Assembly (NCBI GenBank): GCA_963920765.1 | Contig: OY987243.1 | Coordinates: 15,252,001-15,316,000, forward strand | Direction: 5' to 3' | Origin: Ulota crispa | Taxonomy: Eukaryota > Streptophyta > Bryopsida > Orthotrichales > Orthotrichaceae | Length of the DNA stretch: 64,000 bases | In this document: positions 1 through 64,000 of the stretch, one piece after another | Layout of the letters: each line of letters begins with the position of its first letter | Numbering within the stretch: the first letter of the stretch is position 1 | Notes under the pieces: generated by a model | Told to the model about the DNA's origin: nothing | Seen by the model: only the letters and a program-made list of their open reading frames with translations | Database searches by the model: none | Made by a program: the position numbers and the translations under genes

Positions 1-850
1 CTGCAGGCTTCTTTGTGAATTGCTGCGACATCGCATAAAGTAAGCAAATTGCACTAATCTTTTTAGTATCTATCGTTTTGGTAGCACTGTACTGATTATA
101 TGCGTGCGGTTTGTTTTTGTGAACGTCAAGTATGCCTTGTAACGTGTTTGGCCAATTTTCAGAGTTTTGCTGGGATGCTTTTTGGGCTATTTTTGAAATG
201 GACAATATTCATAAGCTATTGTGTTCGGATTCCGTCTTCCATTAGAATTTGACAATATTTTTGGTCCAATTTATGCCACTGTCGTCATAAACATTTCTGC
301 ATTGGTTTCTTATGTCATACCATTGTTTATGTTGCAGATGAAAGCGCAAAAGGAGTCCATGGGCAAGTATTGCTGTCACCTCTTGCAGATTATCTGAATG
401 TAATTTCTGGACAGAGCCTTGGAGGTGTTGGCCTGAAGAGGTCAGTGGCTCTATCACGTTGCTAATCTCTTGCTGTTCTCCTCATTAAAATCCTCACCTT
501 ACGGGGAAGGCTCTAGTCATTAGTGATCCATTTTAATTGTTATTCTAAGGTAGGATCTAAAATCGGTGCTGCTTGTGCAGAGAGGTGGATAGTGCTCTAC
601 GCCCCTGGCGCCTTTGCATTGCTCGATGCTTGCTCTGGCAACGACCTACAGAAACCACACTCATCTCTAGGAGGTAATTTCCTTAATGCTTATAAACTGA
701 GACTAGTTATGTCATGGTTGCAAGTTTCGACGTTAGCACAACAACCGGTGCATGTATATTATGTGACTGAGCGCTCTAGTAATCATATCTTGGTATTCTT
801 TCAATGCAGAGGGTGCAAGGCGAAGTGCCTGGATGACATTACGACATGAT
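1..850 (+). other. Possible exon remnants of an unrecognised gene
   Basis: Three short stretches have splice-like borders. Block 338-440 follows a pyrimidine-rich tract ending gttgcag, is followed by gtcagt, and is open in one frame. Block 581-673 follows gcttgtgcag, precedes gtaatt, and is open in a compatible phase. A third block starts at 810 after caatgcag and meets a stop at about 847. The first 39 bases end in AAA-gtaagc and could be another exon end, but its phase does not fit the next block. I recognise no protein family. This could be the 3' end of a gene starting left of the window, a decayed gene, or chance. Confidence 0.25.
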
Positions 851-3281
851 TATGACCTCCATTATAAGTACACTGGAAATGTTTAAGCACGTGATGATAA
901 GCTCAACTAGAGTAATCCTTGCTTTTGTAAATCAAGCAAGGTTTTCAAATACATGTGCCACCCATCCCCGAAGGACTTTCATTGCTGCTGTCTGAAGGCT
1001 CTTGTCAACAGGGCGATGATTGCCAAGTGGAATCCTCTGTCAGTTATTTCACCAAAATTTTGCACTGTAAAGCTTCAGCTTGGTGGGCAGGAGCGCAAAG
1101 CGGCTGGTTTGGGTGAGCAACACTGCAACTGGCTCAAGCGTATTACCTCTGCTCTTGGGCCCTTCTGTTCTATCTAGTAACCTCATCTCCATGAAGTCTC
1201 GCTGCTGAAGTGAAACAAGAGTTTGTGTGGAGTGCCCTGAAGGACGAATGTTTACAACATCCAAATGCTGTTTGTTTTACCAACCAATTTGATTAAGTGA
1301 TGTCAATAGGGGGTAGTCACATGTCAAAACAAGAATGAAACTTGTATGAAGAATGAGAAGTTGAGTGAATAGGAGCCAATGGGAGCACTTCTCCATGAAG
1401 AATGCATGACTCCCCTTTTGTGGGCAGTGGAGGATGGAGAATGAGTTTATCTTGAAAATGGTGATGAGGTAAGAAAACAAGTTGCATTGACACACTCAAC
1501 CAAGGTCTCCAACTACAAGGGTGAAAAAAAGGAGCAAGATGAAAAAGGGACATACATTGGTAAAAAATTCACATGCTAAAACTTCTTCACCCCCATTCTT
1601 CTCCTCTACAGTTGAAGAAGAAAACTTCTCAATTTTCAGGAAATGGGGAATCTGCAAATCAATGAGGCAAATCAATGAGGTAGTACCACATCCCCACTCT
1701 CTGAAGTTTGAGAATCAGGTTAAGGTGTGGCTACCCGTAATACCTCTTGTTGTCAGCATTACTAATGCTGGTCGGCACATTATTAATCTAAATTTCCATA
1801 GTCATCAAACTGATCTATCGCTCGTGTACTATACATTGGCTATAACATTACGAATCCTCTTCAACATTAGTTTATCCTCTTACTTTACAGGTGGCCATTT
1901 ACAGGTGGCCATTGTTTGGATGCCTGGCGTACAAGGTCCGAGAAGAACCGACCGCTAGTGTAAGATTAACTAACTAAGATTGAGATTTGGCTTGTTCAAA
2001 TTCAAGTCGTTAGGCTGCAAAACCGAAGGCAATGAAAATAATATGGAAACTAACCAGTTAATAAAAAAACAAGAAGGAAAATTATTTGCTCTTTTTCAAG
2101 ATGGGTAGGAGATGGGTAGGAAATTGACTGGAAGAAAATACAAGAAACCGGATATCAGAGGATCTTCAAAGGATATGTTTGGATTTAGTTGACAAAGTCA
2201 AGGATAGCCATTCATCAATGGTATTATAAGTTCAATACTTCAAGGCTAGCCACTAGAGCCTAGAGTTGCAAAGGCTCTTGACCTATTCCCACCTTTAAAC
2301 CACTAGATGATTTTGTTTTAGCATGTTCATGATACCATTTCCAAATAAGTGCCACCAAGTAATCTCTCTATCTCTCTCTTCCAACAAGTAGGATTTTTTT
2401 AAATTGCAAATGTGAGCTTTGTACATTAGTAAGGCTAAGTATTTGGTCCTCAATTGGTGAGGAGTTCTTAGGTTCAACTTTTGCAATAGACATTACATTG
2501 TTTATTGATTTTTTATATGTATATGTCTTTGTTATTTTTGTAATCTTTGTGAGGGTTTTGGCTAATTTAAGTTAAAAATAGAAGGAAATTTAGCTAATTC
2601 ATATCCCACATGAAAGAAAATTCAACTGATCCATACATAAGACAAGGAAAATTAGCCACTTAGAATTCAATACCAAAGGAAACTAGCCGCTTTCCCCAAG
2701 TGCAAAAAGGCAAAAACCAATCTCAAACAATGTTTAGCCGAACATCCAAACATACGCTTGAGTAACCGGCTTTTGCTGAAATTTTTGAAATATTTCCCGG
2801 ACCCTGCTGGCGTAGTTTTTGCTCAATACAAAATTGACGCAGAAATTGCTCCATGTTATACCTCTTTGTTGTCTGATGCAGAAGATACTATAATCAGGTT
2901 TTTGAACATTTTGGCTAGGTTTTTAGTTAGTAGTTTCCAATTCAAATGGCTTTTTTGCAACAATACACTCAATGCCGGGCTTTTCCTGTACATTGGTTCA
3001 ATTATCTAAACCTAAACCTAGATAGCAAATGTCATTCTTGATGTCTTCGTTGGGAGATAAACCCTGAAAATAACAAGTGTGTTCTTTCCCCAAGAAATTT
3101 TTATATCCTCGTATGACTACAAGATCACTTGACTCACCATAATTGAGTGTACAATAATGCCAACACCCGGGTTTGAAGTCATGACAACAGCTCATGAACA
3201 CAAAAGTTCAATTGAATTTTGGTAGGTGAAGGGATTGAAGGTGATCACTCCCACCCCCACAAACTATGCTAATATTGATAT
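851..3281. other. Intergenic, no gene seen
   Basis: AT-rich DNA. The longest open frame (1521-1958) has no family signature. Only tiny local duplications stand out, for example around 1656-1680, 1890-1912 and 2099-2121. Confidence 0.6.
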
Positions 3282-3284
3282 TTA

Positions 3285-3719
3285 GGGCTGATTCACACTA
3301 TGATTGACTAAATTGAGAGGCTGTGGAATTAAGCGGCCCGTTGAGGGGCCCAAAATATGGACTGAAATAGATAATAAATTATTGTTTTTGATATCTTTGG
3401 TTGATCATAGTGTGAAGCCTTCAAAGGCCAATCCCAAAATTCAAATTTTCTTATTTAACGGCAATGATTTTGTCAACTCTTGATTGTTTTATGAAAAAAT
3501 ATTGACAATTTGGGTCTCTATTTTTGTTCAATCCAAATTTCTTTTGAGAGGATGTTGCTTTTAGTAAAAAGGTGATACCATGTATGCGTTTTGGAGGCAA
3601 CAAACTTTGAACTTTGTCCTCTAGTGTGAAGGGTAGAGAGGTCAAAGTCTTAATTTTTTGCAATTTGATTGGTGAAGATTGAGTACTTCTCAATTTTTGA
3701 CCATAGTGTGAAGTGGCCC
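3285..3719. mobile_element. Harbinger-type MITE (TTA target duplication)
   Basis: The ends are inverted copies: GGGCTGATTCACACTATGA on the left, and the reverse complement of the right end reads GGGCCACTTCACACTATGG. TTA flanks both sides (3282-3284 and 3720-3722). A three-base TTA/TAA duplication with GGG/GGC ends is typical of PIF/Harbinger (Tourist-like) MITEs. A further inverted copy of the end lies inside at about 3399-3419, so this may be a composite of two insertions. There is no coding capacity. Confidence 0.7.
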
Positions 3720-3722
3720 TTA

Positions 3723-5126
3723 CTACCAAAAACAAATCATCTAGGGCTTTAAAAAAAAAAAAAAAATTTGCCAGCTGAGTGTCAAAATCTAGAATATTTG
3801 ATACTACGTGTTTCTCTTTTGAGTTTTCTATTTTGAAAACTGTTTTTAAAATCTTGCTACTTGATTTTCAACTACGCCTTCTTTTTTTGCAAAATATTCA
3901 AGTATTCTAATGTGTTTTGTAATACATACAATGGTCTTCCTCATTGCATTTGAAAAATCACATTAAACTCAAATTAATTATCAAAATAATTTTATGAAAT
4001 TGCAAGTTGTAGTAAGCATTTTTTTATACAACTATATTTAATGTTAAAATGTTCTACTACCAAAAAGCTTACACTTTTAAGTAGTAAAATTACAAAATTG
4101 ATTTTGGCGTAATTTCATCCCAAACTCTACTTCAAAACGATACTTGACAATATTGCTATAGAACCAACCTTTACAAAATAAAATTCATATGTGTTTTTAC
4201 TATGTTCATCAAAATTTCCAAACCAAGAGCCATAAATAATGGCTACCTTAACGCTAAGATAATATTGGCCAAATTTAAATGTTCTTTGGGAGTTAGAGAA
4301 ATATGTTATTTGTGTTGAGAATGAATTATTTATAGATCAATTTATAAAAATAAGGCAATATAAGATGAGGATGAGGATAAGGACTATGTAATCAAAGCAA
4401 TTTTCAAGCGATTTGAGATTCTCAATAGTATTGTCATCCTGTCTTTGTTAGAGACCATCAAATAGAAATTTTGTATGTAAAAAAGTTGTGCATCATTCTA
4501 TCTGAAAGATCTCAACCAGTCCTTTTTAAACATACAATATAAACACAACTAGGAGACAAATTAAAACATTGACTTTATTATGTCACTTCACAATATTGTA
4601 TGAATTTAACTTGTTGCCTCAAATCTAAGCATAATTTTGTAATTGTAATGAAAAAGCACTCAATCAATCCATCTTATTAAAACACAATCTCATACACTTG
4701 AATCTATGCCAATAAAATTAATTTTATTAGCTAAATAGTTGGTGGGTTCTTCTTTGTTGAGTAGAATTGAATGGCTATGCCAACACACAAACACAAATAA
4801 TTTATAAGTGTGTTGCCAAGGATGTATAAGAATTTTAACCTTCTGAAATAAATAATTACAAGAGGTGTTCTTGTATTTTTGTTGGCTAGAGTATATGGCC
4901 ATATACAAATTTCAACAAACTCAACTTGTGTTTGTTTTGGCCACTTCATGTAAATCATTGTACACTAGTTTTTTGGAGATAAATACATTACTTGTTGAAA
5001 AATATTATGAATTTGATAAGTTTTTGAAATTATCATAACCAGGTTCAAGACAATCTAAGAAAATCTACTATACTATAAAATAGCTTCATAAACACTATTG
5101 AAACTTTTTTTTGGTGTGTTCTATGG
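3723..5126. other. Intergenic, no gene seen
   Basis: Strongly AT-rich sequence with homopolymer runs (poly-A near 3750-3765). No gene-like frame or clear repeat was recognised. Confidence 0.6.
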
Positions 5127-5130
5127 TTAA

Positions 5131-6050
5131 CCCCTAAATCCCTAAGTGTCCCCTCGGGGGACAAATGGGATTTTGGGCAAGTACTTACAACCTCAATTTT
5201 TGTTCTGATTTTTTGAAACTTTTTTTGAAGATAGGAAAACACATTAGCTTTTGGGGAATATAACTTTTATTCCAATCAATGCCCAAAAGCAAAAGTTATG
5301 CCTAGATAAGCAAAAAAAATTGCAAATTGGGCAGCAAAAAAAATTTACAAAAACTTGAATTTTTTGAATTTTTGTTTTTTTGTCATAGGTTATAGTTTTG
5401 TCTACATCTGAAGCTTTGATCCATTCCATTTGGACTAGTTATGAGAAAGTTATGGACAATCTTGTTTTTTGGGCACCTCAAGCATCTTCTTGAAAAAATA
5501 ACTTATAGACTTCATTTTTGAATGCAAGTTTAACAATTTTTCAAAAAAATTGTTGGAAAGGGTGAAGTTTGCTTGCTAGAACAATCTCACCATTGGGATT
5601 ATTGAGTTTCAATTCCATTGCAAGGTTATTAACAATTTAAGTTTTTGTTCAATCTCATACCTTCTTCTACCTAATATTTTTTTAAGAATGAAAATTAAGT
5701 ATTTTTTGTTTTGATTTTTTTCCAAAGATTCTCAACTCAATTTTCCACCATAAGAAAATCAACCTCAAAACTCTCTGGTGCAAAAACTTTAAGTTAAAAA
5801 AGTTCAAAGTCAAATAATCTAGTTGTGCAAGGTGCAAAAAAGTTTTTATTTTACACTTTGAATGCAAATATCTTGCAATCTGTGCGGTCAAAGTTTTTGA
5901 ATTTTTGTTTCCACATTCTTATACTAGTCTAGTACAAGATCCTACGATTTGATATGCAAAAAGACCAATTTCCAATTTTTTTACTTTTTGCAATAGAAAT
6001 GACAATTTTGAGTGTCTTTTGACAAAATAAAGGCCCTTGGGATTTAGAGG
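5131..6050. mobile_element. TTAA-flanked, piggyBac-like non-autonomous element
   Basis: TTAA lies at 5127-5130 and again at 6051-6054. The left end reads CCCCTAAATCCCTAAG; the right end, reverse-complemented, reads CCTCTAAATCCCAAGG. A TTAA duplication plus CCY-type ends is the hallmark of the piggyBac superfamily. The left subterminal part resembles the element at 58823-59753 (shared CTCGGGGGA-type motif followed by AAATGGGATTT), so the two are one family. The 920-bp body has no transposase frame. Confidence 0.75.
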
Positions 6051-6054
6051 TTAA

Positions 6055-6786
6055 TTTGTAATGTAGGCATAAATTTCAATCCATTTATGTACACATCAGA
6101 CATAAGTAAAAAGGACCCAAAACTGCAAAAATAATCAAACATGTCAAATAATGTTTTTTTATTGATTTCAAACCAAATTATTCAAATTTGGAAAAAATAT
6201 ATCCCATTGTTGGAATAACCGCATTGCAATTCAACCAAAATCACGGGGAACTTTCCCTAGTGATAGGATCAAAAACATCTCATTTTAATATTTTTCTTGT
6301 AACTTTAAGATAAGGGAGCATACTTGACATGCTCAGTAATAAAACGCTACAAAATGAACGCAACCCTATTCCAAGAGCTTTAATTTCATCCCTGAGCCAT
6401 TTTATTGGCCTCGTCATCTTTGAGGCTTAACTTGAAATAAGGACAATTGGCAAAAGAATAAATGTTTATGAGTGCTGTATATCAATCTGCCTTACTTACA
6501 CTTTGCATTAGTTTGAATCCACTCGTGGAAAATGAACATCAAACTTTTACATCTCTCGAACTTACAAAAACTCGGTACAAAACGTGTGCTAACTGACATA
6601 TTCAACTAAAGAATAAATTACATTTAGGAAGAAAATTTTAATCCGTCAAGGACTCTTCTAGTGCGAATGATGACCAATGAATAAAACATTGACCCACTTG
6701 TATGCAGCTATACCCATGAGTGAAAAAGGCTCTCATGATATTGGCATGCTATACCCTACACTCAAGGGTGGTTCACACCAAGTCCC
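6055..6786. other. Intergenic, no gene seen
   Basis: AT-rich sequence between two small transposons; no gene, RNA or repeat recognised. Confidence 0.55.
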
Positions 6787-6789
6787 TAA

Positions 6790-6943
6790 GGGCGTCCTTC
6801 CATGTAAGGGGGTGAGGAGGGAGTGGAGGGAGTGAGGGTGTAGCTCACCGATAATTGATCAGATGAAATTTTAAAAAAAATGGAATTTCATTGGTGAACT
6901 ACATTGAATTTCACCAGCCACCCCCTCACATGGAAAAATGTCT
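6790..6943. mobile_element. Short MITE with TAA target duplication
   Basis: The left end (GGGCGTCCTTCCATGTAAGG) pairs with an inverted right end that reverse-complements to AGACATTTTTCCATGTGAGG; both run into GGGGTGR. TAA flanks both sides (6787-6789, 6944-6946), as expected of a Harbinger-type MITE. It is 154 bp and non-coding. Confidence 0.6.
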
Positions 6944-6946
6944 TAA

Positions 6947-7737
6947 GTCTCTTTGAATTCTCAAAACATGATTTTCTTGGTTAAGAGGCACACAAACTTG
7001 TGACCTTTATTTTCATACTACATCCCAAGTTTTAAGCCTTGGTTTACTTAGAATACCTCCATGCTAACAGTTTTTGAAAAAATTGGTGCAAAAAATGTTA
7101 GCCTTTACTACAAAAATTGGATTTATAAATTTAAAAAACCCCAATTTGGAAGTCAAGTGTCAAAAGAGCTGTATAACGTATTCAACTATATTTTGTGTTT
7201 TAGCGTGCATTAGTAGAAAATATGTTCAAATCAAGTGATCCTAATCAACACAAACATGTCCTAATTAACACCACCATTTTCAAATTTTTGTAATCAAAAT
7301 GTCATAATCAACATATTATTGTTGATTGGGTCCTATTTTCTTGTAGTGAGCCCTGTATAATGCAACAAAATTGGGATCTAATATTGTATTGGAACTTAGG
7401 ACATACTGTGAATTGCTTGAACATATTTGTTCACTCACTCAAGTAGAGGAATCCTAAATTTTGGAGGTTTACAATTCATGCATTAGAAGTATGTTTTTTC
7501 AAATACGGTATGGTGTATTACTTTCAGGAGACAAAATTAGAGCATGTATATAGTGATCCTGCAATACTAAACTAATTGCCAAGCAAAATCTGTAAGTTTG
7601 AGGAAAAACAGACTACACCTTATTGTTTTACTACATGATATTCACCACTATACCATGGCGAAATCTTACCCAAGTTTCCACCCGTATAAATAAATAAAAT
7701 CTGTTTACATTAAAATCCATACTGTATTTTGTATACA
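6947..7737. other. Intergenic, no gene seen
   Basis: AT-rich DNA without a recognisable gene or repeat. Confidence 0.55.
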
Positions 7738-7746
7738 TTAAATCTA

Positions 7747-8473
7747 GGGGAAATATCATAAATAGGCCTAACAAATGGCCATACATTGAAAATAGGTCTG
7801 GCATTTTAAAAGTAGATCTCACCAAATATCAAATGTAGGCCCTGCAACTATGGTGGCCAAAATATTGGGTATGTCTATATATTTCCAAATTAAATTGGTT
7901 TGTGGTGGTTTTGTTTATAGTGACCAAGACCATTGCATCAATTGTAATGGTGTTTCTTACTCTTTGAATAAAACTTGCACTTGCTATGAATGACAACATA
8001 ATGTCATCATGCTGCAAGTGTACTTTTGTATGTAAGCAGAAAATCACATGTTTACTTGCACAAGTGCTTCACAACACCATATTGCCAAGAAGTATGTGTA
8101 GAGGTTGCACATCTTGTGTTGCAAAGGGACTTTTGGGAACTTGAAGAAGAGGAGGTTGCATTTGATGAAACCATGTTGCCACCAAATAATCATTGGCCAC
8201 CAAGCCACCTTAAGAAAAAACACACTCATACCAAGGAATAAGGAATTTCAAACAACAACTTACATTGCAATTGATGGGGTGGTCTTAGTCACTATAAGCA
8301 AAGCTACCACAAACTAATTTGATTTGAAAATAACTAGACATGCACAATGTTTTGAACACCATAATTACAAGACCTACTATAAATATTTGATGATGCTTGC
8401 TTTTGATATTTTTAAATGTCAAGCTTGTTTTTTATATATGGCCATTTGTGAGGCCTATTTTTGATATTCTCCC
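7747..8473. mobile_element. Mutator-type (MULE) non-autonomous element with 9-bp target duplication
   Basis: The nine bases TTAAATCTA occur directly before (7738-7746) and directly after (8474-8482) the element. Its ends are long inverted repeats starting GGGGAAATATCATAAATAGG on the left; the right end, reverse-complemented, starts GGGAGAATATCAAAAATAGG. Similarity between the arms continues for over 200 bp. A 9-bp target duplication with long terminal inverted repeats is diagnostic of the Mutator superfamily. The small frames in its centre (8026-8241) match no transposase I know. Confidence 0.8.
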
Positions 8474-8637
8474 TTAAATCTATTCCTTTCCTATGTTATC
8501 CACAACATAGTATGCCTGTAAATCAGTAATACTCGATCCCCACTTTGTTGGTTATTCAAAATGTTTGAAGCTTGTGTGTTTTCTCATTGTCTTCAGTCTA
8601 CAGTATGGTGTTCTCTGGCACATTTTGTCTTGTTTAA

Positions 8638-9504
8638 CCCTTTAAGGATCACGCGACCATATTTTGGTAGCTGGGAGTGGTTTTTGGCATATAGGCTGAA
8701 ATCGCTTAATAATTTGGAATTTGGTCTTGAAGTACGCATGTGATCACAAGAATTTTGCATTCATCTAAAAAAATAACAATGCAATTGGGTATGTGAGTTG
8801 ACAAATAATGATGTTTGTACGGCATGGCTTCAAAATATGTATTCATTTTTTATCAAGAAGAATGTCAAATTTCAATTGCACAATTCTTTAAAAAATCAAA
8901 TTGCTTAAGAAATATGTTTGTATTGTTTTCCTATATAGTAGTAGTATAATTGTAGTATTTGAAGATCTACTAAAATGGTGGTGTCATTTTGGCTTTAAAA
9001 TTTGTCATCTTACATTTAAGGCCAATTCTTGATTGCTTTCACTGATCGGATTTTCCATAACAATTATCAAATTTCTTGTAGCATTGTTTTAGGGTAGCAA
9101 AGAAAACGGGATGTTTTACCCTTTTTGTCCACTTAGCTACACCTTGTGATTGCTATTTTTGTCTATTTTGTGTGAAACTAGTCTTGTTGGAAAGGTGGGA
9201 AACCCTGCTTTTTAGAAATGTAAGGCTTTTTTCAATCAAAGCCTGCATGAAGCGATAACATTCAAAATCACACAAGCATGAAACACTAAAGATTTTCCGC
9301 ATACAGCTCGCTCAATCATTGTAATGTTTCACCTCCAACGGTAAATCTAATTAAAATTTTGGTGCTTTAAAGTGAACAAGGTGTACTTCCCATTTGTATA
9401 GTTGGATTACTGAAAATGGGTCCATATTTGAGTTAATTGCAAATCTAAGCTTACAGCCCTTATTTTTAGTGAATTTTGTGAAAATGGGTGTGGTCCTTAA
9501 AGGG
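8638..9504. mobile_element. TTAA-flanked, piggyBac-like element, copy 1
   Basis: TTAA sits at 8634-8637 and 9505-9508. The left end is CCCTTTAAGGATCACGCGAC; the right end, reverse-complemented, is CCCTTTAAGGACCACACCC. The element at 18474-19398 is a clear second copy in the same orientation. Copy 1 lacks a stretch of about 45 bp that copy 2 has near 18690-18735. There is no coding capacity. Confidence 0.8.
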
Positions 9505-9508
9505 TTAA

Positions 9509-10557
9509 ATTGTGGCCGTTTCTATCTGTAAAAATTGTGTGTGAACAATAACCGGACAAGACAAATTTGACCTTTTGCATTATTGTCAATATTAAACACA
9601 CAGAACCAAATGATACAAAATGCTTTTTGGTTGTTACATTGAGTGTTAAGTTGTACTCTCAACTTCCTTTGGTACCCCAACAGTCATTCAGGAAGGAAAA
9701 TGTTAACTCTATACACCAAAATTTTCAAACACTCGTGTCCGGCTTAGGCCCTTTTACACTAGGAGTAGGAGTTGGGGTTGTTTTGGAGCTCAAAAAGGTC
9801 CAAGGATTTCTAAAATTAATTTGAAAATCTTTGCACAAAGAGTCAATGTCAAAGAAATTGAAAATCTTTATGATGCTAAAGACAAGCTATGATTTAGCCT
9901 CAACTATAAGAAACTTTTCCCTAAGAATGGAAGTCCAATTAGTTGTCTTGTGGCCAATGTTTGATTTTGTTAAGATATACTTCTAACAAAAATGTGCATA
10001 CTTTGGATCATCAACACCATAGAACGAAATTGTAATCTCAACAATTCTATTTTATCTTCTTCATTCATTTTTTCTAAAATTTGCAAAGTTTGGAGTGTCA
10101 TATGATGTGGCATTGAGGACTATGCCACATGAGATGTGGTTTTATCCCAAGTGGATGATATGAATGTTAGTTGATATGGGAGTTTTTGGGAGCTATTGGC
10201 ACCTCATTTTGGGCCAATTAGGGTTTGGTTGATACTTGAGACACTCTTCTTTGCTTGGCATTCTTTGCTTAGTCAATTCTAGTGAGTGTTTTGACAAAGA
10301 GTTATTTGTGTTGTAATCATGGCTTTGGTTTATAAATTTTCTTTCTTTACTTCACTTGTACTCTTAGATTCTCTTGAGAGTTGAAGTGAGAGATAACTTG
10401 CTTTCATGAAACATTTAGGATTTTGAACCTAATCATTTGGCAAAGAATTGTCTTTCTAAAGATTTGTGGTATAACAAATTATCGGGTTGAAGGGGCACGT
10501 ACTTAAGGCTATGCTTGTGATGCATTCTAAGTTAATTTTTCCATTATATATTTGATG
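9509..10557. other. Intergenic, no gene seen
   Basis: AT-rich DNA. The open frame at 9567-9824 shows no family signature. Confidence 0.55.
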
Positions 10558-10561
10558 TTAA

Positions 10562-11272
10562 CCCTTGAGCGCCTAGAGTAAAACAAGAAATGAGGCCAGG
10601 AGGGACCATGCTCACAAACATTGTCCACCCCAAGCTAAGAATTTAGACCGGAGAGAATTCACAGCTGAAATAGCAAAAAAGGTGCTTGATGCACTCAACC
10701 ATAAAGTTGCAAAATTTTTGACCGCACCATTTTGTAGATTATAATAGTCAAAGTATAGTTGACTATGGAGAAATTGGCCAATTTTGAGGGGGTCTATGGC
10801 TTTGGACGCATAAATTCATGCCTTAGAGGAGGTTTCTTTAGATGAAATTTAGGCACAAGGTGCAATTTATCTCATACGGCATGGTGGACAATAGACGAGG
10901 TATGGGTACAACTTTGACCTCCACAAGGGCATGGCTCTCAATGGCATAGCTACAAAACCCTTCTCCAATTTGAGGCATGCGTGCCAAAACACCCCTAATG
11001 ATATGAAACCGGCCATAGTTGATGGTTTCTATCCTCTCACCTAAACCCTAAACCGCATGAAATGAAGTTCTATCGTAGTATTGTCATACTTGACTTGCAC
11101 AATCCGTGCTTGTACTAGTGGTGAAACCCCATCACCCACTATGTGGCGTGAGACTAGTACCATACCCTTCACTAAGTGCAATTTTCTACATAGTATAGTA
11201 CTTATTTTGACTAGATTCTGGGAAAAATATAATTATGAGGGGCAATATTATCGCCCTTGGGGCGCTCAAGGG
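10562..11272. mobile_element. TTAA-type piggyBac-like element (GAGCGCC family)
   Basis: The left flank is TTAA (10558-10561) followed by CCCTTGAGCGCCTAGAG. The right end, reverse-complemented, is CCCTTGAGCGCCCCAAG, but its flank now reads TAAA, one change from TTAA. The ends match those of the 243-bp element at 21959-22201, so both belong to one family. No transposase is visible. Confidence 0.7.
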
Positions 11273-11275
11273 TAA

Positions 11276-11800
11276 ATGCTTGCTACTTGATGTGTTATGT
11301 ATGGCGATCTATATTTACACAACAAGAGATAACCTTGCCTTTTGTGGCCTTGAGACCAATATACGTGAGAAAAAGGATCCTCGTTATACTTTCATGACAA
11401 CAATGAGTGTTGGATGCGGTTCTTGAAGCCATATGGGCTTTTAAAAAGTTTGGTTCAAAGGCCCTCAAATTTTGATGGGCTCAACTCACCTCTTAGTAAA
11501 AATTGACCCCTACGTTGAATATTTCATTTAGGTTACCTAAACAATTATGTTGTTTTGACAATTAAGTTGCCTTATCTTGGCAAGTTACCTCATAATCCAA
11601 CATTTGACCACTTGAAGGTGCATGCAACTTGTTAAATTTTAAGATTTCACATGGTTTATGTTGTGAACATCGCTGATTTGTTTTCCCGCTATATCATTGT
11701 TATTGCCAAGCCCTATAAAATTTTATTTTTTGCGGTGATTATCACTATAGCAGCAATAAGTGTTTATGTAGTGTAAAATGTCGAGAAATTAGTTTGGGCA
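11276..11800. other. Intergenic, no gene seen
   Basis: AT-rich sequence; no gene or repeat recognised. Confidence 0.5.
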
Positions 11801-11805
11801 ACCTA

Positions 11806-12170
11806 TTGCAGTATTCGGTGTAGTTTGTAACCTCAGGCGGGCCAAGTGCAGATGGACCCTAGTGCTTGAAGGGTATCCATCAGAACTTGGGGATTACAAG
11901 GCCAAGAGTCAAGGCGCCACCCCCATGATTGTACAATTGCACCTTCATTACAAGAATGTGAAACACTTTGACGTATTTGTTAGTTACTTCAACACAGATT
12001 TGCCACGTGTTGGTATCCCATTGGTTGCAGCGCTACATTAGACCTTGCAGAAATGATGAACCCTCCGGGGGTACTCATCCCAAGGACGGTTTGATTTGGT
12101 TTGTCTACCTCATGCCATTAGGGGACTGTGATCAAGCTCCAGCTACCCCATTCCAAAATTTGTACACTTG
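11806..12170 (+). pseudogene. Coding-like remnant, family not recognised
   Basis: This stretch has more balanced base composition than its surroundings. One plus-strand frame stays open for roughly 75-80 codons (about 11815-12045, including a segment reading KHFDVFVSYFNTDLPRVGIP). Stops follow, after which the same frame is again amino-acid-like for about 30 codons. I do not recognise the protein. It could be a decayed host gene or part of a DNA transposon. The call rests only on frame openness and composition. Confidence 0.3.
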
Positions 12171-12522
12171 AAAGTGAGAAGAAAGTATTTTGACTAGGAC
12201 TGCAATGCCCCATCGAGGACAGCTGCTCATTTGGTCCAGCACCAATCACTCTTGCTTCACCCCTTAGGAGTGACCAGTCGAAGCACACTCAGGTAAGAGC
12301 CCCTAGAAACGGCAAAAGGAGGTCCTTGTCAGGGTTTTTTTTTAAGATTTCAACTTATGGAAGTGTTGGCAATGATTTATGACTATAATTCACTAAGGTG
12401 GTTATATTGAAAAAATACTTGAAGAAGCATGCTTTGTTCATGACAAAAGGTGAAGAGAATTTTGGTTACCAATGGTTTCTTATTACACAAGTAAGGAGGC
12501 GCAAATGAAGTGTATTGGTCAT

Positions 12523-12624
12523 GACTTTTGAAAAATGACTACAATTAAAGTGTGAGAGATGAAATATGTGGGGACTTTTGAAAAATTACTACAATTAAAA
12601 TGTGAGAAATGAAATATATGGCAA
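12523..12624. repeat. Two-copy tandem duplication, about 52-bp unit
   Basis: A unit beginning gacttttgaaaaatgactac and running through gtgagagatgaaatatgtgg is followed at once by a near-identical second copy with a few substitutions. Confidence 0.75.
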
Positions 12625-13727
12625 ATAGGACACCCATATTATCTTGGTTGGAGATTAAGTTTGCAATGCCAATCAACCAATAAGGGAATACATATATGGT
12701 CCTCAGTTAAGGCTTGGCTATAGGGTTATCAATTACAAGTGAACATTGGCAAAAAAAAGACACTCTTTTTCACGTTTATTTCCTATAGTGATAGTGAAGC
12801 ATAATTTTTCATTGTGAATTTTGGCTATTTTTAGCCAATAAAAGAAATGCTGGTCCTTGTTATGTGTGCAATTTTTGTAAAGGTCTTCCTAAGGAGTCTA
12901 CAATCCCAAACGCGTAATTAGTTTTGTAATTGCTAGGGACATGGGAGAGCGTGGTTAGAGAGGCTAATTGCAAGAGGGATGGAAGAATTTAAGGAACCCT
13001 CAAAGAATCAATTGCACTTGCCAACCAAATTGGTAGCAAACAACTCTTCAAGATTTGCAAGTTTCCTTTGAGTATTGACCAAGACCACTCTTGTGCCAAA
13101 GCCATGCGCTTGCCAATTGGCTTTGCAATTAGATTAAAATAATTTTCTCTTGTACCTCTTAGACCCACCTCCATTGCATTGTTACTATGTCCTCATCTTG
13201 ACCAAATTGAGGAAACCTTGCAATAAGTGGGACCTTGGGATGTAGCATGCAATACTTGAACTCAATAGCTCTTGAAGTTAAGTTACTATATGGTACTTTA
13301 TAAGAGATAGGGGAGATAGGTAGTTAGATGATCATAATGCTACACCATTTGTAGGTGCACAATATACTAAGTGGTTCTTACATATTTCTATATATAAAGT
13401 GACATTTAAATTTTATATATTATATTTTGGTGGATGAAATAAATATGGTTAAGTATTCTATTATTTTGAATCTCACTTTTATAAGTATTTGACCAGCTAC
13501 ACTTTTTATATTTTTTTAGTAGTAGTACAAATTTTTCCTTGTCCCGCACTTTCCCCTCTTGAAATATTAAAAGCTTTGAAGAGGTAATTTATTTATAACT
13601 TCAAAAAGAAACCCTACCCTAGGTTGTTTCATGATTATTTGAAAATCAAATAACATATTATAAACTTTCATAGTTGAGACTTCAGAGTATAGAGAACCTT
13701 GCATGTGAAGACTTTACTAAAATGGAC
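12625..13727. other. Intergenic, no gene seen
   Basis: AT-rich DNA with no gene-like frame or clear element. Confidence 0.55.
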
Positions 13728-13731
13728 TTAA

Positions 13732-14358
13732 TCCCTACATGACAAAGGCACCCAATTTGGGTGTTTACAAAACTTTGAAGATGAATAAAACCTTATCAAA
13801 TTGTTGTTTTTATTAGAAAAGTTCAATACAAATTTCTTTTGAAGTTCATTTTCAATTACAAAAATCTGATTCTGAAAATGAATGTTGATAGTTTTTCTAT
13901 TCAAGATTTTGTACAAGGGCATCTACTGCAATCTTGAGTTTTCTAGTGTTAGAAATCTTGAAAATGAGCCTCAAATACACCAAAGCTTGGAGAAAAGTCC
14001 AAATTAGAAATTCATCTAAAAAGAAAATAGGACTAGATACAAAAAGCTATAAATTGATTAAAGTTAGATTTGTAATGACCTTAAACTTCCTACTTTTTAG
14101 ATTTGACAAGTAAAATGAGGATTGGAAAACTTCAATTCACTTTTGTAGTTTTAACACCCTCATGTTCAAACATTATTATCTTTCAAACTATAAGTAATGT
14201 TGTTGTGTTTTCTTTTTCCATGTAATCTCTAACGTGTTAAGTTCAAATTTATACATTTACAATTTATAAAACCTTGATGAAATCCATGAAAAGCTTGGTT
14301 GATTGTTTAGTTTCATAAAAAATCCAAGAAGCTCAAAAAGGCCTTGGGCATTTAGGGA
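13732..14358. mobile_element. TTAA-flanked, piggyBac-like element
   Basis: TTAA lies at 13728-13731 and 14359-14362. The left end is TCCCTACATGACAAAGGC; the right end, reverse-complemented, is TCCCTAAATGCCCAAGGC. The 627-bp body is non-coding. The next TTAA element starts only 31 bp beyond it. Confidence 0.65.
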
Positions 14359-14392
14359 TTAAAGCACACTATTACTTTAACTTCTACCTTAA

Positions 14393-15539
14393 CCCCTCAT
14401 TGCCTAAGGGGATTGTTTCCACCCACTAGCAATCCATCAATCAATTTTAAATTGTTGAAACTTTTGCGCACATTATCCAAATTCAATAAAAATTGTTGGC
14501 AAAGTTGTGCATACTAGTCTAGTTCCTATGATATAATTCTCGGACAAGGCTATTTTGTGAGCATACAATGGTGAGCTTGTGAGTGGTGAGCCAAGATTTA
14601 GTTACCAAGAATCAATTTTGATCTCAAAATCAATGAATTTTTTAAAAAAAGTAAAATTTTCAAAAGATAAAAGTTTAAAATGCACAATTATAGGACCCTA
14701 TGTATATGGTTACAGTCAAAATTGAGTATTTTGACAAAAAAATATAGGCTCATTGCTCACGGCTCACAAATCCCTGCTCACAAAATAGCATTCCCCCACA
14801 TTGCATTGTGATGGCTGCAACTTTGGGGGCTTGTATCTTTTTCATCAAATTTTTATTTTCAACAAAATTAGTTGGGTTTTGTTCTCCTTAAAGTCTAGTA
14901 ATTGTGGTAGAATTTTCATGTCAATCCAATTTTTCTTGGATGTTTGGGAGCAACTCAAAGTTCAAAATCCACACATTTTTGCATTCTAGTGAACTTTTGT
15001 GGCTTATAACTTTTTCATGAATTTTTTCTTTCAACATTTCTTATTGGAAAAGTTGTGCATACTAGTCTAGTTATTGTGGTTAAAATTTCATATCGATCCA
15101 ATAAGTTATGAGTGAATGAAAAGCATTCTAATAGGAGGTTTAGCCATAGATGTGATTTTTTGTTACTTTTTAAACTGTTTTTGACATTTCAAAACAACTT
15201 TGCAAACAAAATTTGTATGTTGATTGATATTTTCTTTCACCAATGTGTTTGTATATTGGTTTGAATCACTTTAAATTTTTATTTTTTTCATTTGAGTAGG
15301 TTTAGAAATCAAAATTCACCTCTAAATGTGATTTTACAAAAATTTCAGCATCTTTTTTCAACACTAAAACATTATAATCTTCCAATCTGTGTGGTGAAAT
15401 GACCCCAAATTTGATCCACATCATACACAACATGCACACTACAAGATTGTACACTTGAACTTTTCATACTCCACTTACATGTAGACTTACAACACTTGAA
15501 AAGCAAGGATGCATTTAGGTCTCTTTGGACCTTGAGGGG
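14393..15539. mobile_element. TTAA-flanked, piggyBac-like element with a nested insert
   Basis: TTAA lies at 14389-14392 and 15540-15543. The left end is CCCCTCATTGCCTAAGGG; the right end, reverse-complemented, is CCCCTCAAGGTCCAAAGAG. The body contains a repeated motif, gttgtgcatactagtctagt, at about 14500 and 15050, and carries the separate inverted-repeat element at 14549-14789. No transposase is seen. Confidence 0.7.
14549..14789. mobile_element. Small inverted-repeat element nested in a TTAA element
   Basis: GCTATTTTGTGAGCA at the left is mirrored exactly as TGCTCACAAAATAGC at the right. Further weaker inverted similarity built on GTGAGC-type words continues inward. No target duplication was recognised, so the superfamily is open. 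Confidence 0.55.
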
Positions 15540-15543
15540 TTAA

Positions 15544-16299
15544 TACTGCTTTTCAACCCCCATTGGTTGCTCTTGTGCTGCTTTTGAGTAGTGACTTTAG
15601 GTGGCCATCTAAGGCCCAAATGTAGATGAACGAGTAAAAGATTAGGAGCCATTTCAAGAAATATTGCTTGCTTTTTGAAGGATTTTCACAAAATCTTCAT
15701 CATAACAGTTAGAGCATTCTGGAGTTATGAAAATAAATTGTGTGTTGTTGTTTCATGTCAAAAATAATTACTTACTGATAAAAAAAAATAGTGGAATCTA
15801 ACTTTACAATCAGAATAAAAAGAATTAACAAGAGATTGCTATCAGTCCCTTCTACTTTTTATTTGGATGCTAAACATAGGGAGTTATTAACTTTTATGTA
15901 TATCAATATTGATGTATTTTGGATAGAATATGCTATTGGTTATAACTTTAGATAAACGCAAGAGTAATACATGTGAGCTTGAAAACATTTTTGTAAAGTG
16001 TCCCATTAAAAGCCAAACTAAAAACCTTTGGATGTTGCTAATGGCTCCTACTGTTTTATGTTTACCCATGGCAACAAATTAGCAAAGTAGATATTTTAGA
16101 TGGTTGTCCTACTTTTAAGTGGACAACGGTATTTTCACTCTCCTTATAAACATATAACCATAACCTTTAATACCGACTCCACTTCCACGCAATCAAGCAT
16201 CATCTTCAAGAAAAGTTTGACCTTTTGACTCATGTCTATAGTTTGGTTTTATATATTTTCTTGATTGAGGCTATGCATGTATGTATATGTATGTATATG

Positions 16300-16380
<81 letters not shown>

Positions 16381-17924
16381 TTGGTCTTTTGGTGAAGCCG
16401 TTCATTCTAAAGAGAGAGTGTTGCAGTATAACTTCGAGTGACCAACATGGGAAAAAGGGGTACATGCGCAAAGTGGTTTACACTAAGTTCTTTTAGCGAA
16501 GAACCAACATGATAGAGACGGATACATGCGTAAAGTGATTTACGTGAAAAAAATACTTTGAATCAAGTTGATGCCTCTATTGGTACAATGGATACCTAAA
16601 CTTGTATTTTATAAATATATAAATCATTTAAAATTTTGAAACTCTATGCTTTTCATAAACCAAATAAAAGATGCATACACATTTTGATAAACGAATGAAA
16701 TCAAATACACTAAATATTTCCCTCATTGTACAAGTGGAGATGAAAAACGGTACTGATTGAGCATTTTCTCTATTTTACATTATTACGTTCCAAAACCTTA
16801 GCTATGACTGTCATGTTAAATTCCCATTGTCATGCTCAATGTAGCCATCATTCTGTAAGGTAGGAGCATCCATAAACGTCAAAAAAAGGTTTTGAACATG
16901 ATGACTATCAATAAACAATTAGTAAATTATAGAATCCTATTAGGAACAAAAAAATAATGAGTTTGCACTTTTAAATGTATTATTTGGATACTATGAGAAT
17001 AAGTTGTGAATTTTTAAAGAGCAAACTGCCATTGCACCCATAACCACTTTTAAGATTTAATGTTCACATGTTGTACATACTTATCATTACATCTATTCAC
17101 TTCCACATATTTTTCAAGATTTTAGGGGTGACGATTATGAAGACATTGACGCTTATGGGTGTTTCTACCTTAATGGAGCACTAAAACTTGATTGTTCACT
17201 TGGAAATTTGCATGGTCAAATAAAGTCCATCAAGTGTATTATTGAAAATTGCATAATTGAGCACAGTAATGTTGTAAAACTATCAAATAATAAATACAAA
17301 ATCTTCCTAAAGATGATACAAGCTTAATAATGAGCGTTATGTAAATCACTCCTAGGAAACTCGCTGTTGAGTTCTTGGGAGTTTTGTGCACCGTAATGCT
17401 CAATTTTGCAAGTCTTCTTACATAATCAAGCATTACAAATTTTTCATCCGACCTTAATTCTCATCCTCAAATTTTCATCCTTTCTTGCCCGTGATTTACG
17501 TCAAGCAACGCAATCGTCGTCGAGCATTGCCCTATACATAACGGCTTGATACAAAATTACAAATGGCCTTGTTCCAAGGGTGTAACAGATAATGCTCTAA
17601 ACAAGGAACTTAGAAAGGCATGAAAGTTTCACTCAATCACATGGCTTATTTATTTGAAATTTTATACCCTAGCCCTTCCGTTTTGTTAAATTGACAATAA
17701 ACCAAACCAAAATTCGATTGAATGATAAGTGCATTATAAGTGTTAACACGTTTTTATTATTAGTCTAAGTTACAATTAGCAAACTACATAGTTAAGCACA
17801 ATTACAACTTTTAAATTCCCTTATAGAAGAAACACTCCAAAATATAATGATTGGGCGTCCAAAGATTAAAAAACACTGTAATTCCTTTTCTCCACAAACC
17901 TAAACAAAAAAAATCCAATTTTAA
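15544..17924. other. Intergenic; one TA microsatellite
   Basis: AT-rich DNA without a gene. It holds the microsatellite at 16277-16378 and a loose inverted pair near 17255 and 17395. Confidence 0.55.
16277..16378. repeat. TATG/TA microsatellite
   Basis: Several tatgta units lead into an uninterrupted (TA)n run of about 70 bases. The repetitive Tyr-Ile frames read on both strands here are products of this repeat, not genes. Confidence 0.95.
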
Positions 17925-18239
17925 GGAAAATTTTATGAATTCCCATGAAGTTTGCCATATTTGTGCAGATACCCCGGTTTTTTAGAATTGCACATATACC
18001 CTTGCACCATAATTTTCAGGCGTCAGTTCTATTGTGTATGTCATTTTTTTTTCTTGTGTGCAAACTGCTTCTTTTATGTTCTATTGCACTACTTGCTCTA
18101 ACATTGGTCATGAAAAAAGTAGCTTGCAAAACAAATCAAATGCCTTAAATTATGGTCCAAGGGTGCTTGTGCAATTTCTAAAAAATTAGGGATATTTATA
18201 CAAATATGGCAAACTCAGGGATATCCATAAAAAATTCCC
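17925..18239. mobile_element. MITE with inverted repeats of about 90 bp
   Basis: The left 90 bp (from GGAAAATTTTATGAATTCCC, including GTTTGCCATATTTGT) recur inverted at the right end, which reverse-complements to GGGAATTTTTTATGGATATC and also contains GTTTGCCATATTTGT. The two outer segments thus form a hairpin around a short centre. No clear target duplication was found; long terminal inverted repeats suggest a Mutator-like or foldback element. Confidence 0.6.
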
Positions 18240-18473
18240 TTTCATTTGACACATATATTTGGCTACGCAAACCTAATGGGTATAAAAACAAGCCCAACAA
18301 GCCCATCCAACCTATTCTCACCTGGGATAGTTTAATAACATTTCGCTCCACACCTAAACACATTTCGACATGTAGAAGTTATACAACGTATGTGCAAACG
18401 TGCAATTACAGAGGGAGGAGTGCCGATAGAGGGAGACAGAAATTTCAGGTCTACGGTACATGTCAAAGCTTAA

Positions 18474-19398
18474 CCCTTTAAGGACCACGCGACCATATTT
18501 TGGTCGTTGGGAGTGGTTTTTGGCCTGTAGGTTGAAATTGCTTAATAATTTGGAATTTGGTCTTGAAGTACGCATGTGGTCACAAGAATTTTGCATCCAT
18601 TTAAAAAAATAACAATGCAGTTGGGTATGTGAGTTGATAAATAATGGTGTTTATACGGCATGGCTTCAAAATATGTATCCATTTTTTTTGTTAAAGATGG
18701 ATCAAAGCAACAACACAATACATCAAGTATGCAAGAAGAATGTCAAATTTCAATTGCACAATTCTTAAAAAATTCAAATTGCTTAAGAAATACGCTTGTA
18801 TTGTTTTCATATGCAGTAGTAGTATAATTCTAATATTTGAAGATCTACTGAAATGTTATTGTCATTTTGGCTTTAAAATTTGTCATCCTACATTTAAGAT
18901 CAATTCTTGATTGTTTTCACCAATTGGATTTTCTTAAAAAATTATCAAATTTCTTGTAGAACTGATTTAGGGTAGCAAAGAAAGTGGGTTTTTTGACCCT
19001 TTTTGTCCACTTAGCTACACCTTGTGATTGCTATTTTTGTCTATTTTGTATGAAACTAGTCTTGTTGGAAAGGTGGGAAACCCTGCTTTTTAGAAATGTA
19101 AGGCTCTTCTCAATTGAAACTTGCATGAAAGGTTAATATTCAAAACTAAACAAGATTGAAACACAAGAGATTTTCCCCATATAGCTCACCCAATCACTAT
19201 AATATTTCACCTCCAACAATAGATCTAACTGAAATTTTGGTGCTTTACAATAAACAAGATGTACTTTCCATTTGTATGGCTGGACTACTGAAAATGGGTC
19301 CATATTTAAGTCAGTTCCAAATCTAAACTTACAACCCCTGTTTTCAGTGAACTCTGTTTTCAGTGGATTCTGGGAAAATGGGTGTGGTCGTTAAAAGA
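18474..19398. mobile_element. TTAA-flanked, piggyBac-like element, copy 2
   Basis: TTAA lies at 18470-18473 and 19399-19402. The left end is CCCTTTAAGGACCACGCGAC; the right end is decayed (reverse complement TCTTTTAACGACCACACCC). It aligns along nearly its whole length with 8638-9504. No transposase. Confidence 0.8.
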
Positions 19399-19402
19399 TT
19401 AA

Positions 19403-19916
19403 GCTTAAGCTTACTAGAATTTGACCATGAAGTGACAGAGTTTAACTTCGCATGGATATGGGACAAACTTCTACCATAGTTCAAAATCATAATGCAAAAA
19501 ATTGCACACAAGTTTGAAGAGTAAAATTGGTTATTGTCTGTGCACTTTTTTGTTTTTGAGGTCAGCACAAAAGTTTACCTTCAAATTAGTGAGTTGATTA
19601 AATAGTAGAAAATAAAGTTCAACTGACTATATGAAACAAAGCTAGTTGTTTTTTTTACAAAAAACGCTTGTTTACGCCATTTTGGGGTTTTCAAGTCTCA
19701 CATTTTAAGTGGAAAAATATCAAGTAAAATTTCATTTCATGATGCTTATTAATATAGAAGATATTCTAAAATTTCTATACTTTTTTTTTTCATTTACATA
19801 ATGGTTTTTTCAATACTATCTAGGCTAATTGTAAATGAATATAAATGCATCATCTGAATGGATTGTGCCAAATCAAAATTTGGTAAAATCAAACAAGCAA
19901 ATACAATGCAATTTCT
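19403..19916. other. Intergenic, no gene seen
   Basis: AT-rich sequence between a transposon and the TFIIB-like pseudogene. Confidence 0.5.
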
Positions 19917-20354
19917 CTAGTACAAACTTTCAAAAGCAAGTGCACTTCCATCATTATTTGAGGCACTTTTTGTTGTCAATAAGGTCTTGCCCATGGTTTT
20001 TATGTCACCTAAATGGCATATGACAACAAGCTCAAGTTGTTTGGTCAACAACTTATATGTATATTTAGAATGCTTGATATCAAATGAAGTATTCTTGGTA
20101 CGTTGTTTTATTGACCCTTTGGGCTTGACTATTGTTGTGTAAAGGTCTTCACCTTTGAAAATGGGGTGTGGAGACCTATTAGTGCGGATTTGTTCTTTAG
20201 ACACATACTCCAATTCAAATGATCTCCATTCTTGTCTTTCATCTATATAATGACTTTCTAATACCAATCCACACTTAGTGCATATCAAATATCCTCAACT
20301 GTGATCTTCTACCAACGTTGTCTCCTCCTTGCATTCATGGCATCTTAATTTCAT
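19917..20354 (-). pseudogene. TFIIB-like zinc-ribbon pseudogene (truncated)
   Basis: TFIIB bridges TBP-bound promoters and RNA polymerase II through an N-terminal zinc ribbon and two cyclin-like repeats. Read on the minus strand from the ATG at 20354-20352, residues 5-8 are CHEC. After an in-frame TGA at codon 20 comes LICTKCGLVLESHYIDERQE, then WRSF. This is the C-x2-C...C-x2-C ribbon and the following ESxxIDExxEWR-F segment of TFIIB. Farther on, GEDLYTTIVKPKGS parallels the plant TFIIB linker (GLTT-ISKP-GS). The frame ends at 19917 with no cyclin repeats, so only about 145 codons remain of a family near 310-330 residues. No introns are seen. I infer a decayed, possibly retroposed, copy. BRF or another TFIIB relative is a less likely source. 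Confidence 0.72.
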
Positions 20355-21168
20355 TTTTTGATCTTTGTGTTTGGTGAATTTTTACAAATATACTCAATAA
20401 AAAATGTTAATTTCGTAGTTGAAAATACGCTATTGTATTTGTACAAACAGAGAGCAAAATATTGATGATATGTATATGTGTGCATGCATAAATATATGTG
20501 TGCACATATATATAGCTAGCTTTGTTCAAATGTAAAAGACACGGTATACTAAAAGTGAAAGCAATATTGAAGTGTAAAAATAATATAGAAAAGTAAAAGT
20601 AATACAAACAAATAGAATATAGATATGAAAGTAAAGTTTATATTGAATAGTAAAGGTAAAATTGAAAAGTAAAAATAAGAATTTAATGAAGGATTTGTTG
20701 AAACTTGATTTTTTTTCACCACTTTTCTTTTTTTAAAGTAAAAGCAGACCATCACCCATCAACCATCAACTTTATGTCTTATTAATGTTGTTTTTATGAT
20801 TAATGTTTAATATAACTAGTTTCAACAAAATTTTAGCTAATTTTTGGCAACAACAAAGGCAAGTTAGTCATTTCAAGTCCTAAACACATATTTAGAAATT
20901 GCTGAAATTGTTTGAGCACAATATTCCATTGATATGGACAGTACCGGTATAGTATGTCCAAAACCGGGAGACCTAGTCAGCCCATTCTCAAAAGCGCCAC
21001 TTCCCACAATTCCCAGTTCCCACCAAGCCTCCAGCGCATGATTCCATCCCCAAGCACAAATTTAACGAGACTCCAACCAAGTTGGAATCCGGTAGTCCAA
21101 TTTTGACCCCCCAATGGCCCAATGGCAATAGCCAATAAGGAAGGAAGGAGGAAGGGAGACACGGCCAC
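20355..21168. other. Intergenic, low-complexity AT-rich DNA
   Basis: Contains short TG/TA-rich runs near 20465-20515 and a purine-rich stretch built on aaaagtaaaa-type words at about 20540-20680. No gene seen. Confidence 0.5.
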
Positions 21169-21499
21169 TAAGGTAGACGGCTCTGAAATTGTTTGGCCTT
21201 TTGAAACCGTCCCTTTTCTTAAATGTGCATTGTATGTACATGCTATTTTTTTATTGGTTTTAGAAATGTACAAATGATGTACATTTGAGGAGGGTAACGG
21301 TTTTAGAGCCCTATGCACTTCAACTTCAGAATTTTATAGCTGTGTCCACAAAGCTTCAAAAAATATGAAACAACTTGTGTTACATGCCAATTCCTCTTGC
21401 CTTTCAAGGAAAATTTACTGAAAAATATTTCAAAAAGATTCACCTCCCCAAAATCCAGTTTCAGCCCTTAGAAGGACGGTTTCAGAGCCTCCTACCTTA
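21169..21499. mobile_element. 331-bp TA-flanked MITE, copy 1
   Basis: It starts TAAGGTAGACGGCTCTGAAA and ends with the inverted form GAGCCTCCTACCTTA. Two other copies of essentially the same length lie at 22465-22795 and 30285-30614. TA at each border fits a TA target duplication, as in Tc1/mariner (Stowaway-like) MITEs, but TA could also belong to the inverted repeat. Non-coding. Confidence 0.65.
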
Positions 21500-21931
21500 G
21501 GGGCCGGGGACCACGAGGGGGCTGGTTTAGATTAGAAACCCCAAATAAAGTTGGACGATAAGGTGGGCCCACTGTATTTTGTAAAGTATACAATCACGTG
21601 CCCACAACATAAAAATATGATAGAAAGGAAGGGGGTTCATTGTTTACCACTCCTCAGTCCTCACGGACTCCATGCAAGTTTTACTTCACAAGCGAGAAAA
21701 AGGACTTGTGTGGACTGCAGCGTGGCGCATGGACTGGTGGGTTGATCCCAAAATGAATTCCCATAATCATGGCTGGACATCGGTGATTGCGTTAGTAAAA
21801 ATCCGGTTCGGGGGGGCACCAAGCTACACTGTCAGAACTTGGTGGCCCAGGCTCTGACACTTGGTACCCCTACCCCTTTTGAGCACCTGGTGTCCAGCTG
21901 GACTTGGGGTACAAATTCTGACATTATAAGG

Positions 21932-22381
21932 TACATAACATTGTTAACCAGCCTTTAACCCCTGAGCGCCCAGGTCATATTCACTCAAATCCATACCCTT
22001 ATGTACTTAGTTCAATAAAAGCATTACCTAAGTAGAGTCAAATAGCTTGAATTTTTTTGAGTGGTAGTAGACACATGCCTAAAAGTATATGAAAAAGTAC
22101 AAGTCCTTTGACTACTTTACCATTAAGAAGAAGATAAGAGTCAAACGTGAACAATTTTCAATTTGCAAAAGCCACTTTTGGGCTCACTGGGCGCTCAAGG
22201 GTTAAACTTCCCCCCCTAGTGGAGGTATATGCCTCCCCAGATACCTGGGGGAGGTTTTAGTTTAAAGATTTCTTGAAGCTAGTTGGTGCAGGCCCTCAGC
22301 CGCTGGTGTTCATTTGTTGGGGGGTCCTCATATTAGGGGAGGAAAAGGGACCCCCCAAAGAAGGGTTAACAATGTTATGTA
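21932..22381. mobile_element. Element with perfect 18-bp inverted ends, hosting a TTAA insert
   Basis: TACATAACATTGTTAACC at 21932-21949 is exactly reverse-complemented at 22364-22381. The interval contains the TTAA element 21959-22201 and a G/C-rich segment (22205-22360). The superfamily is not resolved. Confidence 0.55.
21959..22201. mobile_element. TTAA-flanked 243-bp MITE (GAGCGCC family)
   Basis: TTAA lies at 21955-21958 and 22202-22205. The ends are CCCCTGAGCGCCCAGG and, reverse-complemented, CCCTTGAGCGCCCAGTGAG. It is the short relative of 10562-11272. Confidence 0.8.
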
Positions 22382-23019
22382 GGAGGCTCATGAATGGACC
22401 ATCTTAGGGAAAGAGGACATTAGTGGAAAATTGGGTCAGCTTAGCAATTTGGAAATATTTTTGGTAAGGTAGGAGGCTCATAAATGGAGCATCTAAGGGC
22501 TGAAACTGAATTTTGGGTAGGTGAAACTCCTTGAAATGATTTTCAGTAAACTTTCCTTGAAAGACAAGAAGAATCTGCATCTAACCCAAGTTGTTTCATA
22601 TTTTTTGGAATTTTGTGGAATTAGTTATGAATATTTGAAGTGGAAAGGCCTTAGGGCTCTAAAATGGAGCACCTCCCCAAATGTACATGAGTTGTACATT
22701 GTTGAAAGGCTATGAAAAACAAGATGTACAGAAAGAGTACATTTGAGGAGGTGCTCCAAATTTGAGCATGCTCCGAATTTGAGCCTCCTACCTTAGAGAG
22801 TCAAAGAAGAAACAGTTTTGTAGCCATTTTAATTGAATGTTTATGAGTTAGTATGAATTAGCTACAATTTATCAAAGCAAAAGGTGTATAGGTAGTTATT
22901 CTCGATTATAGGTTGTAGCATTCATGATTCAAATTTCAAAGGCGCTTCTATGCACTATTTTTGGCAGCTCTACATGACCCATTCAAAATGCAAAAACCAA
23001 ATTAGAGCCTCCTACCTTA
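22380..23019. mobile_element. Older TA-MITE interrupted by a younger copy of its own family
   Basis: The left edge reads TAGGAGGCTCATGAATGG and the right edge GAGCCTCCTACCTTA, the same ends as the 331-bp family. Removing the inner copy at 22465-22795 leaves about 309 bp, close to the family length. I infer self-nesting; the two flanking halves are more diverged than the inner copy. Confidence 0.5.
22465..22795. mobile_element. 331-bp TA-flanked MITE, copy 2 (nested)
   Basis: It runs from TAAGGTAGGAGGCTCATAAA to GAGCCTCCTACCTTA. The body closely matches 30285-30614 (shared GGAGCATCTAAGGG and CTAACCCAAGTTGTTTCATA), and the length matches to the base with copy 1. Confidence 0.7.
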
Positions 23020-23197
23020 GTTTGGTTGTGCAAGACTTTATCATACCACTAGTAGAAAACTCCTTCCAAAACAACAGAAAATCAACAGTTTCTTGTTGAT
23101 TTGGGCACTTGCCCACGCTAATTGACTAATTTAACAGAATTCTGTAAAAAACTAAATATGTTTTGTTGATTTGGACACCATTATCTAAATCAACAGA

Positions 23198-24075
23198 AAT
23201 TTTGGAATCTTTTGAGGATCTTTTGGGAATTTTTTGTGAATCTTTAAGAATCTTCAAGAATCTTTTGGGAACCATTGAGAATCTTTTCAAGATTTTTAAG
23301 AATACTTAAGAATCTTTTCAAGATTTCAAAATCTTTGGGAATAGTTTTGGAATCTTTGAGAATCTTTTAGGAATCTTTGAGAATCTTTGGAAATCTTTGG
23401 GAATCTTTTCAAGTTTTTTTGGAATCTTTGAGAATGTTTGAGAACAATTGAGAATGTTCGAGAACAATTGAGAATCTTTAAGAATCTTTTAGAATCTTTT
23501 AGAAATCTTTAAGAATCTTTTGGAATCTTTGGGAATAAATCTTTAAGAATGTTTGAGAACAATTGAGAATCTTTGAGAATCTTTGAGAATCTTGTAGGAA
23601 TCTTCAAGAATCTTTGGAAATCTTTGGGAGTCTTTTCAAGTTTTTTTGGAATCTTTGAGAATGTTTGAGAATCTTTGGAAATTTTTGGGAGTCTTTTCAA
23701 GTTTTTTTGGAATTTTTGAGAATGTTTGAGAATCTTTGGAAATTTTTGAGAATCTTCTTGGAATCTTTGAGGATCTTTTAGGAATATTTGAGAATTCTTG
23801 AGAATTTTGAGAATAGTTTGGAATGTTTGAGAATCTTTAGAAATGTTCTAGGAATTTTGAATTTTTTTGAGAATTTTTCAAAATCTTTATGAATAATCTT
23901 GGAATCTTCTTGGAACCTTTGAGAAGCTTTGAAAATCTTTAAGAATCTTTGGGAATCTTTGGGAATCTTTTGAGAATCTTTGGAAATTCTAAAAATCTTT
24001 GAGAATCTCTGAGAATTTTCAAGAACCTTTTTGGAATCTTTGAGAATCTTTTTAAAATCTTTATGAAATTCGTTA
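23198..24075. repeat. Degenerate minisatellite, GAATCTTTGAGA-type unit
   Basis: Nearly 900 bp consist of about 9-12-bp variants of gaatctttgaga, gaatctttggga and tcttttcaagt. The minus-strand frames at 23509-23700 and 23778-24086, with their repeating KIPKDSQRFSK-like text, come from this array and are not proteins. Confidence 0.9.
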
Positions 24076-24928
24076 AAGTACTTCAAAATATTTATAGAAA
24101 TAGAATATCTTAGACTGAATTAGAGTCCTTTAGGAATCTTTTTGTAATTCATCAAAATACTTTAAAATATTTTTAATAAAAAAGCTATTACAATAGTTTA
24201 GGTTTGTTTTTGAAATCTTTCTAAAATCTTTTTGGACCTCATTAAAAAATTTTGATGTTTTAGAAAATAAAAGAAGTTTTCAAAATAAAAGAATCTTTTA
24301 GAAGTTTGAGTGTACATTGATTGGTTTTGTTTTCTTTACTTTTCACAATTTGGTTAGATTTAAAATTAGCAGCCTTTAAAGTCAAGTAAAAACATGACCA
24401 TAATAACAAAAAAATCAATAGTTTTCTGTTGATCTGGACACTTTTGGATACAACTTCACTAATTCAACAAAATTTTATATAAAAAGTATAACATTTTGTT
24501 GTTTTAAATACCAAAATTTCTTTCAAACAAATATAAAAGATGCTCCTCAAATCTTTGAAGAAATCATATATGTCCCTCAAGGATTAAAAGTACCAAAAAT
24601 ATCTTTGTGTTATATGATAACAAAGTGTATAGTTTAATGCAAATTCTTACAAGAAACCAAAGGTGATTTTTACATTTCAAATAACACAAGGATATATTTA
24701 ACATTCCAAAATAGAAGAGTTTTTTTTATTAATTTTCCAAAATAATAGGAGTATAATTGATATTCCTACAAAAACTAAGGAATATGTTTTATGTTTCACA
24801 TATTTTCGGCGTAAACTTGATATTTTGAAAGACTTAAAGGGTATTTTTAGTATTTTTCCTTCTATTACTAACCAAATGAATTAAAAAAAAAACAATCTTA
24901 TAAAATATTTTTATAAGCTTTAAAAGAT

Positions 24929-25340
24929 GGGAATTGATATGTGTACCACACCCTTCCAGTTACTATACCACACCATGGGATAAATTTTAGATTTCTACCA
25001 TCAAAAAGTTGAATTTGAAAATTCTGAATTCAAATTTGGACTTAGAGACCATGGTATTGTCTAGAACCATAAAAAAAGTTGCAATTCAACAACACCCAAT
25101 GAAAAAGTTTAGTTAGGGAGAAAATTGTTGAATTTTTTTTTGTTTGTAAAAAAAGATAAGCTTTTTCATTGGGTGTTGTTGAATTGCAACCTTTTTTATG
25201 GTCCTAGACAATATCATGATCTCTAAGTCCAAATTTGAACTCAAAATTCTCAAACTCAAATTTTTGATGGTAGAAATCTAAAATTTACCCCGGGGGTGTG
25301 GTACAGTAGTTCAAAGGGTGTGGTTCACATATTAATGCCC
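24929..25340. mobile_element. Foldback element with arms of about 190 bp
   Basis: The sequence from GGGAATTGATATGTGTACCA onward is mirrored by a right half whose reverse complement starts GGGCATTAATATGTGAACCA. Both arms carry ACCACACCC, TTGGACTTAGAGA-type and CATTGGGTGTTGTTGAATTG-type blocks in inverse order around a short centre near 25140. It sits inside the CACTA element. Confidence 0.7.
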
Positions 25341-25931
25341 TTAAAAAATATCCAAAACTATTCAAAAGTTTATAGAATTTTGATTTTATAACTGCAAGGT
25401 TTTAATTCCGTAACTTTTCACGATTTCATGTTATTTGAAACTATCAAACTATGGAGGCTATTTTAACAAAATAAGATTCTTTTTACAAAAAAAGTAGCAC
25501 TAAATAATAATTATTAATGAATCCAACCTTTGCCTACAACAATCCTTACGAGATTTGTAAATTCCAATAAAAATTTATAAACAAAATCAAAAGGATGGAA
25601 ATAAACAATTTTTTAAAAATTTCCAAACACCTTCTTTGATTTTAACTCATAACTTTTGATAAAAAGATTGAAATCCAAAAAAAATTGTTGGAAGTGAAAG
25701 TAAAATACATTTACCAACATTTTTTAGTTATAAGTTTTTTGAAAAAAAGTCTTTTAATGGGCAGAAATAGCCTCCAAAGTCTACAAGATTACTAAAAACA
25801 TTAACATTTAATGTACAAATAGAATCATGATTATAATATGTTCACGTGTATTTGCACATTCTCTAGTGGTTCTTGAGAATGTGATAAAGTTGTGGAGTGT
25901 GAGGATAGAGGTGGGGGATTCAAACCCCACT

Positions 25932-26163
25932 GCTGGCAGCTGCCCAAACCTTTGGGCAACTGCCCAAACCCTCGGGCAGCTACCCGGGGGTTTGGGTAGC
26001 TGCCTAGGGGCTAGGGCAGCTGTCTAAAGGTTTGGGCAGCTGCTCGTGGGCTCGGACAGCTGCTTGAGATTTGGGCAACCGCCTAGGGGCTCAGGCAGCT
26101 GCCCAGAGGTTCGGGCAGCCGCCCAGGGGCTCGGGTAGCTGCCCAAGATTCAGGCAGTTGCGC
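25932..26163. repeat. GC-rich tandem array of GGGCAGCTGCC units
   Basis: About ten variants of a unit of roughly 20-24 bp, based on the palindrome GGCAGCTGCC plus CAGGGGCTC or AAGGTTTG, form an island of very high GC in AT-rich DNA. It lies in the right subterminal part of the CACTA element, where such elements usually carry transposase-binding repeats. The frame 25827-26027 partly reads through it. Confidence 0.85.
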
Positions 26164-26413
26164 GTTCCCTAAAATGTCCACTTTTTCATAAAATAAAATA
26201 AAATTCCATGAAAAAAAATTTTAAAATTGAAAAGAAATAGAATTGAACAACATAAAATACGTGAAAAGTAACAGAAATCAACAAAAAATTAATAGAAAAC
26301 TGTAAATAATCAACAGAAAAGTACCCAAATCAACCTGACCAAATCCACAAAAAAAATCAACAGTTTTTGGTTGAAATTCTGTTGATTTTGTTTTGAATTT
26401 TCTACTAGTGTAC

Positions 26414-27718
26414 TATTAAACTCACAAGGTCCTTTGTAATATTACATCTCAATTTTTATAATACCACATCTCCAATCTGTGTGATATTATCACATAGATA
26501 CAATTTCAAGACTTACTGAATTTTTTACTTTGCATTGTATCTAACATATAAAAATCCTAATAAAATTCTACTAGTGAATGTGTAGCGTAGCAAGCGCCAA
26601 CCACTAGTCATACCACTAAAGTCACATTGATCTCTGTAATATCACATTTTTGCATTGTTTGATATTATAAAGTTAACCTTCAATCATTCTTGCTATTTTG
26701 GTTTGAATATTTTTACATTTCAATGTATGCAATTTTTTTAATGTATTCATCACTGCCTATAATTCATTTGTTAAAATTAGTATTTTACATTTCAATGTAT
26801 GCATGTTTGAAAATATTTGTATAAAATCATTTAAATCAAATTTCTTTAAAGAATTATTAAAATTACAACTTTGCATTCTATTTAAATATATGAAAACTTT
26901 ACTAAATATATAGTATGGTGAATGCATAGCGTAGCAAGCGCCAATCACAAATTTTTACCAGTATTGTCGTTCACTTGGGCAATTCTTTCATAAAAGTGAT
27001 TGTTATTAGTATTTGTCATTCAACTATTAAGCAAGAATTGGAGATTTCATTCATATTTCATCTTATTTTTCTAAATGTTGAGGTAGTTAGCGTCTAAATG
27101 AAGTCAAAGTGAGGTTAATTTACTCTAAAGGTCCCTAATAATTGCTGACCTAGAAACAAGGTATTTTCTCTCCCAAGATTTCACTTATGTTTGACAAAGG
27201 TTAGCAAATTGGGATGGCTATTTGTAGAGTTTTCTTATAAGTGCTGTGGAATTGAGAGAAATGATGTGACCTTTACAGACATTTAGTAATCATATTATTT
27301 ACATATAGAGCTTCTTTAGAGGTTTTGGATTGATCTATTGTAATCCAAATGGAATAGAATTTAGAAAAAGTAAAAAAATACTTTGATTCCTGTTGCTAAG
27401 AGCTATTTCAATGTTTGTGCCATTTAGGCGTTGGAACAACACTATAAAGGTGGCAATTTGGGTTTTCAAAAATAAGGAACCCGAGAGGAACAGTAAACAA
27501 TGTTTGTGTTTGGAGTGCGCACCAACAAAGTGTCCAGGAGAAGTATTTTGCAACTTGTTCCTGCGCAAGTCAAGTGAGGCAATAAAGCGTAATTAATTAC
27601 ATCATAGCAACAACCAGGTTTGTGAGAGGTTGCTTCCTCCATTTGGCAAGCTTGATATAGTACACCTATATCATTGGGTCACTTCAGCCCAAAATTTACA
27701 TCACAACTTAAAGAGCTT
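26414..27718. other. Intergenic; one direct repeat pair
   Basis: The 18-mer TAGCGTAGCAAGCGCCAA occurs near 26582 and again near 26925 in the same orientation, each preceded by similar text (gtgaatg), pointing to a diverged duplication about 340 bp apart. No gene is seen. Confidence 0.5.
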
Positions 27719-28047
27719 TGAGCATCTCCACTGGTGCTCGTCACACGTGGTTTGTTCAAAGGTTTCCATCTATTTAGAAGGGCCCCCTCAAGCTCCTTGG
27801 TCTCCACCCATGCTCTTCAACAAGGTGGTCTTGCACTTCAACATGCCTCATAAAAAATCATTTGACCACTTACCAATAAAAATAGAGAATAAAGTACATT
27901 AAACTTAGGATGAATAGTGTTTTGATGGACCATTGTTAAACACGCTAAAATGGAATGTTTTGAGAAGGTTTTTAAAGGCCTCGGAGCACTTTTCATCCAC
28001 TTTTTACTAGTGTCAAACCTTGGGAAGACATAAGTGGAGATGCTCTT
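27719..28047. mobile_element. GAGCATCTCCA-type MITE
   Basis: TGAGCATCTCCACTGGTGCT at the left faces AAGTGGAGATGCTCTTA at the right. The body is related, in inverse orientation, to the elements at 33432-34050. TTA beyond the right end suggests a Harbinger-type TWA target, but the left flank is not clean. Confidence 0.55.
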
Positions 28048-28194
28048 AGGATTTCCACGCTACAAGCCTTTTACGACTCCAATATGCCATCTTGCCAATG
28101 ATGTTGCTATGAGGCCAGATGAAAATTCATAGAGACATGGTGCAAAAATGATGTCTTTGCCACTGTGATTGATAACAGGACTCAGTGGGCACTC

Positions 28195-28334
28195 TATGGT
28201 CCTATAAATAGCTATTCTTCATGTGGTCCTACAACTAGCTATTTTTTCATATGGTCCTATAACTAGCTCTATTTTTCTGTGGTCCTATAACGAGCTATGT
28301 TTTCCTGTGGTCCCATAACTAGCTCTGTTTTTCC
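28195..28334. repeat. Minisatellite, unit of about 30 bp, about five copies
   Basis: Five consecutive variants of TGGTCCTATAACTAGCTCT followed by a T-rich spacer and TGTGG or TATGG. Confidence 0.9.
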
Positions 28335-29250
28335 AAATGTTGTACAGTAAGTTTACATTGTGTTAGCCAAGGTTAGCTGTCCTTGCCATGGGCTTCCCCA
28401 TCTGTTGGTTGCAAGCGGTTTGATAAGTTGGTTTGACGTTTTTGGTCTATTTAACTGGTCGGTTGTGTCCTGGTCCTTTTTGGTTCTCTTTATGCTGCTT
28501 TTGGCTTGGGCTCTGTGCTTTACAGTTGCAAATGGATTTTCATTCACTTCTGCCACACAAAAAAAAAAATTATGACAAAATTTTGCCTAAATTTCTCTAG
28601 TGGGTGACCGGTTGACCGCACCCTGCTGTCTGTATTTACACCAGAGCAGATGTTTCAGGCCGTAAGTACGAAATGGCATCATACTTAAGCTGTACGTACA
28701 GACTACAGAGGATTATACCTCGGCCACTGGTGGGGTATGAAAGGCATCGTAGCTGCGCTTCGCTTTCTATTGGATATCAATGTTCAGAAACGTGGCTAAC
28801 TTTGAGCAAAAGGTGTATTAAACATTTTTTTATAGCTACAAAACACGTAAATACCGCAGTGATGAATTTGCAGTTAGCATAATTAGCAATGTGTTCTTAG
28901 TCACTTGGGCTAGTATGAAAACAACACTTGGAATAAGTGATAACCATGGAAAAGGCCTTTGGTTTATCATTTTAACGAAGGGCACAAAATGAGGGTCATT
29001 TTACACTAGGATATGAGACCATCGAGGCGTTTGAACCAAATTTTGAGTCCATACAAACTCACGAACAATCTCAAGCATTCATTATGATAAATAAATAAAT
29101 AAACAAACAAACAAATAAATACATAGGGTTATTTCTTCAACACAGAAAAGTCTTGAAACTAGAAGCAGGGACATGATTTAAAACCTTTTATTTTTTGAAA
29201 TAGAAAGAATGAAGAAGTTAACAAAGTAGAGATATTGAGGTTTCAACTCT

Positions 29251-29288
<38 letters not shown>

Positions 29289-29563
29289 TTGTATTTCTAT
29301 GAAGTTTGACTAGGCAACAAATTTGACTTTTTATTCCAAATTTGTCCTTCTAGTCACTTTGGTAGGATAGATTCTTGGGTTTGGAACTTTGACATGTCAT
29401 ATATTTTGAGTAGTATTTGTTTTTCTCAAAATTTTGACAATGCTCATAGTGTCAAGGCGTTGGGAATGGTTTTAAAATGCAACCAATCAAAGGTGAGAAT
29501 TAAGTCATGCTTGACCTTTGACCTCCAAAAGAGCATTGACACTCATGCGAAGCAAAACACCGT
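28335..29563. other. Intergenic; simple repeats only
   Basis: Contains an (AAAT/AAAC)n run at 29087-29124 and a (TA)n run at 29259-29284. No gene recognised. Confidence 0.55.
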
Positions 29564-29567
29564 TTAA

Positions 29568-29793
29568 CCCTTAAACGTCCATAGGGCATAGTATATACTT
29601 GGGTGTATAATTGTCATTTGCTACCAATAAGAAATTTTAATTTGGGATCTCAAGTAGCTCACTAGAACCGCATTGATCTATTCTCCAACTTCTTTGTTGA
29701 TCTCAACTATAATAGAGGTGTGGATCCATTCCAAATACAAGAAAAATACCTTGTATTGTACTAGTCGGAGCGGCACGCTCAAACGTTTAGGGG
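29568..29793. mobile_element. TTAA-flanked 226-bp MITE (family also at 46029)
   Basis: TTAA lies at 29564-29567 and 29794-29797. The ends are CCCTTAAACGTCCATAGGGC and, reverse-complemented, CCCCTAAACGTTTGAGCGTG. In inverse orientation the body matches 46029-46264 (shared TTTTTCTTGTATTTGGA-like and GGTAGCAAATG-like blocks). Confidence 0.8.
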
Positions 29794-29797
29794 TTAA

Positions 29798-30284
29798 TGT
29801 TATTGCAAAATTAGATTCAAAGGATTGGCTTTTTCTTGCTTAACTAGTACATTGCTAGAGCAAGCACTTTGATCTAATAAATTCACCAAAGAAGCATTCG
29901 CTCAAGTTATGTCCTTGAAGCATGTTGATTTGTGACATCTCCTTGAAGGCCCATTTGCATTGGCAAACGTGATGCATTTTCCTCACTTTAATTTTGTATA
30001 CACCAATGCACTTGCAATGCGTGGAAAAATATGTCAAGGAATCTTGTTTTTGCACATGAAGAATTGTCTCATTCCAAGCAACCTATGAGGAGGTTTCACA
30101 TGACCTCCAAAAAAATGGGAATAATCATATAGGGCCTTTTAGGTGATGAGGTTTTAAACTTTCATGAGCGTTTAATTTATATTCATACATTTTTATTCAC
30201 TATTCATCCCTTTTATGATTATTGCATGTGCTAATGAAAATTTGAAATAAGCCAAGAGACGGAAGGATCCATCAGTCCATGGGC
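29798..30284. other. Intergenic, no gene seen
   Basis: No gene or repeat recognised in this AT-rich stretch. Confidence 0.5.
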
Positions 30285-30614
30285 TAAAGTAGGAGGCTCA
30301 TGAATGGAGCATCTAAGGGTTGAAACTAGATTTTGGGGAGGTGAAATTTCTTGAAATATGTTTTGGTAAATTTTCTTGAAAGATAAGAGAAATGAGAATC
30401 TAACCCAAGTTGTTTCATATTTTTTGGAGCTTTATAGAGTTAGTTGTGAAACATTGAAGTGAAAAGGCCATAAGACTCAAAAATAATGCACCTCCTCAAA
30501 CATACATTTCTTGTACGTTATTGAAGGGTTATGAAAAACAACATGTACAAACAAAGTACATTTGACGAGATGCAACATTTTAGAGCCTACATGCTTTTAG
30601 AACCTCCTACCTTA
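30285..30614. mobile_element. 331-bp-family TA-flanked MITE, copy 3
   Basis: It runs from TAAAGTAGGAGGCTCATGAA to GAACCTCCTACCTTA and has nearly the same length as copies 1 and 2. It is collinear with copy 2 throughout. Confidence 0.7.
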
Positions 30615-31790
30615 GCGCCAATGGGGAGGAGGGGCATGAGTGGGTGCTTTTCCATATAACAACAATAGAATATCTTGAAAAGTAATAAAGGGACATCGAT
30701 GACAGCCTGAGGGCATTTCTTGAAGTTCTGTAATTTTGTTTAATTTAGCACTTCAGTTTGTTAGAAATTAGATATTTAAAAAAAATCAAAAATTCAAAGA
30801 GATTTTCAAGAAATAAGTAATTAAGTGATACACGTTATGTCATATATGCAATTTGAAAATGATCTTGAAACCAGGTTTCCAAAATATAAAAACCTTACTG
30901 CCCGGAATGTTTTCAAAACATCTCCACCAATCTAGTATATGACACATTTAACTATTTGTGTAATTATGGACTTTTAGTATAGCTTATTAGGAGATTTCCC
31001 AATGTTTAGCATGTATATTTTTCAAAATTTTACAAGTTTTTTTACTTGAATATATCTTTCAATGTCTTGCAAGTAACCTAGATATTTCACAAACATCTTC
31101 AAATCTTTTGCAATCTAAAGAAGGTTTGGACTTTGAATAGTCCACTTTTGGAAATGTGGCACGTATGTGTATTTTAAAAAGGGCGATAATGAACTACTTC
31201 AAAGCTTTTCATCCACTTGATTTCGAGATCCATTTTTTCCAGATTTCTAGCAAGATTTTGAAAAGGAAATACCTTTAGTACGTGAAAGATTCAGTTTACA
31301 TCTGAATATGAATAGTACTTTTTATGTCAGGTTTTTGAGCCCTTACTGGGAATGGCCCCCAACTGATCCCCTACAGTTTGTCCTTCCATCATGTTAGCTC
31401 TCCAAAAATGGAGCCTATGACCATGCAGTCATACGCAACATTTTTTTTTAAAATTTATATGTTCTATTGCTGCTCAATACCCAGCTCAATTTAAATGATA
31501 TTATTCAGTTTCTTAGTATTCACAAACAAGTTTGCAAATCTTCGACATGCTATATTTTCTTTAGGTTTGTTCTTGAAAATTTGAACACAACGTGGTTTTA
31601 ATAAACCAAATATCAAATACAAAAAAAACTAAAGCAATGAGAAGAATTTACACCAAAACACATGCTCTAATATAAAATGTCATGGTGTGAACTGTTTTTT
31701 AAAGTCGTTTTGTAATTAAAGGCATACCCGTGATTTTTCAACTCCACATTGCAACAGTACACTTGTAGTAAAGGAAATCTCCCTGTTTTT
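30615..31790. other. Intergenic, no gene seen
   Basis: AT-rich DNA; no gene-like frame or element identified. Confidence 0.55.
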
Positions 31791-31794
31791 TTAA

Positions 31795-32537
31795 CCCCTA
31801 AAGGCTCCAGTAGCATTTTTTTTTGGTAATATAGCAATTTTGGGCAGCTCACTACAAATAGATGTTTCATCCTTTTCCTTTGAAAATTTACACACATGAT
31901 GTGCCCAAGGAGTAGCTTTAAGGTCCAACAACTTTCAGAATTTTTGACAACATGGTTCAAGAGTTATTGCATGACATGTTGTTTTTTTTTATAACTCTGG
32001 GCAGCTTGGGCAGCTCAGAAAACTTCTTCAAAAAATAACATTTTTTAAATTTTCATTTTGAAATTGGTTCTTTAGACTTATACACATGTGGAAAGCTTTG
32101 AATCATTCAATCTTGAGTAATGAAATGAAAGTTATGAGAACTTTTTGATTGTGGGTAGGTATGGAGTCTCTCAAAACCATACCTACCGGCAAACTAAAAA
32201 TTCTCACAACTTTCATTTCATCAATCAAGATTGAATGATTCAAAGCTTTCCACATATGTATAGGTCTAAAGAACTAAGTTCAAAATAAAAAAATAAAATA
32301 TTGAAATTTAAAAATAATAATCTAGGCTGCCCAAGTTGCCTAGAGTTAAAAAAACATCATGTCATGCAATAACTTTTGATCCGTGTTGTCAAAAGTTTTG
32401 AAAATTGTTGAACCTTAAAGCTACTCCTTGGGCACATCATGTATGAAAATTTCAAAAAAAAAAAGATGAAAAATCCGTTTGTAGTGAGCTACCCAAAATC
32501 CAATTTATACCTCATAGGGACAATGGGCTTTTAGGGA
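31795..32537. mobile_element. TTAA-flanked foldback element, almost entirely palindromic
   Basis: TTAA lies at 31791-31794 and 32538-32541. The ends are CCCCTAAAGGCTCCAGT and, reverse-complemented, TCCCTAAAAGCCCATTGTCC. Almost the whole element is an inverted repeat centred near 32170 (GGTAGGTATG / CATACCTACC at the centre). Matching blocks such as GGGCACATCATG, GCAATAACT and GCTTTCCACAT recur in mirror order over arms of about 360 bp. Internal similarity links it to 58823-59753. It has no coding capacity; a transcript would fold into a long hairpin. Confidence 0.8.
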
Positions 32538-32734
32538 TTAAGCACACTAGAAACTAAATTGAGCAAACTTCATTTTTAATTTTTTAATAAAATACACAAT
32601 AAAGATTATCTTAAAGTTTCAAGTCTATTCTATGGAACACAAAGCCTAAATGAAAAAATACACTACAAGGTCTATTGGTTTTTAAATAAAGATATTCATT
32701 AATAATAATAATAAAAAAGGCAACTCCTCAGATG

Positions 32735-32965
32735 TGGCTCAATGATGCGGGTTCATCCTAGTGTATCAAAGTAATGACCCTTCAAAACACTATTCATTCT
32801 AAGTTTAATGAGCTTTATACGTTCTCCGTGGTGAATGGTTAGTTGACTATTTACGAGGCACATTTGAAGAGCAAGGGCCACCTTTGAAGTGCAAGGTTAG
32901 AGAACTAGAATTTTGAGAGCCCTCCAAATAAAGATGTAAAGGCATCCGTAATGCACCTAGCAAGC
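32735..32965. mobile_element. Decayed relative of the 33.4-34.0 kb MITEs
   Basis: Shares the CACTATTCAT, ATGAGCTTTAT and GGGCCACCTTTGAAG-type blocks with the two elements at 33432-34050, but has no clear ends. Confidence 0.4.
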
Positions 32966-33029
32966 ATGCATAATATATTATGTCTACTTTTTTAATAGAT
33001 GATAGCATAAAAATTTATGATGTGAAGTA

Positions 33030-33345
33030 CATTTAAATTTCCCATTATAAATCTTTTGTAAAATTGGTATTAGTGTTGGTTAACTTTGATACATCCCATC
33101 AAATGTTAACTAACTTCCAATAAATTTAGAGGACGCTTCAAATTAAGCACAATAATGAAAATTTAGCCAAAAGAATGACAATTAAATTGTACCACCCTTT
33201 GGTTGATTTTTCTTTTATGGGTTTGGTTTGGAAAGGCCTCTAAACTTTTTGGAAGTTAGTTAACATTTGATGGAATATATCAAAATTAACCAATGCTCAT
33301 ACCAAGATTTTATAAAATTTTCATAACAATTTTTTTTTAAATGTC
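33030..33345. mobile_element. Foldback element, family also at 53.8-54.1 kb
   Basis: The left block (TTTGATACATCCCATCAAAT then GTTAACTAACTTCC) is mirrored at the right by GGAAGTTAGTTAAC then ATTTGATGGAATATATCAAA. The exact ends are unclear. The region 53755-54110 has the same layout with diverged sequence. Confidence 0.5.
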
Positions 33346-33431
33346 CTTCAAATTGTTAAAAAATGTGTTATAATTTATCATCATGGTATATGGGGATTGC
33401 TTGCCGAGTGCACTGCACATGCTATAAGTAA

Positions 33432-33734
33432 GGGCATGTCCATTGGTGGCTCAAACACGCTCAAAGTGGATGAAAAGTGTTGAGGGCCCTCTCAAGACCC
33501 TCTCGAGACACTTTGTCCTATCATGTCTAGGAAGGGCTGTTCAAGACACTATTCATCTTAAGATTAGTGAGCTTTATCCTCTATTTTTGTTGATAAGTGG
33601 GCAACTGATTATTTATGGGACATGTTGGAGTGCAAGGCCACCTTTTTGAAGAGCATGCGTGGAGATTCAAGGGCTTGAAGGCCGACCAAAATAGATGGAA
33701 AACTTTGAAAGAGCACGGATTGGTGGAGATGCTT
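33432..33734. mobile_element. Harbinger-like MITE, first of an abutting pair
   Basis: Left end GGGCATGTCCATTGGTGG; the right end, reverse-complemented, is AAGCATCTCCACCAATCC. TAA flanks both sides (33429-33431, 33735-33737). The body is collinear with the next element. Confidence 0.6.
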
Positions 33735-33737
33735 TAA

Positions 33738-34050
33738 GAGTAGCTCTACCGGTGATTCCAACACGCTGAAAGTAGATGAAATATGATGCGGGCCCTCTCA
33801 AAAGCCTCTCTTGACATTGTGTCATGCTGTGTCTAGCAAGGGCCCTTCAAGCCACTATTCATTCACTATTCACCATAAGTTTAGTGAGCTTTATCCTCTA
33901 CTTTCCTTGATAAATGGTCAACTGATATTTATGGGGCATGTTGGAGTACAAGGCCACCTTTTTGAAGAGCATGGGTGAAGATCAAGGGGCTTGAGGGCCG
34001 GCCAAAACATACGGAAAACTTTGAAAGAGCATGGACTGATGGAGATGCTC
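33738..34050. mobile_element. Harbinger-like MITE, second of an abutting pair
   Basis: Left end GAGTAGCTCTACCGGTG; the right end, reverse-complemented, is GAGCATCTCCATCAGTCC. It shares the TAA at 33735-33737 with its neighbour and ends at TAG, a likely decayed TAA. Confidence 0.6.
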
Positions 34051-34241
34051 TAGTCTCTTGAAATGTCAAGTTTGAAGAGTAACGCTGGACATGCTCTTAC
34101 AACAAGGATAATGTAGAAATCTAGCTAAATATAATATGGATAGAGAGGATATCATAGGAAACCCTCATCCTGAACTATGAAGTCATTCAGCTTGTTGCAC
34201 CAAAGGAGGGACGGTAATTGGGCACTGGAGATCCAGTTTAA

Positions 34242-34578
34242 CCCTTAAAAGACGGATGGATCAGCGTGGCTTGCCCTGCCTGTAGCATTCTATAGTGTTT
34301 TGCACATGGGCGCCAGTAGTATTGCTTCAAAAAGTTGGAAAAGCCAACAGTGCATGGTGCTCTTATGAAAATTGCAAGAAGGGCAGCTCGGGAGTTAACA
34401 CCATGTATCACAATTTGAGTTACAAAATAAAATGAATACATCTCAAGAGATAATTTTTTGTCTTCCATGGTGGACCATATGTTTATGGTTACTTATGAAA
34501 AAAAAAAAAAAAATCAGATGAAAAACAACTTTTTTCTGAAAGCCGGAGGACGTTTTCGTCCTCTTCGACGTTTAGGGG
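34242..34578. mobile_element. TTAA-flanked 337-bp MITE beside the GRAS region
   Basis: TTAA lies at 34238-34241 and 34579-34582. The ends are CCCTTAAAAGACGGATGG and, reverse-complemented, CCCCTAAACGTCGAAGAG. It marks the last AT-rich sequence before the GC-rich 5' flank of GRAS copy A, about 660 bp from the arm edge. Confidence 0.75.
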
Positions 34579-34759
34579 TTAATTGCAAACAAGAGTAGGG
34601 AATGTTGGGAACTTAGGGACTCGGGGAACTTGCGGAACGTATCAAATGGGGGCACAGAGACATGTTCTGTACAGTGTACAGTACAGTACAACGTATGTGC
34701 GCCAGCAGAAATCGCGGTTAACGGTGAACAGAGAAGGGCATCTATTCCCGACCTTCTCC

Positions 34760-35238
34760 GTCGACGCTCCTTGCGAAGCTGGCTGCGAAGGAGAGCTTGA
34801 AACAATGGTCCCAGCTGCAGTGGTACCGTCGTGGTGGATCAGAGGTAGTCGGTAGCGTCGATGCTTTGTCGCTTTCTGCTTGTCAATCGATTCCTATCGA
34901 TTTCCCGGACGGGTTTCAAGATTTTTCGCGGTAAACTAACGACGCCTCAACGACCTAAGTTGGCCACTTTCTGGCGAGAGTTCGTTCCAGTTTGGAGGCT
35001 CGTCACGTTGTGTTGGCGGAGGAGGAGGTCTCGCATCCTTGAGGAAACATTTACCACCAACCATTGAAAATTTTTCGAACTGGGGACAAAGGCCGTGTTT
35101 CGGATTTTACAACACATTCGACCGGAGCTCGTTACTAAAGAAGGCAGTTTTGGTGGCCATAGGGTTGCAGTCATCGGCGCGCCTCCGAGGATAACATTCC
35201 GACAGCTTAAGGTTGTGAGAGGGCGTGGCAAATTATTC
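34760..35238 (+). promoter_or_regulatory. Diverged 5' flank of GRAS copy A (promoter and likely first UTR exon)
   Basis: GC-rich sequence between the TTAA MITE and the identical arm. It aligns in order, with gaps, to the reverse complement of 51781-52255. Anchors, measured from the arm edge (A/B), are GCGAAGCT/ACGAAGCT at about 466/470 bp, a GAGG...GTCGGT...CGTCGAT block at 398/405 bp, TTTGGAGG at 248/228 bp, and the 15-mer AGGCCGTGTTTCGGA at 149/142 bp. Upstream of a gene whose leader probably begins here, it should contain the promoter and transcription start. I could not identify a TATA box with confidence. Confidence 0.5.
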
Positions 35239-35272
35239 TCGGTACCTTTCGTTCAGCGGCGGTTGCAAAGTT

Positions 35273-36470
35273 GTAAGTCACTCCGCTTTGGTTCGGCAAG
35301 ATTTTGGATTTCCTCTTTTTCATGGTTGGAAAGGAAATGTCCCTTCCATGTGTGAGCTTGAAGCCGTGTGCTGCGGTTTTGCTGTTGCGCTCTGTGATTG
35401 TGGGGAATCGGTTGGGGTTTGGAAATTTGGCGATAAGCAACCAAGCAAAAGCCCGTGGTCGTTCTGTTTCGGTTTCGGCGTCGGCCCCTCTCGACTGCTC
35501 GACCGACGAATTTCTAGAGTGCGTCGTGGTTGGCACTGTGAGTGAGCTCGGGGTAAGGCCGGGGAAGAACGCCTTCGGGTTGCGTGCACCACCGGTGACC
35601 GCGTGCTCGGTGGCTGTATAATACGGAAGGGTTGTGTCTTCCTTGTGAGGTTGCTGCATGATGATGATGGTTGACATTTTGTCAGCGAAATTTGCAGCGG
35701 TTGTTGATTTTGTCGGATGAGCCGTGGTATCGGTTATTGGAGGTCGGTCGCAGCTTGATCTGGTCGGTGGCAACGGTGTCTTTGCGTGGCCGTCCACTTG
35801 AAACAACAAATGGCACCGGATTAAGCCCGCCACAGCCAATGTTGTCCGTTGTTCGACTTCGATAACTTGGTAGCGGTGTCACACCGGGCCAGCAGCCTCT
35901 TAGAGGCTGGTTCACGCGGAGTTGGCACGAATGCGGAGACTTGTGATAGGCGCACGGGACGAGTTGTACACGGCGTGGTTGGTGTGTGTTGTTTCGGACG
36001 TTTTTTTGCGGTAGATAGAGCAGTCGCGTGTAACCCGGGCGGATCGTGGAACCCTTGCGAAGTGAAGCTCTACCGCATAAAGACCTCTGGAGGCCGCTGG
36101 GGATGGGCCGCGACGTCGGCATTCCCCGAGTGGCCATGGCAGGGCTTGCAGGCTGGAGGCCGGGACGACGCAGAAAATGGATCGTTGCTCGGAAATGAAA
36201 TGACATGGGAGCACGGCCGTGGTCGTCGTGGCGATGGCGACGCGGCCGGATTGCGGGTACAACCGGTAGCGCGTAGGAGGGTGCCGAGGGCCTGGATGGG
36301 TTGGTTTTCTGTCGCGTAGCAGAGTGTCGTGGTCAGAAATTTGTCGATCCGGACGGGTGGAATGGTGGACATCGCCGAGCAGTACGTTTCTGGTTTGGTC
36401 GGCCCCTGGTGGATGTGTGCGTGGACGCGCCTCGGCACTGCCTAACTGTTGTTGGGTTGGTTGTTTGCAG
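35273..36470 (+). other. Likely 5'-UTR intron of GRAS copy A
   Basis: GTAAGT at 35273 is a consensus donor. At 36441-36470 a branch-point-like CTAACT, a T-rich tract and TTTGCAG form a strong acceptor. Removing 1,198 bp takes out many upstream ATGs and leaves a short leader. Leader introns are common in PAT1-branch GRAS genes. Another donor inside (for example GTAAGG near 35552) cannot be excluded. Confidence 0.5.
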
Positions 36471-36478
36471 AAGGTCAC

Positions 36479-36541
36479 ATGAGAGATTGCACGTGGATCA
36501 TACTGCACGGTTTCAAGACCCGGGCGAAGCCACATTCTTGA
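36479..36541 (+). promoter_or_regulatory. Upstream ORF of 20 codons, GRAS copy A
   Basis: In the predicted spliced leader the first ATG (36479) opens a 20-codon frame ending TGA at 36541. No further ATG occurs before the main start at 36635, 93 bases downstream. Such an arrangement often lowers translation of the main frame or makes it depend on reinitiation. It is identical in copy B. Confidence 0.4.
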
Positions 36542-36634
36542 CATCGAGCGGCCGGCTCGGTGTGCGAGAGCAGGAGGAGCGGGGGCAGCATTGAGAGTTG
36601 GAGCTTCGGCGAGACGGTTTGAGGTGGTGCAAGC

Positions 36635-38873
36635 ATGAGCGTGCAGTATCGGCCGGATCTGGGGACCATAGGGATGACGCCCGGGTACCCACCGGGGAAA
36701 GACAGGGAGTACCTGGCGGACACGGCGAACAGCCAGCAGACGCCGAGCTACTATGGCTCGCAGCAGTCGTCGTACGCGGGCGGCGTGAGGCAGGGCGCGT
36801 ACGGCATGAAGATCAGGAACCAGAGCTCGCCCATATCTCCGCTGTCGCCGCAGGACTCGTCGCAGGCGGTGTCGGAGAATGGGGCGAGGATGTCGAGAGG
36901 GTGGAGCTCGGCGTCGTACCAGAGCGAGTCGTCCTCGCACAGCGACGCGTCCGTGGAGGGGCTGTCGAATCAGGAGGAGGCGGACTGTTACTACGGACGA
37001 CAGCAGCGCGACGGCGAGCAGGCGAGGGCGTCGGCGGTGTACGTGAATGGCCCGTCGTCGGTGTCGAGGCCCGTGCCGGGTGCGGGCGCGGGCGGTCGGG
37101 GCCATGAGATGTCGAACCAGCAACAGCAGCAGCAGCAGCAGCGGCAGGGGGTGCGGCAGGTTCCGGAGGAGCTATATGCGCGGTCTCAGAGCAGCTACGC
37201 GGGGAGGAATCCGGAGCTGGCGAACGTGCTGCAGTTTCTGGAGAGCACGCTGTTGGACGACGACGAGGACGAGGAGGGCGGTGCGCTGTCGGGATCCGTG
37301 GGCGAGGGGCGCGATCCCGCGTCGGAGGGGAGCTGGGCGGACACGCTGGAGGAGCTGTTGGCCGCGGAGAACGGCAGCCCGGCGGTGGAGCACTGCAGCG
37401 TGACGTCGGCGCCGACGGTGTCGGAGTACGGGAAGCCGCACAGCACCGGGGGCTCGACGGGGTATCCCGGAAGCGCGACGCGCGGGGTAAGGCGGCGTAT
37501 TTTGTGGATGTGTGGTTGGGATGTGGTGCGTGCGTGCGTGCGTGGTAGGCTTGTCGGAGGAGGGTGGCGCCGCGCTGTTGGGAGGCATGCAGGACGGTAG
37601 TGCGGACCACCCTTGTAGGAAGAGGTGCATGTTTTGAGGCTGGAGTGGAGGCGTTGTCGTGCGCGGCAGTGACCGTGGTCGGGGTGACGGGGCTGGGTTT
37701 GCGATGCAGGCGGAGGAGGCAGCGCCGGAGAAGGTGGCGGTGGAGACGCGGAGCCGACCGGAGCAGCTGCTGGTGGCGTGTGCGGAGGCGGTGTCGAACA
37801 ACGACATGCCGGTGGCGAACGTGCTGATAGCCCAGCTGAACGCGGCGGTGTCGATATACGGCGACCCGATGCAGCGGCTGGCGGCGTACATGGTGGAGGG
37901 GCTGGTGGCGCGCGTGGCGGCGTCGGGGAGCAGCCTGTACAAGGCGCTGAGGTGCAAGGAGCCGGCGACTCGGGACCTGCTGTCGGCGATGCAGATCCTG
38001 TACGAGGTGTGCCCGTACTTCAAGTTTGGGTACATGGCGGCGAACGGCGCCATCGCGGAGGCGTTCCAGAACGAGGAGCGGGTGCACATCATCGACTTCG
38101 AGATGGCCCAGGGCACGCAGTGGACGACGCTGATCCAGGCGCTGGCGGCCCGGCCCGGGGGCCCGCCGCAGCTGCGGATCACGGGGGTGGACAACCCGCT
38201 GCCGGGGCCGAAGCCGAGCGCGGGCGTGGAGATGGTGGGGCAGCGGCTGGGGAAGCTGGCGGAGGCGGTGGGAGTGCCGTTCGTGTTTCACGGGGTGGCG
38301 AAGAAGGCGTCGGAGGTGGAGGCGTGGATGCTGCAGCGGCAGGCGGGCGAGGCGCTGGCGGTGAACTTCGCGCTGAACCTGCATCACATGCCGGACGAGA
38401 GCGTGTGCACGAGCAACCCGCGGGACCGGATGCTGCACATGATGAAGAGCCTGAGGCCGAAGGTGCTGACGCTGGTGGAGCAGGAGGCGAACACGAACAC
38501 GGCGCCCTTCTATCCGCGGTTCCTGGAGACGCTGAGCTACTACTCGGCGGTGTTCGAGTCGCTGGACATCACGCTGGCGCGGGAGAGCAAGGAGCGCGTG
38601 AACGTGGAGCAGCAGTGCCTGGCTCGCGACATCGTGAACGTGATCGCGTGCGAGGGCGCGGAGAGGGTGGAGAGGCACGAGATGACGGGCAAGTGGCGGG
38701 CGCGCATGAGGATGGCGGGGTTCCAGCCGTACCCGCTGAGCCAGACGGTGAACAGCACCATCAAGACGCTGCTGGAGTCGTACAGCGACAAGTACAGGCT
38801 GAAGGAGGAAGGCGGAGCGCTGTTCCTGGGGTGGCAGAATCGGGCGCTGATCGTGTCGTCTGCGTGGCAGTAG
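36635..38873 (+). CDS. GRAS transcription regulator, PAT1 branch, copy A (671 aa, two coding exons)
   Basis: GRAS proteins are plant nuclear regulators acting with DNA-binding partners; PAT1-branch members act in phytochrome, elicitor and wound signalling. Exon 1 (36635-37486, 284 codons) encodes a variable N-terminus with Q162-Q169, the conserved PAT1-like patch near 190-208 (RNPELANVLQFLESTLL) and an acidic run LLDDDEDEEG. A 223-bp GT-AG intron (37487-37709, phase 0) follows. Exon 2 (37710-38873, 387 codons) encodes the whole GRAS domain: LHRI from about 304 (LLVACAEAVSNND), VHIID at 409-413, LHRII with ALAVNFALNLHHMPDESV (about 499-516), PFYRE with FYPRFLET (551-558), and SAW with RVERHE (603-608) and SSAWQ at the C-terminus. 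Everything expected is present and intact. The ATG is the first after the likely leader intron, apart from a short upstream ORF. Codon third positions are nearly all G or C. Closest in pattern to PAT1/SCL5/SCL21/SCL13. It is convergent with copy B. Confidence 0.96.
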
Positions 38874-39430
38874 ACGCGACCGGCGGGCACGGCCCAGTGT
38901 ATATAGACGGAAGTATTTTGAGTTGGTGGCGTCGATGCGTAGCGACTAGCGAGTATGACTGACTGGCTGACTTAGCGAGGGCGCATTGCGCCAGAAATGT
39001 ATGGCTGTTGGGGAGCTGCCGGCGTGTGTGTGTGTGTGACTCCGCGGCTCGGAAACGAGCCGGAATGCTGCTGCATGTGTGGGCTCATTGCGTTGCTTGG
39101 TGTGGTGACCGGTGAGGTGGTGGTGAACTGGTGATTGTCATAGAACGTGCAGGCAGGTTTGCAGCGGCGGGGGTCGAGTGAGGGGGTTTTCTGGCAGGCG
39201 AGGGGTGCATGACAACATGACATGTCAGGGTCGGACGTGGGTCGGATGGATGGTTGTATTGTCAGTCGCCGGTAGCGCAGGTGGCGGTAGGAACCGTGTG
39301 GCCGCGTGACAAGTGGCTGGCACAGTTGTCGCCACGGATTTGTGTTTGTAGCTTACTACTCGCGGTGAGTCTGGTTCGGTTCTTGGCTGGGGGTCGGTTC
39401 TTGTTTGGTCAGGCGCGCTCCTGGCGTTGA
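38874..39430 (+). other. 3' region of GRAS copy A inside the arm
   Basis: Contains a short TG microsatellite (about 39026-39038) and T/G-rich stretches, but no AATAAA. An AATAAA occurs only beyond the arm, at about 39999, so the transcript may end in DNA that is not shared with copy B. Confidence 0.4.
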
Positions 39431-40417
39431 AGTTTTGTATTTTGTCTAGATTTTTAGAGGACCTTGGTTTTATTGTTAGAGTATTTTTTTGTTTTAGTGA
39501 ACACACCTTGGGATTGTTTGTTTCAAGTTTGCTTGATATCGAATCTGGATTCCAATTTGGGCTTGTTTTCCTGGATTTGGAAGGACTGTGGGTTAAGTTG
39601 CTTGAGAGCGCTCTGCTCCCTATATACGCATATGATATATGTCAGTCGTTTTGAATTTCGGAAGTCCCGTTAGCTTGCCAGTTTTTGCTTTTTTCAACCC
39701 TGCCCTTGCCAATGTACTGTTCACAAAATTGGTTATTCAGGAGTGTTTAAGGAATTGAGCACTAAGCGCAATTTGGGGTGGGCGGAATTTAGTCAGGGAA
39801 TCAGTGATTGTTTATTTCGAGTCTTAGATTTACTAAAGCAAGTTTTTCGAGTATTTTTCTTGGTATGCTCAAGCTATAGAGTTTAGTAGAATGTGAAAGG
39901 GGGGGTGCCTCTCTAGGTATTTGGGGTGTTCTTTTGTATTTTCTTGGAATTGTATATTGGAGGTTTGTGTATCTAGTGTGTATTTTATTGTTTGAAAAAT
40001 AAATAGTGAGGTTATTTCCTATTTTGCCTTAAAAACTAATTCTAAATTCATATTTTCTTCCTTTGAGTGTAGCTTCCTATAGGAAGCAAGTGTTGTACAA
40101 ATTGTGGCTATCTATGCTTGCTACAGTACTTTTCCTATCGTTAATGGTTTGTTGTGGAAGTGTTTTTTGCATTGCTCCAACCATTATGATCACATAATAA
40201 ATCTTTGGAGTGTTTTTCAAGGGTAGTACAAAAGATGTATTGGAGCGCCTTTCTTTCTGTAATTGAGACTTGGAATTTGCCTAGTGGTAGTCCTTTCCAT
40301 GTTGCAAAGCATGGGCCACTATAACAATAAGCCACGTGGTATTACGAACGCTAAGTCTATTTTGCAAAGTTATATATCAAGAACACTTGGCTGTTGGTCT
40401 CCTGTTTGTTTTTGTAC
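39431..40417. other. Spacer DNA next to the left arm, no gene seen
   Basis: Composition falls from GC-rich to AT-rich over several hundred bases. Weak possible similarity to the matching inner flank of the right arm (GCGCT...GCAGTCG or GTCAGTCG words near 39608-39650 and 47515-47541) is not enough to claim homology. An AATAAA lies near 39999. Confidence 0.45.
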
Positions 40418-41303
40418 TGTACAGTACCCCGAAGGATACATACGTACCTAAAATTTGCATAACATAAAGGATAATTGACATTTTTTTGTTGTGCATTGCA
40501 ATTTTATGATTCTTATGCAATCCCAAACAAGCACATCAAATTTTAGTTTCAGAAAACTTAAATTCCATTTATGATGAATTTTTTTGTATCAAATTCATAG
40601 TTTGTACATGATAATTGATTGAAAAACATTGGTGATGAATTTTTGAGATTTGATTGCATGGGTGTATAGGTAGCATCCATACGCACATTCTTCATGCTAA
40701 AACCAATTCCCTTAAGCAACAAAAATGTGATCTTCAAAGGATTTGGTGTGACTTGTGAAATGTCCAAAATTTTGTGAAATGGATGTTTTTGTATGATAAC
40801 CAAATTTTTGTCTTTGACTCATACATTGTGACTAAGTTTGTAGTTTTGAACATGATGTTATGTTTACTTGGTTAAAAAAAAGTTAAAAAATAAAAATAAT
40901 TATTTTACAAAATTTTGGAAATATCACAAGTCACAATAAATTTGACAAAATCCTTTGAAGATCACATTTTTGTTGCTTAAGGGAATTGTTTTTAGCATGG
41001 AGGATGAGCGTATGGATGTCACCTATGTACACATGCAATCAAATCTCAAAAATTCATCACCACTGTTTTTCAATCAATTATCATGTACAAACTATGAATT
41101 TGATACAAAAAAATTCATCAAAAATGGAATTTAAGTTTTTTGAAACTAAAATTTGATATGCTTGTTTGGGATTGCATAAGAATCACAAAATTGCAATGCA
41201 CAACAAAAAAATGTCAATTATCCTTTATGTTATGCAAGTTTTAGGCAAGTTCTTTCACTGCCAAAACATGGAGGTATGTATGTATCCTTCGGGGTATTGT
41301 ACA
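40418..41303. mobile_element. Foldback element in the spacer
   Basis: TGTACAGTACCCCGAAGGAT at the left is mirrored by ATCCTTCGGGGTATTGTACA at the right. Beyond the ends, blocks including CATAACATAAAGGATAATTG, GGGATTGCATAAGAATCA-like text and ATCTTCAAAGGATTT-like text recur inverted over arms of about 370 bp. The right arm has an extra stretch of about 30 bp near 41248-41272. It is non-coding, and no target duplication was recognised. Confidence 0.7.
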
Positions 41304-41870
41304 TTCCACTCAATGAAGCACTATGCATGCCAATGCAAGTTAGCAAGTCTCTAGTTATTGCTTCCATCTTCATGAATTATATAAATGCAGCAAACTTTTT
41401 AGAACTCGATGTGTGCTAAAAGAAGTTTTACTATTTGCTTTGGTCTTTGTAAATGTACTCACAATCACAAATGAATTGGAACACAATTGTTAACTTTCTT
41501 ATTTGTAATAGTCCAACTTTGTAACCATGACAGATTGTATCCTCCATTGGCCAAACAAAGGCAATTTCATGTTATAAAAAGAATCTTTGGATTGCATGTT
41601 GAATTGCTGTGCTTCTAAGCGGACCAAATAGCTATGGATAGTTCAAGGTGGTTATGCACTTGCAAGCACTTGCTAAGTGTGGTACGTGTCTTGTTGAATG
41701 AAGAGGCTAGAAGCGCCAAGTGTACCAAGACTCTTATTGTTTCTATTATAATTTGACCTCTCTCTTTTAGGTTTGGTTTGCATATGATTCCCATGGGATC
41801 TTGGATATGATGATAAGACTGTTATCTCTACATTGTATGTGATCTCTACAAATTGGCAACCATGCTTCAT

Positions 41871-44800
41871 CACTAGAAGAATAATGCGTCGTAAACAATT
41901 GGTTTACAACAGTTGCAAATGCTAAACAACTGTAATTGAGTCATTGTGTAGTTGTTTAGTACTTTTGTAGTTGTTGTGAACTAATTGTTTAAGACACTTT
42001 ATTCTTTTAATGCATGTTCTTCCTTTAACCCATTAAAGACCGTGGTCAATTTTGGGGGTGGGCAAGGCCTTTTTTGGGGTTTTGGGGAAAATCATACTAA
42101 CAAATAATACAAATGCCTACAGAAGATCCAACCATACCAATGGCAATGTCATGCATGGTTTATGGGTATGCATCATTTTTTGATGTTTGATCTCTTTGCA
42201 GGCAGGTTTAAATGTGTATGTATGCATATTCATAAAAATGCGGCAATCTCTACAATGGTGGGTTGTATTGTTTATGGATTGTTCTTTCTTGTTGCTAAAT
42301 AGACCACATGACAATTCTTTAGGGTGATGATGGGTTTAGGGAAAACATGGATTCTTGGGAACTCGTACAGGTACTTGATCTTTAGCGATTATGACCATCT
42401 TTCTACATTCATTCCTATATTTTGGTAGCTAGTACCTCCTGAGATTTCCCAATGTTTGGCCTAGTGGCAACTTAGGTAAACTTGATTTTTGTTCCAAACT
42501 ATGCAATTCCTAATTACCTACACACGTCCCCTTTGTCACATCTTCAAATTCCCTAACATGCTCTTCCTACCAACTAAAAAGAGTCAAGATTGACCAGAAA
42601 CTAGTTGACGGGTCATTAATGGGTTAACTACCAATCATCTCTTTCAAAGTCAGATATAAATACCCAACTCTCTTGAATCTTGCAATTGTTTACTTATGCA
42701 TGTTGATGAGTAACTTGAGCCCCATTAGTTTCTTTGAGTGGTTGTGGATGCAAAACTTTGTTTTTAGATCTTGTTGATGCAATTTACTTCTTATTAAAAT
42801 GAATGCCCTCAGCATTGCATTGACAAGCTTGAAGTTCTTCCTTTTTGTGACTACATGGTTATAAAAATGCCAATTTTTAGTTGCTAGCCGCTTATTCCTC
42901 ATGCTGGTTTAAGTTTATAAATTTATGAGTTATGATAGCTTTTCAAAATTCATCCTAAGGACTCTAAATCCGCACAATGAGTTTCATCAAGAATGCATCA
43001 TTTGCAAATAAAAGCTCAATAGTTTGCCCTTGCTCTCAAGATGTGGTTGAATTCATTTTTCCCACCTTATTCTTGCACTACAATAATTAGTCTCTTTTCC
43101 TAATTAAAAGTAATTCTACATCAGTCGTTACATCATATTGTATTTGTGCTAGCCCACACTATGAGGATGTATATCAACATGCTACCAATAACACACTTGA
43201 TTACAAACCAAAATACAACCAACAAGTGAAGTATTGCCCAACAACATAGCTTATTTGTTAAGGTTTAGATTATCACAAAATCATTGAGATGTGGGATTAA
43301 TTTGAAGCCAACTTGTAATTCCAAATATTTTGCTACTTTTCATCTACTTAAATTTAATTGTAATGAATTTTTCCATTGCAAAGTATGTGATCTATATGAC
43401 ATTCATATTATGTGTGTTTTTGTCTCTTTGATTTTTGAATCCAACCTTGCAAAATGTTTGAACATGTGCCTTTGCTCAAGTCATGTTCATCTCCAAGCCT
43501 TGCAAGTAGAGTGCCATATCATTTGCAAATGAGGTGTTTTTTAGAAAAGCCCTACTTCTTCTTGGCAGTCAGACTACTTGGATTTTGTATATTGGATCGT
43601 TAAACATATACCCCAACAAATCTAGTACCGTATTGATTAAGAATGGTGCCAATGGACATCTTTGACAAACTAATCTTGTGAGCTAAAACTAGAGTCCTAT
43701 CTCTTCATTTACTAACAAGGTTGATGAAGCGTGAGTGTATAATGTCACTAGTTGCTTAATAAAATATGCTTTGAAACCTAGTTTGATGAAATTGCTTTCA
43801 TAAATGGCTAGGTGATGCATTCACACCCTTTTTTAATATATATAAAAGTAATATTATCTAATTTTGTTCATTTTCTTTGGCATACTTTATTACTCTAGCA
43901 TTTCTTGTACAAGGACAATATTGTCCACAATGCCTAGTCCCTATACGTATCCCATTTGATTGGAGTGTATAAAGATTGGTAGCAAAGACTTGGCTTTATT
44001 CTTTATGCCAAATTTTAGCCAATACCTTATAGAACAAATTAAAGAAGGTCATGGATCAAGAGAAAGCTACAGTAGATCCTCTTTTTTTGGAATCAACATT
44101 ATGGGGCCTTTCTTGAGCTTCAACAAAAATGATCTTGCCATTGGAGCTACATGTAAGGCAAGTAGCTTGAAAAGCAGCACTTTAAGGGCTGATTTGGTTT
44201 TCCATAGGCTTTTTGAGAGAAATAAATTTTGTTTTTTATTGTCTGGTAAAGAGAAATTGATGCCAAATGTATCACAACTTTTTCATATTTTTTGAAGCAT
44301 TTTTGAATTGTTGATGAATTTAAAAGTTTTTTGTAGTACGTTGGCATCTATTTGTGATTCTAGGTCTCCCATAAACAGCTCCCTTGCAGTTTGTAAAGAG
44401 ATGAGGTGAAACCAAGGAGTATGATTGGCTCTTGCAGTAGCATACACCTTTTCTTCTATGACTAAAGAGGGTCCATTCAATGACCACCTCATATCCATTC
44501 TTGAGGTACCTATAGGTTGCTTTACAAGAAAGGGGACGCAATTTTAGCTACCTACCTTACATCTTGAGGAAATTGACCTTGAATTTGGTCAATATATTCT
44601 TAGAAGAAAAATATTGAGGCACTACCTTTGCTAGGTGTTTTTTCTTTTGCTCTGCTTTTGCAGTGCCTCTTGTAGCTAGTCTATCCTATAAGTGAGGGTT
44701 GCATTTAATTGTTACGTCATGGTTTGTGGGACTTACAAGCATACCTCATGTATAGATGTTGCAATCTTCATCATTCCTCCCCTTCTTGATATGATGCTAA

Positions 44801-45362
44801 TAGAAATGTAATTGTGGTGCCAAGCTTGTCTAGTTATGTTGTTAGCGTGGTGTATTTCACTAATAGCATAGAAATGAAGGTTTTTTGTGAGGAGCTTATA
44901 ATATTCATAGAAATTTTTATTAAAATTTTTAATGGTTTATCCAAGGTGAAGTCTTGGTTGCGCAATTTGAGTTCATGCAATGTGTATTATTCTAATATTA
45001 TTTTGCATTTTGATATCTCCATGATGACTAGTTTTTATTTAGGGTGTTTAGCTAAGAAACTCATTGATGTTTGTGTTTTTTGGAGGAGTTCTCTTTTTGC
45101 TAGAATCTCTTACTATGGAGCTACTTGCTAATGTTTGATGCTATTGTGTATATTTTGATGAAAGCAAGCTCAATCCACTTGAGTTGAAAATTTTCTTTTG
45201 TTGTATCAGCTTCAACGTTCAATAGCAGAAACAAGTGTTCCAAATAATTGTTCCATCACAATTGGTAATGTTTACAATGACTACAATAAAGTCATTTAAT
45301 AGTTATAGTGAACATTTTTACTTGTTGTAGACCAATTGTTTATACAGGCTTTTCTATTAATG
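41871..45362. mobile_element. Probable degenerate CACTA-like element filling the spacer
   Basis: The left end is CACTAGAAGAATAATG; the right end, reverse-complemented, is CATTAATAGAAAAGCC. Both are followed by TAAACAATTGGTYTACAACA and by several inverted and direct copies of AACAATTG and GTTGTTTA-like words within about 130 bp, the subterminal-repeat layout of CACTA elements. The 3-bp flanks (CAT, GTT) do not match, so it is old or the right border is off by some bases. The TTAA element 42029-42623 is nested within. No transposase is recognised. Confidence 0.5.
42029..42623. mobile_element. TTAA-flanked, piggyBac-like element in the spacer
   Basis: TTAA lies at 42025-42028 and 42624-42627. 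The ends are CCCATTAAAGACCGTGGTC and, reverse-complemented, CCCATTAATGACCCGTC. The 595-bp body is non-coding and lies inside the CACTA-like element, so it inserted later. Confidence 0.75.
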
Positions 45363-47588
45363 GTTCCAAGCTTGTACCATATGCTATATATGATTTGGGT
45401 TTTTTTCATTGCTCAATTGTATATTGCTCCAGGTTTTTCTTTCACAAATTGCAATAGTAATGAGAATTTCAAGCACATGTTTGCAATGCAAGGCCATGTA
45501 GGGTGTGTTTTGTGTCTTGGTTGGCCATGAAAATTTGTGGAGATATGCCTAACATGATTTAGAGCATGTTGGACAATCTCTTCAACACCCATATTATAGA
45601 ATGTCCACATCATGTGGTCAAAGGGATCCAAAAAATTTGGGCAAAGGTCAAAAAAAACTTTTATTCTAATTTCAAATGATCATATCTCTCAATTCATGTG
45701 GTCAATTCTCACAAAAAAATTATTATGCTTGCATAAATCTAGTGCAAGATCTTGTGGTTGGATTTGTGAAAAACATATTTTTTTGTTCTTGGGATCAAAT
45801 GACTAGAAATGACAATAAAATGTGGTGCAAGAAGCATTTTGGTTGTCTAATATTGATGAGACACCTATTTATGAAGTTGTTAATTGCCCAAAATTTATAT
45901 AATAGTTGAATTTGAAACTAGTGCAACATGTTTTCAATTGTTCTTCAAGGAAATAAGCTTAGTAGCATTGTTTGCGCCAAGTTGCTAACATCAAATTTAG
46001 CAAACAAGATGTTCACATCAATGTTTAACCTTTGAACAACCAAGCAACCCTTTGCGACCAATACAATACAGAGTACTTTTCTTGTATTTGGAGTGCATCC
46101 ACACCTTTGTTATATTTGAAATCAACAAAGAATTTAGAATATAGATCAATATTGTTCTAGTAGGGTAGTCAAGATCCAAAATTAAAACTTTTTGTTGGTA
46201 GCAAATGCCAATTATACAACAACATATGTAACATATGTATTATAGTAGCTCGATCGTTCAAGGGTTAAGCACTGCGACATTATTTAAAGATGATGGTAAT
46301 TTCTATCAGCAAAGGCAACACTCAAATATTTTGTACAACTCAAGAGCAGTTACAACTCCTACAATGTCTACATTGAACATTGGTTGAAGAACTTGAACGC
46401 CAACTTTTACAAAGGTGCTCTTCATTGAATTGTATTATCACTTGGATTACTACAATTGACGATGATGGTATTCAACTAAAAAAGTATTCAATGAGGCTAA
46501 TAGTAGGTATTGGCGATTTTTAGTGCAATTCTGGTCCTTGCCCAAGAAAACATGCTTGAATCTTGTTTGGTTCAAGTATGAACTTTTCAAAGAGTGTCTC
46601 AATCTTCAAATATGTTCAAAATGTTAAAATTAAACAGGACCATCAGAATGACCACAAAAAATACATTGCCCATCTTTGTTAGAAGGCATATCCATACCCA
46701 ACTCATAGACTTAAATTGTCAAGGTGAAAAAGTTTGAGCTAAAACACTGATGTGCTACCAAACAAGGATCAGCAGCCAAAAACAAAGAACTATTAGCCTT
46801 CACCTGCACATCCCACCAACTTTTGCAAGCTATGAGATTGCATATAAGCACTAACACAATCATGAAGACTTGTCCATACCATTGCAACTCCAGTAAAGCA
46901 AATGTGGGCATTGGTAAAACACCAGTTTCATGTAGTAACAAATACAGACGAAACCATCTTGTTCCATTCGAATCATTTGAATTCTTTGTTTGTGATCAAG
47001 TCTTACCTACTAATCTCACTGAGAAAAACAAGTGAAGCACATCAGATTTTACCTACTAATATAGTTGTGGAAAAAAAACTGAGGCACAAAAAAGTTTGTC
47101 ATTACATTTGTGTCTAGGAATTTGAAGGTGCTTAGAACGGTGACGAGGATAGTAATTTTAGAAGCAGCAGTAATAGCGATGGTGAATATAAGTGACAATC
47201 CAAGGACGACATACAACCCAACAACTGCACAAAAACGTTGAATTTGACCCAGTCTGAGCACTAAAATATTCACTTCCAAGAGAATGAATTCTCCCACATC
47301 TCCGCCGCCAAAATAATTCTAGTGACTCCGCGTGAGCATACCTCAGGATGATCTACCCCACCCATGGCCCCCCAACCACACTAAGAGTGTCGGAACCATT
47401 AGCAATGAAAACTAAGCTGCACGTCAAAAAATTTGATAAGGGTCGAAAAACATTGGCTAACATGTGGCCGCATGAGACTTGGCAAACTGAATGAGTCGAG
47501 GACCAAACGAGGGTTCGACTGCATACGTGAAAAAGCAGCGCCCACAAACCAAACGAAGAATCACTAAATGCCAACTCAAAACTCTACC
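45363..47588. other. Spacer DNA next to the right arm; one MITE
   Basis: AT-rich DNA with the TTAA MITE at 46029-46264. The last 450 bp before the arm are richer in GC. The frames seen there (for example 47353-47574, minus strand) lie downstream of GRAS copy B and match no family. Confidence 0.5.
46029..46264. mobile_element. TTAA-flanked 236-bp MITE (family also at 29568)
   Basis: TTAA lies at 46025-46028 and 46265-46268. The ends are CCTTTGAACAACCAAGC and, reverse-complemented, CCCTTGAACGATCGAGC. It is the inverse-oriented sibling of 29568-29793. Confidence 0.78.
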
Positions 47589-48145
47589 TCAACGCCAGGA
47601 GCGCGCCTGACCAAACAAGAACCGACCCCCAGCCAAGAACCGAACCAGACTCACCGCGAGTAGTAAGCTACAAACACAAATCCGTGGCGACAACTGTGCC
47701 AGCCACTTGTCACGCGGCCACACGGTTCCTACCGCCACCTGCGCTACCGGCGACTGACAATACAACCATCCATCCGACCCACGTCCGACCCTGACATGTC
47801 ATGTTGTCATGCACCCCTCGCCTGCCAGAAAACCCCCTCACTCGACCCCCGCCGCTGCAAACCTGCCTGCACGTTCTATGACAATCACCAGTTCACCACC
47901 ACCTCACCGGTCACCACACCAAGCAACGCAATGAGCCCACACATGCAGCAGCATTCCGGCTCGTTTCCGAGCCGCGGAGTCACACACACACACACGCCGG
48001 CAGCTCCCCAACAGCCATACATTTCTGGCGCAATGCGCCCTCGCTAAGTCAGCCAGTCAGTCATACTCGCTAGTCGCTACGCATCGACGCCACCAACTCA
48101 AAATACTTCCGTCTATATACACTGGGCCGTGCCCGCCGGTCGCGT

Positions 48146-50384
48146 CTACTGCCACGCAGACGACACGATCAGCGCCCGATTCTGCCACCCCAGGAACAGC
48201 GCTCCGCCTTCCTCCTTCAGCCTGTACTTGTCGCTGTACGACTCCAGCAGCGTCTTGATGGTGCTGTTCACCGTCTGGCTCAGCGGGTACGGCTGGAACC
48301 CCGCCATCCTCATGCGCGCCCGCCACTTGCCCGTCATCTCGTGCCTCTCCACCCTCTCCGCGCCCTCGCACGCGATCACGTTCACGATGTCGCGAGCCAG
48401 GCACTGCTGCTCCACGTTCACGCGCTCCTTGCTCTCCCGCGCCAGCGTGATGTCCAGCGACTCGAACACCGCCGAGTAGTAGCTCAGCGTCTCCAGGAAC
48501 CGCGGATAGAAGGGCGCCGTGTTCGTGTTCGCCTCCTGCTCCACCAGCGTCAGCACCTTCGGCCTCAGGCTCTTCATCATGTGCAGCATCCGGTCCCGCG
48601 GGTTGCTCGTGCACACGCTCTCGTCCGGCATGTGATGCAGGTTCAGCGCGAAGTTCACCGCCAGCGCCTCGCCCGCCTGCCGCTGCAGCATCCACGCCTC
48701 CACCTCCGACGCCTTCTTCGCCACCCCGTGAAACACGAACGGCACTCCCACCGCCTCCGCCAGCTTCCCCAGCCGCTGCCCCACCATCTCCACGCCCGCG
48801 CTCGGCTTCGGCCCCGGCAGCGGGTTGTCCACCCCCGTGATCCGCAGCTGCGGCGGGCCCCCGGGCCGGGCCGCCAGCGCCTGGATCAGCGTCGTCCACT
48901 GCGTGCCCTGGGCCATCTCGAAGTCGATGATGTGCACCCGCTCCTCGTTCTGGAACGCCTCCGCGATGGCGCCGTTCGCCGCCATGTACCCAAACTTGAA
49001 GTACGGGCACACCTCGTACAGGATCTGCATCGCCGACAGCAGGTCCCGAGTCGCCGGCTCCTTGCACCTCAGCGCCTTGTACAGGCTGCTCCCCGACGCC
49101 GCCACGCGCGCCACCAGCCCCTCCACCATGTACGCCGCCAGCCGCTGCATCGGGTCGCCGTATATCGACACCGCCGCGTTCAGCTGGGCTATCAGCACGT
49201 TCGCCACCGGCATGTCGTTGTTCGACACCGCCTCCGCACACGCCACCAGCAGCTGCTCCGGTCGGCTCCGCGTCTCCACCGCCACCTTCTCCGGCGCTGC
49301 CTCCTCCGCCTGCATCGCAAACCCAGCCCCGTCACCCCGACCACGGTCACTGCCGCGCACGACAACGCCTCCACTCCAGCCTCAAAACATGCACCTCTTC
49401 CTACAAGGGTGGTCCGCACTACCGTCCTGCATGCCTCCCAACAGCGCGGCGCCACCCTCCTCCGACAAGCCTACCACGCACGCACGCACGCACCACATCC
49501 CAACCACACATCCACAAAATACGCCGCCTTACCCCGCGCGTCGCGCTTCCGGGATACCCCGTCGAGCCCCCGGTGCTGTGCGGCTTCCCGTACTCCGACA
49601 CCGTCGGCGCCGACGTCACGCTGCAGTGCTCCACCGCCGGGCTGCCGTTCTCCGCGGCCAACAGCTCCTCCAGCGTGTCCGCCCAGCTCCCCTCCGACGC
49701 GGGATCGCGCCCCTCGCCCACGGATCCCGACAGCGCACCGCCCTCCTCGTCCTCGTCGTCGTCCAACAGCGTGCTCTCCAGAAACTGCAGCACGTTCGCC
49801 AGCTCCGGATTCCTCCCCGCGTAGCTGCTCTGAGACCGCGCATATAGCTCCTCCGGAACCTGCCGCACCCCCTGCCGCTGCTGCTGCTGCTGCTGTTGCT
49901 GGTTCGACATCTCATGGCCCCGACCGCCCGCGCCCGCACCCGGCACGGGCCTCGACACCGACGACGGGCCATTCACGTACACCGCCGACGCCCTCGCCTG
50001 CTCGCCGTCGCGCTGCTGTCGTCCGTAGTAACAGTCCGCCTCCTCCTGATTCGACAGCCCCTCCACGGACGCGTCGCTGTGCGAGGACGACTCGCTCTGG
50101 TACGACGCCGAGCTCCACCCTCTCGACATCCTCGCCCCATTCTCCGACACCGCCTGCGACGAGTCCTGCGGCGACAGCGGAGATATGGGCGAGCTCTGGT
50201 TCCTGATCTTCATGCCGTACGCGCCCTGCCTCACGCCGCCCGCGTACGACGACTGCTGCGAGCCATAGTAGCTCGGCGTCTGCTGGCTGTTCGCCGTGTC
50301 CGCCAGGTACTCCCTGTCTTTCCCCGGTGGGTACCCGGGCGTCATCCCTATGGTCCCCAGATCCGGCCGATACTGCACGCTCAT
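48146..50384 (-). CDS. GRAS transcription regulator, PAT1 branch, copy B (671 aa, two coding exons)
   Basis: The protein is identical to copy A. Exon 1 is 50384-49533, the phase-0 intron 49532-49310, exon 2 49309-48146. The same N-terminal polyglutamine and acidic patch and the complete LHRI-VHIID-LHRII-PFYRE-SAW domain are present, with no frameshift or stop. Copy B is read toward copy A, the two stop codons being 9.3 kb apart. Its leader intron would be 50549-51746 and its upstream ORF 50478-50540. Since sequence identity ends 34 bp before the donor, promoter, transcription start and most of the first leader exon differ from copy A. I infer two genes making one protein under separate control, unless one copy is a product of the assembly. 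Confidence 0.95.
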
Positions 50385-50477
50385 GCTTGCACCACCTCAA
50401 ACCGTCTCGCCGAAGCTCCAACTCTCAATGCTGCCCCCGCTCCTCCTGCTCTCGCACACCGAGCCGGCCGCTCGATG

Positions 50478-50540
50478 TCAAGAATGTGGCTTCGCCCGGG
50501 TCTTGAAACCGTGCAGTATGATCCACGTGCAATCTCTCAT
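50478..50540 (-). promoter_or_regulatory. Upstream ORF of 20 codons, GRAS copy B
   Basis: Mirror of the upstream ORF in copy A, with the same sequence and the same 93-base distance to the main ATG. Confidence 0.4.
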
Positions 50541-50548
50541 GTGACCTT

Positions 50549-51746
50549 CTGCAAACAACCAACCCAACAACAGTTAGGCAGTGCCGAGGCGCGTCCACGC
50601 ACACATCCACCAGGGGCCGACCAAACCAGAAACGTACTGCTCGGCGATGTCCACCATTCCACCCGTCCGGATCGACAAATTTCTGACCACGACACTCTGC
50701 TACGCGACAGAAAACCAACCCATCCAGGCCCTCGGCACCCTCCTACGCGCTACCGGTTGTACCCGCAATCCGGCCGCGTCGCCATCGCCACGACGACCAC
50801 GGCCGTGCTCCCATGTCATTTCATTTCCGAGCAACGATCCATTTTCTGCGTCGTCCCGGCCTCCAGCCTGCAAGCCCTGCCATGGCCACTCGGGGAATGC
50901 CGACGTCGCGGCCCATCCCCAGCGGCCTCCAGAGGTCTTTATGCGGTAGAGCTTCACTTCGCAAGGGTTCCACGATCCGCCCGGGTTACACGCGACTGCT
51001 CTATCTACCGCAAAAAAACGTCCGAAACAACACACACCAACCACGCCGTGTACAACTCGTCCCGTGCGCCTATCACAAGTCTCCGCATTCGTGCCAACTC
51101 CGCGTGAACCAGCCTCTAAGAGGCTGCTGGCCCGGTGTGACACCGCTACCAAGTTATCGAAGTCGAACAACGGACAACATTGGCTGTGGCGGGCTTAATC
51201 CGGTGCCATTTGTTGTTTCAAGTGGACGGCCACGCAAAGACACCGTTGCCACCGACCAGATCAAGCTGCGACCGACCTCCAATAACCGATACCACGGCTC
51301 ATCCGACAAAATCAACAACCGCTGCAAATTTCGCTGACAAAATGTCAACCATCATCATCATGCAGCAACCTCACAAGGAAGACACAACCCTTCCGTATTA
51401 TACAGCCACCGAGCACGCGGTCACCGGTGGTGCACGCAACCCGAAGGCGTTCTTCCCCGGCCTTACCCCGAGCTCACTCACAGTGCCAACCACGACGCAC
51501 TCTAGAAATTCGTCGGTCGAGCAGTCGAGAGGGGCCGACGCCGAAACCGAAACAGAACGACCACGGGCTTTTGCTTGGTTGCTTATCGCCAAATTTCCAA
51601 ACCCCAACCGATTCCCCACAATCACAGAGCGCAACAGCAAAACCGCAGCACACGGCTTCAAGCTCACACATGGAAGGGACATTTCCTTTCCAACCATGAA
51701 AAAGAGGAAATCCAAAATCTTGCCGAACCAAAGCGGAGTGACTTAC
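50549..51746 (-). other. Likely 5'-UTR intron of GRAS copy B
   Basis: Mirror of the predicted intron in copy A: donor GTAAGT at the 51746 side, CTAACT branch-like word and TTTGCAG acceptor at the 50549 side. Confidence 0.5.
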
Positions 51747-51780
51747 AACTTTGCAACCGCCGCTGAACGAAAGGTACCGA

Positions 51781-52255
51781 CGAGAAGAAAATGGTCCTTC
51801 GTCTCACTCCGCAATTTTCTCCACAACTTGATGCCGCTCAAAGTCCAATCCGCGAGGGCACCGACATTCGCAGTCCGAATACATCCAAGAAACCAAATGT
51901 GATGGTCTCCGAAACACGGCCTGTTGAGTTCGCGAGAATCACGTTGAGCGCTCCCGAGAGAAAAATGACGCCTCCAGCTCCAACAAAAGAGGGGATGAAA
52001 CCTCCAAATCAAACACAAGAAACGTTAGGAAACATACGGAAGTGCACCAAAATCGAACCGACAATATCGGCACGTTTGACTTGTCAGCGGCAACACTAAT
52101 TTTGGCGCAAGAATCTGCTGGTAACTATGAGCTCGGGAATCTGGGGTGCAGGGTCGGAGTGATCGACGTCACCGACGACTCCTCTCCCCTTCTGCTCTTA
52201 CTCAGCACGGCGATGGAAGGGAGGGCCTCACTTTCGCGACGAGCTTCGTCTGGGG
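51781..52255 (-). promoter_or_regulatory. Diverged 5' flank of GRAS copy B (promoter and likely first UTR exon)
   Basis: GC-rich sequence upstream of copy B, aligning in order but with many differences to 34760-35238. The best anchor is the 15-mer AGGCCGTGTTTCGGA (minus strand, 51922-51908); others are TTTGGAGG at 52008 and a GAGG...CGTCGAT block at 52185-52162. It should hold the promoter of copy B. Confidence 0.5.
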
Positions 52256-52259
52256 CGGG

Positions 52260-53430
52260 CACCGGGTGACCGGGTGACCGGGAGGTCCCGTGTTGCTGGA
52301 GCCCGGGTCCTGGTCTATGAATCCGGTCACGTTCGTAGATGGATAACCGCCTTCGTCAGGTGGTTTGCAGGACATCGGCCCTTGGTTGAGGATATCTGCA
52401 CACGTGTAAGGAAAATGAGCAACACCAGAATTCGGGGAGAAAATTTAGCTTTACCAGCTGAAATGCTGCATTTCCCAGTTTCAACCGGATTTTCACTAAG
52501 GTAGAAATATTATAAACGGTTAAAATAAGCCACTTTAGCCTATAAGATATGGGGAACTTCTTGAGAAATTAAGCTCAATCTGTGAAAAAACAAGGATAAG
52601 GAAGAGTGTAAAAAACAAAAACAAAAAAAAAAAAACTCAAGAATGAATATTTTATGCATTATAAAAGTGGATTTTGGGTTTGGACCAATTTTGGTTTCAT
52701 AGGTGCACCTTAAACGGCTACCTCTTGAACCTTGTTCCAAAACAAGTTTGAACCAATCAAATGCGAGGAAATAGCATCTTTTCAAAATCTTTTTCAAAGT
52801 CAACTCTTGTTGGTTTTAGAACAGTCTATGTTGCCATTATTGGGGAGTAACTATTATGGTATTTCTACCTTAACATACACTGGTTATTTTATGTAGAACT
52901 TCTAAATTTCTACAGTAAATATAAACATAGTATATTTAGTTTTTTTTGGAGAAAAGAGCCAGTTTTTTATCTAGTGGTTTCAAGCTTCAACCAGATTTTT
53001 TGCAATTTCAATCAGTTGCCACTACACTAACCGCCAATTTTCCCTGAATCAACAATTCAACAGCTTTTGTATTGGGTTTAGTGGGCAATCCCCATGTTTT
53101 TCTGCTTGTGCAATTCAATATGTATACCGAAAATTGTACTTTTAGGTTTTGGAACTTTCGGGCCAAGGTGGGAGATATGAACCTTGAATCTTAAATCATC
53201 CTCAAAGAATCTCCACCCCTATGGTAAAACACAGTGTTAGCTAGACATTTGGATGAATAAAAGGCAATTAATGCTCAGACCCACCAAAAGATTCTCCCTT
53301 GCATTGCAATATTTGCATATTCCCAGTGCATAGCAACTTCTCTAAACACCACTTTTCTTGGATAATCTAGTAGGTTAAAGAAGCAATGACGAAGAATCTC
53401 TCTACTTTTTCAAACAAGGAGGCTTCAAAG
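52260..53430. other. Intergenic, no gene seen
   Basis: GC content falls at about 52.5 kb, marking the right end of the GC-rich GRAS region. A short exact tandem repeat, gtgaccggg, lies near 52266-52283. Confidence 0.5.
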
Positions 53431-53543
53431 CCCAAATTTGATCAATATGGAGTTCTTAGTTATATATGGAGTGTATCTAGACTTTGTGTTGGTCCAAATA
53501 CACTCCATATATAACGGACAACTCCATATTGGTCGAATATGGG
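53431..53543. mobile_element. Short foldback element, copy 1 (113 bp)
   Basis: CCCAAATTTGATCAATATGG at the left is mirrored by CCATATTGGTCGAATATGGG at the right. The stem continues through TATATATGGAGTGTAT / ATACACTCCATATATA. A second copy lies at 56526-56640 in the same orientation. Confidence 0.8.
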
Positions 53544-53754
53544 TTCTTGTTATTGGTTGAACACTATTCTACTTTGTTGCATAGGTAGGAGAAATCACAA
53601 CTAAACACAAGAAACTAAAGTCACAGTGATTCCCCGAGATGAAGAGCTAGAGATTAAGTGGAGATGCTCTTTGAGGTTCCTCACTCCACTTGACAAGTAG
53701 GTTTAGTATATCAAGCCATATCTTCTATTAGTCAATAGATTATAATATAACTTA

Positions 53755-54110
53755 TTATAATTTGAAGAGTGTGAAATTGCTTTTTGTGAAAACGTAGTAA
53801 AAATATGGTTTGGATATGGTTGATCTAAAAACATCCCGTCAAATGGTAGCCAACATCCAAAAACTTAGAGGCCTTTTTTAATTAAGTATAAATAAGGAAA
53901 AGTCAACAAAGGGGATGAAAATTGTATAGACACTTTTGTTGAGTTTTCTTTGTTTGGCCTTGATTTGGAGAGGACTCTTTTTTTTTTGGAAATTAGTTAG
54001 CATTTGAGGGATGCATTGAGAGTTTGTCAATATTCAAATCCAAACTATATCACGTTTTCACAACAACGTTTTCAGTGCCCTTTCAAATTTCAATCATAAT
54101 TTATGTAGGT
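53755..54110. mobile_element. Foldback element, family also at 33.0-33.3 kb
   Basis: CATCCCGTCAAATGGTAGCC and AACTTAGAGGCC at the left face GGAAATTAGTTAGCATTTGA and GGGATGCATTGA at the right in inverse order. The ends are unclear. Confidence 0.45.
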
Positions 54111-54750
54111 TATTCATTATTATTTATTAAAAGAATGGCCTTGCTATTTTGGGGTTGTTTTTCAAGTGGATAAAGGACGCCTTTAGGGCCAACTTCCATG
54201 CTCCATTGGAATTGGCCACAATGATGAGAGTTTTTCAAAGTTCAATTCTTGTGCTTCTTACAAACAAAGTATTTGTTAGAACATCATATTTAACTTCTAA
54301 TTTTGTTATTTTCCAACATCCTTTCATGCACGGGTGTATATCTAGTTTGTCATTTTCTTACTCTTTTTTTTTTGGGCCACCATAAACTTGACCTTTAGTA
54401 GGTTAAGTTTTCAAATTGAAATGAAGTGATTTATGAAGGAAGTAAATCTTAATTGTATTTAGCTCTTACTTGGTATTATGAGCTTTTTAGGGCGCCTTTT
54501 TGTAGTCCATAATAATCCTCCCAATTTTTTCCTAATTTTTGTTGATTTTAAACTATTCCCTTTCTTCTATAAGCCATTAAATTTCAATTACCTTCAAATT
54601 TTTAAATTGGATTGTAAGTTTTTTATTCACAATTTGCACAATTTACATTCAAATGGTACATCACTTCAAGGTTTTGCAATTACAATAACGCAAATCTTAA
54701 TGTACACAAAAGAATCTATACATCTAGGATGATGAATCTATCTAGCAAGT
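54111..54750. other. Intergenic, no gene seen
   Basis: AT-rich DNA. Open frames at 54149-54385 and 54478-54732 show no family signature. Confidence 0.5.
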
Positions 54751-57103
54751 TCACTTTGAGTTGTTTAAAAAATCCTTCAAGTTATTTGCGTCAACGATTG
54801 TGAAGTTGAACGTGCATCTTGTGCAATTAGAGATTGAAGTTCCCACCTTTGTTGTAGTGAATTGAGAATCCACCACATTGTAGCCGAGATGTTTTGCACC
54901 TTTTGGCCACTCACAAAGCATGACCTTCTCTAATTCAATAATATTAGTTATAATATCTTGGATCAAGTAACCATGAGCTAGAGGTGAGCTAAGACCCAAA
55001 ACAAATATAGAATGAACATCTTTAACCATTGGAACCGCAAAAATAGTAGCATTTGAGATGGTTGGAGCTATAGTAGAAATGCTCTTAGTAACTTGAGAGC
55101 ACTGAGGAGCACAAGGAGGAGGTATCCCTCGGAAATTGCTAACCACTAGCTCCAATTCCGTAACATCTCCTTTAGATGAATCTTGATCAGCATGCAAGGA
55201 ATGTGACGATTGAATTGCCAGCGAATTATCGTCTTGAAGAGCTTTCAAAATCTTCCTTAAACTTGTCTTTGTACATTATATGCTTTCCATCCTTAAATGG
55301 CTCAATGCTCACTTTCATTACTGCCATTGTCTAGAGATTAATTGATTGGTCATAGCCCCAATAGGAAGCCTCACTCCTATGGCCAATGATTGCCATGCCA
55401 ACCTTATGTAGGAACCCTTGCTCTGATCAACTGTTGGATGGTGGTGTATCAAGGGCTTTTATTAGTGTAGAACCTTGGTAAATTGATCCAAACCATCATA
55501 TTGTTTGCCCAGGCAGTAAGCACCTTAACCCCAACATTGTTGGTATTGAACCATGCCTACAAATATAATAATAAGAATATGAGAAAAATACAAATTCAAA
55601 AGTAAGAATGCAAGAAAATGAAAGGTCAACAAAATTAAAAGGATAATAATAAAAATAAATAAATAATAAACCAAAAAATGAAAGGTCACTTACATTAGTC
55701 CTCGGATTTCCTCTAATTGCTTGGAGGAAGATGTGTCTCCCAACTTCAAGATCAACCTTTCGATGCATGTGCCTCATCAGTTGCACATAGGTTGCAACTA
55801 CATCCGGCTCATGGCATGTGGCAAAGTCTCAAAAGTGCTCTTGTTGAAAATGACTCATTGAGGTTTTATAGTTTTTACTATCACGCTCACTATACATCAC
55901 AAACTTTCCATATTCATTTTCATCAGTAATGAAATCAATGTCAAGTAGTTTCCACAACTCTGAATATCCGAGTATCATAAATAAACTAAGACAATAGTGC
56001 ACAAATGCTTTTGAACCCCGCTTGCATGGTTCATAAACATGTCTTGATCCTCCAAACAAGCCTTCTCATCTTGCCATTTTAATGGTTGACTTTTCTTCCT
56101 TTTTTTTTTGCTACTACTTTAATGGAGCAATCTATGGCCTTTATCAATGCAAGTCAAGGCTTCTCAAAGAAGGCATGAGTCTATAGGAACAAAGGTACTT
56201 AATTTTGACAAATCTCACATACATGCTTAATTTGCCTCCAACACACCATTTGACTACATGCATGAAAGAGCTGTGAAAAAGTGTCACTAAGATAAAATCC
56301 AACATTCAACTTTTTGACACCAAGAAGAAATGGAACAAGCCCTTCTACAAGTATAGGAAGAAGAAGTACTACCTCTTCATGAAACTTCTTAGCTATCTAC
56401 CATTTGCTAAAACGGCATTTGAACCAATGCTCAACACTAATACTACGATTAGCACTGCCTTTGTTGATCTCCTTCAAGTCCTCTTCATCTACTTCAACAA
56501 AACCTTTGTTTACAGCAACACCTAACCCCAAATTTGATCAATATGGAATTGTCAATTATATATGGAGTGTATTTGGACTTTGTGTTGGTCCAAATACATT
56601 CCATATATAACGGACAACTCCATATTGATCAAATATGGGGTTAACTCCTCTAGCAACCTCAACAACATTACCAACTACTGTATCTTCATCTAGGTTTAGG
56701 AACCATCATTAAATGTTTTGCTTGCCAAAAAGTACACCTTGGAAAATACATTAGGAGCACATAGGTCATCAAAACTGAGTTCAAATGATGGATCTTCAAA
56801 AGCAAAGATGATAAATTCATCATTGACCTTGTAGTTCGCAACTTCCAATTCATCAATTGGTGCAGTTCATGCATCATTATCACAAATCATGAATACTTGA
56901 TGGTTGGACACAAGAACAAGAGGCGCCCTATGCGTGCATGCTTGAAAGTACGCATTGGTTTCAAACAAAATGTGAATAGGAGCAGCAACAAGAGGTGGAG
57001 GCAAATATGTCACTTGCATTGGAGGAATGTTTGGCAATCCCTTGCAATGTATAACGCCTAATTTCTTAGCAATTTGCCTCTCCTGGGGTATAGATTTTGT
57101 CAT
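54751..57103 (-). pseudogene. Degenerate coding region, family not recognised
   Basis: On the minus strand several amino-acid-like blocks follow one another: 57103-56700, 56520-56220, 56090-55694 and 55556-55454, then another at 55248-54751. They contain in-frame stops, and the first two are separated by the foldback insertion 56526-56640. Between the third and fourth blocks there is a good GTAAGT donor (at 55693) and a TTTGTAG acceptor (at 55557); the junction is in phase, suggesting a true 137-bp intron. Codon use is AT-rich like the surroundings and unlike the GRAS genes. I recognise no domain. It may be a decayed host gene, or an accessory or transposase gene of a large DNA transposon. 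The 55248-54751 frame may belong to a separate gene. Confidence 0.4.
56526..56640. mobile_element. Short foldback element, copy 2 (115 bp)
   Basis: Closely matches copy 1 at 53431-53543. The right flank is TTAA (56641-56644) and the left flank CTAA (56522-56525), so a TTAA target duplication with CCCC ends is plausible. It interrupts the degenerate coding region. Confidence 0.8.
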
Positions 57104-58818
57104 TGATATCCTTCATCAAGACGATAGTTGCATTGAGTTCAAAAATATTGTTTAGAAGGAGGAAATCAAAGAAGGATTTGGAAGGATATATTAGAAGAAT
57201 ATTAAGCTTCAAAAAGAAAACATTCATTGCTACAAATGTAATCTTTGGTAGTGGAGTTGCTTGCAGAACTAATAGCTTGGAGGTCTCTCAAATAGACTCT
57301 CTTAAGGCAAACTTTGCTAACAAAGTCAATTTTGCACCAAAACCTTAGAGGCTTAATAAGATTGTGATAGCCACAAAAGCAAGAGTTTCTTAAAGTGCAA
57401 CAAATACCCTACTCTTCTAGTAAGTTTTATGCCTATTGTTAAAAAAAAAACCATTCCACATAAATGAGCCATTAGTAAATAAGCTCTTGTGATATTGAAT
57501 AGGCTTATGAGCAAACAACCATTGCAACACAAATTATGCAATCACGTGAAGAATCTAAAAGCCTTCAAAGGATACATAAAACAACAAAATGATAAGAGCA
57601 ACATACGAAGCGTCAACGAGGGAGAAACAAGACTCTAAAATATCATTGAAAGCTTACATAAACCCTAAATGAGACAATGACTACTGGTTGCAAAAATACC
57701 TTGCAAAAGAAAATTACAAATTGGAATTGATGTTGAGTGTTGTTGAATATAATATGCCAAACCCCACTTGCGGCTCTTGCTGCTTGCTGGGGACTGGCTA
57801 ATTATATTCAACAACACTCCTTCCAACCTTGCTCCCAACATCCGTTCCATATTACATAATCTAGTGTGGTACTTGACTTGAATGCAATAGTAAAATCAGA
57901 TTCTAAACTAATCTTATCATGATGAAAGAGTTACAATAAATAAACACACATTCTATATTCAGCTATTATTTTTGGTTATTTTCAAATTATTTTTGGCATA
58001 CACAACTTTAATTTTTTGTCAAAAGCAAACAATGTTGAGAAGTTTAAATGGTGCAAGACAACCTTTTGGAAAAGCCAATTAGAACCAGCATTGCAAAAAC
58101 TAAAACCTTTATTTGTCACCGCATTGGTAATTGAGATATAAGCCCATATTTCCATTCCAAAATGAAGTACCTCAAAATTCTTGCTATCTCATGGAAATTA
58201 TTTGTAAATGTTTCGATATATTGATCTCAGCCATAACCTTACCAAATATTGGTAGGAATGTGTATTTGAGTTTTATGCAAAAAATAACAATAGTACTAAA
58301 GAATATGGTGAAGCATACCATTCTTAGTTAGTATTAGAAACTCTATCATTATAAATATTTACCTAGCATGCTGTTCTACTGCATGATCCCATTACATATT
58401 TATAATCCCATGTTTAGGGAGATTTTTGAGCTTTAACAATCAATGCTATAGGAGAACAAGCATTAAGTATATTGTCATTTAGTTGAAATGTGAAACTATC
58501 ACATAATAATTGGTCATATTTTTCAAAAATCTAACTATAGTATATCATTGAATACAAACATAAGAAATATGAGGTGCATGCCTATGAAAAAATTAGCTGA
58601 AAGTGAGAAATGCTAGATTTTAGCCAATAGAGAGCCAATAGAATGAGTATTTCTCCCAAATGTTGTCTTTGGTTGTTATTGATCTTTCCCACTTTCAACT
58701 AGTTTTTCACAAGCATATACTTAATATGCCCTAAATCTATGTTATAGTTTTACATTTTTTTGTGAAAACATGACCAATTTTTATCTAGTAGCAAAATGCA
58801 ACTAGTTTTTTTTGCAAT
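57104..58818. other. Intergenic; one hairpin
   Basis: AT-rich DNA. Apart from the hairpin at 57735-57819, nothing gene-like was seen. Confidence 0.5.
57735..57819. ncRNA. miRNA-precursor-like hairpin (candidate)
   Basis: GAGTGTTGTTGAATATAAT at 57735-57753 is perfectly reverse-complemented at 57801-57819. After a 2-base mismatch, GCCAAACCCCA pairs with TGGGGACTGGC apart from two or three mismatches, leaving a loop of about 21 bases. The stem of about 32 bp in 85 nt fits a plant miRNA precursor, but a tiny foldback transposon would look the same. Confidence 0.35.
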
Positions 58819-58822
58819 TTAA

Positions 58823-59753
58823 CCCCTAAAGGACCATTGTCCCTTCGGGGGAGAAATGGGATTTCAGGCATGCACCTATGGCTAAACTACTTTGTGTGAT
58901 TTTTTGAAATTTTTATAGAAGATGGGGAATTCAAAGATCTACGTGGGCATCTAATATTTCCTTCATTTTGACATTTATTGAAGAAGCTATCCATGAATTT
59001 CTGAAAAATGGGGGAGGGTGGGCAGCTCAAAAACTTTTTTTTAAATTGCATCTTTTTAAAATCACAATCTAAAACTGGTTCTTTAGATTTATATATATGT
59101 GGAAAGCTTTGAACCATTCAATTTTGATTGATGATTGAGAAGTTTTAGTTTGCAAGCTAGTAGGTATGGGACTCTTAAACCTCCATTCTTTTTGCCCCTT
59201 GTAAAATTTGGTGCTTTACTTTTTTGAGCTTTTTGTGTATTTGTTTTTTGATTTTTTTTCCAAGTTGTGGTAGACTAAGATTCCTCGTTTTCCACCATTT
59301 AGATCAATGTTATTCATATTTTACATAAATCCTCCAATTTTGCCTAATGTATATGCAAATTTCATGGCCTTACAGCATTGCAAGGTTTTACAAAGTATGA
59401 TTCACACCTCCAATTCATTTGAAAATTCTCCCACACTTACCTAACTTGGTCTCCTACACGGAGAAATTAAACCTCAACTTTGCGTAGAACATTTTTTGGA
59501 GTTTAGGAGCGATCAAAGGCTTTTAAAATTTTTGAGGAAAAAACCTTTCTTTTTCACTTCAGATGTCAATATCTCACTCCTTTACATTTAGAATGAGTTG
59601 GAATTTTTCCTACAAGTACCTTCCATAATCTAGGACAAGATCTTATGGTTAGATTTCCAAAAAAAACTTTTATTCCTACCTTTCTACTCATTCCTCCAAA
59701 ACTGCCAATTTTCAGTGACTTTCACAAAGAAAAAGGGCTTCGTCCTTTAGGGG
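58823..59753. mobile_element. TTAA-flanked, piggyBac-like element
   Basis: TTAA lies at 58819-58822; the right flank reads TTAC (59754-59757), one change from TTAA. The ends are CCCCTAAAGGACCATTGTCC and, reverse-complemented, CCCCTAAAGGACGAAGCCC. It shares subterminal sequence with 5131-6050 and inner blocks with 31795-32537. No transposase. Confidence 0.75.
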
Positions 59754-59757
59754 TTAC

Positions 59758-62700
59758 CTGGGTGACAAATAACTGGATGCTGGCACTCCCTGCACATTGC
59801 TCCTATCTACTTCATTTCTTAAATTTCGAACACTTTGTACTTGCAAATCATTCTACTTCCAAAAGGGTCTTTTGTTTTGATGAACAGTGTTGTGACTTTA
59901 GATGAATGTGTGTATGATGAACAAAGTTGTCAGGAGTTTCATCGAAACCGATCTCCGTCGTCCACTTGGGAGGTTGGGTAATTGGGTTGACTGCAACACC
60001 ACACCCAACGTGTGACCTTACGGAGCGTGAGGACCACTTGCATAAGCCACACGTGCTTCTTCTGGCCCTTGCTTGTGCCCTGGTACGTTTTCAGACCTTG
60101 ACAGTGCCATGCCCCCTAATTATTGTGTATATATATGTATATTTATATGTGTATACATATGTATATTTGTATTTGTGTGTATTTAATTGAAAGCAAAAAG
60201 TTTGCAGTTTTAAACATTTGAAATAAATAAGGATTATTGTTGTTGTTTATGAGTTGTTTTATTTATTTATTTTGCAACATGTGGAGTATTTACTAGATGA
60301 TTAGGTAGGTTAGATGGCATGTATTAAGGTATGTTCACACTTGGTGTTAGGAGGGGTATTAGCAATATGAATTCAGTAATGTATTTAGTTTCCCTTTGCT
60401 ATTACCACTCTTTAAACCAAGTACAAACATGCCTTAAGTGGAACTAGTGTAAAAAAATTCAACATTTTTTTCAAATAAGGATAAAACATAATAATCTTCT
60501 CCATATGCTGGAGTTGGTTAGTTTTATCCTCATCCATGATTCTAGACTAATTCAAATTTGAGTTCAAAATTTTCAAATGCAATCTTACAATGTTAAATAT
60601 GTACTCTTACATTTTTTTGACATATGAAGAAATTTAGATTTTCCACCCTAGCCCAAAAAATGGCATGCCACCTAAACCGAGCCTCACTAAGTGCAACTAT
60701 GTATAGGAATATGAGTGGAGTGTAAGATACCTTGTGAAGAAAAAACAATGCTTAAGTCCATCTACAATATAAAGTTTGGATATGCATGTAAGCATTGTTC
60801 CTCTTATCAAGCTGTATTGATTAATGTTGAGTTTTGATGACAAAATTTTTTAGATCTCCTCTATACATATTTTTAGACACAATGTGAATGAACTTTGAAT
60901 TTTAAATTTGTTTACTTTGAGAATTACATTGAAATGAGGTATTTCCAAAATTAATACTAAACACTTGTGTTAAGTCTATGTAATGTTTGAAGCAATAATT
61001 TGTTGGAGTGATTTTGTTCAAAAACATTCCAATTAGGTGTAGTGTTTCTTTAATGAATTTTTTTTAGATGTTTATACCTTCCTCTTTCAACCAATTCCAA
61101 TAGCACCACTTTTTCTAAATTCACAACATAAAAAGTAAAAAGATACAAACCAAAGAAAGAAGTTTGATCTATTTGACACCATGGATGGATACATATCAAC
61201 AACTAGTCAAAATGCATTGATAGGTGAGTTAGGCCTCTTGGAGTGCAATTTGCTCAAAGAAGAAATATTATCCTTAAAGGACAAAATCCAAGATAATATG
61301 ATTCAGTTAAGGAATAATGTTTATTGTTTTCAAAGTCTTTTTTGAAACATTCATCATAGGAACTGTAACACTTTGAAAATTTGGATAAAATTGCGAGTGA
61401 TTATTTTTGTGCTTATAGACTTACTTATTGGCAACAAATAAATGAATTCTAAACTAAAACTAGGCGTTGAAAGAACAAACATATTGGGCTTTGTAGCCAA
61501 TTCTTTATGCTATTTGAATGCTAAAATCAAGGATCTAGAATGTTTTTTTATAGAATTTAACGGTATTTTATAAACAAAATGGTACCAATGATAACGTTGG
61601 AGAAATTCAAGCTTGATGTTGATGAAACTAAAAATATTGTTAAATAAAACATTTTATTGGAATCTTTGTTAAAATTTGAATTAAGGACCTTAGGACGTTA
61701 CCAATGACTCCTTTTTGTTGAGCTTACCTTGAAGTAAAGAGTAAAAAGGTTTACAAGTGCCATTCATAAGATGCTATGGTTTTTAACAACTTGGTTTACA
61801 TTTTGAATTAAGGATTGAAATCCTAAGTCCATTTTTTGCAATGGTTTCCTAAAAAAAGCAATATTTTGATGATGTGAAGAGAGTGTGTATTAGCAAAAAA
61901 AAATTAAGGCCCACCAACTACTATATCTTTGCACATATTTGTAAATGTAACTGGTGATAATGTTTAGTCTTTAGATTCTCTTGGTATAAATTATACCCTT
62001 TTCAGTGCAATGTTTATATTTTATGAAATTTTGTTTAAGTAGGAACAATTAATACATGATGCATTGTCACCTTGCCTCCAAAAAAATGACACCCATCCAA
62101 GGAAAAATGTAATGATACTAAGAGAAGAAAAGGAAACTAATGGAGCTTTAAAGGATTGGCCAAATAGCAAAGTGCAAACTTTCACTACCCTCCTTAGGGA
62201 AAAAGAGCTTGAATTTGTGAAAAATGCAAAGTAACAAAGTAGAAAATTACAATGCAATCTTTGACTTTGCAAAAAAATTGAAAAACTGCAAATTGCAAAT
62301 GGGTACAATAGGGCCTTTTAAAGGCTTTGGCCTCGGCTTGGTTTTGCTAGAGTTAATCACATAAAATATAATTGTAATCACCAACATGCTTGTCATATGA
62401 GTTGTTGTTTGGCAATAGCTAAGTAAAAATGGTCCTTTTCAGTTTTTGAACTCAAAAAACTTGATTGATGAACAATTGATGAGATTTTAACAAAAATGCC
62501 ATGAAGCGTTTGATTGGCAAATGCAAATGAATTTGCATAAGCACCTTTGTTACATAGCCTTGACATTGTTAAAGATTGCAATAAAGACATTGTGCCTATG
62601 GTAAATTGAGAAGAGCCAGATAAATAAAACTAAATGAACAAAATTGATGTTTCCACATTTACATAAGTAATGGCAAAAAACAATGAAAGATTAAAGCATC

Positions 62701-64000
62701 ATATTTTTTGATACAAATGTTTTCTTAAAATCTTAGAGCCTAAATTGGACGTACCATGAACGAATAACATATCTATATCAATCACCCATATCCATTTGGT
62801 ATACCTCATTGATATCTAAAGAATCACCATAGAAATTGTAAGACAAGTTCTTTTTCAATGAGATTCTATAGACGCAGTGTGCTCAAACTACATACTACTT
62901 TTCAACTTTGTTGAATATTGAAATGCAATTTGCCATGACATTATGTAAGATTTTTTGAGTCCCCTCTTCTTTGGCCTTCTCTAAGAAACACTTTGGAAAC
63001 TTTTGTTCTCATCAATATCTTCATTGTTTCTTTCTTCTTTGTCTTCATTCAATTCTTTTTGTTCATTCATATCACTTGCTAGGAACTAAAGTCTCTTCCT
63101 TTCTTCTATAGTTGCTTCCATTGCCTTATACATCTAAGTTGCAACCAAATTCTCAAGGAACTAAATGTATTTAGTTTTTAGCCTCTTCTTGAACCTTCTA
63201 TGTCTATTCTATGTCAAATGTGTCTCTATTTACTATACACAAATTACGTATGCAAATACATTTGATAAACATGGATAAATTGAAAAGGTATATTCAGTCT
63301 TTATCATAGTATGCACTTCCTTTTCTTCAAAATTGATATGAGTTTTCACAACCACACAATCATAGACTTCATGATATACTAGTATAACATGTGTCTTGAT
63401 AGACTATTTTTCTCACCTTTCAATAGTTTGTTTTAGTGGTTTGTAAAACCATGGATGCATGTATAAGACATACTACATCTCCAATAAAATTGTATAATAA
63501 AAATTTGCATTTTGCTATTTCAAATGATTGCATTTCTAAATAGAACCCAATTATGAATGCTATCAGCTTATCTACAATCAAAGCTCTAAACTAGAAAAAT
63601 TAGCATTTGCAATTCTTTCAATATATGCAAAAAATATGTATTCTGGTAAGAGTGTAATTACAAATTTTTTGTTTGTGCATCCATGGGTATGGAACTCCCA
63701 TTTTTCACCCAAATATATAAAAAAATCCACAAAGTTTCTCAAAACAAGCATTAATTAGAAGAAGATTTTGGTTTCGAAACTACAAAAAGACAACAATTGG
63801 ATTCAAATTGCAATAGAGGTTTTTCAAAAATTGTGGATCTTGTACTAGTCTACAATCCATAAAACTTTCTAAATGACAATAATGAGGTTTTGTTTGCCAA
63901 ACAACTAAGCCACACTCTAACAAACAATTCAGCCTCAAAAGAATATCTAAAACTAATGTTTTTCTTCATAAGAAAAAGATCAACAACACAAACCATAAAG
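59758..64000. other. Intergenic; one simple repeat, no gene seen
   Basis: AT-rich DNA with a TATG/TATA-rich simple repeat at about 60122-60180. The open frames present (for example 62021-62308, minus strand) have no family signature. No RNA gene was recognised. Confidence 0.5.

What the first reader, a model, noticed from the sequence alone, without database searches (positions are those of the whole stretch)
35239..51780. A 4,192-bp inverted repeat with apparently identical arms duplicates a whole GRAS gene
Both arms hold the complete PAT1-type gene with leader intron, coding intron and 3' region, convergent across an 8,158-bp spacer. The coordinate sum is constant at 87019, so there is no indel, and every mirrored frame gives the same translation. 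Even introns and UTRs appear identical, so selection on the protein cannot explain it; the copies are either very young or kept alike. Plant palindromes with a transcription-factor gene in each arm are uncommon.
Basis: seen in the sequence. Interest (0 to 1): 0.8.

Follow-up and report, generated by a model that had tools for sequence, protein, structure and literature searches.

The report
Perfect mirrored copies of plant gene
A plant chromosome carries two letter-for-letter identical, mirror-image copies of a gene-regulator gene, and faint likeness in the DNA just outside them hints that this may be an old gene pair whose bodies were recently copied over each other, though a young duplication is not ruled out.

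Summary
Arms 35239-39430 (+) and 47589-51780 (-) are 4,192 bp, 100% identical, without indels, around an 8,158-bp spacer. Each holds a complete GRAS domain (Pfam PF03514); the modelled gene is intact, 671 aa. This signal is patchy (2 of 10 outer slices), blastn missed it, and inner flanks show little or nothing. I favour an old inverted gene pair whose upstream regions diverged while a 4.2-kb core was recently homogenised by arm-to-arm copying (gene conversion). Rivals: a young inverted duplication; an assembly or polishing effect. Perfect gene-bearing inverted repeats are known in plants (soybean I locus), so this is a new member of a known kind. No genome, relative or reads were available.

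The parts
35239..39430 (+). Left arm of the inverted repeat, 4,192 bp, identical to the right arm
47589..51780 (-). Right arm, reverse complement of the left arm, 4,192 bp
39431..47588 (.). Spacer, 8,158 bp, GC 0.347, CpG o/e 0.30; its 10 longest ORFs (of 99 of 40 aa or more) gave no Pfam match above a cut-off
   Evidence: two matches below cut-off, taken as chance
36635..37486 (+). Coding exon 1 of left GRAS gene (284 codons)
   Evidence: model
37487..37709 (+). Predicted coding intron, 223 bp, GTAAG donor / GCAG acceptor
   Evidence: not confirmed by transcripts
37710..38873 (+). Coding exon 2 with the GRAS domain (stop included); GC3 0.96 in the part examined
49533..50384 (-). Coding exon 1 of right GRAS gene (mirror of left)
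   Evidence: mirror identity; model
48146..49309 (-). Coding exon 2 of right GRAS gene with full GRAS domain
   Evidence: mirror of the model
34839..35238 (+). Left outer flank: residual mirrored similarity to the right outer flank, CpG o/e 1.25
51781..52180 (-). Right outer flank: residual mirrored similarity to the left outer flank, CpG o/e 1.23
35090..35104 (+). 15-bp exact block shared by the flanks (left copy), first base 149 bp outside the arm
51908..51922 (-). 15-bp exact block shared by the flanks (right copy), first base 142 bp outside the arm
40447..41245 (.). Inverted repeat inside the spacer, 301-bp arms 94.7% identical, transposon-like
   Evidence: transposon identity inferred

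Best explanation
Two GRAS genes lie tail to tail as an inverted pair. I think the pair is older than the identity of its arms suggests: the regions upstream of the two genes have drifted apart to faint similarity, while a 4.2-kb core (5' region, both exons, intron and 3' region) was recently made identical by copying one arm onto the other (interlocus gene conversion, in one long tract or repeatedly). The likely consequence is two genes making the same protein under two different upstream regions. Shown: identity, exact limits, intact reading frames, faint flank similarity in register, CpG-rich flanks. Inferred: age of the pair, conversion as the copying process, the regulatory consequence.
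For: No difference in 4,192 bp, non-coding parts included. Outer 400-bp flanks align in mirrored register with z 3.96 (local) and 4.32 (global) against block-wise dinucleotide shuffles; 82 control segments against the left flank reach at most 2.61 and 2.47, and 76 against the right flank at most 2.31 and 3.07 (the control pieces overlap one another). A 15-bp exact block lies 149 and 142 bp outside the arms; the longest in-register match in 300 shuffles was 11, the longest anywhere 14; with up to 3 mismatches the block occurs only at these two places in the window. CpG o/e is 1.25 and 1.23 in the two 400-bp flanks against 0.26-0.35 in distant flanks and spacer, so neither arm looks freshly dropped into ordinary DNA of this region.
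Against: The flank signal is confined to 2 of 10 outer 100-bp slices (z 4.54 and 2.69; the other 8 below 1.9), and 400-800 bp out it is within shuffles (3-31 of 100 reach it); blastn with 7-base words lists no match within the first 1.8 kb outside both arms at E up to 1; six-frame translated comparison is within 20 shuffles; over 700-1,500 bp some local scores fall within shuffles, e.g. 25 of 200 and 14 of 100. Inner flanks show no similarity over 200-400 bp, only a weak first slice (z 2.93, 3 of 300). A hairpin-type element lies at nearly mirrored distances on both sides (1.84-2.32 and 1.93-2.42 kb out), but its copies match slightly better on the same strand than mirrored (score 246 against 227), which speaks for separate insertions rather than an old longer palindrome. 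The change from identical to barely alike is abrupt, and 4.2 kb seems long to me for one conversion tract (recalled). No outgroup could be compared.
Confidence: 0.48

Rival explanations
1. A young inverted segmental duplication: a 4,192-bp piece with the whole gene was copied once, in inverted orientation, to a place about 8 kb away (for example by template switching during repair), too recently for any mutation to fix.
For: Perfect identity and four sharp junctions; inner flanks unrelated over 200-400 bp. With recalled mutation rates of 4e-9 to 1.5e-8 per site and year, 0 of 4,192 differences bounds the age at roughly 24,000-89,000 years.
Against: Does not predict mirrored similarity beyond the outer edges nor CpG-rich DNA outside both arms. 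No target-site duplication or transposon ends were recognised by eye at the junctions printed (no formal search).
Confidence: 0.34
2. Assembly or polishing effect: one arm is a false copy, or two similar but not identical genes were written as the same consensus by polishing with reads that fit both.
For: Perfect identity over non-coding parts is what a consensus error would also give; no reads or second assembly were available (no genome held).
Against: No N in the window and four different flanks at sharp junctions, unlike a duplicated haplotype piece, which would be expected to share a flank (inference). Polishing alone needs arms already very alike.
Confidence: 0.14
3. The inverted repeat acts as a silencing locus: read-through of the convergent genes gives hairpin or double-stranded RNA, like the soybean I locus.
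For: Convergent orientation, perfect arms, spacer of the same order as the soybean case (5.87 kb there; 8.16 kb here).
Against: The arms have CpG o/e 1.15, not what long-standing cytosine methylation leaves; both reading frames are intact; transcription would have to cross 8 kb. No small-RNA data.
Confidence: 0.06

Closest known systems
Soybean I locus (CHS1-3-4 inverted clusters), PMC3804491, abstract and passages seen
   Same: Perfect inverted repeats of whole plant genes around a spacer of several kb
   Different: Three enzyme genes per 10.91-kb arm, reported to make siRNAs; here one GRAS gene per 4.2-kb arm and no evidence of silencing
Palindromes of the willow (Salix purpurea) W chromosome, PMC7023750, abstract part and passages seen
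   Same: Gene-bearing inverted arms in a plant with reported gene conversion, one gene a type-A response regulator, spacer of about 3 kb
   Different: 20-kb arms above 99% identity on average, several genes, female-specific and compared with a second species; chromosome here unknown, arms 100% over 4.2 kb
Primate X-chromosome palindromes, PMC8981503, start of abstract seen in a search listing
   Same: Arm identity kept by gene conversion, described there as GC-biased; these arms are G+C-rich too (0.63 against about 0.34)
   Different: Mammalian sex chromosomes and large palindromes; here G+C richness may simply be a property of the gene
Tandemly arrayed genes in the moss Physcomitrella, PMC3045890, passages seen
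   Same: Neighbouring plant gene copies described as highly similar, with concerted evolution by gene conversion suggested
   Different: General remark on tandem arrays; no link of this window to that species was tested

Membership tests
GRAS transcription regulators (Pfam PF03514) | Complete GRAS domain | tested here: met
   482.3 bits, cut-off 27, profile positions 2-374 of 374, both arms; 15 distinct PDB sequences at E up to 0.001 for the left copy, with names of DELLA, SCARECROW, SHORT-ROOT, NSP and similar proteins
PAT1 subfamily of GRAS | Closer to PAT1 proteins than to other GRAS subfamilies in a tree | not tested
   No PAT1 reference sequence was fetched; motif likeness is recalled only
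Gene-bearing palindrome (inverted repeat with spacer) | Two long inverted arms of very high identity with genes in them | tested here: met
Palindrome maintained by gene conversion | Arms alike within a species yet different from a related species at the same sites | not testable with these tools
   No plant genome was at hand; one search was answered that no genome is held for the window
Palindrome maintained by gene conversion | Signs that the pair is older than the arm identity suggests | tested here: inconclusive
   Outer flanks z about 4, above controls, but only 2 of 10 slices, no blastn hit near the arms, and the hairpin elements further out fit separate insertions better
Silencing inverted repeat (soybean I type) | Small RNAs from the arms or loss of target expression | not testable with these tools
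   No RNA data; CpG o/e 1.15 in the arms is indirect evidence against long-term methylation
Transposon-carried gene copy | Terminal repeats or target-site duplication at arm ends | tested here: inconclusive
   None recognised by eye in the junctions printed; no formal search was run

The most novel reading that the evidence does not exclude
A long-lived plant inverted gene pair in which repeated arm-to-arm conversion keeps one GRAS protein identical in two genes while their upstream regions are free to diverge: one protein, two promoters, with the conversion limits marking the boundary between the locked and the free parts, and with conversion perhaps also driving the high G+C of the arms.
Probability: 0.25. 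Interest if true: 0.62.

Novelty: new member of a known kind. Interest (0 to 1): 0.4.

Why it matters
If the pair is old, the locus is a compact natural test of how far gene conversion reaches in plants: the tract limits are exact to the base, the copied part holds a complete regulator gene and the uncopied part holds the upstream DNA. Comparing a few related individuals would show whether conversion is one event or recurrent and whether identical proteins are being kept under different control. If it is young, it is a clean example of a fresh inverted gene duplication.

Tried and rejected
Homology of the inner flanks: within shuffles over 200-400 bp, only the first of 6 slices weakly above. 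A third GRAS copy or remnant: tblastn of both protein parts against the window with the arms masked gave 6 chance-level matches, best E 1.8. Coding homology of the outer flanks: six-frame comparison within 20 shuffles.

A longer old palindrome: blastn of the 8 kb outside each arm shows a hairpin-type element on both sides at nearly mirrored distances. Followed up: about 450 bp, A+T-rich, CpG-poor, 64-66% alike, the only two places in the window at E up to 1e-6. Each copy is self-complementary, so the orientation test is weak, but the same-strand match is the better one; not used as support.

Pfam matches below their cut-offs, taken as chance: ARL17 in ORF 34940-35191 (E 0.00037, 21.2 of 27 bits), Cys_box, PHD_P300 and ICE2, Toxin_TOLIP and Ectoine_synth in spacer ORFs. 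RNA genes: no Rfam family at its gathering score and no tRNA (ARAGORN used the bacterial code). Protein domains elsewhere: of 635 ORFs of 40 aa or more not wholly inside the right arm or one satellite, 27 were scanned (28 distinct ORFs in 30 entries, one of them the right GRAS copy), so absence of domains elsewhere is not shown. Species: not identified. Literature: nine searches of the held open library; among the rows listed no title or abstract start described a GRAS inverted repeat, and (GRAS, PAT1, inverted repeat, gene conversion together) found 0 papers; several searches listed only part of their papers (e.g. 8 of 68).
Full report
What is there. The window is 64,000 bp without N. Comparing every base with its mirror at coordinate sum 87019 shows no difference from 35239 to 39430, so the arms are 4,192 bp at 100% identity, and the spacer 39431-47588 is 8,158 bp. 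blastn extends the alignment by three columns with one mismatch at 39431. The next five repeats by score are clearly less alike, for example 87-93% for a direct pair at 8.6-9.5 and 18.5-19.4 kb and 94.7% for a 301-bp inverted pair inside the spacer.

The gene. ORF 37638-38873 and its mirror 48146-49381 match the GRAS profile from position 2 to 374 of 374 at 482.3 bits, and the left copy matches 15 distinct PDB sequences of GRAS-type names. Splicing a GTAAG donor at 37487 to an acceptor ending at 37709 gives an uninterrupted 671-aa protein starting at 36635 and ending at 38873; eight other acceptors listed there keep the frame, so the exact junction is a prediction. GC3 in exon 2 is 0.96. The genes point towards each other.

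What lies outside the arms. I compared the flanks in the mirrored orientation. Over 400 bp the outer flanks score 3.96 (local) and 4.32 (global) standard deviations above block-wise dinucleotide shuffles; 82 control segments compared with the left flank (76 overlapping arm pieces on both strands, 4 pieces further right, the wrong strand and the reversed right flank) reach at most 2.61 and 2.47, and 76 arm pieces compared with the right flank at most 2.31 and 3.07. Under 4 scoring schemes, local and global, with base shuffles inside 50-bp blocks, 0-1 of 200 shuffles reach the observed value at 200 bp, 0-10 of 200 at 400 bp and 0-25 of 200 at 700 bp; the stretch 400-800 bp out alone is within shuffles (3-31 of 100). 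With whole-flank dinucleotide shuffles it is 1 and 0 of 100 at 400 bp and 14 and 0 of 100 at 1,500 bp for the two scoring schemes. The core is a 15-bp exact block starting 149 and 142 bp outside the arms; in 300 shuffles of 600-bp flanks the longest in-register match was 11 and the longest anywhere 14, and 203 real 600-bp entries reach at most 14 (one overlapping entry dropped). With up to 3 mismatches it occurs only at these two places in the window.

Limits of that signal. It is patchy: slices 100-200 and 300-400 bp out have z 4.54 and 2.69, the other 8 of 10 slices lie below 1.9. blastn listed nothing with both partners in the first 1.8 kb at E up to 1, and translated comparison is within 20 shuffles, so if the flanks are related, what is left are short conserved blocks, perhaps regulatory. 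The global alignment pairs 357 positions at 63% identity and the local one 312 at 74%, figures that gapped alignment inflates. The inner flanks are within shuffles over 200-400 bp, with one weak first slice of 6 (z 2.93).

Further out. A hairpin-type element of about 450 bp lies 1.84-2.32 kb outside the left arm and 1.93-2.42 kb outside the right. Nearly mirrored distances would suit an old, longer palindrome, but the two copies match better on the same strand (score 246) than mirrored (227), and each is self-complementary, so I read them as two insertions of one repeat family.

Composition. The arms have GC 0.63 and CpG o/e 1.15; the outer 400-bp flanks have GC 0.50 and CpG o/e 1.25 (left) and 1.23 (right); distant flanks and spacer have GC 0.33-0.35 and CpG o/e 0.26-0.35. 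In 200-bp steps, CpG o/e stays at 0.9 or more to about 800 bp outside the left arm and 600 bp outside the right; on the inner sides it is 1.01 then 0.63 on the right and 0.46 then 0.78 on the left, lower beyond. CpG depletion is the usual trace of cytosine methylation (established knowledge), so both upstream regions look like long-unmethylated gene-type DNA. A copy newly placed at random in this neighbourhood would not be expected to have that on its outer side, though insertion into open chromatin could explain it.

Explanation. Young duplication explains the identity and junctions simply; with recalled mutation rates the bound is roughly 24,000-89,000 years. It does not explain the outer flanks. 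An old inverted pair whose core was recently overwritten explains both, and predicts that upstream regions differ while the proteins are the same. I put this at 0.48, young duplication at 0.34, an assembly or polishing effect at 0.14 and a silencing locus as the main role at 0.06; these are overlapping judgements, not computed.

Comparison. Perfect inverted repeats of whole plant genes are known: the soybean I locus has two 10.91-kb perfect inverted CHS clusters 5.87 kb apart and makes siRNAs (PMC3804491, abstract and passages). The willow W chromosome has gene-bearing palindromes above 99% alike on average with reported gene conversion (PMC7023750, abstract part and passages). Concerted evolution of neighbouring copies by conversion has been suggested in a moss (PMC3045890, passages), and GC-biased conversion is described for primate X palindromes (PMC8981503, start of abstract in a listing). 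So this is a new member of a known kind; the regulator gene and the possibly divergent promoters are what would make it notable.

Noticed in passing
32919-33398 and 53711-54200: Self-complementary hairpin-type element, one copy on each side of the inverted repeat at nearly mirrored distances, 64-66% alike, better on the same strand than mirrored.
   Followed up: partly
19917-20294 (-): ORF with part of a TFIIB zinc ribbon (PF08271, 35.0 bits, cut-off 29, profile 18-43 of 43); probably a gene fragment.
   Followed up: partly
8634-9473 and 18470-19351 (+): Direct repeat pair, 93% and 87% identical in two pieces, about 9.8 kb apart, placed like the long terminal repeats of an old retrotransposon; four ORFs in that stretch gave no Pfam match.
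   Followed up: partly
23201-24051: Degenerate satellite of a 10-bp unit TTTGAGAATC, about 83 copies.
   Followed up: no
25935-26150: Tandem repeat of 20/40/79-bp units rich in GGCAGCTGCCC, partly self-complementary (78% over 108 bp).
   Followed up: no
31837-32499 and 24929-25340: Two self-complementary stretches (about 82-83% between strands), hairpin-type elements.
   Followed up: no
36635-38873: Strong compositional contrast: GRAS gene with GC3 0.96 in exon 2 in a background of about 34% G+C.
   Followed up: partly
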